Assembly: GCA_947172415.1 (NCBI GenBank)
Contig: OX359200.1
Location: forward strand, 5,024,501 to 5,088,500
From: Chondrosia reniformis
Lineage: Eukaryota; Porifera; Demospongiae; Chondrillida; Chondrillidae
Direction: 5' to 3'
Length of the DNA stretch: 64,000 bases
Position numbers and translations under genes: made by a program
Part shown: positions 1 to 64,000 of the stretch, one piece after another
Layout: the number at the start of each line of letters is the position of its first letter
How positions within the stretch are numbered: the stretch's first letter is position 1
Notes under the pieces: model-generated
What the model was told of the DNA's origin: nothing
The model's input: only the letters and a program-made list of their open reading frames with translations
The model's database searches: none

Positions 1-331
1 ACTGAGTTGTTTTCTTGTATCTTTCACTATCTCCTCAACTAATTCAACAAATGACTATTACGGATTAACAGGCAGTAAGTATCTGCTTAATGTAGTGTGC
101 ATCCATTTTGTTACTGTGTGTGTTCCAAGTGAAGTGCATAATGATAATGACATGTAGACCAGTAGACTGTAATGTTACACTTTATTGTACATGTCGTGAA
201 CATTGTTTGTATTCACTAAGTTGTTTTCTTGTATCTTTCACAATCTCCTCAACTAATTCAACAAATGAATATTATGGATTAACAGGCAGTAAGTATCTGC
301 TTAATGTAGTAGCATTCATCCATTTTTTTAC
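1..331 (+). repeat. Micro-exon repeat array A, left part
   Basis: Two units of the same ~215-218-bp repeat as the long array further right; the first is cut by the window edge. Each carries a pyrimidine-rich tract, CTAAT, ATTAACAG, a triplet and a donor-like GTAAGTAT. The triplets are GCA at 72-74 and GCA at 286-288. The array is broken at 331 by a Mutator-like element and resumes at 5597. Upstream units and the 5' exons of the gene lie outside the window. The splice-site reading is inference from the motifs. Confidence 0.75.
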
Positions 332-3300
332 GGGTGTCTGTATTCGCTGGACTAGACTAGTGGACTGGACTACTGGACTCCCATAATGTTATGCGAAAGT
401 GCAATTACGCATAATAATCATGTCATAAACGGTGGGTGTATGATGCAGATGGTTTTAACCTGTCTGTGGGTGGAAGCCCGGCAGGTTAGCCGCAGGGACT
501 TTCGGACTGTTTCTTGTCCAGCGACAGACATTAGAGGAAGCTTATAGATGCCGTCCAAGTGTCCCTGTGGCTAATGTTCGAACTCTTGCCATCCCAACAG
601 AGGCCCAATGGCAGCAACTAAAGCTACGTACCTAGCGCTTATCCCTAGAGTAGCATCCTCACCATGCTGTTGCAGAAAAAGATTATCCACTGCCATCTCC
701 TATTCCTATATATCGTTCGATATACGTTCCGTTCCGTATTTTTCCGTTCCTTTCCATTCCGCTCGTAACCGCTAGTTAGCAGCTGCATGGGGATCGGACT
801 GGCAGCAGCTGCCAAACAGCTGCATATTCATCACCAGTGTAGTGGGTCCGTCATTTGAGGATTGTAGAGAAGACTTGCTTGTGGTTACAAACAGAGGAGA
901 TCGAGTACAGAGACAGTGTGTGTTCAAGGATCACCCTTGAAAGTGCTCCCTGCAGCCAAGTTTCAGTGAGTATATATGCATCTAGCTATATATTATTATT
1001 ATTATTATTATGAGAGAACTGTAATCTGGATAGAAGGATCCTATCTAACACCATGCAGATAGCACTTTCAAGTGCAAACATGACACCATCCTACCATAGC
1101 TGAACTGCATAATAATTTACATCTTTTCATGCATTATGATATACCATATTCTTTGTAGTGATACAATAGTATTATTGGACAGTCCAAACCCTGACATCAA
1201 AGAGGAAGCAGTGTTTTTTGTCAAGGAAGAACCTGACTTCGATGAAAGTGAGTAAGCTACACTGCTATTGTACAATGCTTGCATGTGAGTGAGATATTGC
1301 CCAGACAAGACATGGCAATACAATAGGCAATTAGTTGCACAGTAGCATCTTGTCAGCACTCCATATAAATACACATCCGTTGTTTATATAGGTGCACATG
1401 GTACCGGCACTGTACGGAAGAAATTAAAGTTTATTGCTGACAGCCCTGAAGAAGATTCCCATCAGCCGGTGTACGAAATCCCTCCATCAAGGTATAGCAC
1501 AGAGCGAATCCTCCAAATTTTACTCTGTCCAGATGAAACAAGGATCTGCAAAGTGAAACCAACCTTGGTGACTCACAGTGCAACATATTTGGTTGATGTC
1601 CGCCAGCTCCAGAACATAGATGATATAAAGAAGGATGAGTTCGGCATATGGAACTACCCTGGGTCACACCCACAGCCATTTAAGGTATTTGATGAGGAGG
1701 ATGATGATATCATAATCGAAAAATGTGCTGAAGGTGCTACAGGAAGTAATGTAGTACTCCTGCGTTGGCTTTGGTGCACACATCCGTCAAATGTAGAGTT
1801 CAAACGGCTTATTTGTTTCTTGACAGGTACGAAGTATGCCCTGTATTGTGCGTATCCTTCCTCATTGCTTACTTACCATGTATCAGGAAAATTTCGCAAG
1901 GTTTAACGTTCGCGATTTTCCCAATATGTCCAAATTCACAAAATTTCACGTTGCAGAATCTTCTCCCGTATGTAATGAGTCGCAAAATTTAAACTGCAAA
2001 ATGTTCCATTTAGCACAAAAATGGAAAATTATCCCACTATACAGTATCACATGCAAGCTCTCTCTATATGTAGATGCATTGAATTGCCCACATCATCTTT
2101 GCTTGGTGGTATACCACTTCCCCCAAGGATTTATTCCTGCCCTTGTCAGTCACAGGAATGCTAAAGAGAAGAAGCCCTTCCACCCGACGTGGCCAGTACC
2201 CTAGATGAGATCAAGAGGGAAAGTAAGCATCAAGGTCCAAAGCAACAGTGATATGTCTGTCATCTACTGTGGGAGGAGTAGCCGGAGCTTCTGCACCAGG
2301 ACAGCTCCCACAGGATGAAATGCAAGTGACGAATGTGCGGCGAAATATGAAGGGCAAAAGAGAGAGGCAGCGGGCCAAATGCAGATGCAGATGATCTATT
2401 TGTAATCATGCAGCAGGCCTGCACCAAGGATCCATTGTCGAAATTTATTCACGCCATTCGAGCAACACCGGTCCTACCATTGTCATTGCTGCAAAGTGCC
2501 AGGTCAATGACATGGTTCACTTTAGCACCGGTTCTGAATTTGGAATAGTCACTGCAGACCCAACCTTCACCCTTGGGGACTTTGATGTGATTCCCATCAC
2601 ATATCGGCATCTTTTGCTGGAGACAAAGCAGAGCAAGAAAACACCTATGTTTTTGGGCCCAGTACTCATTCACTATCGGAAAACTATTGCCCCTTACCTA
2701 TATATTCTTTGCATCATCACTTGTTGGGATGTCTCCGCAGCTGGAAGGTGTCAGAGCATTTAGCACAGATGGAGAGGATACCCTAGCCAATGCACTGGCA
2801 CACGAGTTTGCACAGCGCTTGACAAAGCTGGCTGATTGCAATTAACATCCCAAGTGAGCTGCCACAAAAGATCCTTGAAGATATTTTTGACAGGAAGCTG
2901 GGCAGTGTGTTTGTGGAGGGCATTGTCGATGCCTCTGGAGTTACAGACTTCCAGAGCAAGCTTGAGGCAATTCTGCAGGCATGGCGAGACCTTAGCTTAC
3001 CCGGTGCAGCTGATTTAGAAAGATTCATTGAGTATTTTTCCACAAGGACAGCTGCTGTGATACGGGACACTATGCTACGCTCTATCAGGGAGGAATGTGG
3101 TTTGGGATGCCCTCCAGACATCTTCACTACCAACACCAGTGAGAGCATCAATGCTGTTCTTAAACGCAAAGTCAACTACAAATGAAACGAGCTTCCTGAC
3201 TTCATTGGCGAAGTGAAGGAGCTTGTTGATGAGCAACAGCGGGAAGTTGAGCATGCAATCATTGGCAGGGGCAAGCACCAGTTTAGAGAGGAGTGTAATT

Positions 3301-5596
3301 TTTTGGAAATTCAGGAGGGGAAGTGGTTCGCAATGAACCAGGAGCAGCGAAGAAAGCACATTGCGTGTGTCCACTCAGCAGTGGTATCAGATGCCAGTGG
3401 CAGCTCTGCACAACTTGTTCTGCCAACTTCTCCCCTGATTTTACCACCAACATCGAGTCAATGTGAGCAAGCCACCACTGGCAAGCCTGTACTGTCTGTT
3501 GACCTTGACAGTGCTGCTCAGTTTGTGAGCATTCCCTTCAAATGCCTAGAAGGCATATGGTGTAAAGCAGCAAAGCTCATCAGCACTGAGAATGGCATTG
3601 TACCCACACCTGGGCAAGACCCAACCACCAGAATGGTGCTAAGCTATAGTGGCCAGATGCCTCACTTGGTCACTCCCAAGAAAGGAGGAGACTTCGGCTG
3701 TGACTCCAGCTGTGCAAACTGGAAAGCAATGGGGATTTGCTCCCACTGTGTGGCAGTTGCAGACATCAACAGCAAGCTGATAGAGTTCCTGTCAAAGAAG
3801 ACAAAGAAAGGTAACACGACTAAACTGCTGACTACCAATATGCCAAGAGGCTGCAGAAGGAAGGGAGGAGTTGCACCACGGTCAAGGAAGCCATCACAGC
3901 CAGCTACAACATTGAGATGAGCGTGCCACATACCGATCCTGCAGGTACTGCAACCTTGGTTCCAACCCCACAACCAGTCATATGCCACCGACCCCCAGCT
4001 TTCTGCCTTCTCACATGCTACAGTTACCGGCATATGGTGCAGCAATGGTCCCCTATTCGTCATTTTATCACGATTCATTGCTTGGAGTAGGATACCCTGA
4101 ACCTCCTAGCCCATATTTGCCATACCAGCCACAGCCATTGTCACCTTTATCTCTGTATTACATTGCGGGTAACATCAGCACCTGCATTGGCTGCAAGAGG
4201 AAGTATCCAAAGACCCGGGTAGCAGAGGAAGATCTGTGCATCAAGCATGAAGAATGGCGGCAGTTTACGGCTCCAAGCAGCAGTACACCTCGGTCCAAAT
4301 TTGGTAATGCATATTACCATTGTAAGGTGGAGTGTGTGCGGATGCGGCACCCTCGCTTCCAGCCACAAGAGCTGCAAGTACCACCAGAGGTGGCGGAGAA
4401 CCTTTCACCTCAACAGAAACAGTACTTGCTCACTGTGTTTAGCTTGGCAATTTAGGGATACCTACATGTATGCTACGTTAGGTACTTTTATTAGGGATAC
4501 TCTGTTTTGCTGATTACTCGCAAGTGGCTACCACTGATGCTAGAGATGGTTAAACTAGTACGCACTATACACAAGCACAACCAACCAATACAAAGTCATT
4601 ACGTACATACCGTCACAGAAGTCACCACACTCTTCTGTTCTCCATGACAAAATGTTACAGCGAATACAGAAACCCCAGGGTTGCTGACTTTTATGCACCA
4701 CGGTGCAGATGGGTAAACTAACTAATACGCAAACATGAAAATAGTATATCTTCAAATTCTTCAATAATCCCATTTTTTGCCGGGGATGCTCCTATTTAAG
4801 TGACTATGTATGCACTGTGACTATCATTATTTGAGTGGTTCATCTTTGGTCTTTTGAGCATCTCTATCTAGACACTCAGAAGACCCAAGATGAACCACTA
4901 CAATGTGCAGTTATATAGAATGAACGCTTTATCATCCTATATAATCACTATCATAAATTTGAATCAGTTTACTTAACATCACGTGACTTGTACAGTATAT
5001 ACTGTAGTTTCACTCTAGCTGCATATGTACACATGCCTAGGTCATGTGCACACACAGAGATGGTGTACTGTACTAAAGTAGATCTAGAAACCGTGCTAAA
5101 GACCAACATATAATAAGGAATCTTAATATAAAGATAACATTTAAACTTTATACTTTTTGAGGTGCTCTGAATATGAAGTTGGTCTTTAGCACAGGTTAAA
5201 GATCTACTCTTGGATAGAATGTGTGATCAACAAATTTAAAGGCTATAATATGTACGAATGGGTGTGCGTAGCTACTAATATACAAATTGGAAAGTCACAC
5301 GGCAAAAGGAATTGTACTTCATCTGGTGATATAGTGCTCTCAGTGCGTCAGAGTATATAAGGAATTTGGTGCGTCAGAGTAAGTGTCAGCAACCCCGAAA
5401 CCCCAAATACAGTGCCTCATCAGCCCTTGTTGTCCGCATCGTCTTTGTAACTAATGTGAACAACAAATTGAACTAAAAGAAACCAGCACGATCTTTTCGC
5501 AAAATAAGATGGCGGACACCGATCATGATGTCATAATTGCACTTTCGCAAAACATTATGGGAGTCCAGTAGTCCAGTCCAGCAAATACAGACACCC
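332..5596 (+). mobile_element. Mutator-like (MULE) DNA transposon, defective
   Basis: A 5.27-kb element interrupts the repeat array. Its ends are inverted copies of roughly 60-70 bp: 332-405 begins GGGTGTCTGTATT and 5530-5596 ends AATACAGACACCC, both including a 'gactggactactgga' type stretch. The 9-bp flanks (323-331 and 5597-5605) match at 7 of 9 positions, which fits the 8-9-bp target duplication of MULEs. Inside lies a broken transposase gene (1159-4455). The rest (406-1158 and 4456-5529) is non-coding. It holds short inverted repeats at 4841-4902 (GTGGTTCATCTT with its complement) and at 5075-5210. Confidence 0.85.
1159..4455 (+). pseudogene. MULE transposase gene, frameshifted and with stops
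   Basis: The transposase of the surrounding element. An exon at 1159-1247 joins in frame to 1392-1826 through a GTGAGT donor and an AG acceptor. Later pieces lie in different frames. 2512-2730 has the conserved DPTFxLGxFDVxPITY core. 2745-2840 has a TDGE-type catalytic segment after a frameshift. 2870-3184 ends at a TGA at 3182-3184 inside an otherwise continuous stretch. 3185-3920 holds a SWIM-like zinc motif (CxxxC, then CSHCVAVA near 3700-3760). 3982-4455 is a C-terminal zinc-binding module with CIGC and HPRFQP. At least one frameshift and one stop make it non-functional. The family call rests on recognised motifs, not a search. Confidence 0.78.
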
Positions 5597-6290
5597 ACTT
5601 TTTACTGTGTGTGCTCCAAGTGAAGTGTATAATGATAATGATATGTAGACCATTAAATTGTAGACTTTAATATAACACTTTATTGTCGTGAACATTGTTT
5701 GTATTGACTGAGTTGTTTTTTTTGTATCTTTCACTATTTCTTCAACAAATGATTATTATGGATTAACAGCTGGTGAGTATCTGCTTAATGTAGTAGCGTA
5801 CATCCATTTTGTTACTGTGTGTGTTCCAAGTGAAGCGTATAATGATAATGACATGTATATATAGACCATTAAATTTTAGACTTTAATAAAATGTGACACT
5901 TGATTGTCATGAACATTGTTTGTATTGATTAAGTTGTTTTCTTGTATCTTTCACTATCTCCTCAACTAATTCAACAAATGAATATTATGAATTAACAGTG
6001 GGTGAGTATCTGCTTAATGTAGTAGCGTGCATCCATTTTGTTTCTGTGTGTGTTCCAAGTGAAGTGTATAAATTACATGTGGACCAGTAGACAGAAATGT
6101 AATACTTTATTGTCATGAACATTGGTTGTATTGACTGAGATGTTTTCTTGTATCTTTCACTATCTCCCCACTAATTCAACAAATGTATGAATATTATGGA
6201 TTAACAGAGAGTGAGTATCTGCTTAATGTACGTGGTAGTGTACATCCATTTGTTACTTTGTCCTAAATTGTTTATGTATGTTTTATTTAG
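5597..6290 (+). repeat. Micro-exon repeat array A, right part
   Basis: Three more units after the MULE insertion, with triplets CTG (5770-5772), TGG (5999-6001) and AGA (6208-6210). Each triplet lies between ATTAACAG and GTGAGTATCTGC. The last unit is shortened to an ~80-bp 'intron' that ends in a pyrimidine-rich acceptor TTTTATTTAG at 6281-6290. That acceptor opens the first ordinary exon of the death-domain gene. This links the repeat array physically and in orientation to a protein-coding gene. Confidence 0.8.
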
Positions 6291-8285
6291 GAAAGAAATT
6301 TATCACAACAAAGCAATGATAGTTGTTCCAATGATATGTCTATGAAATTAAGTGCAATTGAGTTGAGTAGTAATGCAAATTTGTATATAATTGAAGCCAT
6401 ATCTATATTTATAATGTACAAGTAGAAGAGATATAGAATATATAATATGTTATACTTAAATTGCTACTATATGGTTTGTTTGTATTTTGTAGGATGAGAG
6501 GGATAAGTACTTGTCTGAAAAACGTAGCCTTGAAACCAAACTGAAAAAACTGGAAGTAACACTTAATTTGGAATTGAAGGCAGTATATATAGTTCCAAAT
6601 TTACCATCCCTACTATGCATATATGCAGCTTCATTTTTGAAATGTTTATATTGGAGCTATCTGCAATTATTGCTGAAGAAGACCTTAGGGTCGAAGCGTT
6701 CAATCTAGCTCAATTTTTGTTACAGATAGCTCCAATACATTTATCTATCATAATGAACGCAACTAAAATTATTCCCTATCACTTCATGCAGTTACATGTA
6801 TAGAAGTGAATTAAGAAATATTTCATAATACTTGTATTGCTGTTTGTATTTTAGGATGAGAGGGATAGGTATATGTCAAAAGCTAAAGTTTTAGAGTCAA
6901 AAAATGGTGACCTTAAAGTTCAGTTGCAAAGTCTTAACCATAAAGTTAAATCTGAAGAGGATGATTTGAAGAAAAAACAGGTAATTTATCTGTAACTGTA
7001 ACAAAAAATATAGCTAGAAATATATAAGGATGGTGTTCTAGAGTATTGAAACAAGACAGTGATCTTAAGCTTGTGATAAGGCTAACCATATATACAGAAA
7101 TGACATGCTAAATTCAATTAAGCACACACATCATTTCTGAGATGAAGTACATCATCCCTATTTCAGCTACATGATTCACCTAAACATAGAAGTGATGTGT
7201 ATGGTTACAGTCACTTAAAGTAAAATAATAAAACATTATATACAAACATGATATTAGAAATATGAATGGCAGTATTGTACCAGTGACTAGTACATCTGCA
7301 AAAAGTATTGAAACAAGACATGATAAGGCTAATCATCCAGAAGTTGCATATATACAGAAATTTAATTAACTTAAACATACACTTCTCTGTTTGGGCGTAC
7401 CAAGCTGAAGTAGGAATGGTGCACCCAAATGCAGAAGTGTATGGTTAAGTTAGTTAAACTGTGAGACCAGAAAGTGAGATGTACATATTTCTCTATATAC
7501 AAGCAGTGGATCAGAAATTAATTAAGCATATGTACTTACTTAATATATTTTTTTATATCCTAGGAAGTAATTGAAATGTTAAAAAGTGAAAAGGAAAAAC
7601 TAAGTGATGAGTTGATCAAATCCAGAGTTGAATTAAAAGTATTTTAAGCACTATTAAGATTTGGTATATATATGGACTTGTTTATGTAGCAGTTTTACTT
7701 TTAGGATAAGACTGATGAGGCAAGCAAAAGACTTGAGGCCATGGTAAAGGAAAGAGCTGTTTTAGAGGAGAGAAATAAAAGCTTCCAAGCTAAATATCCA
7801 CTAAAAATGATGGAACGTATGTCAACATTTAAGTTGGGCCTTCTTGTTGTAATGTTGATTGGATATATACTGTACATGCATAGTACAGTACTTTGACTTA
7901 CTCAATGTTTATGAACTTATGTTTTTTTTTTTAATTGAAGAGCAAAGCGAACAACAGAACATTGAAACACACTTGAGGTATTCAACAGTACAACCTAATT
8001 GTCAAGATATTGTTATTACAATGTACGTACAGTGGACATATACTTATCATAGAGTACGGTAGTACTCTATAAGTAGGGATGGCCGAAAAAAAACATGGCC
8101 GCCCTATTCAATGTATTATCAATTAACACCTCATAAATCAACAACGTTCAGATTTTCGGTTGCATTTGTGTGTTTGCAGTCGTTTTTGCATGCTTTTCTA
8201 AACGCCAAAACATGTTACGATGCTCTACAACCTTCGCAAAGTGGTTAAACCGAAATAGGCCAAATTCTGCAATTCCTCATTTTTT

Positions 8286-8316
<31 letters not shown>

Positions 8317-9504
8317 TTCTTCTTTTTTCAAATGAGCTAGCGCTAACATGCGAACTTACGCAGGTACATACAAATACTAAATCGTCATGAATGTTTCCGA
8401 ACTAGGGAATAGGCTACCCTAGATTTCAACGCGCTCCAACCGAAGCGTGTTACTTTTGAAAGTGCCCAATTTAGGGCCTCTTTGAACGCCATTTTTTAAT
8501 TAAGTTTCAAATTCTCTGTATATAAAATAAGTAACCCGAATGAGTAATATTTGTGGTACTGCCGTTACCCGCGATCGAATTTTTTAGTCGCTTTGCAGGG
8601 CCTATATACAGTCGTATTCTTAACGATTATGGACCCTTTAATATCCTAAACTGAATGTTAAAGAACGGTAGAAAACATCTTATCAAATTTGGGATCTTTT
8701 CGGACGCCATTTTTTAATTTAGAGCTCTCTATTATATCGTCTATTCTGCTACTTTATTTCGAGTTTTCGCCAAGAAAACTTTTAAAACAAATATTAACAA
8801 GAAAAAAGGAGCAATACAAGTTAAATAAAAACATTCAAAAATGAAGTTAAAAGTAGGGATGGCACTATAACAGTGATTGGCACATCTAGAAAAAGTAACG
8901 AAACAAGAAAGTGATCATATGGTAAGGCTAACATTGCAGAAGTGGCATACTGAAACTTAACTATACACATCACTTCTATGTTTGGGCGCATCGATCCCTA
9001 CTTCTAGTATATCCATGATGCGCCCAAACATAGAAGTGATGTGTATAGTTAAGTTTCAGTATGCCACTTCTGCAATGTTAGCCTTACCATATGATCACTT
9101 TCTTGTTTCGTTACTTTTTCTAGATGTGCCAATCACTGTTATAGTGCCATCCCTACTTTTAACTTCATTTTTGAATGTTTTTATTTAACTTTAATAATAG
9201 TACTCCCTTCAGAGATAAGGACCACCTATCAGTCCTGCAAACAGTTGTGGTTGACCGGGTATCACACAAGTGGAGAGGGATTGCTACCTTTCTCAAGTTC
9301 TCCATAAATAAAATGGACTCCATTGAACATGAGGTAGGCAAGGATAAGAAAGATACATGTCTTAGGATGTTCAGTGAATGGCTGAAGAATGCCAAAGAAA
9401 CTGGAGACTTGCCAAGGACACTTCGAAGCATTTGTGAAGCTCTTAATGATCGTGATGAGAAACAAGTAGCCGATGAACTAGTGGTGGCAATACAAAATGC
9501 TTGA
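6291..9504 (+). CDS. Coiled-coil and death-domain protein, 3' part (gene A)
   Basis: Exons (all +): 6291-6335, 6493-6582, 6855-6980, 7564-7638, 7705-7816, 7941-7977, 9213-9504. From 6493 on, every junction has AG/GT sites and phases agree (0,0,0,1,2). The first five exons encode a charged coiled coil that starts ERNLSQQS; two successive exons both begin DERD(K/R)Y, so an exon duplicated. The last exon, about 97 residues, is a death domain: W at the HKWRG position, then MFSEWLKNAKETGDLPRTL and a closing ADELVVAI helix. Death domains recruit partner death domains in cell-death and innate-immune signalling. The start is outside the window, beyond the repeat array. Odd: the 6335 donor reads ATGTCT, whereas the paralogous exon at 53489 has GTGTCA, so that exon may be skipped or mis-spliced. 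The ligand and partners are unknown. Confidence 0.8.
7020..7470. repeat. Two decayed foldback elements in an intron
   Basis: 7020-7225 and 7260-7470 are each imperfect inverted repeats. They share segments with the perfect palindrome at 8821-9188 (ATTGAAACAAGACA, GATAAGGCTAA, and ACTTCT next to TTTGGGCG). They look like older members of the same non-autonomous family, inserted in the intron between 6980 and 7564. Confidence 0.55.
8051..8820. mobile_element. MITE-like insertion with GAGTACGGTAGTACTC end
   Basis: Intronic, non-coding. It opens with the short palindromic end AGAGTACGGTAGTACTCT followed by GTAGGGATGG. The same end occurs at 53510 and, inverted, at 40985-41009. It contains a CTT microsatellite at 8286-8332, as do its relatives (GAA or CTTCAT runs at 40760-40795 and 53730-53762). 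The right boundary is not clear because the palindrome at 8821 adjoins it. Confidence 0.5.
8821..9188. repeat. Perfect 172-bp palindrome (foldback element)
   Basis: 8821-8992 and 9017-9188 are exact reverse complements as far as I can check by eye, separated by a 24-base loop. It lies in the last intron of the death-domain gene, ending 24 bases before the acceptor at 9211-9212. A transcript would fold into a long perfect hairpin. The arms contain GTAGGGATGGCAC, shared with other insertions in the window. Confidence 0.9.
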
Positions 9505-10203
9505 AGCAACTTGCACAAAACTGGTAAAAATAATTTAGAAAGCTGTTTCTTTCTTAGCTTGTAACTAAGACTTAGTACGTACATATATAGCCACATACAT
9601 ATCAGTGGCGTAGGAAGCATATGAAAAGTGGGGAGGCCATGCACGACAGGGCTGCACTTAAAACGCGCACAAGTCTGTCAAGATTGAAGCAGTGACCCGT
9701 GGAAGACATGTTCTCATTTGAACAAAATGGCATTGGCAAATTCAAGCCGCAATTGATGCCTTTTTGTGACAGTAGAAAATGCTTGACATTTAGTAATTAA
9801 ATAAATTGAATTCAAACACATTAGCTTATGCCTTATCCAGATATCTCATATATATATAACAATCTGATTAACCCCAACCATACATTTCCTGAAAAATGGC
9901 CCATAACAACAATAAGGCCAAATTTATGGGTTGAAATAAGCTTTATAAGATCAGAATCTTGAATAAATTTCCTACTTATTGAATTGCGACATTACGTAAC
10001 TATGGAAACTGAGCGATTATGCAACTGTTAAATATAGAAAATGGCTGAAAAAAAACAAGCAATAATTTTTTTATAGATCAGTAGAAGCTTGTAATGTTAC
10101 AAATTTTGTTGTAAATTGTTAGCTTAACTCTATATAGATCGAAAATATACGGGTGAATGTGACTAGATTGAAGGTAGGATTTGCACAAAACTAAAAAAAT
10201 CAG
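9505..10203 (+). other. 3' untranslated and intergenic region of gene A
   Basis: No gene seen. 9527-9580 (GAAAGCTGTTTC and on) and 9765-9800 (CAGTAGAAAATGCTTGACATTTAG) recur after the other two death-domain gene copies at 22530-22615 and 57500-57600. They mark the conserved 3' UTR. The stretch 9600-9765 between them is an insertion absent from the other copies. Confidence 0.6.
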
Positions 10204-10512
10204 TTAACTACATTCATTACTACTCCAAATGAGATCCTCGAGCAGAGAAAGCAGCTCAGTGCCACATGGTACAGTTCTCAATATGTAGGTTAGCTTGTGC
10301 TTGAAACTGTGAACAAAGCCGCAGTAAGCAGCTGCAGCATGAGGCTCTGAAGTTGCAATCTTGGTGAGGTTTGACAGTTCGATCAGCCATTCATATTTGT
10401 TACATTCATTACTAGGAATCTGTTTAACTTCACTAGAACTACTTTCACTGGAAGTGTTACTGCTTTCCCAAAGTAAGTCACTCCTTTCTAGCTGAATATT
10501 GAATATCAGCAT
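10204..10512 (-). pseudogene. Retroelement polyprotein fragment
   Basis: A 102-residue minus-strand reading frame containing a segment of the type IATSEPHAAAAYCGFVH followed by LTYILRTVP and a LLSLLED ending. I recognise this pattern from reverse-transcriptase-bearing elements of sponges and cnidarians, from memory rather than a search. It has no neighbouring domains, so it is a fragment. It sits between the death-domain gene and Bax inhibitor-1. Confidence 0.4.
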
Positions 10513-10739
10513 TCATTAATATTGGTATATATATTAAGCGTAACTTTATCTAAGGAAGGTGATTTCTCAGTTTCTTGGGCATTATCGTCGCTTAAATCGA
10601 AAGCAAAACTTTCATTCAAATCGTTTCTAGTCAAATCGTCCGTATCAAAGTTCATTTCTCAAGCGAAATAAGTGAGAACATCACAGGAATTTAAGACTAC
10701 GCGAGCGGCCATTTTATTGTTATATCGCAAATAATGAGC

Positions 10740-10812
10740 GGCCATTTTTTCATTTCGTTTTGACGTATTACAAGTAACCGACCAATCAAATCGCCAACCG
10801 TGTTGATTAAAA
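10740..10812 (+). promoter_or_regulatory. Putative Bax inhibitor-1 promoter, copy A
   Basis: Directly upstream of the ATG at 10813 lies a block shared by all three Bax inhibitor-1 copies: TGACGT (CRE/ATF-like), then AAGTAACCGACCAATCAAATC with a CCAAT box, then GTGTTGATT. The same block is at 22728-22782, with a full TGACGTCA, and at 57650-57704. Conservation across copies supports a regulatory role; factor binding is inference. Confidence 0.5.
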
Positions 10813-11644
10813 ATGGAGAGACTCTCGGGAAGATGTAGGAACAATGCCTTTTCCGCTAAAGCCCTTCTGGACTTTACCAGTCTGTGAGTTAGAGAAATCG
10901 TATGCATGTAGCAATAATTGACTTCCTATGTATTCTGTAAGATAACATAGCATGAGTTTTAATTTTACATTTTATGAGCATATTATTTTGTATGATGATA
11001 GTTACCTCATAGTGCTATTGTTAAAGTATTAAACTAACTATACGTATATATCACTGCAAAATATATCATTTATATGGGCCACTTAAACATGACCTAAATA
11101 TAACTTAAATTCAAATTTACTAAATTTAGGGTCCCATCTTAAATATCATATTTACTCTACATTTAGGATGCCTTTTATATTTAGTAATGATTCACTTTAA
11201 GTATTTCTTTAAAGACAACTTAAATCAATCCTAAAATTTGAAACCTTAAAGTTAACTTAAATGTGTTGTAAAGTCAATAAACCTATCAACAATATAAACT
11301 GGACTTAATGATATCTTAAATTCCTTAAAGTTCCATGATTAAAGGTGTCTTAAAGTTAAACTATTTATGACTTAAAATGCATGTATTAAAAATGTCATGC
11401 ATATACATGCATGAATGCATGTGTATATGAATTTAGCATGCACACGTATATGAAACAATATCTGATCATGATCCAATAAAGACAAATAACATTCTTAAAA
11501 TGTATATACACAGATATACATATATAGAGTTTTAAATCAACTACATGCATGCACTGCTAATTAATGTTACACAGTACTTAGTCTAGTATTGTACTTTGTT
11601 TAGGAAAAGTTATACATGCAGAGAGGCTGCACATCCATGGAGTC

Positions 11645-13775
11645 CTAGGCTTTGCAAGCCCAGTCAATTTGTGTCTTTGGCACACTTCTGTTAGATGGAC
11701 CTCCCCTCTCTCTTTTTTGAGTCATACCACGAGCCCTTTCACTGAGGGTGTCTTCATGGTGGCGGTCTAATTCTTCTTTAGTAATTTTTAATCTTGTTCT
11801 TTGCCAAGGTAACGTTTGAATGACGATTCTAGATCTTTTGGTCCTTTTGGCTTTAGGTTGTTGCACCTCATCATCATCACTATCTTCATCATCACTTCCA
11901 CTACTGGACTCAAGTTCAGAATGTTCTGAACTGTGGTACCCCTTTTCTGCAATACATTTCCTCGCCTTCTCCTTGACATCTTCAGACCATTCAATGGTTT
12001 CCAATGCCTTCAGTCTGTTATTCATTTTCTACATATATACACGTACATGGATATAAGCTGCATTGATTAAGTATATACTTTCATTATTGATTTACCTGAA
12101 GGATTCTGCCATTTCTCCTAGAGATACGCTTATGCACCTCTATTTCAGCATCCGATTTTTTGAAAACTTCCAATCTTGTTTGGAAGTATCTTTGGGCAGC
12201 AGCTGCACATATTATATACAAGAATATTGGTATAATATGCCTAATATATATAATACATTAACATATACCTTTTATGATCCCTTCTCCCCATTTTTGATTT
12301 GCACTTAGGTATAATTGTACAATTTCCCGTATTAATCTTGCGTTTACTTCTTCATTTTCTTTAGAATCAAACCTGTATGAAAATTCATAGTAATGATATG
12401 CTTCATGCATGCATGACCACTACATGTGTTAAGTCTATGCACCTTTGATCAAAGTTCCATTCAGAAAAATCATTTTGCTGGGACTTCGAATTCTTCAACA
12501 AAGCTGTGTATACCTGTCTAACAGCACTCTATTATAAGAGGACATTAATGCACATGATGGCCATGAACATGCATAATCACTATAGAGTCTACCTGAAGTA
12601 TTGATCATGATCACTATACGTATATGAAAATTAAAGTACAAACTATACTTTCATAATATATATGTTTAATACATGTACAAATATTTGGCTGCCCCCACAA
12701 TTAAGCTTATACTACAGTGCAGCACACATAATTCGAATTTGCTTAATTTGCAATACCTTTTAATTCGAACAATTTTATATCTCTCCTCTATATGCAATTT
12801 ATACATTATTTCGTGCGACTAAAATTGAATCACTGACATGCAGGATGTATCAAATTTTAAGTGTATAGGGAGTTAGCATGCATGATTTCCTAGAGTCATC
12901 TAGAGGTTTGCATTCAAAGTTGCAAACTACAATTTTGCATTGCCAATTTAAGTTGAGGTTGCGTAAATTTATATTCTAGTGTACAAGATGTACAGTGTAT
13001 ATAAGAAAATGGCATCCTAAAACGTTAACGATTTTCTAACCTAAAATCGACTATGGAAATTACTAAAGACTGTATTATATTAATAAATCGCCTTAACACG
13101 AGTATTTAAACTCAAAAATGTTGACGTGTGAGCAGGAAAATAGCAATATCCACTAAAAGCGCTTAAAAGAATATCCTGCCTTGAAGCCGCCATTTAACTA
13201 TATATTTCACAACAAGTTCGACGACGTATAATAAATGTTTTCAATCAATACTCTAGCGGCAACTAACTTGTGCTTACCGAGCATTCAATTGGTACTTTCG
13301 CCTTTCCTCGAGTGCGTCCGGTTAGGCTTGTAGCTGGTTCCGTATTACCCGGTTGCTTTAATTCTCTGATTGCTTTCTTTAGTTCTCGTTGTCCTTCCGC
13401 TTGAGACGCCGCCATTCGTTCCATAAAATGCGAACAGTTTTCCAGGAAACCTTCTAGCATTTGCTTTAGGTTTACAATGGAACCTACAAGTGCTGCTGTT
13501 TCTACTGTACCGGTTTCAGTAAGAAACGATTCCCCTTCTAGGATTAGTATTTCTTTTTGCAGCTCTGCTAGTTCCTCGGCGTCTTCACTGTCGGACACAT
13601 CGCTACTTATGTCACAATTAGAATATCGGAATTCTTCATCAGAATCACTGTCATAAGAATCGTCTGACAGGTCATTAATTGTTGTGAACGTAACTGTTTG
13701 GTCTTCCTCATGGCCCAGTGAGGATGACGCTTCTTCATTTTCGCAAGGCTCAATAGTTTCGCTTGGACTTTCCAT
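11645..13775 (-). CDS. CACTA accessory protein, 392 residues
   Basis: Exons on the minus strand: 13775-13278, 12528-12443, 12372-12269, 12202-12096 and 12028-11645. All have GT/AG borders and phases fit (0,2,1,0), giving about 392 residues ending CKA. The N-terminus is acidic and serine-rich (DSYDSDSDEE), followed by a predicted coiled coil around FLENCSHFMERMAASQAEG. The middle has NQKWGEGIIKAAAQRYFQTR, possibly DNA-binding. The C-terminus has an acidic patch (SGSDDEDSDDDE) and a basic stretch (KAKRTKRSR). It is divergent from the transposase, as the second gene of CACTA elements often is (plant TNPA-like role). No domain is recognised with certainty; a C14orf93-like fold is a guess. Confidence 0.7.
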
Positions 13776-13963
13776 TGAAAAATTGTAGGTCGACCTTTTG
13801 AAATTATCCCGCTTGAACTAACCCGCGCAAATCAATTATTCATTTATGTATTTATTCATTTATGCATATATGCAAATATGCGCGTGCAAGACTTTAACAT
13901 GTGCTCCTAGCTATAGGTGCTCCTTCGTGTTTGTCACAGTGTTAATCGTATATATAGTCTATT

Positions 13964-16900
13964 ATGGCTGATGAACAAAGCAGAAAGATGTGTTTTTGTA
14001 ACGAATGTCATGGACAACTAGTGGCCAGAGCTACGATGTACAGGCATATGCGTAAAATTAAACAAAAGCCAGAACAAGGAGCTCGAGGTAGAGATGGTGA
14101 AATATTTCAATGCAATCCTTTTGAAATAGAAATTTCCAGTTCTGATGAGGACGAAGCTCAGTGGCTAAAGGTCATACACTCGTACTTTAATATAACTAGA
14201 CCTCTTACCCCAAGTTTTTCCGTATGCAAATATTCTCAAAGTTTACATCCCGAAATCTGGGCGTACGTACCATAGAGGCGAGTACTATCTCAGTAAGGGA
14301 TGACCGAAAAAGTCCTATTCGATGTATTACGAGTTGACGGGTTAATATATAGCAATGAACTTCCTTTTCGTACGATTTCAATCAAGAGAAAGGTGTTTTC
14401 AGTAGCGCAAAGTAGCTCTAAGTTGCTAAAACAGTTTCAGGCGTTTACAACTAAGGGGAAATCATCTTTACTGAATGATTTAATTGTGTAATAGAATAAG
14501 GATTCCCTCCTAACTCCGCTTATCTTTGGGATGGTATACATCCTTCGATTTTTTGAGTACTTAGAAACGCTCAAAAAGTCGAAGGATGTATATCATCCTT
14601 CAATCTGTTCGTACGTACTATAGAGGCGAGTACTCTCTCAGTACGAAAAAGTCCTATTCGATGTATTACGAGTTGACGGGTTAATGTATAGCAATACACT
14701 TCCTTTTCGCACGATTTCAATCGAGAGAAAGGTGTTTTCAGTAGCGCAAAGTAGCTCTAAGTTGCTAAAACAGTTTCAGGCGTTTACAACTAAGGGGAAA
14801 TCATCTTTACTGAACGATTTAATTGTGTAATAGAATAAGGATTCCCTCCTAACTCCGCTTATCATTGGGATGGTACATCCTTCAACTTTTTGAGTATTTA
14901 GAAACGCTCAAAAAGTCGAAGGATGTATCATCCTTAAATCTGTTCGTACGTACTATATAAAGGCGAGTATTCTCTCAGTATGAAAAAGCCCTATTCGATG
15001 TATTACGAGTTGACATGTTAATATATAGCAATACACTTCCTTTTCGCACGATTTCAATCGAGAGAAAGGTGTTTTCAGTAGCGCAAAGTAGCTCTAAGTT
15101 GCTAAAACAGTTTCAGGCGTTTACAACTAAGGGGAAATCATCTTTACTGAACGATTTAATTGTGTAATAGAATATGGATTCCCTCCTAACTCCGCTTATC
15201 TTTGGGATGGTACATCCTTCAACTTTTTGAGTATTTTGAAACGCTCAAAAAGTCGAAGGATGTATCATCTTAAAGATAATTTAATTATGTCCCTAGAGCC
15301 ACACATGCACACAGATATAAAGAAAAAGGATAACCTCAATTTGATTGTATAAATCAACTTTTATTGCATGATTAATACAAACAATTTATATTATAAATAC
15401 AAATAATTAAACTGATCATGAGAAGCCATATATGTATGTGCAATGTATATATGAATACATATATAATTATAGTTTCTATAGGTTATTCTGTGGTAACTAG
15501 GGGTCTCTATAGACTATATCTGTTGTATAACCAAGAGTCTAGACTGTTCTGTTGTAGCTATAAAAATCTCTATATTGTAACCAAGAGTCTATATACAGAT
15601 CGAGGAGTAACGTTCACTCTAAAGACAATTACAAGGTGTGATTGTCATCGGGTGTGACGTTCACACTAAACGTTTAACAGTGATATACTTCCGGTTTTAG
15701 GAACTAGGGAATAGGCACCTTCTGTTTCAAAATGATATGTGCAAAGATGGTTATTTACAGCACGTTAGAAAATACGAAGCTCTTTGCCACCATTTTTAAT
15801 TAGGACTTAGCTTGTTCCACATGTTTTTGTATAATTACATATTAGTTTATCGTTTATCCACAATGCCTTCATGCATGTTGTTAATTTTGCATGTAATTTT
15901 CTACTTCAGAAGAGGCCTCTGACAGCAGAGTCAAACTTAAGTGATCAACCTTATCCACCTATTGGAATTGATCAGTTAGTCCATTCAGATGGTGCAAATG
16001 TAGAGATCGAACCAGCCTATGATTCAGATTACAATTGCAAGCCACCAGTAAAGTGTGCAAGAACCATTCCAGCAGATGAAGAGGTATATATACACTATAC
16101 CTTCATGCATGTATATAAAACTGGTAAAATGCAGTGCATGAGACGTTCTCATTGGAAGTTTAATTATAGTCACTGTAATCCCCTATATACTCACACCTCG
16201 CAATTGGTGTGATCATTTCACTTCATTTTAACTGAGAGTTATAATGTATATATTTTTAATCGTATGCCATGACCATGAGTAACATGAATGGAGCATGGTT
16301 CAATGGCAGAGCACTGGTGCATGGTCTTAACCAGCTGTCCTGCATGCATGGGTTCTATTCCCAACAATTACTTCTTTCGTGTTTCCCTCTTCATGATGTT
16401 CAAGAATATTTACTTGTGGTTTTATTATCAAGTTAATCAATTTAGTCATTTATAATGTCATGTATATAGGAAATGTCTCAAGCTGTATTGGAGGCAGAGG
16501 AACACTGTACTATAGATGTATCAAACTCTGATGAATTGGTTGTAGAATCTGCAGACAGTGATAGCTTCATTATGCAAGGACTACCTGAAGCTGACTTTGA
16601 TGACATGAATAGCACAGATGACTCAAGTGCTGACCACAGCGATTCAGATGAAGAATGTTTTCTGGACGTGATAAATACAGAAGAAAGAAACCTTCAAGGT
16701 CCCATAGCATCACTGATTAGATGGTTACTTATTCTTCTTTTTCGATGGTATGTAAAGTGGCGCATTAGTGATCGAGCTATGGATTGGTTGCTGAAAATTC
16801 TGAGTACCTTTTTCAAATTACTTGGTAAGCACCAGATGTTCATGAATGAAGCAGCTGTAGAATTTTCTAAAAACCTATCTGGACTGCTTAGGTCAATGAA

Positions 16901-19220
16901 ATTCAGTAAGGAAACTTTCAGCAAGTCTGTTGTGTGCCCAAATCCAGAGTGTGCAAGGTTGTATAGCCAATCTGATATCATTGCATATGATGAAAATGGT
17001 CAATCAGCAGCTGTTTCTTGTACTAACTGTGGTTCTCAATTATCTAAAGAGGTTACTTTAAAAAATGGCACAAAACGCTTTTCTCCCATAAAGGTATACT
17101 GTTATAATAGCATTAAGGAATCTTTAAATCTCCTACTCCTACGACCTCATTTTTTTCAGGTATGCCAAGATTGGAAAAAAAGGGAAGTTCCAAGTAACAC
17201 CTTGTGCGATATTTATGATGGCCAAGTCTGGAAAACCATGTTTTCTTCCCAGTCACATGCACTTGATGAAGGGAGACTAGACCTAGGAATTATGATAAAT
17301 TGTGATTGGTTTCAACCATATAAACGCCGCTCTAATACTTCTATTGGCGTTTTATATGCTGTGATAGCCAATCTTCCATGGACAATGCGCTTTCTTCCTG
17401 AAAATGTCTTAATTTTGGGGATTTTACCTGCCTTGTCAAAGGAACCGTCTTCTCTTAATACATTTCTTCAACCACTAATTACCGAATTGCTGCTACTTCA
17501 AAATGGAATGGAGATGACTACAAGTGAGACCAAAAAAGTTATAGTATCAGCCAGGATCATCTGCACAGCTAGTGACATACCAGCCACACGAAAACTTGGT
17601 GGATTTCTAAGTCATGCAGCAACTGTGGGATGCTCCAAGTGCATGAAATCTTTTCCTACTATACTAGTCAACAATGCTAGGAAAAGAAACTACTCTGGAT
17701 TTCAGAGAGATACATGGCCAAAAAGGACAAATGACACTCATAGATCAAATGTTCAGAAAATTACCTCAGCTAGTACAAAAGCTAAAAGGCAACTTTTAGA
17801 AAAACAATATGGCTGCAGGTACACAGCTTTACTGGACTTGCCATACTTTGATCCAATTGTAAACCATATTGTTGACCCAATGCACAATCTATTTTTGGGA
17901 ACAGCGAAAAAGATGTTCAAACTATGGATTGAACTTGATTTTCTGCGCTTTGCTGCTCTTCGTAAGGTTGATGATAGAATTTCCTCTTTGTCTATACCTT
18001 TTCAAGTAGGACGCATTCCAACTAGTATATCATCAAATTTCGGGAATTTTACAGCCGCTGAGTGGAAAAACTGGACACTCATATACTCATTATACTGTTT
18101 ACCTGGCTTGATACCTATTGAGCACTTAGCTTGTTGGCAAACATTTGTTTTAGCTTGTGAATTACTTTGTCAGCCATTCATTTCTCAGCAGAATTTACTA
18201 AAAGCAGATCACTTATTGATGAAATTTTGCAAAACGATAGAAAGAGTGTATGGTATTGGTACAATTACACCAAATATGCACATGCATGGCCACCTTGCGG
18301 AGTGCATAAACCAATATGGTCCAATTGCCTCCTTTTGGCTTTTCTCCTTTGAACGCTACAATGGTCTTCTAGGGTCCTTTACCAATAATAAGCGAAATAT
18401 AGAAATGCAATTGATGCGCAAATTTCTAGCTATCTCCCATTGTAGTAATATTAATATTTCTCCCATGGCCAATGATGAAGAGTCAGATTTTGTTGCAATA
18501 TTTGAAAGTATGCAATCAGGTAGGAAAGATACTAAAACTGGTTCAAAATCTTCCCAAATGATTTCACAGTCCACATACTATGCCTCTGAAAAACCAATAA
18601 CCGAAGTGGTATGGTGTGAAGTTATTACACAAGATGTGCAACTTGCAAGAGCCCCAAATTCAGGCACTTTAGTATCACTTGATAAGGAAGATTTGTCCTA
18701 TCTAAAATCTGTGTACGTTCTCCTATTCTCCAGATCTAACTATGCCATTTCTGATCAGTTGCCCTCTCTGTGTAAGAAGTATCCTTATATTTATATAGGA
18801 TCACAGCGATATGGATCTAAGTGTTTTGGAAAGAATTGTAATTCTCGCTACATACAAGCATCTTGGACAAAAGACGATGGCACTATAAACACAGAGTCAT
18901 ATGTTTTATATCCTGGTGAGGTCCAGCATTATTTGAACCATTCTTTCATAGTCAAATGTAACAATCAAGAAAAATATATCAGTATCACACTTGCAGTTGT
19001 TAAATGGTATAAAGCAACATCTAGAAACAACAAATCTTTCCTCCCTCCTCTAATTGAATTTTCCTTGGGAAATTACATTACCGGTGGTCCAGCAAACTTT
19101 CTACCTGTTCAACGAATTGCTAACTTAGTTTCTGTTGGTGTTAACTATACTCTTGAACCCTTAAATTCATTGGAGAAGATAGCCATTCCTTTATCGAAGA
19201 AAAATTTTGTTACTTTTTGA
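13964..19220 (+). CDS. CACTA transposase (Transposase_21 type)
   Basis: Three exons, 13964-14170, 15910-16083 and 16470-19220, all joined in phase 0, encode about 1043 residues. The N-terminus has a small zinc-binding motif (CFCNECHGQLV, then YRHMRK). A linker follows, then acidic DS-rich segments and a CPNPEC/CTNC zinc ribbon near 16935-17030. The catalytic core is the CACTA type: LGIMINCDWFQPYKR, VLYAVIANLPW, CTASDIPATRKLGGFLSHAA and DPMHNLFLGTAKKMF. It should cut at the CACTG ends and reinsert with a 3-bp duplication. The frame is open to TGA at 19220. The first exon's donor (AAG|GTCATA) is weak but the frame supports it. Confidence 0.85.
14250..15275. repeat. 338-bp tandem repeat, three copies, inside CACTA
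   Basis: Three near-identical units with starts marked by GATGTATTACGAGTTGAC at 14321, 14660 and 14997. They lie in intron 1 of the transposase gene. Each ends with an inverted repeat of the type CATCCTTC...TTTTTGAG...CTCAAAAAGTCGAAGGATG. They are non-coding apart from short chance frames. Confidence 0.85.
15276..15909 (+). other. CACTA transposase intron 1 remainder
   Basis: AT-rich intronic sequence between the tandem repeats and exon 2 at 15910. No gene, element or clear repeat seen. Confidence 0.5.
16291..16369 (+). other. tRNA-like sequence, probable SINE head or tRNA relic
   Basis: TGGTTCAATGGCAGAGC resembles an internal RNA polymerase III A box. About 45 bases later, GGTTCTATTCC resembles a B box (GGTTCGANTCC). 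The acceptor-stem ends do not pair well and no clear anticodon loop is seen, so this is a relic or SINE-derived piece, not a working tRNA. It lies in intron 2 of the CACTA transposase gene. Confidence 0.4.
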
Positions 19221-19532
19221 ATTTGTTGGATCATGATATATGACTCACTCACATATGCATATGCATGTATTTCCCCAACTTGTGTCATGTTAAGTAGACT
19301 ATATATATATATATACCTTTTTGTGCATGAATATTCTTACTTATATATTTATATATAAAATGTACAAATTTTTTAATTAGTAAATTTGACTGTTACATAT
19401 ATAAGTGTTAAGTGTTATGTGTATTAATAACTATAAGTTATATAAATAACACTTATAGTATAGTATATATATACGGACATCTTTGCCTCTGGAGTCTACT
19501 TTTGTTTAAGTATATAATATAATATTAATATA

Positions 19533-19717
19533 CAGTAAAACCTCTGAAGAAAGGACACATTAGGGAGTAAAAATTAGTCCCTTTTAGAGAGGTTGTCCCT
19601 TCTTAGAGGTTATGCCTATATAAGCTTAAGTTTTGTCCTATTTTGAAGCAAGTAGTTTGTCCACTGTATAGGGAGGTTGGCTGTTCTTTGGATAGTCCTT
19701 TATTAGAGGTTTTACTG
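19533..19717. mobile_element. Pogo-like MITE nested in CACTA
   Basis: A 185-bp element with ends CAGTAAAACCTCT and AGAGGTTTTACTG, flanked by TA on both sides (19531-19532 and 19718-19719). The ends and TA duplication are those of pogo/Tigger-type Tc1-mariner elements. There is no coding capacity. A related but longer element sits in the repeat array at 30371. Confidence 0.8.
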
Positions 19718-19729
19718 TATATATATACT

Positions 19730-20080
19730 TAAATTTGTATTAAAAGTAATAATACATTTTGAACTTTAAAGAATTCTTAAATTTCGTAAACTTGACCTTT
19801 AAGTTACATTTATGTGATACTTAAATTTTGTAAAAGTAATAATATATTTATGAACTTTAGAGAATTCTTAAATTTCGTAAACTTGACCTTTAAGTTACAT
19901 TTATGTGATACTTAAATTTTGTAAAAGTAATAATATATTTATGAACTTTAAAGAATTCTTAAATTCCGTAAACATGACCTTTAAGTTACATTTATGCGAT
20001 ACTTAAATTTTGTAAAAGTAAAATATATTTATGAACTTTAAAGAATTCTTAAAATTCGTAAACTTGACCTTTAAGTTTAC
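19730..20080. repeat. 91-bp subterminal tandem repeat of CACTA
   Basis: Four units with period 90-91 bp (GAACTTTA at 19761, 19852, 19943 and 20033). They are rich in CTTAAA, TTTAAG and GTAAACTTGACC. Similar CTTAAAT motifs crowd the left end at 11080-11350. In CACTA elements such subterminal repeats bind an element-encoded protein, so these are likely binding sites. Confidence 0.75.
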
Positions 20081-20213
20081 TTTAAGTAACTTATATGTCT
20101 TAAATATATCTTACATGTTTACGAAATTTAGTTGGACTTAAAATTAGTAAACATTAACTTTAAGATAACTTTAAAATATTGTAAAGTCAGTAAAGATTTA
20201 TTCTTTTCCAGTG

Positions 20214-20600
20214 TATGTATACTGTATGTAGACTGAAAAAGGTTTTAGAAGGTAGAGTATACACTTACTTAGCGGACAATAATAATACTCACAACTAAGA
20301 TACTACTGTGCTAGAATGAGAATACCACTCCTCATCAGTAGCACTGGGTAGCGTTCAAGTTAATACCAAGTAACCCAAGCTTTCGCTAGGGATTGGTCAT
20401 TATACGACCTAACAACTCTACTTACATGTATGTACATTATCTAATGGGAACACTTTTATTTTAAGATAAGGTAAATATTGGTCGTATACTATACATATTC
20501 GTCTCACCATCACGGCGTAACACAGTGAGCTCTGGTCCCGACTTGTGGGTTAAGATGCTGTAAGTACGTATGTTACGCGCATTGCTTATCCTTTCCTCAG
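20214..20600 (+). other. Bax inhibitor-1 copy A intron 1, 3' part
   Basis: Closely matches the paralogous intron at about 57990-58389, including GAATGAGAATACCACTCC and the TTCAAGTTAATACCAAGT stretch. It contains no separate gene. The match shows that the two introns were one sequence before the CACTA insertion. Confidence 0.7.
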
Positions 20601-21742
20601 TACGAAGGGAGCAGCTCACCATCTAAAAACGGTGTATGCCGCTCTGTCGGCCACCATGATCAGTGCTGGAGTAGGAGCCGTTCTGTATTTCTTTGTGCCT
20701 TTTGGCGTAAGTTGAAAATCGACTGTATTTCCTGTGATTTTTGAATGTATGTGGAGGTGCTTAATTGTGTATTCAGTTTCTTGGCTTTATTGGCGCGATA
20801 GCCATGTTGTTTTGGCTCCTTTTCACTCCACTGGATTACAACCTGAATCAGCAACAACAGCTGGAACTGCAAAAGAAGAGATTTGGTTAGTATAGTGTTA
20901 TAGCTCATTCTCCTATATGAAGTAATAGGTGGGTTCCTCAGCAATGAATGAGGTGAAGAAGGTATCATGAATCATCTCCTATAGATTTATATAGAACATC
21001 TGTATTACATCCTTAAGTTCTTAATACAGACACCTCTCTCTGTATGCTATAGCTACCAACAGGATGGGACTTAGAAACCTTCCTTTACTGCTGTTTCAGT
21101 TTTAATGATCTCTACGCTAACTTTAATATATCTTTATTCATATGGTGAACTAAATACAGGGTGCAGTTAGGGTAGAGGATGTATTTATTTAATCTTGCCA
21201 CTGGTCTACACTTGTTAGGATCTGCCAATAATATGTATCTTAAAATTATTGAGAAGACATCTTTGAAATACCACCTAATTTACATATACGTATGTCTCTG
21301 GTAATACATACAAAATGTACAAACATAACATCAGTCAAACGCTAGAAAGATGATTTCTTGATGCTTCAATGTGTGTCTTGTAGGAATCTTATGTGGATTT
21401 GGACTGTTTACTGGACTCTCAGTTGGGCCATTACTTGATATTATTACTTGTGTGTACCAATGTAATGAAACTGCAAGGTCTCAGAAGTATAAGAACTGTA
21501 GTCTAGGTGTAATTCATTAAGTTGATAAGCCATGTGCAAACTTATGCATAAGTGTGATCATGTCAATGTCTCAATGTCCGATTTGTAGATTACATTCAGT
21601 ACAATATGTAATGATTAAAATTTAATTCGATTGTGGTTTTGTAATTAACTTGCACTGTGTTGTAGTTGTAATAGCAGTATGTATATACGTAATTTATAAT
21701 TTACATATTATGTATACGTATTATTTAAATTATATATTCTAG

Positions 21743-22499
21743 GAAGTAATTGAAAGGTTAAGAGGCGAAAAGGATGCTGATTTGATAAAATCCAGGAATG
21801 AATTAAAAGTATTTTAAGCAATGTTAAGATTTGGTATAGACTTGTTTATGTAGTAGTTATACTTTTACGATAAGACTGATGAAGCAAGCAAAAGACTTGA
21901 GGCCATGGAAAAGGAAAGAGCTGCTTTAGAGGAGAGAAATAAAAGCTTCCAAGCTAAAAAGCCATTAAAAATGATTGAAAGTATGTCAACATACCTTAAG
22001 TTGGGCATTCTTGTTGTAATGTAAATTGAATATACGTTGTACAGTACTTTTACTTAGTCAATGTTTATGAACTTATTTATTGTTTTTAATTACAGAGTGT
22101 CAGAACATTGAAACACTCTTGAGGTAAACGTATACATTCAACAGTGCAACCTAATTGTCAAGATTGTTATTACAATGTACAGTGGACGTATACTTTTATA
22201 TACAGTTCAAAGATGGCCACTTATCAGTCCTGCAAACAGTTGTGGTTGACCGGGTATCACACAAGTGGAGGGGGATTGCTACCTTTCTCAAGTTCTCCAT
22301 AAACAAAATGGACTCCATAGAACATGATTCAGGCAAGGATAAGAAGGAAATATGCTTAAAGATGTTTAGTGAATGGCTGAAGAGAGCTAAAGAAACTGGA
22401 GACTTGCCAAGGACACTTCGAAGTGTTTGTGAAGCTCTTGATGATCGTGATGAGAAACAAGTAGCCGATGGACTTGTGGCAGCAATACAAAATGTTTGA
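21743..22499 (+). pseudogene. Death-domain gene copy B, decayed
   Basis: Matches exons 4-7 of gene A at 21743-21808, 21869-21980, 22096-22123 and about 22205-22499. The coiled-coil exon is shortened by three codons (ERLRGEKDADLIKS). The acceptor before 21869 reads TTTTAC where gene A has TTTTAG. The death-domain exon has lost the in-frame acceptor by a small deletion (TTCAAAGATGG). The death domain itself is still open (SVLQTVVVDRVSHKWRG to QNV stop). No repeat array lies upstream; the copy starts right behind the truncated Bax inhibitor-1 copy. Confidence 0.8.
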
Positions 22500-22729
22500 A
22501 GCAACTTGCACAAAACTAGTAAAAATAATTTAGAAAGCTGTTTCCTTCTTAGCTTGTATAACTAAGACTTGTGTAGGTACATACATGTGGCAGTAGAAAA
22601 TGCTTGACATTCAGCTATTTGGTAAATAACACATAGAATTAACTTCAACTCAACCCTATATCACTTATTATGATAACTATACATGATCTGTTTGATTGCA
22701 AGTAACGCATTTGAAGGTTATTCCTAATA

Positions 22730-23860
22730 ATGACGTCATATAAGTAACCGACCACTGAATCGCCAACTGTGTTGATTTTAAAGTGGAGAGACTCGGGAAG
22801 AACTCCATGATTACAACAACAGCAGCCGGAACTGTAGAAGAAGAGATTTGGTTAGTATAGTGTTCTCCTATATGAAATATATAACATGGGTTCTTAAGCA
22901 GTGAATGAGGTGAAGGATATATGTGGCAGTCGAGGTTAGAAACTCGACTTTATGTCAGGGGGTCGCATTTTAAGTTTTTTGCATTTTTGGAAAGAAGAAC
23001 TATTGGACTATCTTCGCTGAAAGTTTCAAAGCAATACCTTCATTTACGGCAGAGCTAGAGCCTCAGAAGTACCCGCGATTGGACTCCAGCCGTCTCCTTC
23101 CATATAATTTGCATATTAATAAGCTATAAAATGGCCGCCGCCACATTCACGGATTATCGGATTTCGTTCCAAAACAGCCCGATCCTGCATCGTAATTGGT
23201 AAGTTCCTTAGCAATTTACACCACACAGTATTATAAGCAGCATTTTATTCTAGAGCAAAAGATTGACAAGTAGGAAAACAATAGCTATTATTGTTTTTAG
23301 TTAGCTAGCTAGCTAGCATTCACTAGCTACCTTATCCTTAAATAGTCTTACTGATGAACGCAAAGCGACGTGTACCAAAATGCATGCAGAAAATCATACT
23401 CCACTAGGTAGCTAATACAAGCAGCATAAACAACATGTAGCTACATCTGACAAACCATATAGCTAATGTCACATCTTTGAGCGAGCATATCGTGGTCCAG
23501 GAACGTGATATTGTCGTCGGTCAAAGACCAAAAGACAGCCCTTTGACTGGACAACACGCTGCAAGTAGTCAAACACGACTTCTGAGAACGCAAACAGTCG
23601 AATACTAACGAAAACTTTGCACGCGCCGTTCTCAAAACTAGTATTGCGACATAACGTCGAGTTTCTAACCTCGACTGCCACATATATATTGGAAAAGGTG
23701 TCATGAGTCATCATCTAGATTTATATATAGAACATCTGTAGTTATATCCTTAAGTTCTTAATACAGACACCTCTCTCTGTATGCTATAGCTATACCAACT
23801 GAGACTGAGAGACCTTCCTTTCCTCCTTGTATATATCAGTTTTTTTATGCACTGTCATAT
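22730..23860 (+). pseudogene. TMBIM6: Bax inhibitor-1 copy B, wreck
   Basis: The promoter block (22728-22782) is followed by a degraded exon 1 whose ATG is now GTG (22783). It is fused at about 22801 to the end of exon 3 (22801-22852), so exon 2 and two introns are deleted. The following intron matches copies A and C, including TACAGACACCTCTCTCTGTATGC at 23761-23783. A 760-bp inverted-repeat element interrupts it at 22921-23682. No functional product is possible. Confidence 0.8.
22921..23682. mobile_element. MITE with ~30-bp terminal inverted repeats
   Basis: The ends are ATATGTGGCAGTCGAGG and on, with the inverted copy CCTCGACTGCCACATAT at 23669-23685. The arms, about 30 bases, include GGTTAGAAACTCGAC. 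It is inserted in the intron of Bax inhibitor-1 copy B. The paralogous intron at about 58755 has GGATATATCC without the element. It is non-coding and includes a TAGC simple repeat at 23301-23320. Confidence 0.85.
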
Positions 23861-24204
23861 ATTTCCATAAGAAAGAATAAGGAGTGCACGTGCTTGCTGC
23901 GATTATTATATGAGAATAAAGCCTTAATTATTATTGACCATCAGCAACATAATTTCTAATTGATGTTTTGACCCGGAGGTCTTCATCAGCAATATATGAG
24001 GATTTATTCTCACTTCCATGCTACATCTACCTGCACTCATTTGCACTCTATTGGTCATGACATCTAGCAATAATATCTCTTCCATATAAGCACATTCTAC
24101 TGCTATTCAATTGCATATAATGTATAAGGTATCAAATCAAAACAAAAATGCATTTAATGGCATGTCTTCTCTCTTATACAGCATATAAGGAGACACTTTA
24201 ACAA
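23861..24204. other. Intergenic, shared with 61517-61700
   Basis: No gene seen. 24028-24200 matches 61517-61700 (CACTGGTCATG type and GCATATAAGGAGACACTTT), which helps define the duplicated segment. Confidence 0.6.
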
Positions 24205-25192
24205 TCATACAGTTTCCAGAAAGGATCGCAAGGAGTTTTTTGGTTCAGAGTGACACAATCTCCTTTCCTGATCACTGACAGCCAACTTCAGTGCATTCAA
24301 CTGCCTCTTCCTCCCAGTTGACAGGGCAGGAGACCTTCTCACCTGCTTCTTTGGAGTATCCATTTTGTGCTTGGATTTTGGTTTGTTCTGTAAATCAAAT
24401 GAACGCGTCTTTTTACAAAAGTGGCAGAGTGCAACCTGGATAGCAGAACGACGTTATAACACGCAATATTAGAGCAATTAACATAAAAATGTTAGATGAT
24501 AGAGTTTTCTTCTAATGGCACTAAATCTATCTCTTTGAGATGGTTAGAACATCCAATTCAAAACTGAATGTTTTTAGATCTGGATCTACCTAACATTTTT
24601 AACTTTAGTCTTTAGAGTGTCTTGAGACACAGTTTGTTTCTTAGTATATAATTGGCCAATCAATGAAATCTAATGCACCTCAACCCATACAGATGGGTCC
24701 TAAAGGAAGCAACGCATGGTCCAGTATAGAAAGGAAGATAAGCTTCACTGTACAAGGCCCAGGAATGTGATGTTTTAATTTATTAACTTTACACTGTGCT
24801 ATAAACATACATTACACTAGTAACAATATATTTATATTTGAGGCTAGAAATTGGCTAAATAATCGAAACTACATTAGTATCAAGTGCACTTACAATGTGT
24901 TTACTAGTATGGGATTTCTGTCCTTTGTGTTTTCTCTTAACTCTAATTGATGAGGATTTCCAAGTACGTAATGAGCCACAAAAATGGCAGAATTGAAGAG
25001 CAACATGTTCTGGTGGAGCTACACAGAGAAAGGAGAGACACACACTATACACTGTATACATGAGTGAAAACTGGGATATGAAACTATGCTATTTGATTTA
25101 TTCAATATGAACATCTACAGAGGCATTTTTGTGAATCAAACTTGTAACGCTTACCAACTTTTATTTCTTTGAATTGCCTCAGCAAATTTAGC
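24205..25192 (-). CDS. C18orf21-like zinc-ribbon protein, 3' exons
   Basis: Minus-strand exons 25192-25155, 25018-24894 and 24435-24205, with matching phases (1 and 0). The product segment reads LLRQFKEIKV, then a zinc ribbon built from FCHFCGSLRTW and, about 30 residues later, LCHFCKKTRSF. A basic stretch KRKHKGQKSHTSKH lies between them. The tail has TPKKQVRRSPALS and ends NSLRSFLETV. The order of two CxxC knuckles, a basic linker, a TP-rich tail and a leucine/phenylalanine end recalls vertebrate C18orf21 and Rpr2-like RNase P/MRP subunits; that is from memory. The N-terminal exon was not found. A second copy at 61961-62258 has lost the last exon. Confidence 0.55.
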
Positions 25193-25981
25193 CTAAGATA
25201 AATAGAATATATATACATGTACATACAACTGAATAAACAAACAAATTACATACAATTGATACTTCTGAAGAAGCTACGTACATAGCTACCTAAACTATAA
25301 AGCCAGACAAGATGGTGATAATACTCTGTTAAAGTACATCAGACATGTGCCATGTGGTACAGAATTTTGGATACAATGACATTTCAGATATTTGTTCTCA
25401 TTGATCAGTTATATCTACTTATCATAATACAAATACAGTGGAAACTGGTTAACACGAATATAATTTACACAAATTATCACTTTACATGAAGTACACTAGC
25501 TAGAAAAACACAGTCCCTATAATACAAAAAGTATAAGGAATAAATAATATGTTTTCTTATTAATATATTTATTTATTTATGTTTGTATTAATTAGGACAC
25601 CCAGGTAGACCAACAACTTCAGCTGATGGATCCTCCTGTTGAAATATCATTAATATCTATCTTCTAAAACTTGCAACTGAATCTGAAGGGATGGCCCAAA
25701 ACACAATCTGATATAAACCGTTAAAATATTTTTTATCAGATTTTTAAATGTTCAGATTCTATTCTCTGCGCATCATTTGCTCTGGGTCCAAAATGTCTTT
25801 AAAGATTTAGTCATCTTGTATGTTTCTTTTAAGAGTATAAGACAGCTCAGAAATTTGTAGTTTAATCTTACTGAATAAATAGTAAGTACATAAAATGATA
25901 AAATATGTTAAATAAGAAGTGTGTTTGATAAATTAGATTTAAAAAAGGTTTACTTCTAGTCTATACTGTCCCTATCCTACT
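25193..25981. other. Intergenic; duplicated small exon-like piece
   Basis: On the minus strand near 25640-25594, after an acceptor-like TTTCAACAG, there is a short frame EDPSAEVVGLPGCPN with a stop and AATAAA-rich sequence behind it. The same piece is at about 62699-62653, differing at one residue. It may be a terminal exon of an unknown transcript. The rest is AT-rich and, up to about 25700, also repeated at 62260-62750. Confidence 0.4.
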
Positions 25982-28910
25982 TTATTCTTCTATTTCTTCT
26001 ACTTCTTCGACTACTTCTTTATTTTTTTTATCTTCATCTAAAAGATACAAATACTCGGCAAGACTTCCGGTGGCTGTTGCCCCAATATCTGGGTCTTGGT
26101 AAAACACGATCCCATCTCTTCCCCCCCTCAGACAAGAAACGGCAAATTGACCTAAAGTTGGAGAAAGTACAAATTTGCACATGTGTATACATATATACGT
26201 ATTACTCAATGTGCAAATTTGCACTTGTAATTAATCAATTAGTAGACAGCATACAAATTTGCACAAGTGCTTGATGAAGCCATATATTTTCATAATTGAA
26301 TAATTGACTCAAGCCATAAAAGATGATTATACTGCAACATAATTACATAATTCTTACCATTTGTGGCATCCCCTGTCATGTTGATAACAGTGTTGCCGAC
26401 AAAAGAAAAGGTGTCCAATATCTTGAACAGCAACTCTTCTTGAGTTGCGTGGTCCAAGACATTGGACACCTCTCCCCTAATGTGCTGTGGACTTATCTTT
26501 CCATTTTGGGCCCAATGGCCAACAGTGATCAGTCTCAGAGCTTGCGACATCGTCAAGCCTGCTGACAGATTGCTGGCTGTACAATAATGTAAGCAAAAGT
26601 ACAACTTTTCATATAGCAAAATATCAAGACAACATGCAGGATCAATAGATGCAACTTCTGTCAATTTGATTAATAGCCAAATTTAGGTAGCTAGATCCAA
26701 CATTGGACAACATTGACTTAAAATGTAAGTCATTTTTAACAATAATGGCCTAAATATATATATATTAAACACTAATTAAAGTTATGAGAGGCTTATTATT
26801 TTCATTTTCACATTCTTTAATGCTTATGATGTAAGAATATATATTTCTGTCTAGCTGTGTCGAAAAAATGATGTTCCAAAGCGCTAGTAACTTTCCCTTT
26901 GGGAAGAGTTTCCTTCGACAAAAATTTCAAACGAAAACGGATATATGAATGAATACCACTATAGTGTCCTTTGAATACTTAACATTTGTGTTTCATAGCC
27001 TATTGCCCTTTATATTAAAGGAGATATAACAAAAAAGCAGTAAGATAATTTCTGGAAACGTCATCGCCATTTTACATTAAAAATAAAAATGGCTACCGTA
27101 ACAGTATAAGGTACAGTGCTGGAATTGAAATAGTTTAAAGTGTTTTTCATAGTGATTAAGTTAGTTTTGAGTATTGTCATCTCTTGTATAGGATGGTCAT
27201 TGTTAATTGCCTTCATCAGAATCGAACCAATCATTATTCTCAAAGACATGACGTGTGATACGCCAAATCACCCTTTCTTAGGATTGGACACAGCCAGTAA
27301 GTTACAAATAGATGTATAAAGGCTTTTTAAAAGGTTTTATAGATTGTAAAGTTTGGATGCTGTAAAAGCAAATATACATAATACTAAAAGCAGTGTTTAC
27401 ATACGCATACTAAGACAAAGATCTATTATTCTTTTTTTTAAATACCTGAAGCTTGTGCACCGTTAGCAAAGCTCTAAACTAAACGATTTGTTTTACATAA
27501 CTTTTGTAGCCAAAATAATGGCTGTTAATGACAACGGGTTAATATATGCAAAAGTGAAAAACGAAATTTATTGTTTATCTTTGTGTACCCATTTACTCAT
27601 TATGAGCATGCATTAAAGTCTAACCCTAACCCTAAAGAATTTGCATGCTCCTTATTACTAAGTTAGGTATTCAAAGGTACTATGTACCTACGTATATAGC
27701 TTTGTATATAGTAGGTGCTATAATATATTAGGCCATACAAATTTGATTCGCAGTTTATCGTCCAGCAGTTTCGAATCTATGTTTTATGTTCCTTTTGATA
27801 AAAATGTCTACATGTTAATGACTCTTACTTAAGTTTCCTGTGGCCTTAGTATTGTAAGCATAGGCGTGTTCCACTGAATCAAAGCAGCTGAGGCTGGATT
27901 CTATCCTACTCTTGTCCTCCATGTCTGATAATATTATAAAGTTGAAGACCTCAATATTCGTCCAGATTCGATTAATCTCCCTGGCAGTGTAGGCCAGGGA
28001 GGTAATCTGCTCTGTCTCCATCTCCTGCATTAGGGAATTTCAAAGTTTATAAATGTACATTGGTAATAGATTATTTTAACTCTAATTATTCTCTATACCT
28101 CCTTGTACTATACTCTTTACACCTACGTAATACGTACGTATACTGCTATATAGACCTTATGGAAATTTATATTTAAATATCAAGAAATGATAGAGAGAGT
28201 ATTTGTTGTAGGTATGATGAGTTAGTGAGTGTCAACAACGAGGGTTGAAATGTTCTACTAAAGAATTCCTTGTTGTTGATGCTCAATAACTTTTTAGCTC
28301 TTAAATGTGGAGGTATGGAAATCTGAATCTATACAGTATTTATTCTACAGGGGAGTAAGTAGTCACTCTAATAACCTTGGCAATGACTGCAAACATAAGA
28401 TTTGCACCACAGAAGTCAGGTAGGTGCCGCTTGATGTGCTCCCCTGTCTGAGATGTACTCTCAGCTTTTAAAAACGAAACTGTACAGCCATCTTGCGAAA
28501 AGGTTGTTTTTGTAGCAGTGTCCATGGATGCTGACTCTGTAGACAACATGGCACTGCGGCAGTAATCTTTAAATACGGAAGGCAGTCCACCTGTTAAAAA
28601 AGAATTTCAGTTGTATTTTAATAGATTTTGTAAATTTGTATGCATTATTAAGAGTGACATAGGATGATCTCTTCTCTACATGATTACAAAGTTATGAGGT
28701 GGTACCTTTAAAGGAGAGGTTTGTGAATGTCTTCAATCTTTCCAGAACTGCATGGTGTGGAAACCTGTCTCTTGCTGTTTCCCAATTATTGCTATCAGTA
28801 GTTCTTACGAAGGCACCCTTAACAGCCTCCAAAGCTCTAAAGCTCATTGCCCTCTGCCTCAGCTCTCCAAAAGATATTTTCTTTTGAAGCAGCATTTGTA
28901 GCATGTCCAT
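25982..28910 (-). CDS. Unrecognised five-exon gene, about 334 residues
   Basis: Minus-strand exons 28910-28706, 28590-28376, 28024-27829, 26576-26358 and 26151-25982. Every border is GT/AG and phases (1,0,1,1) run through to a TAA, so this is a real, intact gene model. The first ATG is at 28910, but an AG directly precedes it, so more 5' exons may exist. Segments: ELRQRAMSFRALEAVKGAF, NWETARDRFPHHAVLERL, EHIKRHLPDFCGANLMF, LAYTAREINRIWTNIEVF, INMTGDATNGQFAVSCLRGG and an acidic tail of E/V/K residues. I see no signal peptide or membrane segment. The glycine-rich GDATNGQFAVSCLRGGRDG resembles a methyltransferase-style turn, but that is weak. Function unknown. Confidence 0.7.
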
Positions 28911-28941
28911 CTTTGTACGGAAAGAGGTATAATATCATAAA

Positions 28942-29097
28942 TTGGTAAGTTACAAGCAAGGGTGTTGTATGATTCGTGCATATATAGCTAATGCTTCACT
29001 GTGTAACATCCCTTTCTTGTTTCTATGCTTTTTGTGCCATCCCTACATCTTTACTATTTTTGTAGAAAATTTTTTATTGTTCTCTAGTATGTAATAA
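28942..29097. mobile_element. Half foldback element at the array edge
   Basis: TAACATCCCTTTCTTG and GTGCCATCCCTACATCTTTACTATTTTTG form the inverted version of 40342-40470. The repeat array starts directly to its right, so this element marks the array's left boundary. Confidence 0.6.
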
Positions 29098-30370
29098 TAA
29101 AGATATGTAGACCATTAAATTGTATACAGAAATGTAACACTTTATTGTCATGAACATTGTTTGTATTGACTGAGTTGTTTTCTTGTATCTTTCACTATCT
29201 CCTCAACTAATTCAACAAATGAATATTATGGATTAACAGGATGTGAGTATCTGCTTAATGTAGAAGTGTACATGTGCATCCATTTTGTTCCTGTGTGTGT
29301 TCAAGTGAAGTGTATAATGATAATGACATGTAGACCATTAAATTGTATACAGAAATGTAACACTTTATTGTCATGAACATTGTTTGTATTGACTGAGTTG
29401 TTTTCTTGTATCTTTCACTATCTCCTCAACTAATTCAACAAATGAATATTATGGATTAACAGGATGTGAGTATCTGCTTAATGTAGAAGTGTACATGTGC
29501 ATCCATTTTGTTCCTGTGTGTGTTCAAGTGAAGTGTATAATGATAATGACATGTAGACCATTAAATTGTATACAGAAATGTAACACTTTATTGTCATGAA
29601 CATTGTTTGTATTGACTGAGTTGTTTTCTTGTATCTTTCACTATCTCCTCAACTAATTCAACAAATGAATATTATGGATTAACAGCCAGTGAGTATCTGC
29701 TTAATGTAGAAGTGTACATGTGCATCCATTTTGTTCCTGTGTGTGTTCAAGTGAAGTGTATAATGATAATGACATGTAGACCATTAAATTGTATACAGAA
29801 GTGTAACACTTTATTGTCATGAACATTGTTTGTATTGACTGAGTTGTTTTCTTGTATCTTTCACTATCTCCTCAACTAATTCAACAAATGAATATTATGG
29901 ATTAACAGCCAGTGAGTATCTGCTTAATGTAGTAGTGTGCATCCATTTTGTTCCTGTGTATGTTCCAAGTGAAGTGTAGAATGATAATGACATGTAGACC
30001 ATTAAATTGTATACAGAAATGTAACACTTTATTGTCATGAACATTGTTTGTATTGACTGAGTTGTTTTCTTGTATCTTTCACTATCTCCTCAACTAATTC
30101 AACAAATGAATATTATGGATTAACAGCAAGTGAGTATCTGCTTAATGTAGTAGTGTGCATCCATTTTGTTCCTGTGTGTGTTCCAAGTGAAGTATAGAAT
30201 GATAATGACATGTAGACCATTAAATTGTATACAGAAGTGTAACACTATAGTGTCATGAACATTTTTTGTATTGACTGAGTTGTTTTCTTGTATCTTTGAC
30301 TATCTCCTCAACTAATTCAACAAATGAATATTATGGATTAACAGTGGGTGAGTATCTGCTTAATGTAGTA

Positions 30371-31152
30371 CAGTAAAACCTCTAATAGCGGACTCTCCGA
30401 AAAGCGGACAACCTCTGTACAGCGGACAAATCATACGCCCCCGATTGACTTTCCCATAGAGCTAGTACATTTCGAACCTCCGAGTAGCGGCACCTCCGAA
30501 CTCCGGATAACGGACACTGACCAAGCCTCAGACTGATCTCTGACAATACATACTGACCTCCGAAAGCGGACAGTTAAACTAAAGACGAGACGAAACTAAT
30601 ACAATAAGACGATAATAGTACAGTGAACAAAATTAACGTAAGTCATAAGTATCTAGCTACATAAAATAGCTACAAATGTCTAGCGGATCGTACGTAGTCT
30701 CAAGTGAATTTCAGTTCCGCCCGCTAGCTCATTTCGCTCCTATTTTTTCAACTATTCAAAGGTCGATGAAAGTGGCCTTAAACCTAAACGAATGATTTAT
30801 CCATTTGGTAGTTGTTCATTTTAACTGTCCTAAAACCACTCGTACCAAACCATCTAATAGGAAATCTTGCTTCTGAGGATCGTACCCAGCATAACCTTTA
30901 AGTTAGTTAACCGTTATGTTAGTAAAATGTTAGTGTTTGTAGCTTTCTATAACTTGTTGATGTGCATTTATTGCATCTCTTGGATCTTGATCATGAGCCA
31001 TAATATAGTGTCACTATAACTGGTAGCTAGTTACTATTACACAATTAGTTGATTAGAGGGTGATTATGGGCCGACCTCCGAGAAGAGGACAACCTCTGAA
31101 TAAAAGACAAGATGGTGGGTCCGAGCGTGTCCGTTATTCGGAGGTTTCACTG
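30371..31152. mobile_element. Pogo-like MITE in the array
   Basis: A 782-bp element with ends CAGTAAAACCTCTAATAGCGGA and TCCGTTATTCGGAGGTTTCACTG, flanked by TA. Removing it restores an uninterrupted array unit (TAATGTAGTA then GTCTGCATCC). It is non-coding. Short internal copies of CCTCCGA and GCGGACA are derived from the ends. Confidence 0.85.
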
Positions 31153-34059
31153 TAGTCTGCATCCATTTTGTTCCTGTGTGTGTTCCAAGTGAAGTATAGA
31201 ATGATAATGACTTTAGACCATTAAATTGTATACAGAAATGTAACACTTTATTGTCATGAACATTGTTTGTATTGACTGAGTTGTTTTCTTGTATATTTCA
31301 CTATCTCCTCAACTAATTCAACAAATGAATATTATGGATTAACAGCAAGTGAGTATCTGTTTAATGTAGTAATGTGCATCCATTTTGTTCCTGTGTGTGT
31401 TCCAAGTGAAGTATAGAATGATAATGACATGTAGACCATTAAATTGTATACAGAAATGTAACACTTTATTGTCATGAACATTTTTTGTATTGACTGAGTT
31501 GTTTTCTTGTATCTTTCACTATCTCCTCAACTAATTCAACAAATGAATATTATGGATTAACAGATTGTGAGTATCTGCTTAATGTAGTAATGTGCATCCA
31601 TTTTGTTCCTGTGTGTGTTCCAAGTGAAGTATAGAATGATAATGACATGTAGACCATTAAATTGTATACAGATATGTAACACTTTATTGTCATAAACATT
31701 GTTTGTATTGACTTAGTTGTTTTCTTGTATCTTTCACTATCTCCTCAACTAATTCAACAAATGAATATTATGGATTAACAGTATGTGAGTATCTGCTTAA
31801 TGTAGTAGTGTGCATCCATTTTGTTCCTGTGTGTGTTCCAAGTGAAGTATAGAATGATAATGACATGTAGACCATTAAATTGTATACAGAAATGTAACAC
31901 TTTATTGTCATGAACATTTTTTGTATTGACTGAGTTGTTTTCTTGTATCTTTCACTATCTCCTCAACTAATTCAACAAATGAATATTATGGATTAACAGA
32001 GAGTGAGTATCTGCTTAATGTAGTAGTGTGCATCCATTTTGTTCCTGTGTGTGTTCCAAGCGAAGTGTAGAATGATAATGACATGTAGACCATTAAATTG
32101 TATACAGATATGTAACACTTTATTGTCATGAGCATTGTTTGTATTGACTGAGTTGTTTTCTTGTATCTTTCACTATCTCCTCAACTAATTCAACAAATGA
32201 ATATTATGGATGAACAGCTAGTGAGTATCTGCTTAATGTAGTAGTGTGCATCCATTTTGTTCCTGTGTGTGTTCCAAGTGAAGTATAGAATGATAATGAC
32301 ATGTAGACCCTTAAATTGTATACAGAAATGTAACACTTTATTGTCATGAACATTGTTTGTATTGACTGAGTTGTTTTCTTGTATCTTTCACTATCTCCTC
32401 AACTAATTCAACAAATGAATATTATGGATTAACAGCAAGTGAGTATCTGCTTAATGTAGTAGTGTGCATCCATTTTGTTCCTGTGTGTGTTCCAAGTGAA
32501 GTGTAGAATGATAATGACATGTAGACCATTAAATTATATTCAGATATATGTAACACTTTTTTGTCATGAACATTGTTTGTATTGATTGAGTTGTTTTCTT
32601 GTATCTTTCACTATCTCCTCAACTAATTCAACAAATGAATATTATGGATTAACAGCAAGTGAGTATCTGTTTAATGTAGTAGTGTGCATCCATTTTGTTC
32701 CTGTGTGTGTTCCAAGTGAAGTATAGAATGATAATGGCATATAGACCATTAAATTGTATACAGATATGTAACACTTTATTGTCATGAACATTGTTTGTAT
32801 TGACTGAGTTGTTTTCTTGTATCTTTCACTATCTCCTCAACTAATTCAACAAATGAATATTATGGATTAACAGATTGTGAGTATCTGTTTAATGTAGTAG
32901 TGTGCATCCATTTTGTTCCTGTGTGTTTTCCAAGTGAAGTATAGAATGATAATGGCATATAGACCATTAAATTGTATACAGATATGTAACACTTTATTGT
33001 CATGAACATTGTTTGTATTGACTGAGTTGTTTTCTTGTATCTTTCACTAAATCCTCAACTAATTCAACAAATGAATATTATGGATTAACAGCAAGTGAGT
33101 ATCTGCTTAATGTAGTAGTGTACATCCATTTTGTTCTTGTGTGTGTTCCAAGTGAAGTGTATAATGATAATGACATGTAGACCATTCAATTGTATACAGA
33201 AATGTAATACTTTATTGTCATGAACATTGTTTGTATTGACTGAGTTGTTTTCTTGTATCTTTCACTATCTCCTCAACTTATTCAACAATTGAATATTATG
33301 GATTAACAGTATGTGAGTATCTGCTTAATGTAGTAGTGTGCATCCATTTTGTTCCGGTGTGTGTTCCAAGTGAAGTATAGAATGATAATGACATGTAGAC
33401 CATTAAATTGTATACAGAAATGTAACACTTTATTGTCATGAACATTGTTTGTATTGACTGAGTTGTTTTCTTGTATCTTTGACTATCTCCTCAACTAATT
33501 CAACAAATGAATATTATGGATTAACAGCCAGTGAGTATCTGCTTAATGTAGTAGTGTGCATCCATTTTGTTCCTGTGTGTGTTCCAAGTGAAGTGTAGAA
33601 TGATAATGACATGTGGACCATTTAATTGCATACAGAAATGTAACACTTTATTGTCATGAACATTGTTTGTATTGACTGAGTTGTTTTCTTGTATCTTTCA
33701 CTATCTCCTCAACTAATTCAACAAATTAATATTATGGATTAACAGAAAGTGAGTATCGCTTAATGTAGTAGTGTGCATCCATTTTGTTCCTGTGTGTGTT
33801 CCAAATGAAGTATAGAATCATAATGACATGTAGACCATTAAATTGCATACAGAAATGTTACACTTTATTGTCATGAACATTTTTTGTATTGACTGAGTTG
33901 TTTTCTTGTATCTTTGACTATCTCCTCAACTAATTCAACAAATGAATATTATGGATTAACAGATTGTGAGTATCTGCTTAATGTAGTAGTGTGCATCCAT
34001 TTCTTTCCTGTGTTTGTTCTAAGTGAAGTATAGGATGATAATGACATGTAGACCATTAA

Positions 34060-34903
34060 CCCTTTATCGTAGATGAGCCACTATAGTGGCTCGCGTGTGA
34101 CCGCAGCTGGTGTGGAAAAGATGTAGCTATTGCACAACCGTCATGGTGGACAAGCCACTATTGTGGCTCGTCTCATAGAACATATTTACAAACGAATGTG
34201 AACTTTCTGAGTATAATTCTTAAATTTTCCGTTAACTACGCTTAATATTGAACACAATAATAAGTCTGCACTGATAAAATCGGGCATTTTACGATGGTGT
34301 TTACTCCCCGAACATGATTATCAAAACATCTTGTATAACCCTACAAAATATCGTCATGTCTATTGTTTATAAAGTCTGTCATTAGTACCTTTAAGATGGT
34401 CCAAAGATTTAGAGCCGAAAATATACCAATGGGTGAGCCCGACTAGGACAATTCTGACACTAGCTCCGATGAAGACGACTACTCAGAATAGATTGCCTCA
34501 GAAGACCCGCACCAGCAAGCAGAGGAGTCGGACGAAGATTCTGACAACTCGTACGATACAAATAACGAACCCACGAGCATTTCCACCAGTGACAACGCAA
34601 CCAAATCTACATGTAATTCACTTGTAGATATTACTACGTACGTATATTATCGTAAAACTGCCGCATAACACTTTATAGTCTCCTTGTACGTAAAGTTTTA
34701 TATGTGTTATAACTTTGTTGTAATATACCGCATGGCTGTATTACTGCAAATTTATATACTACTCACTATGTGTTACCTAGGAATTTATTTTAAATAAAAT
34801 CAGCTAAAGTAATCGAATCGTCCACGACCACCAGTCGAGCCACTTTAGTGGCTTTTCCACGATAAGGCATTATTGCGCAAGGACATTTTTCCACAATAAA
34901 GGG
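34060..34903. mobile_element. piggyBac-like element remnant in the array
   Basis: An 844-bp insertion flanked by TTAA (34056-34059 and 34904-34907), with ends CCCTTTATCGTAGATGAGCC and CACAATAAAGGG. A GAGCCACT(A/T)TAGTGGC palindrome recurs inside. 34397-34625 reads as an acidic transposase N-terminus (MVQRFRAENIP, DNSDTSSDEDDYSE) broken by two stops, so it is a deletion derivative of a piggyBac element. Such elements integrate at TTAA; the array unit is restored by removing it. Confidence 0.85.
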
Positions 34904-37900
34904 TTAAATTGTATACAGAAATGTAACACTTTCTTATCATGAACATTGTTTGTATTGACTGAGTTGTTTTCTTGTATCTTTCACTATCTCCTCAACTAAT
35001 TCAACAAATGAATATTATGGATTAACAGCTAGTGAGTATCTGCTTAATGTAGTAGTGTGCATCCATTTTGTTCCTGTGTGTGTTTCAAGTGAAGTGTATA
35101 ATTATAATGACATGTAGACCATTAAATTGTATACAGAAATGTAACACTTTATTGTCATGAACATTGTTTGTATTGACTGAGTTGTTTTCTTGTATCTTTC
35201 ACTATATCCTCAACTAATTCAACAAATGAATATTATGGATTAACAGAGAGTGAGTATCTCCTTAATGTAGTAGTGTGCATCCATTTTGTTCCTGTGTGTG
35301 TTCCAAGTGAAGTGTATAATGATAATGACATGTAGACCATTAAATTGTATACAGAAATGTAACACTTTATTGTCATGAACATTTTTTGTATTGACTGAGT
35401 TGTTTTCTTGTATCTTTCACTATCTCCCCAACTAATTCAACAAATGAATATTATGGATTAACAGACTGTGAGTATCTGTTTAATGTAGTAGTGTACATCC
35501 ATTTTGTTCCTGTGTGTGTTCCAAGTTAAGTGTAGAATGATAATGACATTTAGACCATTAAATTGTATACAGAAATGTAACACTTTATTGTCATGAACAT
35601 TGTTTGTATTGACTGAGTTGTTTTCTTGTATCTTTCACTATCTCCTCAACTAATTCAACAAATGAATATTATGGATTAACAGCAAGTGAGTATCTGCTCA
35701 ATGTAGTAGTGTGCATCCAATTTGTTACTATGTATGTTCCAAGTGAAGTGTAGAATGATAATGACATGTAGACCATTAAATTGTATACAGAAATGTAACA
35801 CTTTATTGCCATGAACATTGTTTGTATTGACTGAGTTGTTTTCTTGTATCTTTCACTATCTCCTCAACAAATTCAACAAATGAATATTATGGATTAACAG
35901 AGAGTGAGTATCTGCTTAATGTAGTAGTGTGCATCCATTTTGTTCTTGTGTGTGTTCCAAGTGAAGTGTATAATGATAATGGCATGTAGACCATTAAATT
36001 GTATACAGAAATGTAACACTTTATTGTCATGGACATTTTTTGTATTGACTGAGTTGTTTTCTTGTATCTTTCACTATCTCCTCAACTAATTCAACAAATG
36101 AATGTTATGGATTAACAGAGAGTGAGTATCTCCTTAAAGTATTAGTGTGCATCCATTTTGTTCCTGTGTGTGTTCCAAGTGAAGTATAGAATGATAATGA
36201 CATGTAGACCTTTAAATTGTATACAGAAATGTAACACTTTATTGTAATGAACTTTTTTGTATTGACTGAGTTGTTTTCTTGTATCTTTCACTATCTCCTC
36301 AACTAATTCAACAAATGAATATTATGGATTAACAGCAAGTGAGTATCTGCTTAATGTAGTAGTGTGCATCCATTTTGTTCCTGTGTGTGTTCCAAGTGAA
36401 GTGTAGAATGATAATGACATGGAGACCTTTAAATTGTATACAGAAATGTAACACTTTATTTTCATGAACATTGTTTGTATTGACTGAGTTGTTTTCTTGT
36501 ATCTTTCACTATCTCCTCAACTAATTCAACAAATGAATATTATGGATTAACAGAAAGTGAGTATCTGCTTAATGTAGTAGTGTGCATCCATTTTGTTCCT
36601 GTGTGTGTTCCAAGTGAAGTATAGAATGATAATGACATGTAGACCATTAAATTGTATACAGAAATGTAACACTTTATTGTCATGAACATTGTTTGTATTG
36701 ACTGAGTTGTTTTCTTGTATCTTTCACTATCTCCTCAACTAATTCAACAAATGAATATTATGGATTAACAGAAAGTGAGTATCTGCTTAATGTAGTAGTG
36801 TGCATCCATTTTGTTCCTGTGTGTGTTCCAAGTGAAGTGGAAGATGATAATGACATGTAGACCATTAAATTGTATACAGAAATGTAACACTTTATTGTCA
36901 TGAACATTGTTTGTATTGACTGAGTTGTTTTCTTGTATCTTTCACTATCTCCTCAACTAATTCAACAAATGAATATTATGGATTAACAGCAAGTGAGTAT
37001 CTGCTTAATGTAGTAGTGTGCATCCATTTTGTTCCTGTGTGTGTTCCAAGTGAAGTGTAGAATGATAATGACATGGAGACCTTTAAATTGTATACAGAAA
37101 TGTAACACTTTATTGTCATGAACATTGTTTGTATTGACTGAGTTGTTTTCTTGTATCTTTCACTATCTCCTCAACTAATTCAACAAATAAATATTATGGA
37201 TTAACAGTTGGTGAGTATCTGCTTAATGTAGTAGTGTGCATCCATTTTGTTCCTGTGTGTGTTCCAAGTGAAGTGGAAGATGATAATGACATGTAGACCT
37301 TTAAATTGTATACAGAAATGTAACACTTTATTGTCATGAACATTGTTTGTATTGACTGAGTTGTTTTCTTGTATCTTTCACTATCTCCTCAACTAATTCA
37401 ACAAACGAATATTATGGATTAACAGATTGTGAGTATCTGTTTAATGTAGTAGTGTGCATCCATTTTGTTCCTGTGTGTGTTCCAAGTGAAGTGTAGAATG
37501 ATAATGACATGAAGACCATTAAATTGTATACACAAATGTAACACTTTATTGTCATGAACATTGTTTGTATTGACTGAGTTGTTTTCTTGTATCTTTCACT
37601 ATCTCCTCAACTAATTCAACAAATGAATATTATGGATTAACAGGCTGTGAGTATCTGCTTAATGTAGTAGTGTGCATCCATTTTGTTCCTGTGTGTGTTC
37701 CAAGTGAAGTGGAAGATGATAATGACATGTAGACCATTAAATTGTATACAGAAATGTAACACTTTATTGTCATGAACATTGTTTGTATTGACTGAGTTGT
37801 TTGCTTGTATCTTTCACTATCTCCTCAACTAATTCAACAAATGAATATTATGGATTAACAGCAAGTAAGTATCTGCTTAATGTATTAGTGTGCATCCATT

Positions 37901-40341
37901 TTGTTCCTGTGTGTGTTCCAAGTGAAGTGTAGAATGATAATGACATTGAGACCTTTAAATTGTATACAGAAATGTAACACTTTATTGTCATGAACATTGT
38001 TTGTATTGACTGAGTTGTTTTCTTGTATCTTTCACTATCTCCTCAACTAATTCAACAAATGAATATTATGGATTAACAGAAAGTGAGTATCTGTTTAATG
38101 TAGTAGTGTGCATCCATTTTGTTCCTGTGTGTGTTCCAAATGAAGTATAGAATGATTATAACATGTAGACCATTAAATTGTATACAGAAATGTAAAACCT
38201 TATTGTCATGAACATTGTTTGTATTGACTGATTTGTTTTCTTGTATCTTTCACTATCTCCTCAACTAATTCAACAAATGAATATTATGGATTAACAGCAA
38301 GTGAGTATCTGCTTAATGTACGTAGTAGTGTGCATCCATTTTGTTCCTGTGTGTGTTCCAAGTGAAGTGGAAGATGATAATGACATGTAGACCATTAAAT
38401 TGTATACAGAAATGTAACACTTTATTGTCATGAACATTGTTTGTATTGACTGAGTTGTTTTCTTGTATCTTTCACTATCTCCTCAACTAATTCAACAAAT
38501 GAATATTATGGATTAACAGGAAGTGAGTATCTGCCTAATGTAGTAGTGTGCATCCATTTTGTTCCTGTGTGTGTTCCAAGTGAAGTGGAAGATGATAATG
38601 ACATGTAGACCATTAAATTGTATACAGAAATGTAACACTTTATTGTCATGAACATTTTTTGTATTGACTGAGTTGTTTTTTTGTATCTTTCACTATCTCC
38701 TCAACTAATTCAACAAATGAATATTATGGATTAACAGCAAGTAAGTATCTGCTTAATGTAGTAGTGTGCATCCATTTTGTTCCTGTGTGTGTTCCAAGTG
38801 AAGTGTAGAATGATAATGACTTGGAGACCTTTAAATTGTATACAAAAATGTAAAACTTTATTGTCATGAACATTTTTTGTATTGACTGAGTTGTTTGCTT
38901 GTATCTTTCACTATCTCCTCAACTAATTCAACAAATGAATATTATGGAATAACAGTTGGTGAGTATCTGCTTAATGTAGTAGTGTACATCCATTTTGTTC
39001 CTGTGTGTGTTCCAAGTGAAGTATAGAATGATAATGGCATGTAGACCATTAAATTGTATACAGAAATGTAACACCTTATTGTCATGAACATTGTTTGAAT
39101 TTACTGAGTTATTTTCTTGTATCTTTCACTATCTCCTCAACTAATTCAACAAATGAATATTATGGATTAACAGTTGGTGAGTATCTGCTTAATGTAGTGG
39201 TGTGCATCCATTTTGTTCCTGTGTGTGTTCCAAGTGAAGTGGAAGATGATAATGACATGTAGACCATTAAATTGTATACAGAAATGTAACACTTTATTGT
39301 CATGAACATTGTTTGTATTGACTGAGTTGTTTTCTTGTATCTTTCACTATCTCCTCAACTAATTCAACAAATGAATATTATGGATTAACAGCAAGTGAGT
39401 ATCTGCTTAATGTAGTAGTGTGCATCCATTTTGTTCCTGTGTGTGTTCCAAGTGAAGTGGAAGATGATAATGACATGTAGACCATTAAATTGTATACAGA
39501 AATGTAACACTTTATTGTCATGAACATTGTTTGTATTGACTGAGTTGTTTTCTTGTATCTTTCACTATCTCCTCAACTAATTCAACAAATGAATATTATG
39601 GATTAACAGCAAGTAAGTATCTGCTTAATGTAGTAGTGTGCATCCATTTTGTTCCTGTCTGTGTTCCAAGTGAAGTGTAGAATGATAATGACATGGAGAC
39701 CTTTAAATTGTATACAGAAATGTAACACTTTATTGTCATGAACATTGTTTGTATTGACTGAGTTGTTTTCTTGTATCTTTCACTATCTCCTCAACTAATT
39801 CAACAAATGAATATTATGGATTAACAGCAAGTGAGTATCTGCTTAATAAAGTAGTGTGCATCCATTTTGTTCCTGTGTGTGTTCCAAGTGAAGTGGAAGA
39901 TGATAATGACATGTAGACCATTAAATTGTATACAGAAATGTAACACTTTATTGTCATGAACATTGTTTGTATTGACTGAGTTGTTTTCTTGTATCTTTCA
40001 CTATCTCCTCAACTAATTCAACAAATGAATATTATGGATTAACAGCAAGTAAGTATCTGCTTAATGTAGTAGTGTGCATCCATTTTGTTCCTGTGTGAGT
40101 TCCAAGTGAAGTATAGAATGATAATGACATGTAGACCATTAAATTGTATACAGAAATGTAACACTTTATTGTCATGAACATTGTTTGAATTGACTGAGTT
40201 GTTTTCTTGTATCTTTCACTGTCTCCTCAACTAATTCAACAAATGAATATCATGGATTAACAGGGAGTGAGTATCCCCTTAATATAGTAACGTACATCCA
40301 TTTTGTTCCTGTGTGTGTTCCAAGTGAAGTGTATAATGATA

Positions 40342-41009
40342 GAAATATTCAAAATTTTCTGCAAAAATAGTGAAGATGTAGGGATGGCACAAAAAGTAGA
40401 CAAACAAAAAAGGGATGTTACATAGTGAAGTATTAGCTATACATGAATCCTACAAGAAAGGGTGTTGTATGTTTATAGCCCATACTCCATAAAAAGTACA
40501 GTTTCTGTACTTTTTATGGAGTATGGGCTAGGAATTATAATTGTATACCATTTTGGTTTTGCAATCTTCAACTGATATGACGTCATTAAAATGGCGAAAT
40601 TATTGAGGCCTTGACTCTGGGGGCCATGAAAGCCGTCATACTCAATAATAGCGTTATCGCTCTCGCTTCTACAAAAGAATACAGCCTGGAAAATTTGCAA
40701 TAATTTCGTTTAACAATTATAGTCCAAAAGCTTGTATAATGTTTTAGTTATCGCTGACGAAGAAGAAGAATAAGAAGAAGAAGAATATGAAGAAGACAAA
40801 AATAGGAATTTTTAAAGTTTATTATTTAGCAAGCGGGACATATTCGCTTGCCTGTAAGGTCTATTTAGAGTATGTATCTTGTATATTTAGCTATACATAG
40901 CCTTGTTTTGTCGATTTTCGGCCTATTTCGGGATTTTGCTCCTATACCGATGTATGGGGAAAACGAAAAAAACGCGTCATCCCTACATAGGGAGTACTAC
41001 CGTACTCCC
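40342..41009. mobile_element. Foldback/MITE composite in the array
   Basis: A 668-bp insertion after AATGATA of an array unit, which resumes at TGATAATGACATG. It contains a perfect hairpin GCCCATACTCCATAAAAAG at 40478-40528 and a GAA microsatellite near 40760-40795. It ends CATCCCTACATAGGGAGTACTACCGTACTCCC. Its right part is the inverted relative of 53510-53990, and its left part is the inverted relative of 28942-29097. Confidence 0.75.
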
Positions 41010-44000
41010 TGATAATGACATGTTGACCATTAAATTGTATACTGAAATGTAACACTTTATTGTCCTGAACATTGTTTGTATTGACTGAGTTATTTTCTTG
41101 TATCTTTCACTATCTCCTCAACTAATTCAACAAATGAATATTATGGATTAACAGCAAGTGAGTAACTGCTGAATGTAGTAGTGTGCATCCATTTTGTTCC
41201 TGTTTGTGTTCCAAGTGAAGTGTAGAATGATAATGACATGTAGACCATTAAATTGTATACAGAAATGTAACACTTTATTGTCATGACCATTGTTTGTATT
41301 GACTGAGTTGTTTTCTTGTATCTTTCACTATCTCCTCAACTAATTCAACAAATGAATATTATGGATTAACAGAGTGTGAGTATCTGCTTAATGTATTAGT
41401 GTGCATCCATTTTGTTCCTGTGTGTGTTCCAAGTGAAGTGTAGAATGATAATGACATGTAGACCATTAAATTGTACACAGAAATGTAACACTTTATTGTC
41501 ATGAACATTGTTTGTATTGACTGAGTTGTTTTCTTGTATCTTTCACTATATCCTCAACTAATTCAACAAACGAATATTATGGATTAACAGAGAGTGAGTA
41601 ACTGCTTAATGTAGTAGTGTGCATCCATTTTGTTCCTGTGTGTGTTCCAAGTGAAGCGTATAATGTTAATGACATCTAGACCATTAAATTGTATACAAAA
41701 ATGTAACACTTTATTGTCATGAACATTTTTTGTATTGACTGAGTTGTTTTCTTGTATCTTTCACTATCTCCTCAACTAATTCAACAAATGAATATTATGG
41801 ATTAACAGTTGGTGAGTATCTGCTTAATGTAGTAGTGTGCATCCATTTTGTTCCTGTGTGTGTTCCAAGTGAAGTATAGAATGATAATGACATGTAGACC
41901 TTTAAATTGTATATATACAGAAGTGTAGCACTTTATTGTCATGAACATTTTTTGTATTGACTGAGTTGTTTTCTTGTATCTTTCACTATCTCCTCAACTA
42001 ATTCAACAAATGAATATTATGGATTAACAGGAAGTGAGTATCTGCTTAATGTAGTAGTGTGCATCCATTTTGTTCCTGTGTGTGTTCCAAGTGAAGTGTA
42101 GAATGATAATGACATGTAGACCATTAAATTGTATACAGATATGTAACACTTTATTGTCATGAACATTGTTTGTATTGACTGAGTTGTTTTCTTGTATCTT
42201 TCACTATCTCCTCAACTAATTCAACAAATGAATATTATGGATTAACAGACTGTGAGTATCTGTTTAATGTAGTAGCATGCATCCATTTTGTTCCTGTATG
42301 TGTTCCAAGTGAAGTGTAGAATGATAATGACATGTAGACCATTAAATTGTATACAGAAGTGTAACACTTTATTGTCATGAACATTGTTTGTATTGACTGA
42401 GTTGTTTTCTTGTATCTTTCACTATCTCCTCAACTAATTCAACAAATGAATATTATGGATTAACAGGATGTGAGTATCTGCTTAATGTAGTAGTGTGCAT
42501 CCATTTTGTTCCTGTGTGTGTTCCAAGTGAAGTATAAAATGATAATGACATGTAGACCATTAAATTGTATACAGAAATGTAACACTTTATTGTCATGAAC
42601 ATTTTTTGTATTGACTGAGTTGTTTTCTTGTATCTTTCACTATCTCCTCAACTAATTCAACAAATGAATATTATGGATTAACAGATTGTGAGTATCTGCT
42701 TAATGTAGTAGTGTGCATCCATTTTGTTCCTGTGTGTGTTCCAAGTGAAGTGTAGAATGATAATGACATGTAGACCATTAAATTGTATACAGAAATGTAA
42801 CACTTTATTGTCATGAACATTGTTTGTATTGACTGAGTTGTTTTCTTGTATCTTTCACTATCTCCTCAACTAATTCAACAAATGAATATTATGGATTAAC
42901 AGATTGTGAGTATCTGCTTAATGTAGTAGTGTGCATCCATTTTTTTCCTGTGTGTGTTCCAAAGTGAAGTATAGAATGATAATGACATGTAGACCATTAA
43001 ATTGTATACAGTAGTGTAACACTTTATTGTCATGAACATTGTTTGTATTGACTGAGTTGTTTTCTTGTATCTTTCACTATCTCCTCAACTAATTCAACAA
43101 ATGAATATTATGGATTAACAGATTGTGAGTATCTGCTTAATGTAGTAGTGTGCATCCATTTTGTTCCTGTGTGTGTTCCAAGTGAAGTGTAGAATGATAA
43201 TGACATGTAGACCATTAAATTGTATACAGAAATGTAACACTTTATTGTCATGAACATTGTTTGTATTGACTGAGTTGTTTTCTTGTATCTTTCACTATCT
43301 CCTCAACTAATTCAACAAATGAATATTATGGATTAACAGATTGTGAGTATCTGCTTAATGTAGTAGTGTGCATCCATTTTTTTCCTGTGTGTGTTCCAAA
43401 GTGAAGTATAGAATGATAATGACATGTAGACCATTAAATTGTATACAGTAGTGTAACACTTTATTGTCATGAACATTGTTTGTATTGACTGAGTTGTTTT
43501 CTTGTATCTTTTACTATACCCTCAACTAATTCAACAAATGAATATTATGGATTAACAGATTGTGAGTGTCTGCTTAATGTAGTAGTGTTCATCCATTTTG
43601 TTCCTGTGTGTGTTCCAAGTGAAGTGTAGAATGATAATGACATATAGACCATTAAATTGTATACAGAAGTGTAACACCTTATTGTCATGAACATTGTTTG
43701 TATTGACTGAGTTGTTTTCTTGTATCTTTCACTATCTCCTCAACTAATTCAACAAACGAATATTATGGATTAACAGAGAGTGAGTGTCTGCTTAATGTAT
43801 TAGTGTGCATCCATTTTGTTCCTGTGTGTGTTCCAAGTGAAGTATAGAATGATAATGACATGTAGACCATTAAATTGTATACAGAAATATAACACTTTAT
43901 TGTCATGAACATTGATTGTATTGACTGAGTTGTTTTCTTGTATCTCTCACTATCTCCTCAACTAATTCAACAAATGAATATTATGGATTAACAGAGAGTG

Positions 44001-47000
44001 AGTATCTGCTTAATGTAGTAGTGTACATCCATTTTGTTCCTGTGTGTGTTCCAAGTGAAGTGTAGAATGAAAATGATATTTAGACCATTAAATTGTATAC
44101 AGAAATGTAACACTTTATTGTCATGAACATTGTTTGTATTGACTGAGTTGTTTTCTTGTATCTTTCACTATCTCCTCAACTAATTCAACAAATGAATATT
44201 ATGGATTAACAGGAAGTGAGTATCTGCTTAATGTAGTAGTGTGCATCCATTTTGTTCCTGTGTGTGTTCCAAGTGAAGTATAGAATGATAATGACATGTA
44301 GACCATTAAATTGTATACAGAAATGTAACACTTTATTGTCATGAACATTGTTTGTATTGACTGAGTTGTTTTCTTGTATCTTTCACTATCTCCTCAACTA
44401 ATTCAACAAATGAATATTATGGATTAACAGTTGGTGAGTATCTGCTTAATGTAGTAATGTGCATCCATTTTGTTCCTGTGTGTGTTCCAAGTGAAGTATA
44501 GAATGATAATGACATGTAGACCTTTAAATTGTATATATACAGAAGTGTAGCACTTTATTGTCATGAACATTTTTTGTATTGACTGAGTTGTTTTCTTGTA
44601 TCTTTCACTATCTCCTCAACTAATTCAACAAATGAATATTATGGATTAACAGGAAGTGAGTATCTGCTTAATGTAGTAGTGTGCATCCATTTTGTTCCTG
44701 TGTGTGTTCCAAGTGAAGTATAGAATGATAATGACATGTAGACCATTAAATTGTATACAGAAATGTAACACCTTATTGTCATGAACATTGTTTGTATTGA
44801 CTGAGTTGTTTTCTTGTATCTTTCACTATCTCCTCAACTAATTCAACAAATGAATATTATGGATTACCAGTTGGTGAGTATCTGCTTAATGTAGTAGTGT
44901 GCATCCATTTTGTTCCTGTGTGTGTTCCAAGTGAAGTGTAGAATGATAATGACATGTAGACCATTAAATTGTATACAGAAATGTAACACTTTATTGTCAT
45001 GAACATTTTTTGTATTGACTGAGTTGTTTTCTTGTATCTTTCACTATCTCCTCAACTAATTCAACAAATGAATATTATGGATTAACAGCAAGTGAGTATC
45101 TGCTTAATGTAGTAGTGTGCATCCATTTTGTTCCTGTGTGTATTCCAAGTGAAGTATAGAATGATAATGACATGTAGACCATTAAATTGTATACAGAAAT
45201 ATAACACTTTATTGTCATGAACATTGTTTGTATTGACTGAGTTGTTTTCTTGTATCTTTCACTATCTCCTCAACTAATTCAACAAATGAATATTATGGAT
45301 TAACAGAATGTGAGTATCTGCTTAATGTAGTAGTATGCATCCATTTTGTTCCTGTGTGTGTTCCAAGTGAAGTGGAAGATAATAATGACATGTAGACCAT
45401 TAAATTGAATACAGAAATGTAACACTTTATTGTCATGAACATTGTTTGTATTGACTGAGTTGTTTTCTTGTATCTTTCACTATCTCCTCAACTAATTCAA
45501 CAAATGAATATTATGGATTAACAGCAAGTAAGTATCTGCTTAATGTAGAAGTGTGCATCCATTTTGTTCCTGTGTGTGTTCCAAGTGAAGTGTAGAATGA
45601 TAATGACATGGAGACCTTTTAATTGTATACAGAAATGTAACACTTTATTGTCATGAACATTGTTTCTATTGGCTGAGTTGTTTTCTTGTATCTTTCACTA
45701 TCTCCTCAACTAATTCAACAAATGAATATTATGGATTAACAGATGGTGAGTATCTGTTTAATGTAGTAGTGTGCATCCATTTTGTTCCTGTGTGTGTTCC
45801 AAGTGAAGTATAGAATGATAATGACATGTAGACCATTAAATTGTATACAGAAATGTAACACTTTATTGTCATGAACATTGTTTGTATTGACTGAGTTGTT
45901 TTCTTGTATCTTTCACTATCTCCTCAACTAATTCAACAAATGAATATTATGGATTAACAGACTGTGAGTATCTGCTTAATGTAGTAGTGTGCATCCATTT
46001 TGTTCCTGTGTGTGTTCCAAGTGAAGTGGAAGATGATAATGACATGTAGACCATTAAATTGTATACAGAATTGTAACACTTTATTGTCATGAACATTGTA
46101 TTGACTGAGTTGTTTTCTTGTATCTTTCACTATCTCCTCAACTAATTCAACAAATGAATATTATGGATTAACAGCAAGTAAGTATCTGCTTAATGTATTC
46201 GTGTGCATCCATTTTGTTCCTGTGTGTGTTCCAAGTGAAGTGTAGAATGATAATGACATGGAGACCTTTAAATTGTATACAGAAATGTAACACTTTATTG
46301 TCATGAACATTGTTTGTATTGACTGAGTTGTTTTCTTGTATCTTTCACTATCTCCTCAACTAATTCAACAAATGAATATTATGGATTAACAGGCTGTGAG
46401 TATCTGCTTAATGTAGTAGTGTGCATCCATTTTTTTCCTGTGTGTGTTCCAAGTGAAGTGTATAATGATAATGACATGTAGACCATTAAATTGTATACAG
46501 AAATGTAACACTTTATTGTCATGAACATTGTTTGTATTGACTGAGTTGTTTTCTTGTATCTTTCACTATCTCCTCAACTAATTCAACAAATGAATATTAT
46601 GGATTAACAGTTGGTGAGTATCTGCTTAATGTTGTAGTGTACATCCATTTTGTTCCTGTGTGTGTTCCAAGTGAAGTGTATAATGATAATGACATGTAGA
46701 CCATTAAATTGTATCCAGAAATGTAACACTTTATTCTCATGAACATTGTTTGTATTGACTGAGTTGTTTTCTTGTATCTTTCAATATATCCTCAACTAAT
46801 TCAACAAATGAATATCATGGATTAACAGGCTGTGAGTAACTGCTTAATGTTGTAGTGTACATCCATTTTGTTCCTTTGTATGTTCCAAGTGAAGCGTATA
46901 ATGATAATAACATGTAGACTGTAAATTGTATACAGAAATGTAACACTTTATTGTCATGAACATTTTTTGTATTGACTAAGTTGTTTTCTTGTATCTTTCA

Positions 47001-50000
47001 CTATCTCCTCAACTAATTCAACAAATGAATATTATGGATTAACAGGCTGTGAGTATCTGCTTAATGTAGTAGTGTGCATCCATTTTTTTCCTGTGTGTGT
47101 TCCAAGTGAAGTGTATAATGATAATGACATGTAGACCATTAAATTGTATACAGAAATGTAACACTTTATTGTCATGAACATTGTTTGTATTGACTGAGTT
47201 GTTTTCTTGTATCTTTCACTATCTCCTCAACTAATTCAACAAATGAATATTATGGATTAACAGTTGGTGAGTATCTGCTTAATGTTGTAGTGTACATCCA
47301 TTTTGTTCCTGTGTGTGTTCCAAGTGAAGTGTATAATGATAATGACATGTAGACCATTAAATTGTATCCAAAAATGTAACACTTTATTCTCATGAACATT
47401 GTTTGTATTGACTGAGTTGTTTTCTTGTATCTTTCAATATATCCTCAACTAATTCAACAAATGAATATCATGGATTAACAGGCTGTGAGTAACTGCTTAA
47501 TGTTGTAGTGTACATCCATTTTGTTCCTTTGTATGTTCCAAGTGAAGCGTATAATGATAATAACATGTAGACTGTAAATTGTATACAGAAATGTAACACT
47601 TTATTGTCATGAACATTTTTTGTATTGACTAAGTTGTTTTCTTGTATCTTTCACTATCTCCTCAACTAATTCAACAAATGAATATTATGGATTAACAGGA
47701 TGTGAGTATCTGCTTAATGTATTAGTGTGCATCCATTTTGTTCCTGTGTGTGTTCCAAGTGAAGTATAGAATGATAATGACATGTAGACCATTAAATTGT
47801 ATACAAAAACGTAAAACTTTATTGTCTTGAACATTTTTTGTATTGACTGAGTTGTTTGCTTGTATCTTTCACTATCTCCTCAACTAATTCAACAAATGAA
47901 TATTATGGATTAACAGTTGGTGAGTAACTGCTTAATGTAGTAGTGTACATCCATTTTGTTCCTGTGTGTGTTCCAAGTGAAGCGTATAATGATTATAACA
48001 TGTAGACTGTAAATTGTATACAGAAATGTAACACTTTATTGTCATGAACATTGTTTGTATTGACTGAATTGTTTTCTTGTATCTTTCACTATCTCCTCAA
48101 CTAATTCAACAAATGAATATTATGGATTAACAGTTGGTGAGTATCTGCTTAATGTAGTAGTGTGCATCCATTTTGTTCCTGTGTGTGTTCCAAGTGAAGT
48201 ATAGAATGATAATGACATGTAGACCTTTAAATTGTATATATTCAGAAGTGTAGCACTTTATTGTCATGAACATTTTTTGTATTGACTGAGTTGTTTTCTT
48301 GTATCTTTCACTATCTCCTCAACTAATTCAACAAATGAATATTATGGATTAACAGGAAGTGAGTATCTGCTTAATGTAGTAGTGTGCATCCATTTTGTTC
48401 CTGTGTGTGTTCCAAGTGAAGTATAGAATGATAATGACATGTAGACCATTAAATTGTATACAGAAATGTAACACCTTATTGTCATGAACATTGTTTGTAT
48501 TGACTGAGTTGTTTTCTTGTATCTTTCACTATCTCCTCAACTAATTCAACAAATGAATATTATGGATTAACAGCAAGTAAGTATCTGCTTAATTTTGTAG
48601 TGTGCATCCATTTTGTTCCTGTGTGTGTTCCAAGTGAAGTATAGAATGATAATGACATGTAGACCTTTAAGTAGTATACAGAAATGTAACACTTAATTGT
48701 CATGAACATTGTTTGTATTGACTGAGTTGTTTTCTTGTATCTTTCACTATCTCCGCAACTAATTCAACAAACGAATATTATGGATTAACAGCTAGTGAGT
48801 ATCTGTTAAATGTAGTAGTGTGCATCCATTTTGTTCCTGTGTGTGTTCCAAGTGAAGCGTATTATGTTAATGACATATAGACCATTTAAATTGTATTCAG
48901 AAATGTAACACTTTATTGTCATGAACATTGTTTGTATTGACTGAGTTGTTTTCTTGTATCTTTCACTATCTCCTCAACTAATTCAACAAATGAATATTAT
49001 GGATTAACAGATTGTGAGTGTCTGCTTAATGTAGTAGTGTGCATCCATTTTTTTCCTGTGTGTGTTCCAAGTGAAGTATAGAATGATTATGACATGTAGA
49101 CCTTTAAATTGTATATATTCAGAAGTGTAGCACTTTATTGTCATGAACATTTTTTGTATTGAATGAGATGTTTTCTTGTATCTTTCACTATCTCCTCAAC
49201 TAATTCAACAAATGAATATTATGGATTAACAGGAAGTGAGTATCTGCTTAATGTAGTAGTGTGCATCCATTTTGTTCCTGTGTGTGTTCCAAGTGAAGTG
49301 TAGAATGATAATGACATGTAGACCATTAAATTGTATACAAAAATGTAAAACTTTATTGTCATGAACATTTTTTGTATTGACTGAGTTGTTTGCTTGTATC
49401 TTTCACTATCTCCTCAACTAATTCAACAAATGAATATTATGGATTAACAGGCTGTGAGTATCTGCTTAATGTAGTAGTGTACATCCATTTTGTTCCTGTG
49501 TGTGTTCCAAGTGAAGTATAGAATGATAATGACATGTAGACCATTAAATTGTATACAGAAATGTAACACCTTATTGTCATGAACATTGTTTGTATTGACT
49601 GAATTGTTTTCTTGTATCTTTCACTATCTCCTCAACTAATTCAACAAATGAATATTATGGATTAACAGCAAGTAAGTATCTGCTTAATTTTGTAGTGTGC
49701 ATCCATTTTGTTCCTGTGTGTGTTCCAAGTGAAGTATAGAATGATAATGACATGTAGACCTTTAAATTGTATACAGAAATGTAACACTTTATTGTCATGA
49801 ACATTGTTTGTATTGACTGAGTTGTTTTCTTGTATCTTTCGCTATCACCGCAACTAATTCAACAAACGAATATTATGGATTAACAGCTAGTGAGTATCTG
49901 TTAAATGTAGTAGTGTGCATCCATTTTGTTCCTGTGTGTGTTCCAAGTGAAGCGTATAATGTTAATGACATATAGACCATTTAAATTGTATACAGAAATG

Positions 50001-53000
50001 TAACACTTTATTGTCATGAACATTGTTTGTATTGACTGAGTTGTTTTCTTGTATCTTTCACTATCTCCTCAACTAATTCAACAAATGAATATTATGGATT
50101 AACAGTTGGTGAGTATCTGCTTAATGTAGTAGTGTGCATCCATTTTGTTCCTGTGTGTGTTCCAAGTGAAGTGGAAGATGATAATGACATGTAGACCTTT
50201 AAATTGTATACAGAAATGTAACACTTTATTGTCATGAACATTGTTTGTATTGACTGAGTTGTTTTCTTGTATCTTTCACTATCTCCTTAACTAATTCAAC
50301 AAATGAATATTATGGATTAACAGCAAGTAAGTATCTGCTTAATGTAGTAGTGTGCATCCATTTTGTTCCTGTGTGTGTTCCAAGTGAAGCGTATAATGTT
50401 AATGACATGTAGACCATTTAAATTGTATACAGAAATGTAACACTTTATTGTCATGAACATTGTTTGTATTGACTGAATTGTTTTCTTGTATCTTTCACTA
50501 TCTCCTCAACTAATTTAACAAATGAATATTATGGATTAACAGTTGGTGAGTATCTGCTTAATGTAGTAGTGTGCATCCATTTTGTTCCTGTGTGTGTTCC
50601 AAGTGAAGTATAGAATGATAATGACATGTAGACCTTTAAATTGTATATATACAGAAGTGTAGCACTTTATTGTCATGAACATTGTTTGTATTGACTGAGT
50701 TGTTTTCTTGTATCTTTCACTATCTCCTCAACTAATTCAACAAATGAATATTATGGATTAACAGCAAGTAAGTATCTGCTTAATTTTGTAGTGTGCATCC
50801 ATTTTGTTCCTGTGTGTGTTCCAAGTGAAGTATAGAATGATAATGACATGTAGACCTTTAAGTATTATACAGAAATGTAACACTTTATTGTCATGAACAT
50901 TGTTTGTATTGACTGAGTTGTTTTCTTGTATCTTTCACTATGTCCGCAACTAATTCAACAAACGAATATTATGGATTAACAGCTAGTGAGTATCTGTTAA
51001 ATGTAGTAGTGTGCATCCATTTTGTTCCTGTGTGTGTTCCAAGTGAAGCGTATTATGTTAATGACATATAGACCATTTAAATTGTATTCAGAAATGTAAC
51101 ACTTTATTGTCATGAACATTGTTTGTATTGACTGAGTTGTTTTCTTGTATCTTTCACTATCTCCTCAACTAATTCAACAAATGAATATTATGGATTAACA
51201 GATTGTGAGTGTCTGCTTAATGTAGTAGTGTGCATCCATTTTGTTCCTGTGTGTGTTCCAAGTGAAGTATAGAATGATAATGACATGTAGACCTTTAAAT
51301 TGTATATATTCAGAAGTGTAGCACTTTATTGTCATGAACATTTTTTGTATTGACTGAGATGTTTTCTTGTATCTTTCACTATCTCCTCAACTAATTCAAC
51401 AAATGAATATTATGGATTAACAGGAAGTGAGTATCTGCTTAATGTAGTAGTGTGCATCCATTTTGTTCCTGTGTGTGTTCCAAGTGAAGTATAGAATGAT
51501 AATGACATGTAGACCATTAAATTGTATACAAAAATGTAAAACTTTATTGTCATGAACATTTTTTGTATTGACTGAGTTGTTTGCTTGTATCTTTCACTAT
51601 CTCCTCAACTAATTCAACAAATGAATATTATGGATTAACAGGCTGTGAGTATCTGCTTAATGTAGTAGTGTACATCCATTTTGTTCCTGTGTGTGTTCCA
51701 AGTGAAGTATAGAATGATAATGACATGTAGACCATTAAATTGTATACCGAAATGTAACACCTTATTGTCATGAACATTGTTTGTATTGACTGAGTTGTTT
51801 TCTTGTATCTTTCACTATCTCCTCAACTAATTCAACAAATGAATATTATGGATTAACAGAAAGTGAGTATCTGCTTAATGTAGTAGTGTGCATCCATTTT
51901 GTTCCTGTGTGTGTTCCAAGTGAAGTATAGAATGATAATGACATGTAGACCTTTAAATTGTATACAGAAATGTAACACTTTATTGTCATGAACATTGTTT
52001 GTATTGACTGAGTTGTTTTCTTGTATCTTTCACTATCTCCTCAACTAATTCAACAAATGAATATTATGGATTAACAGCAAGTGAGTATCTGCTTAATGTA
52101 GTAGTGTGCATCCATTTTGTTCCTGTGTGTGTTCCAAGTGAAGTATAGAATGATAATGACATGTAGACCATTAAATTGTATACAGAAATGTAACACCTTA
52201 TTGTCATGAACATTGTTTGTATTGACTGAGTTGTTTTCTTGTATCTTTCACTATCTCCTCAACTAATTCAACAAATGAATATTATGGATTAACAGGAAGT
52301 GAGTATCTGCTTAATGTAGTAGTGTGCATCCATTTTGTTCCTGTGTGTGTTCCAAGTAAAGTGGAAGATGATAATGACATGTAGACCATTAAATTGTATA
52401 CAGAAATGTAACACTTTATTGTCATGAACATTGTTTGTATTGACTGAGTTGTTTTCTTGTATCTTTCACTATCTCCTCAACTAATTCAACAAATGAATAT
52501 TATGGATTAACAGAAAGTGAGTATCTGCTTAATGTAGTAGTGTGCATCCATTTTGTTCCTGTGTGTGTTCCAAGTGAAGTGGAAGATGATAATGACATGT
52601 AGGCCATTACATTGTATACAGAAATGTAACACTTTATTGTCATAAACATTGTTTGTATTGACTGAGTTGTTTTCTTGTATCTTTCACTATCTCCTCAACT
52701 AATTCAACAAACGAATATTATGGATTAACAGAAAGTGAGTATCTGCTTAATGTAGTAGTGTGCATCCATTTTATTCCTGTGTGTGTTCCAAGTGAAGTAT
52801 AGAATGATAATGACATGTAGACCATTAAATTGTATACAGAAATGTAACACCTTATTGTCATGAACATTGTTTGTATTGACTGAGTTGTTTTCTTGTATCT
52901 TTCACTATCTCCTCAACTAATTCAACAAATGAATATTATGGATTAACAGCAAGTGAGTATCTGCTTAATGTAGTAGTGTGCATCCATTTTGTTCCTGTGT

Positions 53001-53441
53001 GTGTTCCAAGTAAAGTGGAAGATGATAATGACATGTAGACCATTAAATTGTATACAGAAATGTAACACTTTATTGTCATGAACATTGTTTGTATTGACTG
53101 AGTTGTTTTCTTGTATCTTTCACTATCTCCTCAACTAATTCAACAAATGAATATTATGGATTAACAGAAAGTGAGTATCTGCTTAATGTAGTAGTGTGCA
53201 TCCATTTTGTTCCTGTGTGTGTTCCAAGTGAAGTGGAAGATGATAATGACATGTAGACCATTAAATTGTATACAGAAATGTAACACTTTATTGTCATAAA
53301 CATTGTTTGTATTGACTGAGTTGTTTTCTTGTATCTTTCACTATCTCCTCAACTAATTCAACAAATGAATATTATGGATTAACAGGCTGTGAGTATCTGC
53401 TTAATGTAGTAGTTGCATGTTATATGTATGGACTAAAATAT

Positions 53442-53489
53442 AGGAAAGAGATTTATCACTTAAAAAAAGCAAAGACAGTCATTCCAAAG
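53442..53489 (+). CDS. First ordinary exon after array C
   Basis: A 48-base exon starting right after the acceptor AAAATATAG and ending before GTGTCA. It encodes ERDLSLKKSKDSHSKD in phase 0 at both ends. It is clearly homologous to the exon at 6291-6335 (ERNLSQQSNDSCSND) that joins array A to the coiled-coil/death-domain gene. Its phase shows that array triplets, if spliced, are read as whole codons. The other coiled-coil exons of gene A are not found downstream; a MITE begins 20 bases later. Confidence 0.65.
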
Positions 53490-53509
53490 ATGTGTCACAA
53501 TTGACTATC

Positions 53510-53990
53510 AGAGAGTACGGTAGTACTCTCTATGTAGGGATGGTACGGGTTGTTTTGTTTTCCCTATACATTGGTATAGGAGCGAAAATCCGAAATAAAC
53601 TGAAAATTGCCGAAAAAAGCTATGTATTGTTAAAAATTCACCAGCCATACTCTAAACTGGCCTAAAAGGCAAGCGACCGTGTTCCGCTGGCAAATGAGCG
53701 AACTTTGAAGTATCCCATTTTCGTTTTCATCTTCTTCATCTTCTTCATCTTCTTCATCTTCTTTGCCCGCTGTAACTAAACAAGGAAATAATTTTGCGGG
53801 CTACTTCTAAAGCGAAAATACTCCAAATTTTCCGCGCTGTATTCTTTTGTAGAAGCGAGAGCGATAACGTTATTATTGAGCATGACAGTTTTCGTGGCCC
53901 TAGAGTCAAGGCTTCAATAAATTCGCCATTTTTATGACGTCATATTCAGTCGAAGATTGTGAAAATCATCAAATGAGCGAGCTGAAGGGC
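53510..53990. mobile_element. MITE directly behind array C
   Basis: Begins AGAGAGTACGGTAGTACTCTCT then GTAGGGATGG, the same end as at 8051 and (inverted) at 40985-41009. The body matches 40555-41000 in inverted order, including AAATTCGCCATTTTTATGACGTCAT. It has a CTTCAT microsatellite at 53729-53762. The right edge is approximate. Confidence 0.7.
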
Positions 53991-55020
53991 TCATCAGTGT
54001 GGTGATCATTTTTAGACATTTCCCTTTTTTCTTTCTCTGCACACCATGTTTGTGTATAACTTCCTTTCAACTAAGTAAATAGTAATTATGTACATACATT
54101 TGTATAAGGAAGTACGTAGTTGCTCCTTTTAAACCTTATATTACCATTGTGCGTCTCCATTAATCGTTTTATTTTCCTTAGTCAAAGAAATAAGTAATCC
54201 AAGTTTTCAAGTGAAAAGCTGAACTGTACTGTAGAAACTTTATAAGTGCTTATACGTAGGACCATGAGTTACTTTAAATTCCAATTTAGATTGGGTTGTT
54301 TAATTGCTATTGCTTAGCTTTGTAGTATGCATGATTTGCAAGCTGTCTTAGATGTAATTAGTTAGATCTTGTGCATGTGATGTATTCTTATCTTTGAGAT
54401 GGTTCATCTTTAGTCCTTTTAAGCATTTATGGATGCAGTTTGGTTTTTGTGATTTGAAATGCAATCAGTGTTTCAACCCTGAGTAGGGCAGGAGATAGAA
54501 ATATATATTATACGTATTAGACTATACGTATATGAAAGCCAAAGCAGTACGTCCACATTTACTGTATTATATATGGACATACATATGCATGTATTATAGC
54601 TGGTTTCTGACCCAAATTGGCACATCTGTACATGTACATGTATATAATAGTACTTTTCCCAACCTCCACTTTACATGCTAATTCCAATGTCAAGATACTG
54701 TCGACATATGCATACTGTACATGTATACATAGCTGAAGGCAGCTATAGTGAAACACCTCATGCAATATACATGGACAATCATCTATAATATAACGGAGCT
54801 AAGATATAATGTTTGTGCACACATTTTATTGATAATTATATAAAAGTGGGTCATGTGATCAACGTGTGCACGTGGGTGGTATTCTCAATCTCACCATCTC
54901 ACCAAGGTTGCACATGTATATACACTAGCCTCCATTGGCACATTAGGATGTTGATAAGCTATAATGTACGTATACGTAAATGATCATGTATAGGACACCT
55001 GTATGGAAATGACACTATTA
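53991..55020. other. Intergenic or intronic, nothing recognised
   Basis: AT-rich sequence with scattered ATATACGTATA-type runs. No supported exon, element or RNA gene seen. Confidence 0.5.
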
Positions 55021-55027
55021 ATATAAT

Positions 55028-55386
55028 TGGGGCGCCACAGGCGCCCCTATATTGTTTTCAGAAATTATGTTAACGTATGGCTTCCTGTTCGTAGTCTTGT
55101 ATATATATATATCTGTCAAAAAATGGCGGACGTTCGGCTAGCTTTCGTTTTCTAGCTTAAAATTAGCTTTCTCTTCCTTAGCGTAGAACATTGAACGAAC
55201 GAAATGGACTTAAAAGCCACCCTTATTAATACTGTGTAACGTAAAGCTTGCGCAAAAACGTTTTCTACGAGATATGGCCTTGAAAAATTGACGGCCAACA
55301 AGAGTCGATCGGAAATCGGTTAACCGGATATCTATGAGAACCAGCCAAGTAATTCGAGTTTACTTAGGGGCGCCTGGCGCCCCACG
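55028..55386. repeat. Segment bounded by GGGGCGCC palindromes
   Basis: GGGGCGCCACAGGCGCCCC at 55029-55047 and GGGGCGCCTGGCGCCCC at 55368-55384 are strongly GC-rich palindromes in an AT-rich setting. They bracket about 320 bases of non-coding sequence. They may be ends of a small non-autonomous element; no target duplication is clear. Confidence 0.45.
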
Positions 55387-55760
55387 AGTTTTTTAAACTC
55401 GAACTACTTGTTACTGTGTATGTCGAATATGTGATCATATACGTATGTAACACAATTATTCATCACTGAACTATGCAAATGGCTTCTTTAATGAATGGGC
55501 TTATGACAAGCCACCAAAGGTTAATAAAGATCAAGTGTATAAAAGTCGCAGATTTGAGGTATACCATATAATACACAGTTGAAGTACTTGGTAGAGTGAT
55601 AGACCAGGGGAAGGGTGACCTTTCTTCTAGCTGGTGTTATAGCTTTGGTATATAGCAGTTAGCTCATGTGCGCCAGGTGAGTTGCTAATCGTTGACTACA
55701 TTACCACCACTTAAATATTATGTGCATATAATTAACTACGTATAATGTAACACACTGCAG

Positions 55761-56926
55761 TAAAAACTCAATGGTGGACTGGATATCATCCAAACTCGGG
55801 TACAGAGCAACAGTCAACCAACACTGATACACAGGACACATCCACTAATAAGGATACATCCACCAATACAGCCAATGTAGAAGACGCAGGTACAGCAAAG
55901 GGCAAGATTCACTGGTGGACAGGCTACAGGTCTGGGAGTGCCTCCTCTCAATCTACCTCATCCATCACTAAGTCACTGGGGACATTGAACAACAAGGAGA
56001 CTGCCAGCAATAATGAAGCTAATGTAGAAGATGCAGGTACAGCAAAGGGTAAGATTCACTGGTGGACAGGCTACAGGTCTGGGAGTGCCTCCTCTCAATC
56101 TACCTCATCCATCACTAAGTCACTGGGGACATTGAATAACAAGGAGACTGCCAGCAATAATGAAGCTAATGTAGAAGATGCAGGTACAGCAAAGGGTAAG
56201 ATTCACTGGTGGACAGGCTACAGGTCTGGGAGTGCCTCCTCTCAATCTACCTCATCCATCACTAAGTCACTGGGGACATTGAACAACAAGGAGACTGCCA
56301 GCAATAATGAAGCTAATGTAGAAGATGCAGGTACAGCAAAGGGTAAGATTCACTGGTGGACAGGCTACAGGTCTGGGAGTGCCTCCTCTCAATCTACCTC
56401 ATCCATCACTAAGTCACTGGGGACATTGAATAACAAGGAGACTGCCAGCAATAATGAAGCTAATGTAGAAGATGCAGGTACAGCAAAGGGCAAGATTCAC
56501 TGGTGGACGGGCTACAGGTCTGGGAGTGCCTCCTCTCAATCTGCCTCATCCAACACTAAGTCACAGGAGACATTGAACAACAAGGAGACTGCCAGCAATA
56601 ATGAAGCTAATGTAGAAGATGCAGGTACAGCAAAGGGTAAGATTCACTGGTGGACAGGCTACAGGTCTGGGAGTGCCTCCTCTCAATCTACCTCATCCAT
56701 CACTAAGTCACTGGAGACATTGAATAACAAGGAGACTGCCAGCAATAATGAAGCTAATGTAGAAGATGCAGGTACAGCAAAGGGCAAGATTCACTGGTGG
56801 ACAGGCTACAGGTCTGGGAGTGCCTCCTCTCAATCTGCCCCATCCAACACTAAGTCACAGAACACTGCCAGATCTAATGCGTATCTCCCTACGGCAGCTC
56901 TCTGTTCAGCGGTAAACACCGTGTAA
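55761..56926 (+). CDS. Protein of seven 49-residue repeats (HWWTGY repeat)
   Basis: A large exon after the acceptor CACACTGCAG; its first two bases complete a codon from an upstream exon. It opens TQWWTGYHPNSG, then has seven copies of a 147-bp unit encoding NNEANVEDAGTAKGKIHWW and TGYRSGSASSQS. Units differ by only a few bases. Composition is S, T, N and G with a fixed tryptophan pair, low complexity, and no signal peptide or membrane span in the part seen. The frame closes with TAA at 56924-56926, although GCG|GTAAAC at about 56909-56914 could be a phase-0 donor to a last exon at 57430. I do not recognise the family. It may be the 3' part of the gene fed by array C, or a separate gene. Confidence 0.6.
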
Positions 56927-57000
56927 GCCTTACGCTTTCTCGGCTGGTTTGTTGTCTGTGTTGTACCTCGCGTAGAACGGCTGCATTTGCTGACTGTGTC
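56878..57000 (-). pseudogene. Pogo/Tigger-type transposase N-terminal fragment
   Basis: The minus strand reads NQPRKRKAYTVFTAEQRAAVGRYAL, which resembles the helix-turn-helix start of Tigger/pogo-like transposases in sponges and cnidarians. It breaks off where the 49-residue-repeat exon begins, so it is a fragment. The identification is from memory of the motif. Confidence 0.35.
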
Positions 57001-57117
57001 ACGACATCTCCGAGCTGTGTTTCTTTGGCTGTTGGCAAAGAATTCGCAGGTTGGAAGTAACGAAACAAAGCCATCATTCACTGCACTAACATACGTACAT
57101 GTGAAAATCACCCGCAA

Positions 57118-57429
57118 ATTTGATCATGTACTTTTATGCCATACTAATATAGTGCGAATAGAAATTTATGCGCCTAGCTATAGGAATTGCCTCACATAAT
57201 TCGCATAAACAAAACTCACGCATACAATTGTCGCTTTACGGTATTCACAAGTAATTCCGTGCATTCATGCACACTAGTATAGATGTAACACACAACTGAA
57301 ATATGTTTGAACTGATTATATACATATGCATACATGCATTAATAAAATGTTAAAATATTTATATAATATATACCACAAAATGAAGTTGTATGAAAGAAAT
57401 TGATACCTATTGCAATCTAAATATATTAG
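57118..57429. other. Intergenic, nothing recognised
   Basis: AT-rich sequence with ATGCATACATGCAT-type runs; no gene or element seen. Confidence 0.5.
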
Positions 57430-57610
57430 GAAGAACTTGAAGCAAGAAGGCTAAGAGATCCAGCAATCTGATGCACAGAGAGAGAACAAAACTAATAAAA
57501 TATGATTTAGAAAGCTGTTTCTTTCTTAGCTTGTAACTAAGACTTAGGTACATGTGGCAGTAGAAAATGCTTGACATTTAGTAAATAAATTTCAAACATT
57601 AGCTTCTAGC
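57430..57610 (+). pseudogene. 3' remnant of death-domain gene copy C
   Basis: 57430-57471 could be a terminal exon (acceptor ATATATTAG; EELEARRLRDPAI then TGA). 57500-57600 matches the 3' UTR of gene A (GAAAGCTGTTTCTTTCTTAGC and CAGTAGAAAATGCTTGACATTTAG). The death-domain exon itself is missing. The remnant shows that a death-domain gene once stood here, just before Bax inhibitor-1, as in the left half. Confidence 0.6.
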
Positions 57611-57639
57611 TATGTAGTCATACAGATGATTCAAAGGTT

Positions 57640-57704
57640 ATCCCTTAATAATGACGTAATAACAAGTAACCGACCAATCAAATCGCCAACCGTGTTGATT
57701 AAAA
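57640..57704 (+). promoter_or_regulatory. Putative Bax inhibitor-1 promoter, copy C
   Basis: The block conserved upstream of the three Bax inhibitor-1 copies: AATGACGTAATA (CRE/ATF-like), GTAACCGACCAATCAAATC with a CCAAT box, and GTGTTGATTAAAA before the ATG at 57705. Confidence 0.5.
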
Positions 57705-59890
57705 ATGGAGAGACTCTCGGGAAGAAGTAGGAACAATGCCTTTTCCGCTAAAGCCCTTCTGGACTTCACCAGTCTGTGAGTTAAAGAAATCATATACATG
57801 AAGCAATAATTGACTTCTTATATATTCTGTAAGATAATATAGCGTAGGTTTTAATTTTACATTTTATGTGCATAATCATAGAGTACGATAATACTCTATA
57901 TTATGTCTGATGATCGTATACATGATATAATTATATACCTTTGTGTTACCCTTGTTCTGTCATGGTGCTATTGTTAAAGTATATATATATACTCTATGTA
58001 GAATGAAAAAAGGTCTTAGAAAGGTAGAGTATATACTTACTTAGCGGACAATAATAATACTCACAACTAAGATACCAACTAGAATGAGAATACCACTCCT
58101 CATCAGTAGCACTGGGTAGCGTTCAAGTTAATACCAAGTGACCCAAGCTTTCGCTAGGGCTTGGTCATTATACGACCTAGCAACTCTACTTACATGTACA
58201 TTATCTAACGGTATACGTACATGGAAACACTTTTATTGTTAATATATTGTTAGGATGAGGTAAATATTAGTCGTATACTATCTTCGTCTCACCATCACGG
58301 CGGAACACAGTATTAAAGCTCTGGTCCCGACTTGTGGGTTAAGATGCTGTAAGTACGTATGTTACGCGCATTGCTTATCCTTTCCCCAGTACGAAGGGAG
58401 CGGCTCACCATCTAAAAACGGTGTACGCCGCTCTGTCGGCCACCATGATCAGTGCTGGAGTAGGAGCCGTTCTGTATTTCTTTGTGCCTTTTGGCGTAAG
58501 TTAAAGATCGATTGTATTTCCCGTGACTGTTGAATGTATGTATGTAGAGGTGCTTACTTGTGTATTCAGTTTCTTGGCTTTATTGGCGCGATAGCCATGT
58601 TGTTTTGGCTCCTTTTTACTCCACTGGACTACAACCTGAATCAGCAACAACAGCTGGAACTGCAGAAGAAGAGATTTGGTTAGTATAGTGTTATAGCTCA
58701 TTCTCCTATATGAAGTAATAGATGGGTTCCTCAGCAATGAATGAGGTGAAAAAGGATATATCCAGTTTTATTGGAACAAAGTGTCATGAATCATCTAGAT
58801 TTATAGAACATCTGTATTACATCCTTAAGTACTTAATTCAGACACCTCTCTCTGTATGCTATAGCTACCAACAGAATGGGACTTAGAAACCTTCCTTTAC
58901 TGCTGTTTCAGTTTTAATGATCTCTATGCTAACTTTAATATATCTTTATTCATATGGTGAACTAAATACAAGGTGCAGTTAGGGTAGAGGATGTATTTAT
59001 TTAATCTTGCCACTGAAGGTCTGCACTTGTTAGGATCTGCCAATAATATGTATCTTTAAATTATTGAGAAGACATCTTTGAAATGCCACCTAATTTACAT
59101 ATACGTATGTCTCTGGTAATACATACAAAATGTACAAACATAACATCAGTCAAACGCTAGAAAGGTGATTTCTTGATGCTTTAGTGTGTGTCTTGTAGGA
59201 ATCTTATGTGGATTTGGACTGTTTAGTGGACTGTCAGTAGGGCCATTACTTGATATGGCAATTGAACTGAACCCCCAGTAAGTGTGTGGACTTTATACAA
59301 TGTGGATCTAGTACCCTATTACAGTGTTATTGTATACGTATAACTTGATGTCTTTAGGTACTCTTTGTGGTTCTAATTAACATTCTGCTATTGGATGGTT
59401 ACCATACAGATGACATGTACTCTATCCTTATTACTAATGCAGGATTGTTCCAACTGCTTTTGTTACCACTTGTGTGCTGTTTGTGTCGCTGACCCTGACT
59501 GCCCTATGGACTGATAAGAGGCACTGGCTGTACCTTGGAGGTCAGTTGACACACATGCTTGTATGCATTGATTTTTAACTTGAATCACATTTTACTCTTA
59601 ACCACAAGTGTTTTGTACAGTAGAGCTTTGAGTGATCTCTGTTTTAGATTGAAATACTTATATACATATTTACAACTATGGCCTTCACTTTTGTATTATT
59701 TTTAGAACAGGTGTTACGTTTTATTTGTATTTAGCCATTGTAATTTATCTTCTAAATGGTAAACAGATGAATCTAGTGTATATTTCCTGCATACCTCTGT
59801 ATGTATGTAGGTACACTGTTTGGTGCACTTCACATGTTATTTTGGATGGGATTCTTGAACCTTTTCCTTGGATCCATTTTCATATTTGAG
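57705..59890 (+). CDS. TMBIM6: Bax inhibitor-1 (TMBIM6) copy C
   Basis: Six exons: 57705-57775, 58390-58495, 58570-58678, 59199-59277, 59443-59540 and 59811-59890. All borders are GT/AG and phases (2,0,1,2,1,0) run through 181 codons. The product starts MERLSGRSRNNAFSAKALL and has HHLKTVYAALSATM, FLGFIGAIAMLFWLLFTP, ILCGFGLFSGLSVGPLLD, NPQIVPTAFVTTCVLF, LYLGGTLFGALHMLFWMG and FLGSIFIFE. This closely follows the TMBIM6 order of membrane spans, an ER-membrane protein that dampens calcium release and cell death. Vertebrate TMBIM6 is about 237 residues, so the last span and tail are missing here. Candidates are a broken piece at 60023-60050 (LSVGYRIV then stop) or an exon at 60337-60452. The C-terminus may therefore be altered. 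Confidence 0.85.
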
Positions 59891-60039
59891 GTAACATTGC
59901 ATCAGACACTTTGAGTTTCAGATGTGATATTGACAGTAGTGATCTCACTCTCTCTCCCTCTTCCTTCTCATCCTCTCTCCCTCTCCCTCTTCCTTTTCCT
60001 TCTCACTCTCTCTCCCTCTCCAGCTATCAGTGGGATATC

Positions 60040-60095
60040 GCATTGTATAACTATAATAAGAGGCCAAAGTGTCTCCTATTATAGTTATACAACAG
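60040..60095. repeat. Short hairpin insertion
   Basis: GTATAACTATAATAAGAGG at 60045-60063 pairs with CCTATTATAGTTATAC at 60076-60091. It lies directly after CTATCAGTGGGATATCGCATT, which could be the start of the next Bax inhibitor-1 exon, and introduces an immediate stop. Confidence 0.5.
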
Positions 60096-60336
60096 TTGTG
60101 GAATATAAATTTGCCTTGGTTGCCCCAGCAACAGAGTGTATGTATCAGTAATGCTACGGATGTACGTATATCCACTTAAAATACATTAATACCACATTTG
60201 TTGCGGATAGCTCCAGCTGCACATTACATTACTATTATCTACATGTTTACATTCAAACACTTAGCACAAGACCCACCCTGACTTTCTTCATTATGTCAAT
60301 TCTTCTTTGTTCTTCTTGATTTTTAAACTACACAGG

Positions 60337-60452
60337 TTCAGTACAAAGGCATGAAAGGTCCTCCGACACGTGACAGTCACGTGTTGGGTGTACTAAGGCG
60401 ACTCACTATAGCATTGCCCCCGACGGGACCAGTAATGTGTCCGACCCAGTGA
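60337..60452 (+). other. Possible alternative last exon of Bax inhibitor-1
   Basis: After the acceptor AAACTACACAG the phase-0 frame reads VQYKGMKGPPTRDSHVLG and continues to TGA at about 60450-60452. It would follow the phase-0 donor at 59890. It does not resemble the normal TMBIM6 end, so it is either a new C-terminus or a chance frame. Confidence 0.3.
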
Positions 60453-60479
60453 GAAGTGCCACCGCCAGAACTCATCTCG

Positions 60480-61516
60480 ATCTCTTCCGTTCACCGACTA
60501 ATGAAATAAAATAGAGCACTATTAATATGAAGCTAGCATAAAATAGGCTGTGCAGTAACTTTGGTATCTTAGATTTTTCATTCAGTGACTGCCTATTATG
60601 TCCCAACGTGAAATAGCGATAGAGCGGGCGATTTTGCTACAGAAACCCAAGTGATTTAGCAATAGAACCATTTAAGAGTCGAGTGGCAGATATTGTAGTC
60701 ATTAGCAAAGTTTAATCCCTTTAAATGAAACTATATATAAAAATCTATTCAGTTGGTAATGAATGAACCATAAACACAGTTATATTGTAAGATAGCTAGC
60801 GTACACTGTACATGTACAATTATCACAGACCGATAATTTCTGGTTGTAGAGTGTATTAGTGTAAGATAATTTATGATGGAGCTAACTCAAATATGCTGTC
60901 TACGGTGTCTCTGATATGACTAGTCTTCGGAAACGAAAGAACGAAAGCGTATGTCAACTGGGACTGGAGTCTTCTCCTCAAGATTAGCAGCAATCTGCAG
61001 TAAATACCTGTAAACTCACCTCAGGCGATCTCGATCGATGGATGTAGTGGTACATTAGCAACCATTTCTTGGTATGGTATCACTTCCTGTTTCCTGCTCT
61101 TAGCTATCATAATCACCTTTGGACGTTCACACCACAGACTAACCATATATCATATGACTAGTCCATGTTCACACGCACACGCGGAATGGATGAGCTGTTT
61201 CGTTAATGTAATTCCTTTCTGTCCATAATAATACGTATTCTTGGATATATTATTATGATAATAAACAAATATGGCTATATAGTGCATCTGATTGAATAAA
61301 GAGGTCAAGATAATGCTTTGAACACCTGATCATGAGATCATCTTATATAGCTATATAGTTGAAATCAAATTGGAGGAATATTTACAAGACAGACACATAT
61401 CACCTATATACGTACGTACTATATATACATACAGGCTTCATCTGACATGTTCTAACTCAACTACATATGTAATATATTTCTCTTATTATGTCGTAATAAT
61501 TACATATATACATACA
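60480..61516. other. Intergenic, nothing recognised
   Basis: AT-rich sequence without supported exons, elements or RNA genes. Short restricted repeats such as TAGCTATATAG only. Confidence 0.5.
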
Positions 61517-62750
61517 TCTACCTGCACTTATTTGAACTCCACTGGTCATGGCACAGGTCATCTGTGATCAACAAGATGGATGACATCCAACAATATATAT
61601 CACTTTATCATATAAGCACACTTCACTATTCAATTGCATATAAAAACAAAAATGCATTAAATGACATGTCTTCTCTCTCCTATAGCATATAAGGAGACAC
61701 TTTCTGGATCTACCTAACATTTTTAACTTTAGTCTTTAGAGTGTCTTGAGACACAGTTTGTTTCTGAGTATATGATTGGCCAATCAATGAAATCTAATGC
61801 ACCTCAACCCATACAGATGGGTCCTAAAGGAAGCAACGCATGGTCCAGTATAGAAAGGAAGATAAGCTTCACTGTACAAGGCCCAGGAATGTGATGTTTT
61901 AATTTATTAACTTTACACTGTGCTATAAACATACATTACACTAGTAACAAGTGCACTTACAATGTGTTTACTAGTATGGGATTTCTGTCCTTTGTGTTTT
62001 CTCTTAACTCTAGTTGATGAGGATTTCCAAGTACGTAATGAGCCACAAAAATGGCAGAATTGAAGAGCAACATGTTCTGGTGGAGCTACACAGAGAAAGG
62101 AGAGACACACACTATACACTGTATACATGAGTGACAACTGGAATATGAAACTATGCTATTTGATTTATTCAATATGAACATCTACAGAGGCATTTTGTGA
62201 ATCAAACTTGTAACACTTACCAACTTTTATTTCTTTGAATTGCCTCAGCAAATTTAGCCTAAGATAAATAGAATATATATATAGATGTACATAAAACTGA
62301 ATAAACAAACAAATTATATACAATTGACACTTTTGAAGAAGCTACATACATAGCTACCTAAACTATAAAGTCCCTAGACAAGATAGTGATAATACTCTGT
62401 TAAAGTACATATGTCATGTGTAACAGAATTTTGGATACAATTACATTTCAGACATTTGTTCTCATTAATCAGTTATATCTACTTATCATAATACAAATAC
62501 AGTGGAAACTGGTTAACACGAATATAATTTACACGAATTATCACTTTACATGAAGTACACTAGAAAAACACAGTCCCTATAATACAAAAAGTATAAGGAA
62601 TAAATAATATGCTTTCTTATTAATATATTTACTTATTTAGGTCTGTATTAATCAGGACACCCAGGTAGACCAACAACTTCAGCTGATGGGTCCTCCTGTT
62701 GAAATATCATTATTATCTATCTTCTAAAACTTGCAACTGTTAGTCACAAC
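61517..62750. repeat. Segmental duplication partner of 24028-25700
   Basis: The two segments agree nearly base for base over more than 1 kb (for example AACCCATACAGATGGGTCC, and the whole zinc-ribbon exons), apart from a ~365-bp deletion at 61700. This is the right end of the duplicated death-domain/Bax inhibitor-1/zinc-ribbon cassette. Confidence 0.85.
61961..62258 (-). pseudogene. C18orf21-like gene, second copy, lacking last exon
   Basis: Minus-strand exons 62258-62221 and 62085-61961 are near-identical to 25192-25155 and 25018-24894 (one change, I to T, before RVKRKHKG). The homologous downstream exon, with the second zinc knuckle, is missing. At 61700 the sequence jumps from the equivalent of 24200 to that of 24567, removing it. 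The second zinc knuckle is lost, so the copy is probably dead. Confidence 0.7.
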
Positions 62751-63344
62751 AACTTTACTAGAAGAGTGGCCAACACTGTATATGAAGGGATGGCCCAAGT
62801 AGAAGTTACAGTATTAAGACATTTTACGAATTTTCTACCATTGATTCAAACTCAAGGCGCTTGCGCTTTCTAATAATGAAAATTCTTAGACAATAATTTA
62901 AAGGCTTTATAACTCGAAGAAAAATTTCTGTACACATGTAATGCTACCCTTTAAATGGAAGTTGCGGGTGAATAGTCAGTGCAATAATCTTATTCTGTAA
63001 GGAGTTTTAATTTCTCATTGTAGTAGCTCTCTCGGGATTACAAAATAATTGAAAGAAACTGCGAAGAAATATAAAACCAAATTTAGATAGAAACTCCGAA
63101 TATAAGGGTTCTGATTTTAGGCCGAACATTATCCACCAAATTATATTTGTTTACTTTTTAATGATTAATTCAGCCCCAAAACTTACACGAGTAACCTTGT
63201 TATGCCGCGCGGTCCTATTCGAGCAGCTGACATCAAGAGATCTGTAAGTCTAGCTTCCTCACTTTCACACTCAGCCTCAGCCATTTTTATGAATTACATA
63301 AGTAAATTGCGCAATTAGAACGCATAGGGGAGATCCCATTTATG
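62751..63344. other. Intergenic, nothing recognised
   Basis: Unique AT-rich sequence beyond the duplication; no supported feature. Confidence 0.5.
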
Positions 63345-63348
63345 TATA

Positions 63349-63782
63349 GTCTCGTGCCCTTGGTATCACGCTAGAAGCGTCCATCATCGAGCAGGTAATT
63401 TGCAGGTGATATGCAGCTAGTGTATTTCAGTCCAGAATCACTCTTAACCGTTCCATATTGGAGAGAAATGATCAAAAGCTTATGTTACAAGGAGCACATT
63501 CTTGAAAATTACCTGCTCAATGATGGACGCTTCTAGCGTGATACCAAGGCGAGGAACTGAAACACAGCTGTCCATTTCGCGCCGACGCGGTGTCGAAACT
63601 CATACAATTATTTCCTACTGTATTTATTATACTATTATAATATAATATTTTCGAGCAATCTGATTGGCCCGCCAGAATCCTGGTATGCTGAGTCAGCAAG
63701 ACCAAGAAATGCGGCGGAATGTGCCAGACCCATTTTACGCAGGCGGCAGCCATTATTGCGGAAGTGGGGCTGGGCACGAGAC
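63349..63782. mobile_element. Nested inverted-repeat element
   Basis: Outer ends GTCTCGTGCCC (63350-63360) and GGGCACGAGAC (63772-63782) enclose a strong inner inverted repeat. TTGGTATCACGCTAGAAGCG at 63360-63379 pairs with CGCTTCTAGCGTGATACCAA at 63530-63549, and the arms extend to about 45 bases. It is non-coding and probably a MITE. No exact target duplication was confirmed. Confidence 0.6.
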
Positions 63783-64000
63783 TAATTTATGTAAGGCGAG
63801 TCAAGCAAAATAAGAGGCGTTACCTTCAAGAAACGATTCCAATAAAATAGGCTGACGATCGTTACCTTCAATATGGTAGGAGTGACACTGTCGGCATTGT
63901 AGATGTAGTTCAGTTCTGACACTTAAATCTTATATGAAAATGTCAAATATTTTAAAAGTGCCGTCTTTGATTGTAATAATTTCCTTCTCTTTCTATTAAA

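Follow-up and report, generated by a model that had tools for sequence, protein, structure and literature searches.

Tandem arrays of putative single-codon exons in a gene cluster of the sponge Chondrosia reniformis

Here, we describe a gene cluster, almost certainly on chromosome 12 (C12), of the sponge Chondrosia reniformis in which triplets of variable bases, each set between an acceptor and a donor splice site, recur in long tandem arrays. These triplets are very probably genuine single-codon coding exons that are spliced serially and encode a fast-changing N-terminus. The analysis concerns a window, the whole stretch of 64,000 nucleotides that was analysed, together with the surrounding cluster and the rest of the genome. 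The anatomy of the arrays, their frame, the constraint on coding and splice sites and the confinement to a single cluster are evident in the DNA itself, and the arrays probably represent a class of animal gene that stores part of its protein as exons of one codon each, this part forming an evolvable, perhaps combinatorial, N-terminus on Death-domain proteins of immune type. If confirmed, this would mean about a hundred consecutive splicing reactions that contribute one amino acid each, which would upset the usual picture of what purpose an exon serves.

The first-pass annotation of the window had described about 101 units of roughly 218 bp, with exactly three hypervariable bases between acceptor and donor, and a scan for acceptor-NNN-donor sites bears this out. 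Of 106 such sites in the window, 101 form one main array of three-base exons on the forward strand (29240..53388), from a first exon at 29240-29242 to a last at 53386-53388. Each unit is laid out as acceptor TTATGGATTAACAG, NNN and donor GTRAGTATCTG; the spacing is mostly 218 bp (214-223 in other units), and other sequence interrupts the array three times, with gaps of 1001, 1066 and 891 bp. The triplets spell the peptide DDPPQWQIYRLQQIQYPKILRTQRRQKKQLIAQKQEQLLQQQQGQSRLETDIIIIIRRELELQNQMTQALAALADLLEQLIEAQLLQLQLIEAKQEKKQKA and take 17 states, the number given originally, with no stop among the 101 and with 41 NAA codons against no NAG. In a looser scan of the window, the spacer was 3 nt in 106 of 108 matches, and the two matches with a 9-nt spacer (16791 and 60991) both lie outside the repeats. 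The conventional exon that had been placed after the array is indeed present on the forward strand in phase 0 (53444..53519, ERDLSLKKSKDSHSKDVSQLTIREY, with an inferred end), starting at 53444 and not at 53442. Arrays extend beyond the window on both sides.

The full cluster spans about 250 kb (C12:4862604-5113738) and includes 399 triplet units with 29 codon states, all on one strand. Every one of the 399 has AG immediately before a spacer of exactly 3 nt, and all but one (398) have GT immediately after it. Near-invariant flanks beside a variable triplet, as noted at the outset, are also found here: diversity at exon positions 1, 2 and 3 is 0.72, 0.66 and 0.54, whereas the 60 upstream bases average 0.05. 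The final set was derived from a loose first scan of a 270-kb region, which returned 412 matches with 3-nt spacers, by removing 15 judged to be background and adding acceptors that the loose scan had missed; one unit, whose acceptor is split by an insertion (C12:4978260/4978884), was included manually and counted once. Intron cores are confined to this one cluster: the whole genome contains 389 on the forward and none on the reverse strand, and the cluster sequence likewise yields 389.

The triplets appear to be constrained both as codons and as splice-site neighbours. Only one stop, a TAA at C12:4945348, occurs among the 399, where the base composition of each triplet position would predict 17.4 (P 3.7e-7; this and the following P-values are overstated, as units are duplicates of each other and their counts are not independent). 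For Gln, Glu and Lys, the arrays use NAA 166 times and NAG once, whereas the corresponding counts in ten of the family's conventional exons are 81 NAA and 48 NAG (P 4e-19 against the arrays). Since array Leu codons do end in G (30 G, 13 A), it is NAG, with its tandem acceptor, that the arrays avoid. GTN codons, which create a tandem donor, make up 3 of 399 array codons against 29 of 409 in conventional exons (P 2e-6). Judged from these counts, the choice among synonymous codons leaves out those that would make tandem splice sites. Additionally, of 19 possible AG-creating mutations just ahead of the acceptor (-34 to -3), two were seen and 7.8 expected, amounting to 3 unit-occurrences against 25 expected; at -120 to -66 there is no depletion, with 19 of 24 seen and 16.7 expected. 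Judged by constraint on the sequence alone, each triplet is a short exon bounded by acceptor and donor, as a microexon is, and the constant length of 3 nt, the avoidance of stops and the in-frame exons after 7 of 12 runs point to exons that are coding and frame-preserving. Most sequence-level tests (stops, frame, tandem-site codons, AG-free pre-acceptor region) thereby favour the putative single-codon exons originally proposed; the points not favouring them are peptide order tests without consistent signal and the CAG codons of an intronless copy on chromosome 13 (C13).

Most arrays are flanked by in-frame exons. A start exon with its ATG at the donor lies 289-423 bp upstream of 8 of the 12 runs and is in frame with their triplets. 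An in-frame conventional exon lies downstream of seven runs, other sequence ends four, and an exon off by one base ends the remaining one. One gene was traced end to end, from the ATG through the codon array and coiled-coil-like exons to a Death domain. Within the window, two frames carry a Death domain (PF00531) above the curated cut-off of 22.6, at 30.4 and 31 bits; none was found downstream of the main array within the window. The gene at the left edge, with a start exon near C12:5018669 upstream of the window, contributes two single-codon exons (GCA 72-74 and GCA 286-288) and its last three, spelling LWR (CTG 5770-5772, TGG 5999-6001 and AGA 6208-6210), all on the forward strand and found by the site scan. 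Its first conventional exon after the array, in phase 0 on the same strand (6291..6362, ERNLSQQSNDSCSNDMSMKLSAIE), has TT in place of the expected GT donor and an uncertain exact end. Five coiled-coil-like exons follow on the forward strand (6493-6582, 6855-6980, 7564-7638, 7705-7816 and 7941-7977), the first four found or translated by script and the fifth by eye. The last exon (9213..9504, forward), with its acceptor at 9212 identified by eye, contains the Death domain (frame 9175-9501, E 4.4e-07, 30.4 bits) and ends in a stop codon. The second Death-domain frame (22155..22499, forward, E 2.9e-07, 31 bits) belongs to another family member or a fragment. Near the right edge lies part of the start exon of the next array gene (63799..63875, forward), with a 5' UTR ending TTACCTTCAATATG directly at a GTAGGAGT donor and an array that starts just beyond the window at C12:5088655. 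A 77-nt start-exon query had six matches in the genome, all within this cluster, and the N-termini of different array genes are mutually unrelated. The Death domain hints at a function in innate immunity or in cell death, in an animal lineage that branched early.

Under the proposed mechanism, a start exon ending exactly at the ATG would be followed by tandem units of one intron of about 215 nt and one codon, and the array by phase-0 coiled-coil-like exons, with a C-terminal Death domain in the end-to-end gene and in the C13 copy. As a 3-nt exon cannot hold acceptor and donor machinery simultaneously, the array would be spliced serially, each step adding one codon to a growing exon that then presents the next GTGAGT donor. 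The product would be an N-terminal segment of 8 to 101 residues, one residue per exon. Arrays would grow or shrink through duplication of one or more units, and the protein would therefore change by whole in-frame residues, while intron sequences would be homogenised between units by recombination or conversion and the codons stay different. The actual splicing, its order of steps, the protein, the evolutionary process and the immune or cell-death role are what we infer here. If true, these genes would be a severe natural test for splicing fidelity and for intron definition without exon definition, and repeat dynamics would let a protein lengthen, shorten and change its sequence one residue at a time, with unequal exchange between units editing it by whole residues. 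Exon choice could further give very many variants per gene. Ordinary aligners and annotation would probably miss such genes, and similar ones may hide elsewhere.

Comparisons between units suggest that the triplets are largely decoupled from the surrounding repeat, since 49% of the unit pairs whose introns differ at 1 of 210 positions (n=178) have triplets that differ at two or three bases. In distant pairs this share is 65-79%, and in pairs with identical introns (n=45) the triplet is shared in 51%, so linkage persists. Since paralogous spacers are for the most part at least 90% identical over their whole length, a scan of them for conserved open frames failed to tell exons from introns. For the spelled peptides, order tests were made on the six of eight gene peptides with at least 25 residues, and hydrophobic moment, i+3/i+4 charge pairs and a spacing of seven gave no consistent signal in these six; one peptide had favourable charge pairing (z -2.5), and another had unfavourable pairing (z +2.3). 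The coiled coil used as control was also negative on the hydrophobic measures, so that the test has little power. For one spelled peptide, no family was found in Pfam. Genome searches with four spelled peptides, from four of the eight genes, returned no contiguous (retro-)copy: three matched only a conventional exon, and the fourth matched conventional exons and, weakly, the C13 copy. Low-complexity matches can, however, escape searches of this kind.

In the intronless C13 copy, the start-exon 5' UTR and ATG run straight into 57 contiguous codons, after which come the conventional exons, with a Death domain at the C-terminus; its segments match the coiled-coil-like exons of the left-edge gene in the same order. 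Its Gln codons are CAG in 7 of 9 cases against 0 of 72 in the arrays, and a His codon (CAT) and a TCA codon, present once each, are used in none of the arrays. Because of these codon differences, an array under the same regime was probably not the source of the 57 codons. When one gene model was searched against 5.8 billion predicted proteins, the only match at E 0.001 or better was the C13 copy, in a record that may come from another assembly.

Several other readings of the arrays have to be weighed. With their tandem 218-bp units of high identity, the arrays resemble satellite DNA, and the window copy lacks a canonical start exon; yet it is highly improbable that the arrays are a non-coding satellite within one long intron, with a hypervariable or mutation-prone triplet. 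Its variable site should be unconstrained, whereas here stops, NAG and GTN are avoided, the pre-acceptor region is free of AG and three bases are kept in all units; in-frame start and conventional exons flank most arrays, and the units keep to one strand, with every intron core of the genome in the cluster. An origin of the near-identical introns as introner-type mobile elements, inserted between the codons of an ancestral contiguous exon, would fit the different triplets flanked by near-identical introns and the contiguous N-terminal segment of the C13 copy with its CAG codons. It is nevertheless unlikely, given intron cores on a single strand in a single cluster, the spacing of exactly 3 nt every time, N-termini unrelated between genes and no evident target-site duplication in the AG / NNN / GT layout. 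It is possible, if doubtful, that real single-codon exons are used combinatorially: with identical introns, any donor could pair with many acceptors, one gene giving many N-termini that differ in length and sequence and diversifying an immune-like protein at the RNA level. Near-identical splice sites, one-codon exons whose every skip keeps the frame, the Death domains in the family and the lack of a consistent order signal in the spelled peptides would agree with this, but NAG and GTN avoidance suggests selection against codon loss, and the one-codon skipping that such codons cause should matter little under purely combinatorial use.

The single-codon exon reading is also compatible with a further proposal, namely that the 101-unit copy in the window is a now-inactive gene fragment while arrays elsewhere in the family are coding, which we consider quite possible, if short of probable. 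The copy may be decayed because a start exon of the family type was not found upstream of 29240 and because the next exon carries an insert, which has changed the 3' part of 53444..53519 and is also present in copies at C12:4951030 and 4987264. Furthermore, spacer homology stops at C12:5050199, and the flank beyond is common to C12:4997625-5001298. An open frame on the forward strand (55761..56926), which holds seven 49-aa repeats containing WWTGY (the seventh incomplete), is possibly the next coding exon of the main-array gene, with inferred limits. Against inactivity, the main array has neither stops nor NAG codons, and its first-intron end resembles, by eye, those before C12:4862604 and 4883669.

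In open-access PMC articles other than preprints, no array of single-codon or tandem microexons was found. To our knowledge, there is no homology between the sponge array genes and the micro-exon genes (MEGs) of schistosomes. Each of these genes has 10 to 20 very short exons, mostly of 15 bp (6-81 bp in the text, 3-81 in the abstract), and encodes a secreted protein (PMC10526429). The coding part in both consists largely of very short exons, in MEGs mostly multiples of three (PMC10526429), but MEGs have runs of several-codon exons, whereas the sponge exon is always one codon of 3 nt, with up to 101 in a row and introns that are near-identical tandem copies, and a Death domain terminates the gene that was traced from end to end. 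Drosophila recursive splicing, including RS-exons, shares with the predicted mechanism the stepwise intron removal at adjoining acceptor and donor (PMC8605326). At ratchet points AG directly abuts GT, giving a zero-nucleotide exon, while all 399 sponge units keep three bases between them that are predicted to be retained, and GTN codons, which would make a ratchet-like AG/GT, are avoided (3/399). Introners are likewise many near-identical introns in one genome (PMC9860276, the main text of which contains neither "sponge" nor "Porifera"); they spread across many unrelated genes, whereas the sponge introns stay in one cluster on one strand. Microexons of 1-3 nt are known singly in plants and animals. 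In plants, microexons of 1 nt were confirmed by RNA-seq and RT-PCR, so an exon of 3 nt is feasible, and the cases described are isolated exons or, at the most, an adjacent pair (of 5 and 12 nt, in a rice transcript), not tandem arrays (PMC8831610). In-frame tandem acceptors and donors (NAGNAG and GYNGYN) are the subject of PMC2279118 and PMC1779574, and the sponge codon pattern fits selection against both types, acting here on the whole of a one-codon exon.

The array of about a hundred putative single-codon exons that the first-pass annotation had proposed is real, with 101 units at 29240-53386 of the window and 17 triplet states, each unit being laid out essentially as TTATGGATTAACAG / three bases / GTRAGTATCTG. 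Five further units lie in the window at 72, 286, 5770, 5999 and 6208, and the cluster as a whole (C12:4862604-5113738, within a region examined up to C12:5114500) holds 399 units in twelve runs, including one unit added by hand, its acceptor being split by an insertion. A thresholded scan of the cluster region gave no exon longer than 3 nt between array introns.

Several lines of evidence argue that the array splice sites are under selection. All 399 units have the acceptor AG and 398 of them the donor GT, which reads GTGAGT in 352 units and GTAAGT in 38. Mutations creating an AG are depleted at -34 to -3 (2 of 19 possible ones seen, 7.8 expected, or 3 against 25 by unit-occurrence; 396 units) and not at -120 to -66, where 19 of 24 were seen against 16.7 expected (334 units). 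None of nine other dinucleotides falls so far below expectation at -34 to -3 by distinct mutations, and CA, CT and TC are also low there when scored by unit-occurrences. The triplets themselves avoid codons resembling splice sites: Gln, Glu and Lys are spelled NAA 166 times and NAG once (GAG), versus 81 and 48 in ten conventional family exons (Fisher 4e-19), and GTN makes up 3 of 399 triplets versus 29 of 409 conventional codons (P 2e-6). The units share ancestry, so these P-values overstate independence; even so, none of the eight runs with two or more Q/E/K codons contains NAG. The avoidance targets NAG rather than G, since array Leu takes 30 G-ending and 13 A-ending codons. Following ...CAG, an NAG triplet would be a tandem acceptor, and a GTN triplet would give rise to a tandem donor or resemble a ratchet point.

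The triplets also carry a coding signature, by which we infer that they are codons. Stops number 1 among 399 versus 17.4 expected from per-position composition (binomial P for 0 or 1 = 3.7e-7). The sole stop is a TAA at C12:4945348, in an array whose first downstream exon (C12:4951030) is one base shorter than those of its relatives, and this array is probably an inactive copy. Translated triplet runs look protein-like and differ from gene to gene, as in DQFLKELNREEREKKEKFQQKAKEKERQKDAPANWLEKKKEEEEKKKER (C12:5088655 on), AKREAKAKEEAKAKEEAREEI (C12:5109380 on), AKAAAGLAAGFLGGG and DEEDSSIPESIEDSS. Eight of the twelve runs, one of them a single unit, are preceded by a conserved 5' UTR whose terminal ATG abuts a GTAGGAGT donor; the distance from there to the first triplet is 289-423 bp. 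An in-frame conventional exon, coiled-coil-like or (once) P/Q-rich, follows seven runs, an exon off by one base follows one (C12:4951030), and four end in other sequence. We read the coiled-coil-like exons as a probable coiled coil (for example, 28 residues, EKLQSLEESNKSLSHNVSKLSTKLKAVR); their Pfam matches were all below cut-offs.

One family gene could be traced end to end. From a start exon at C12:5018669, its single-codon exons spell AKAAAGLAAGFLGGGFAALWR, the last five of which are spread over window 72-6210 by insertions of other sequence. They are followed by coiled-coil-like exons at 6291-7977, of which exon 6291-6362 lacks a GT at the expected end. The gene closes with the exon 9213-9504, which encodes a Death domain that passes the curated cut-off (PF00531, E 4.4e-07). 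The C12 cluster holds five Death-domain frames with 78-81% identity to an intronless family member on contig C13. About 100 more Death-domain-like matches occur genome-wide (24-45% identity to the C13 copy, E up to 1), many of them on contigs C2, C7, C9, C10 and C11; C. reniformis would appear to have a large Death-domain expansion.

The intronless member, P0001, is the only match among 5.8 billion predicted proteins, and an uninterrupted frame 100% identical to it lies at C13:6440971-6442044. The database record is perhaps from another assembly and of use for allelic comparison. The 5' UTR of the C13 copy matches the C12 start exons across 33 bases up to the ATG, and the later segments of the copy correspond one by one to C12 coiled-coil-like and Death exons; we take it for a putative processed copy of a spliced mRNA. 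Where C12 genes have triplets, after the ATG and before the first of the conventional exons, the C13 copy carries 57 contiguous codons, and it backs the junction of the start exon, the frame and the placing of a variable peptide at the N-terminus. Like the arrays, these codons include no GAG, no GTN and no C-ending codon (5 of 399 in the arrays); unlike them, they include one CAT and one TCA, and CAG spells 7 of 9 Gln, versus 0 of 72 in the arrays. This N-terminus need not derive from an array, and the parent gene may have had a contiguous exon instead.

An acceptor and a donor three bases apart cannot be engaged simultaneously for steric reasons, and joining therefore has to be serial, whereby the exon, lengthened by one codon, would again end at a complete donor. 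Exons of 1 nt are reported to be spliced in plants (PMC8831610), so that 3-nt exons are feasible. The identical splice sites and one-codon exons would also permit combinatorial use, with triplets skipped in frame, but codons causing one-codon skipping are avoided, which speaks for selection on inclusion. A further rival reading takes the array introns for a dispersing introner. The published genome of C. reniformis has 117.37 Mb in 14 chromosomes plus a mitochondrial genome, chromosome 12 accounting for 7.52 Mb (PMC12181767), and our search covered 117,379,552 bp in 15 contigs (C12, 7,521,688 bp). Searched with up to 3 mismatches, the 36-nt intron core gave 389 forward and 0 reverse matches genome-wide, with 389 in the examined C12 region, and the splice-site pattern gave 401 and 5, with 392 and 0 in that region; the 9 forward and 5 reverse matches outside it are near the 10 and 4 of a reversed control pattern. 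A dispersing introner is thus unlikely, as the array introns occur nowhere else in the genome.

Serial inclusion of one codon per exon, up to ~100 in succession between near-identical tandem introns, would be a categorically new architecture, since both splicing mode and protein evolution would change, a rating that would fall if RNA showed the triplets to be unused. Open-access literature searches on exons of a single codon, microexons in tandem arrays, and recursive splicing turned up microexons standing alone, clusters of them in plants, and cases of recursive splicing, but no array; the nearest known kind is the schistosome micro-exon genes, as described in PMC10526429.

Unit pairs with identical introns (n=45) have the same triplet in 51% of cases. 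Where introns differ at 1 of 210 aligned positions (n=178), the triplet is the same in 26% and differs at 2-3 of its bases in 49%; for distant classes of pairs the corresponding figures are 4-9% and 65-79%. Association between triplet and intron bases, in figures that include kinship among units, peaks close to the triplet (+3, -20 to -46, +25), and only a weak association is seen further upstream than about -50. In our reading, recombination or conversion would homogenise the introns while the codons stay different, and block duplications would carry codons along; for instance, the order CAA CTA ATT GAA GCT at 48574-49451 is repeated at 50765-51642.

The main array (29240-53388), whose 101 codons include 0 stops and, for Q/E/K, 41 NAA and 0 NAG, groups with two other arrays, whose ends are at C12:4951030 and 4987264; in all three the next exon carries a common inserted sequence, and a WWTGY-repeat frame follows. 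The stretch upstream of the main array showed no start exon of the family, and this copy has perhaps decayed or been rewired. Three paralogous genes (window 53510-53540, C12:4951155 and C12:4987396) have their first conventional exon altered by the insertion, which starts near AGAGTACGGTAGTACTCTC. The WWTGY frame at window 55751-56926 is made of a 147-bp tandem repeat in seven copies, of which the seventh is incomplete, and the encoded 49-aa unit contains IHWWTGYRSGSASSQS; it matches no Pfam family above cut-off, and its copy number varies among paralogous loci.

The conserved first exon (MAEAECESEEARLTDLLMSAARIGPRGITRLLV) of a divergent minus-strand gene occurs at window 63186-63284 and at seven further places in C12:4861461-5018588. 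In seven of the eight places this exon is at most 1 kb from an array-gene start exon, which suggests a shared bidirectional promoter. A candidate 9-nt exon recurs, conserved, in the spacers between arrays (TCAAGATTAGCAG / CAATCTGCA or TAATCTGCA / GTAAATACC; C12:4858272, 4879386, 4898214, 4961526 and 5085491), starting with TAA in two of the five copies. The window also holds a 916-aa open frame with a Transposase_21 (tnp2) domain at 16470-19220 (E 2.3e-13) and, at 14305-15274, a 337-bp tandem repeat of about three copies that are 95% alike.
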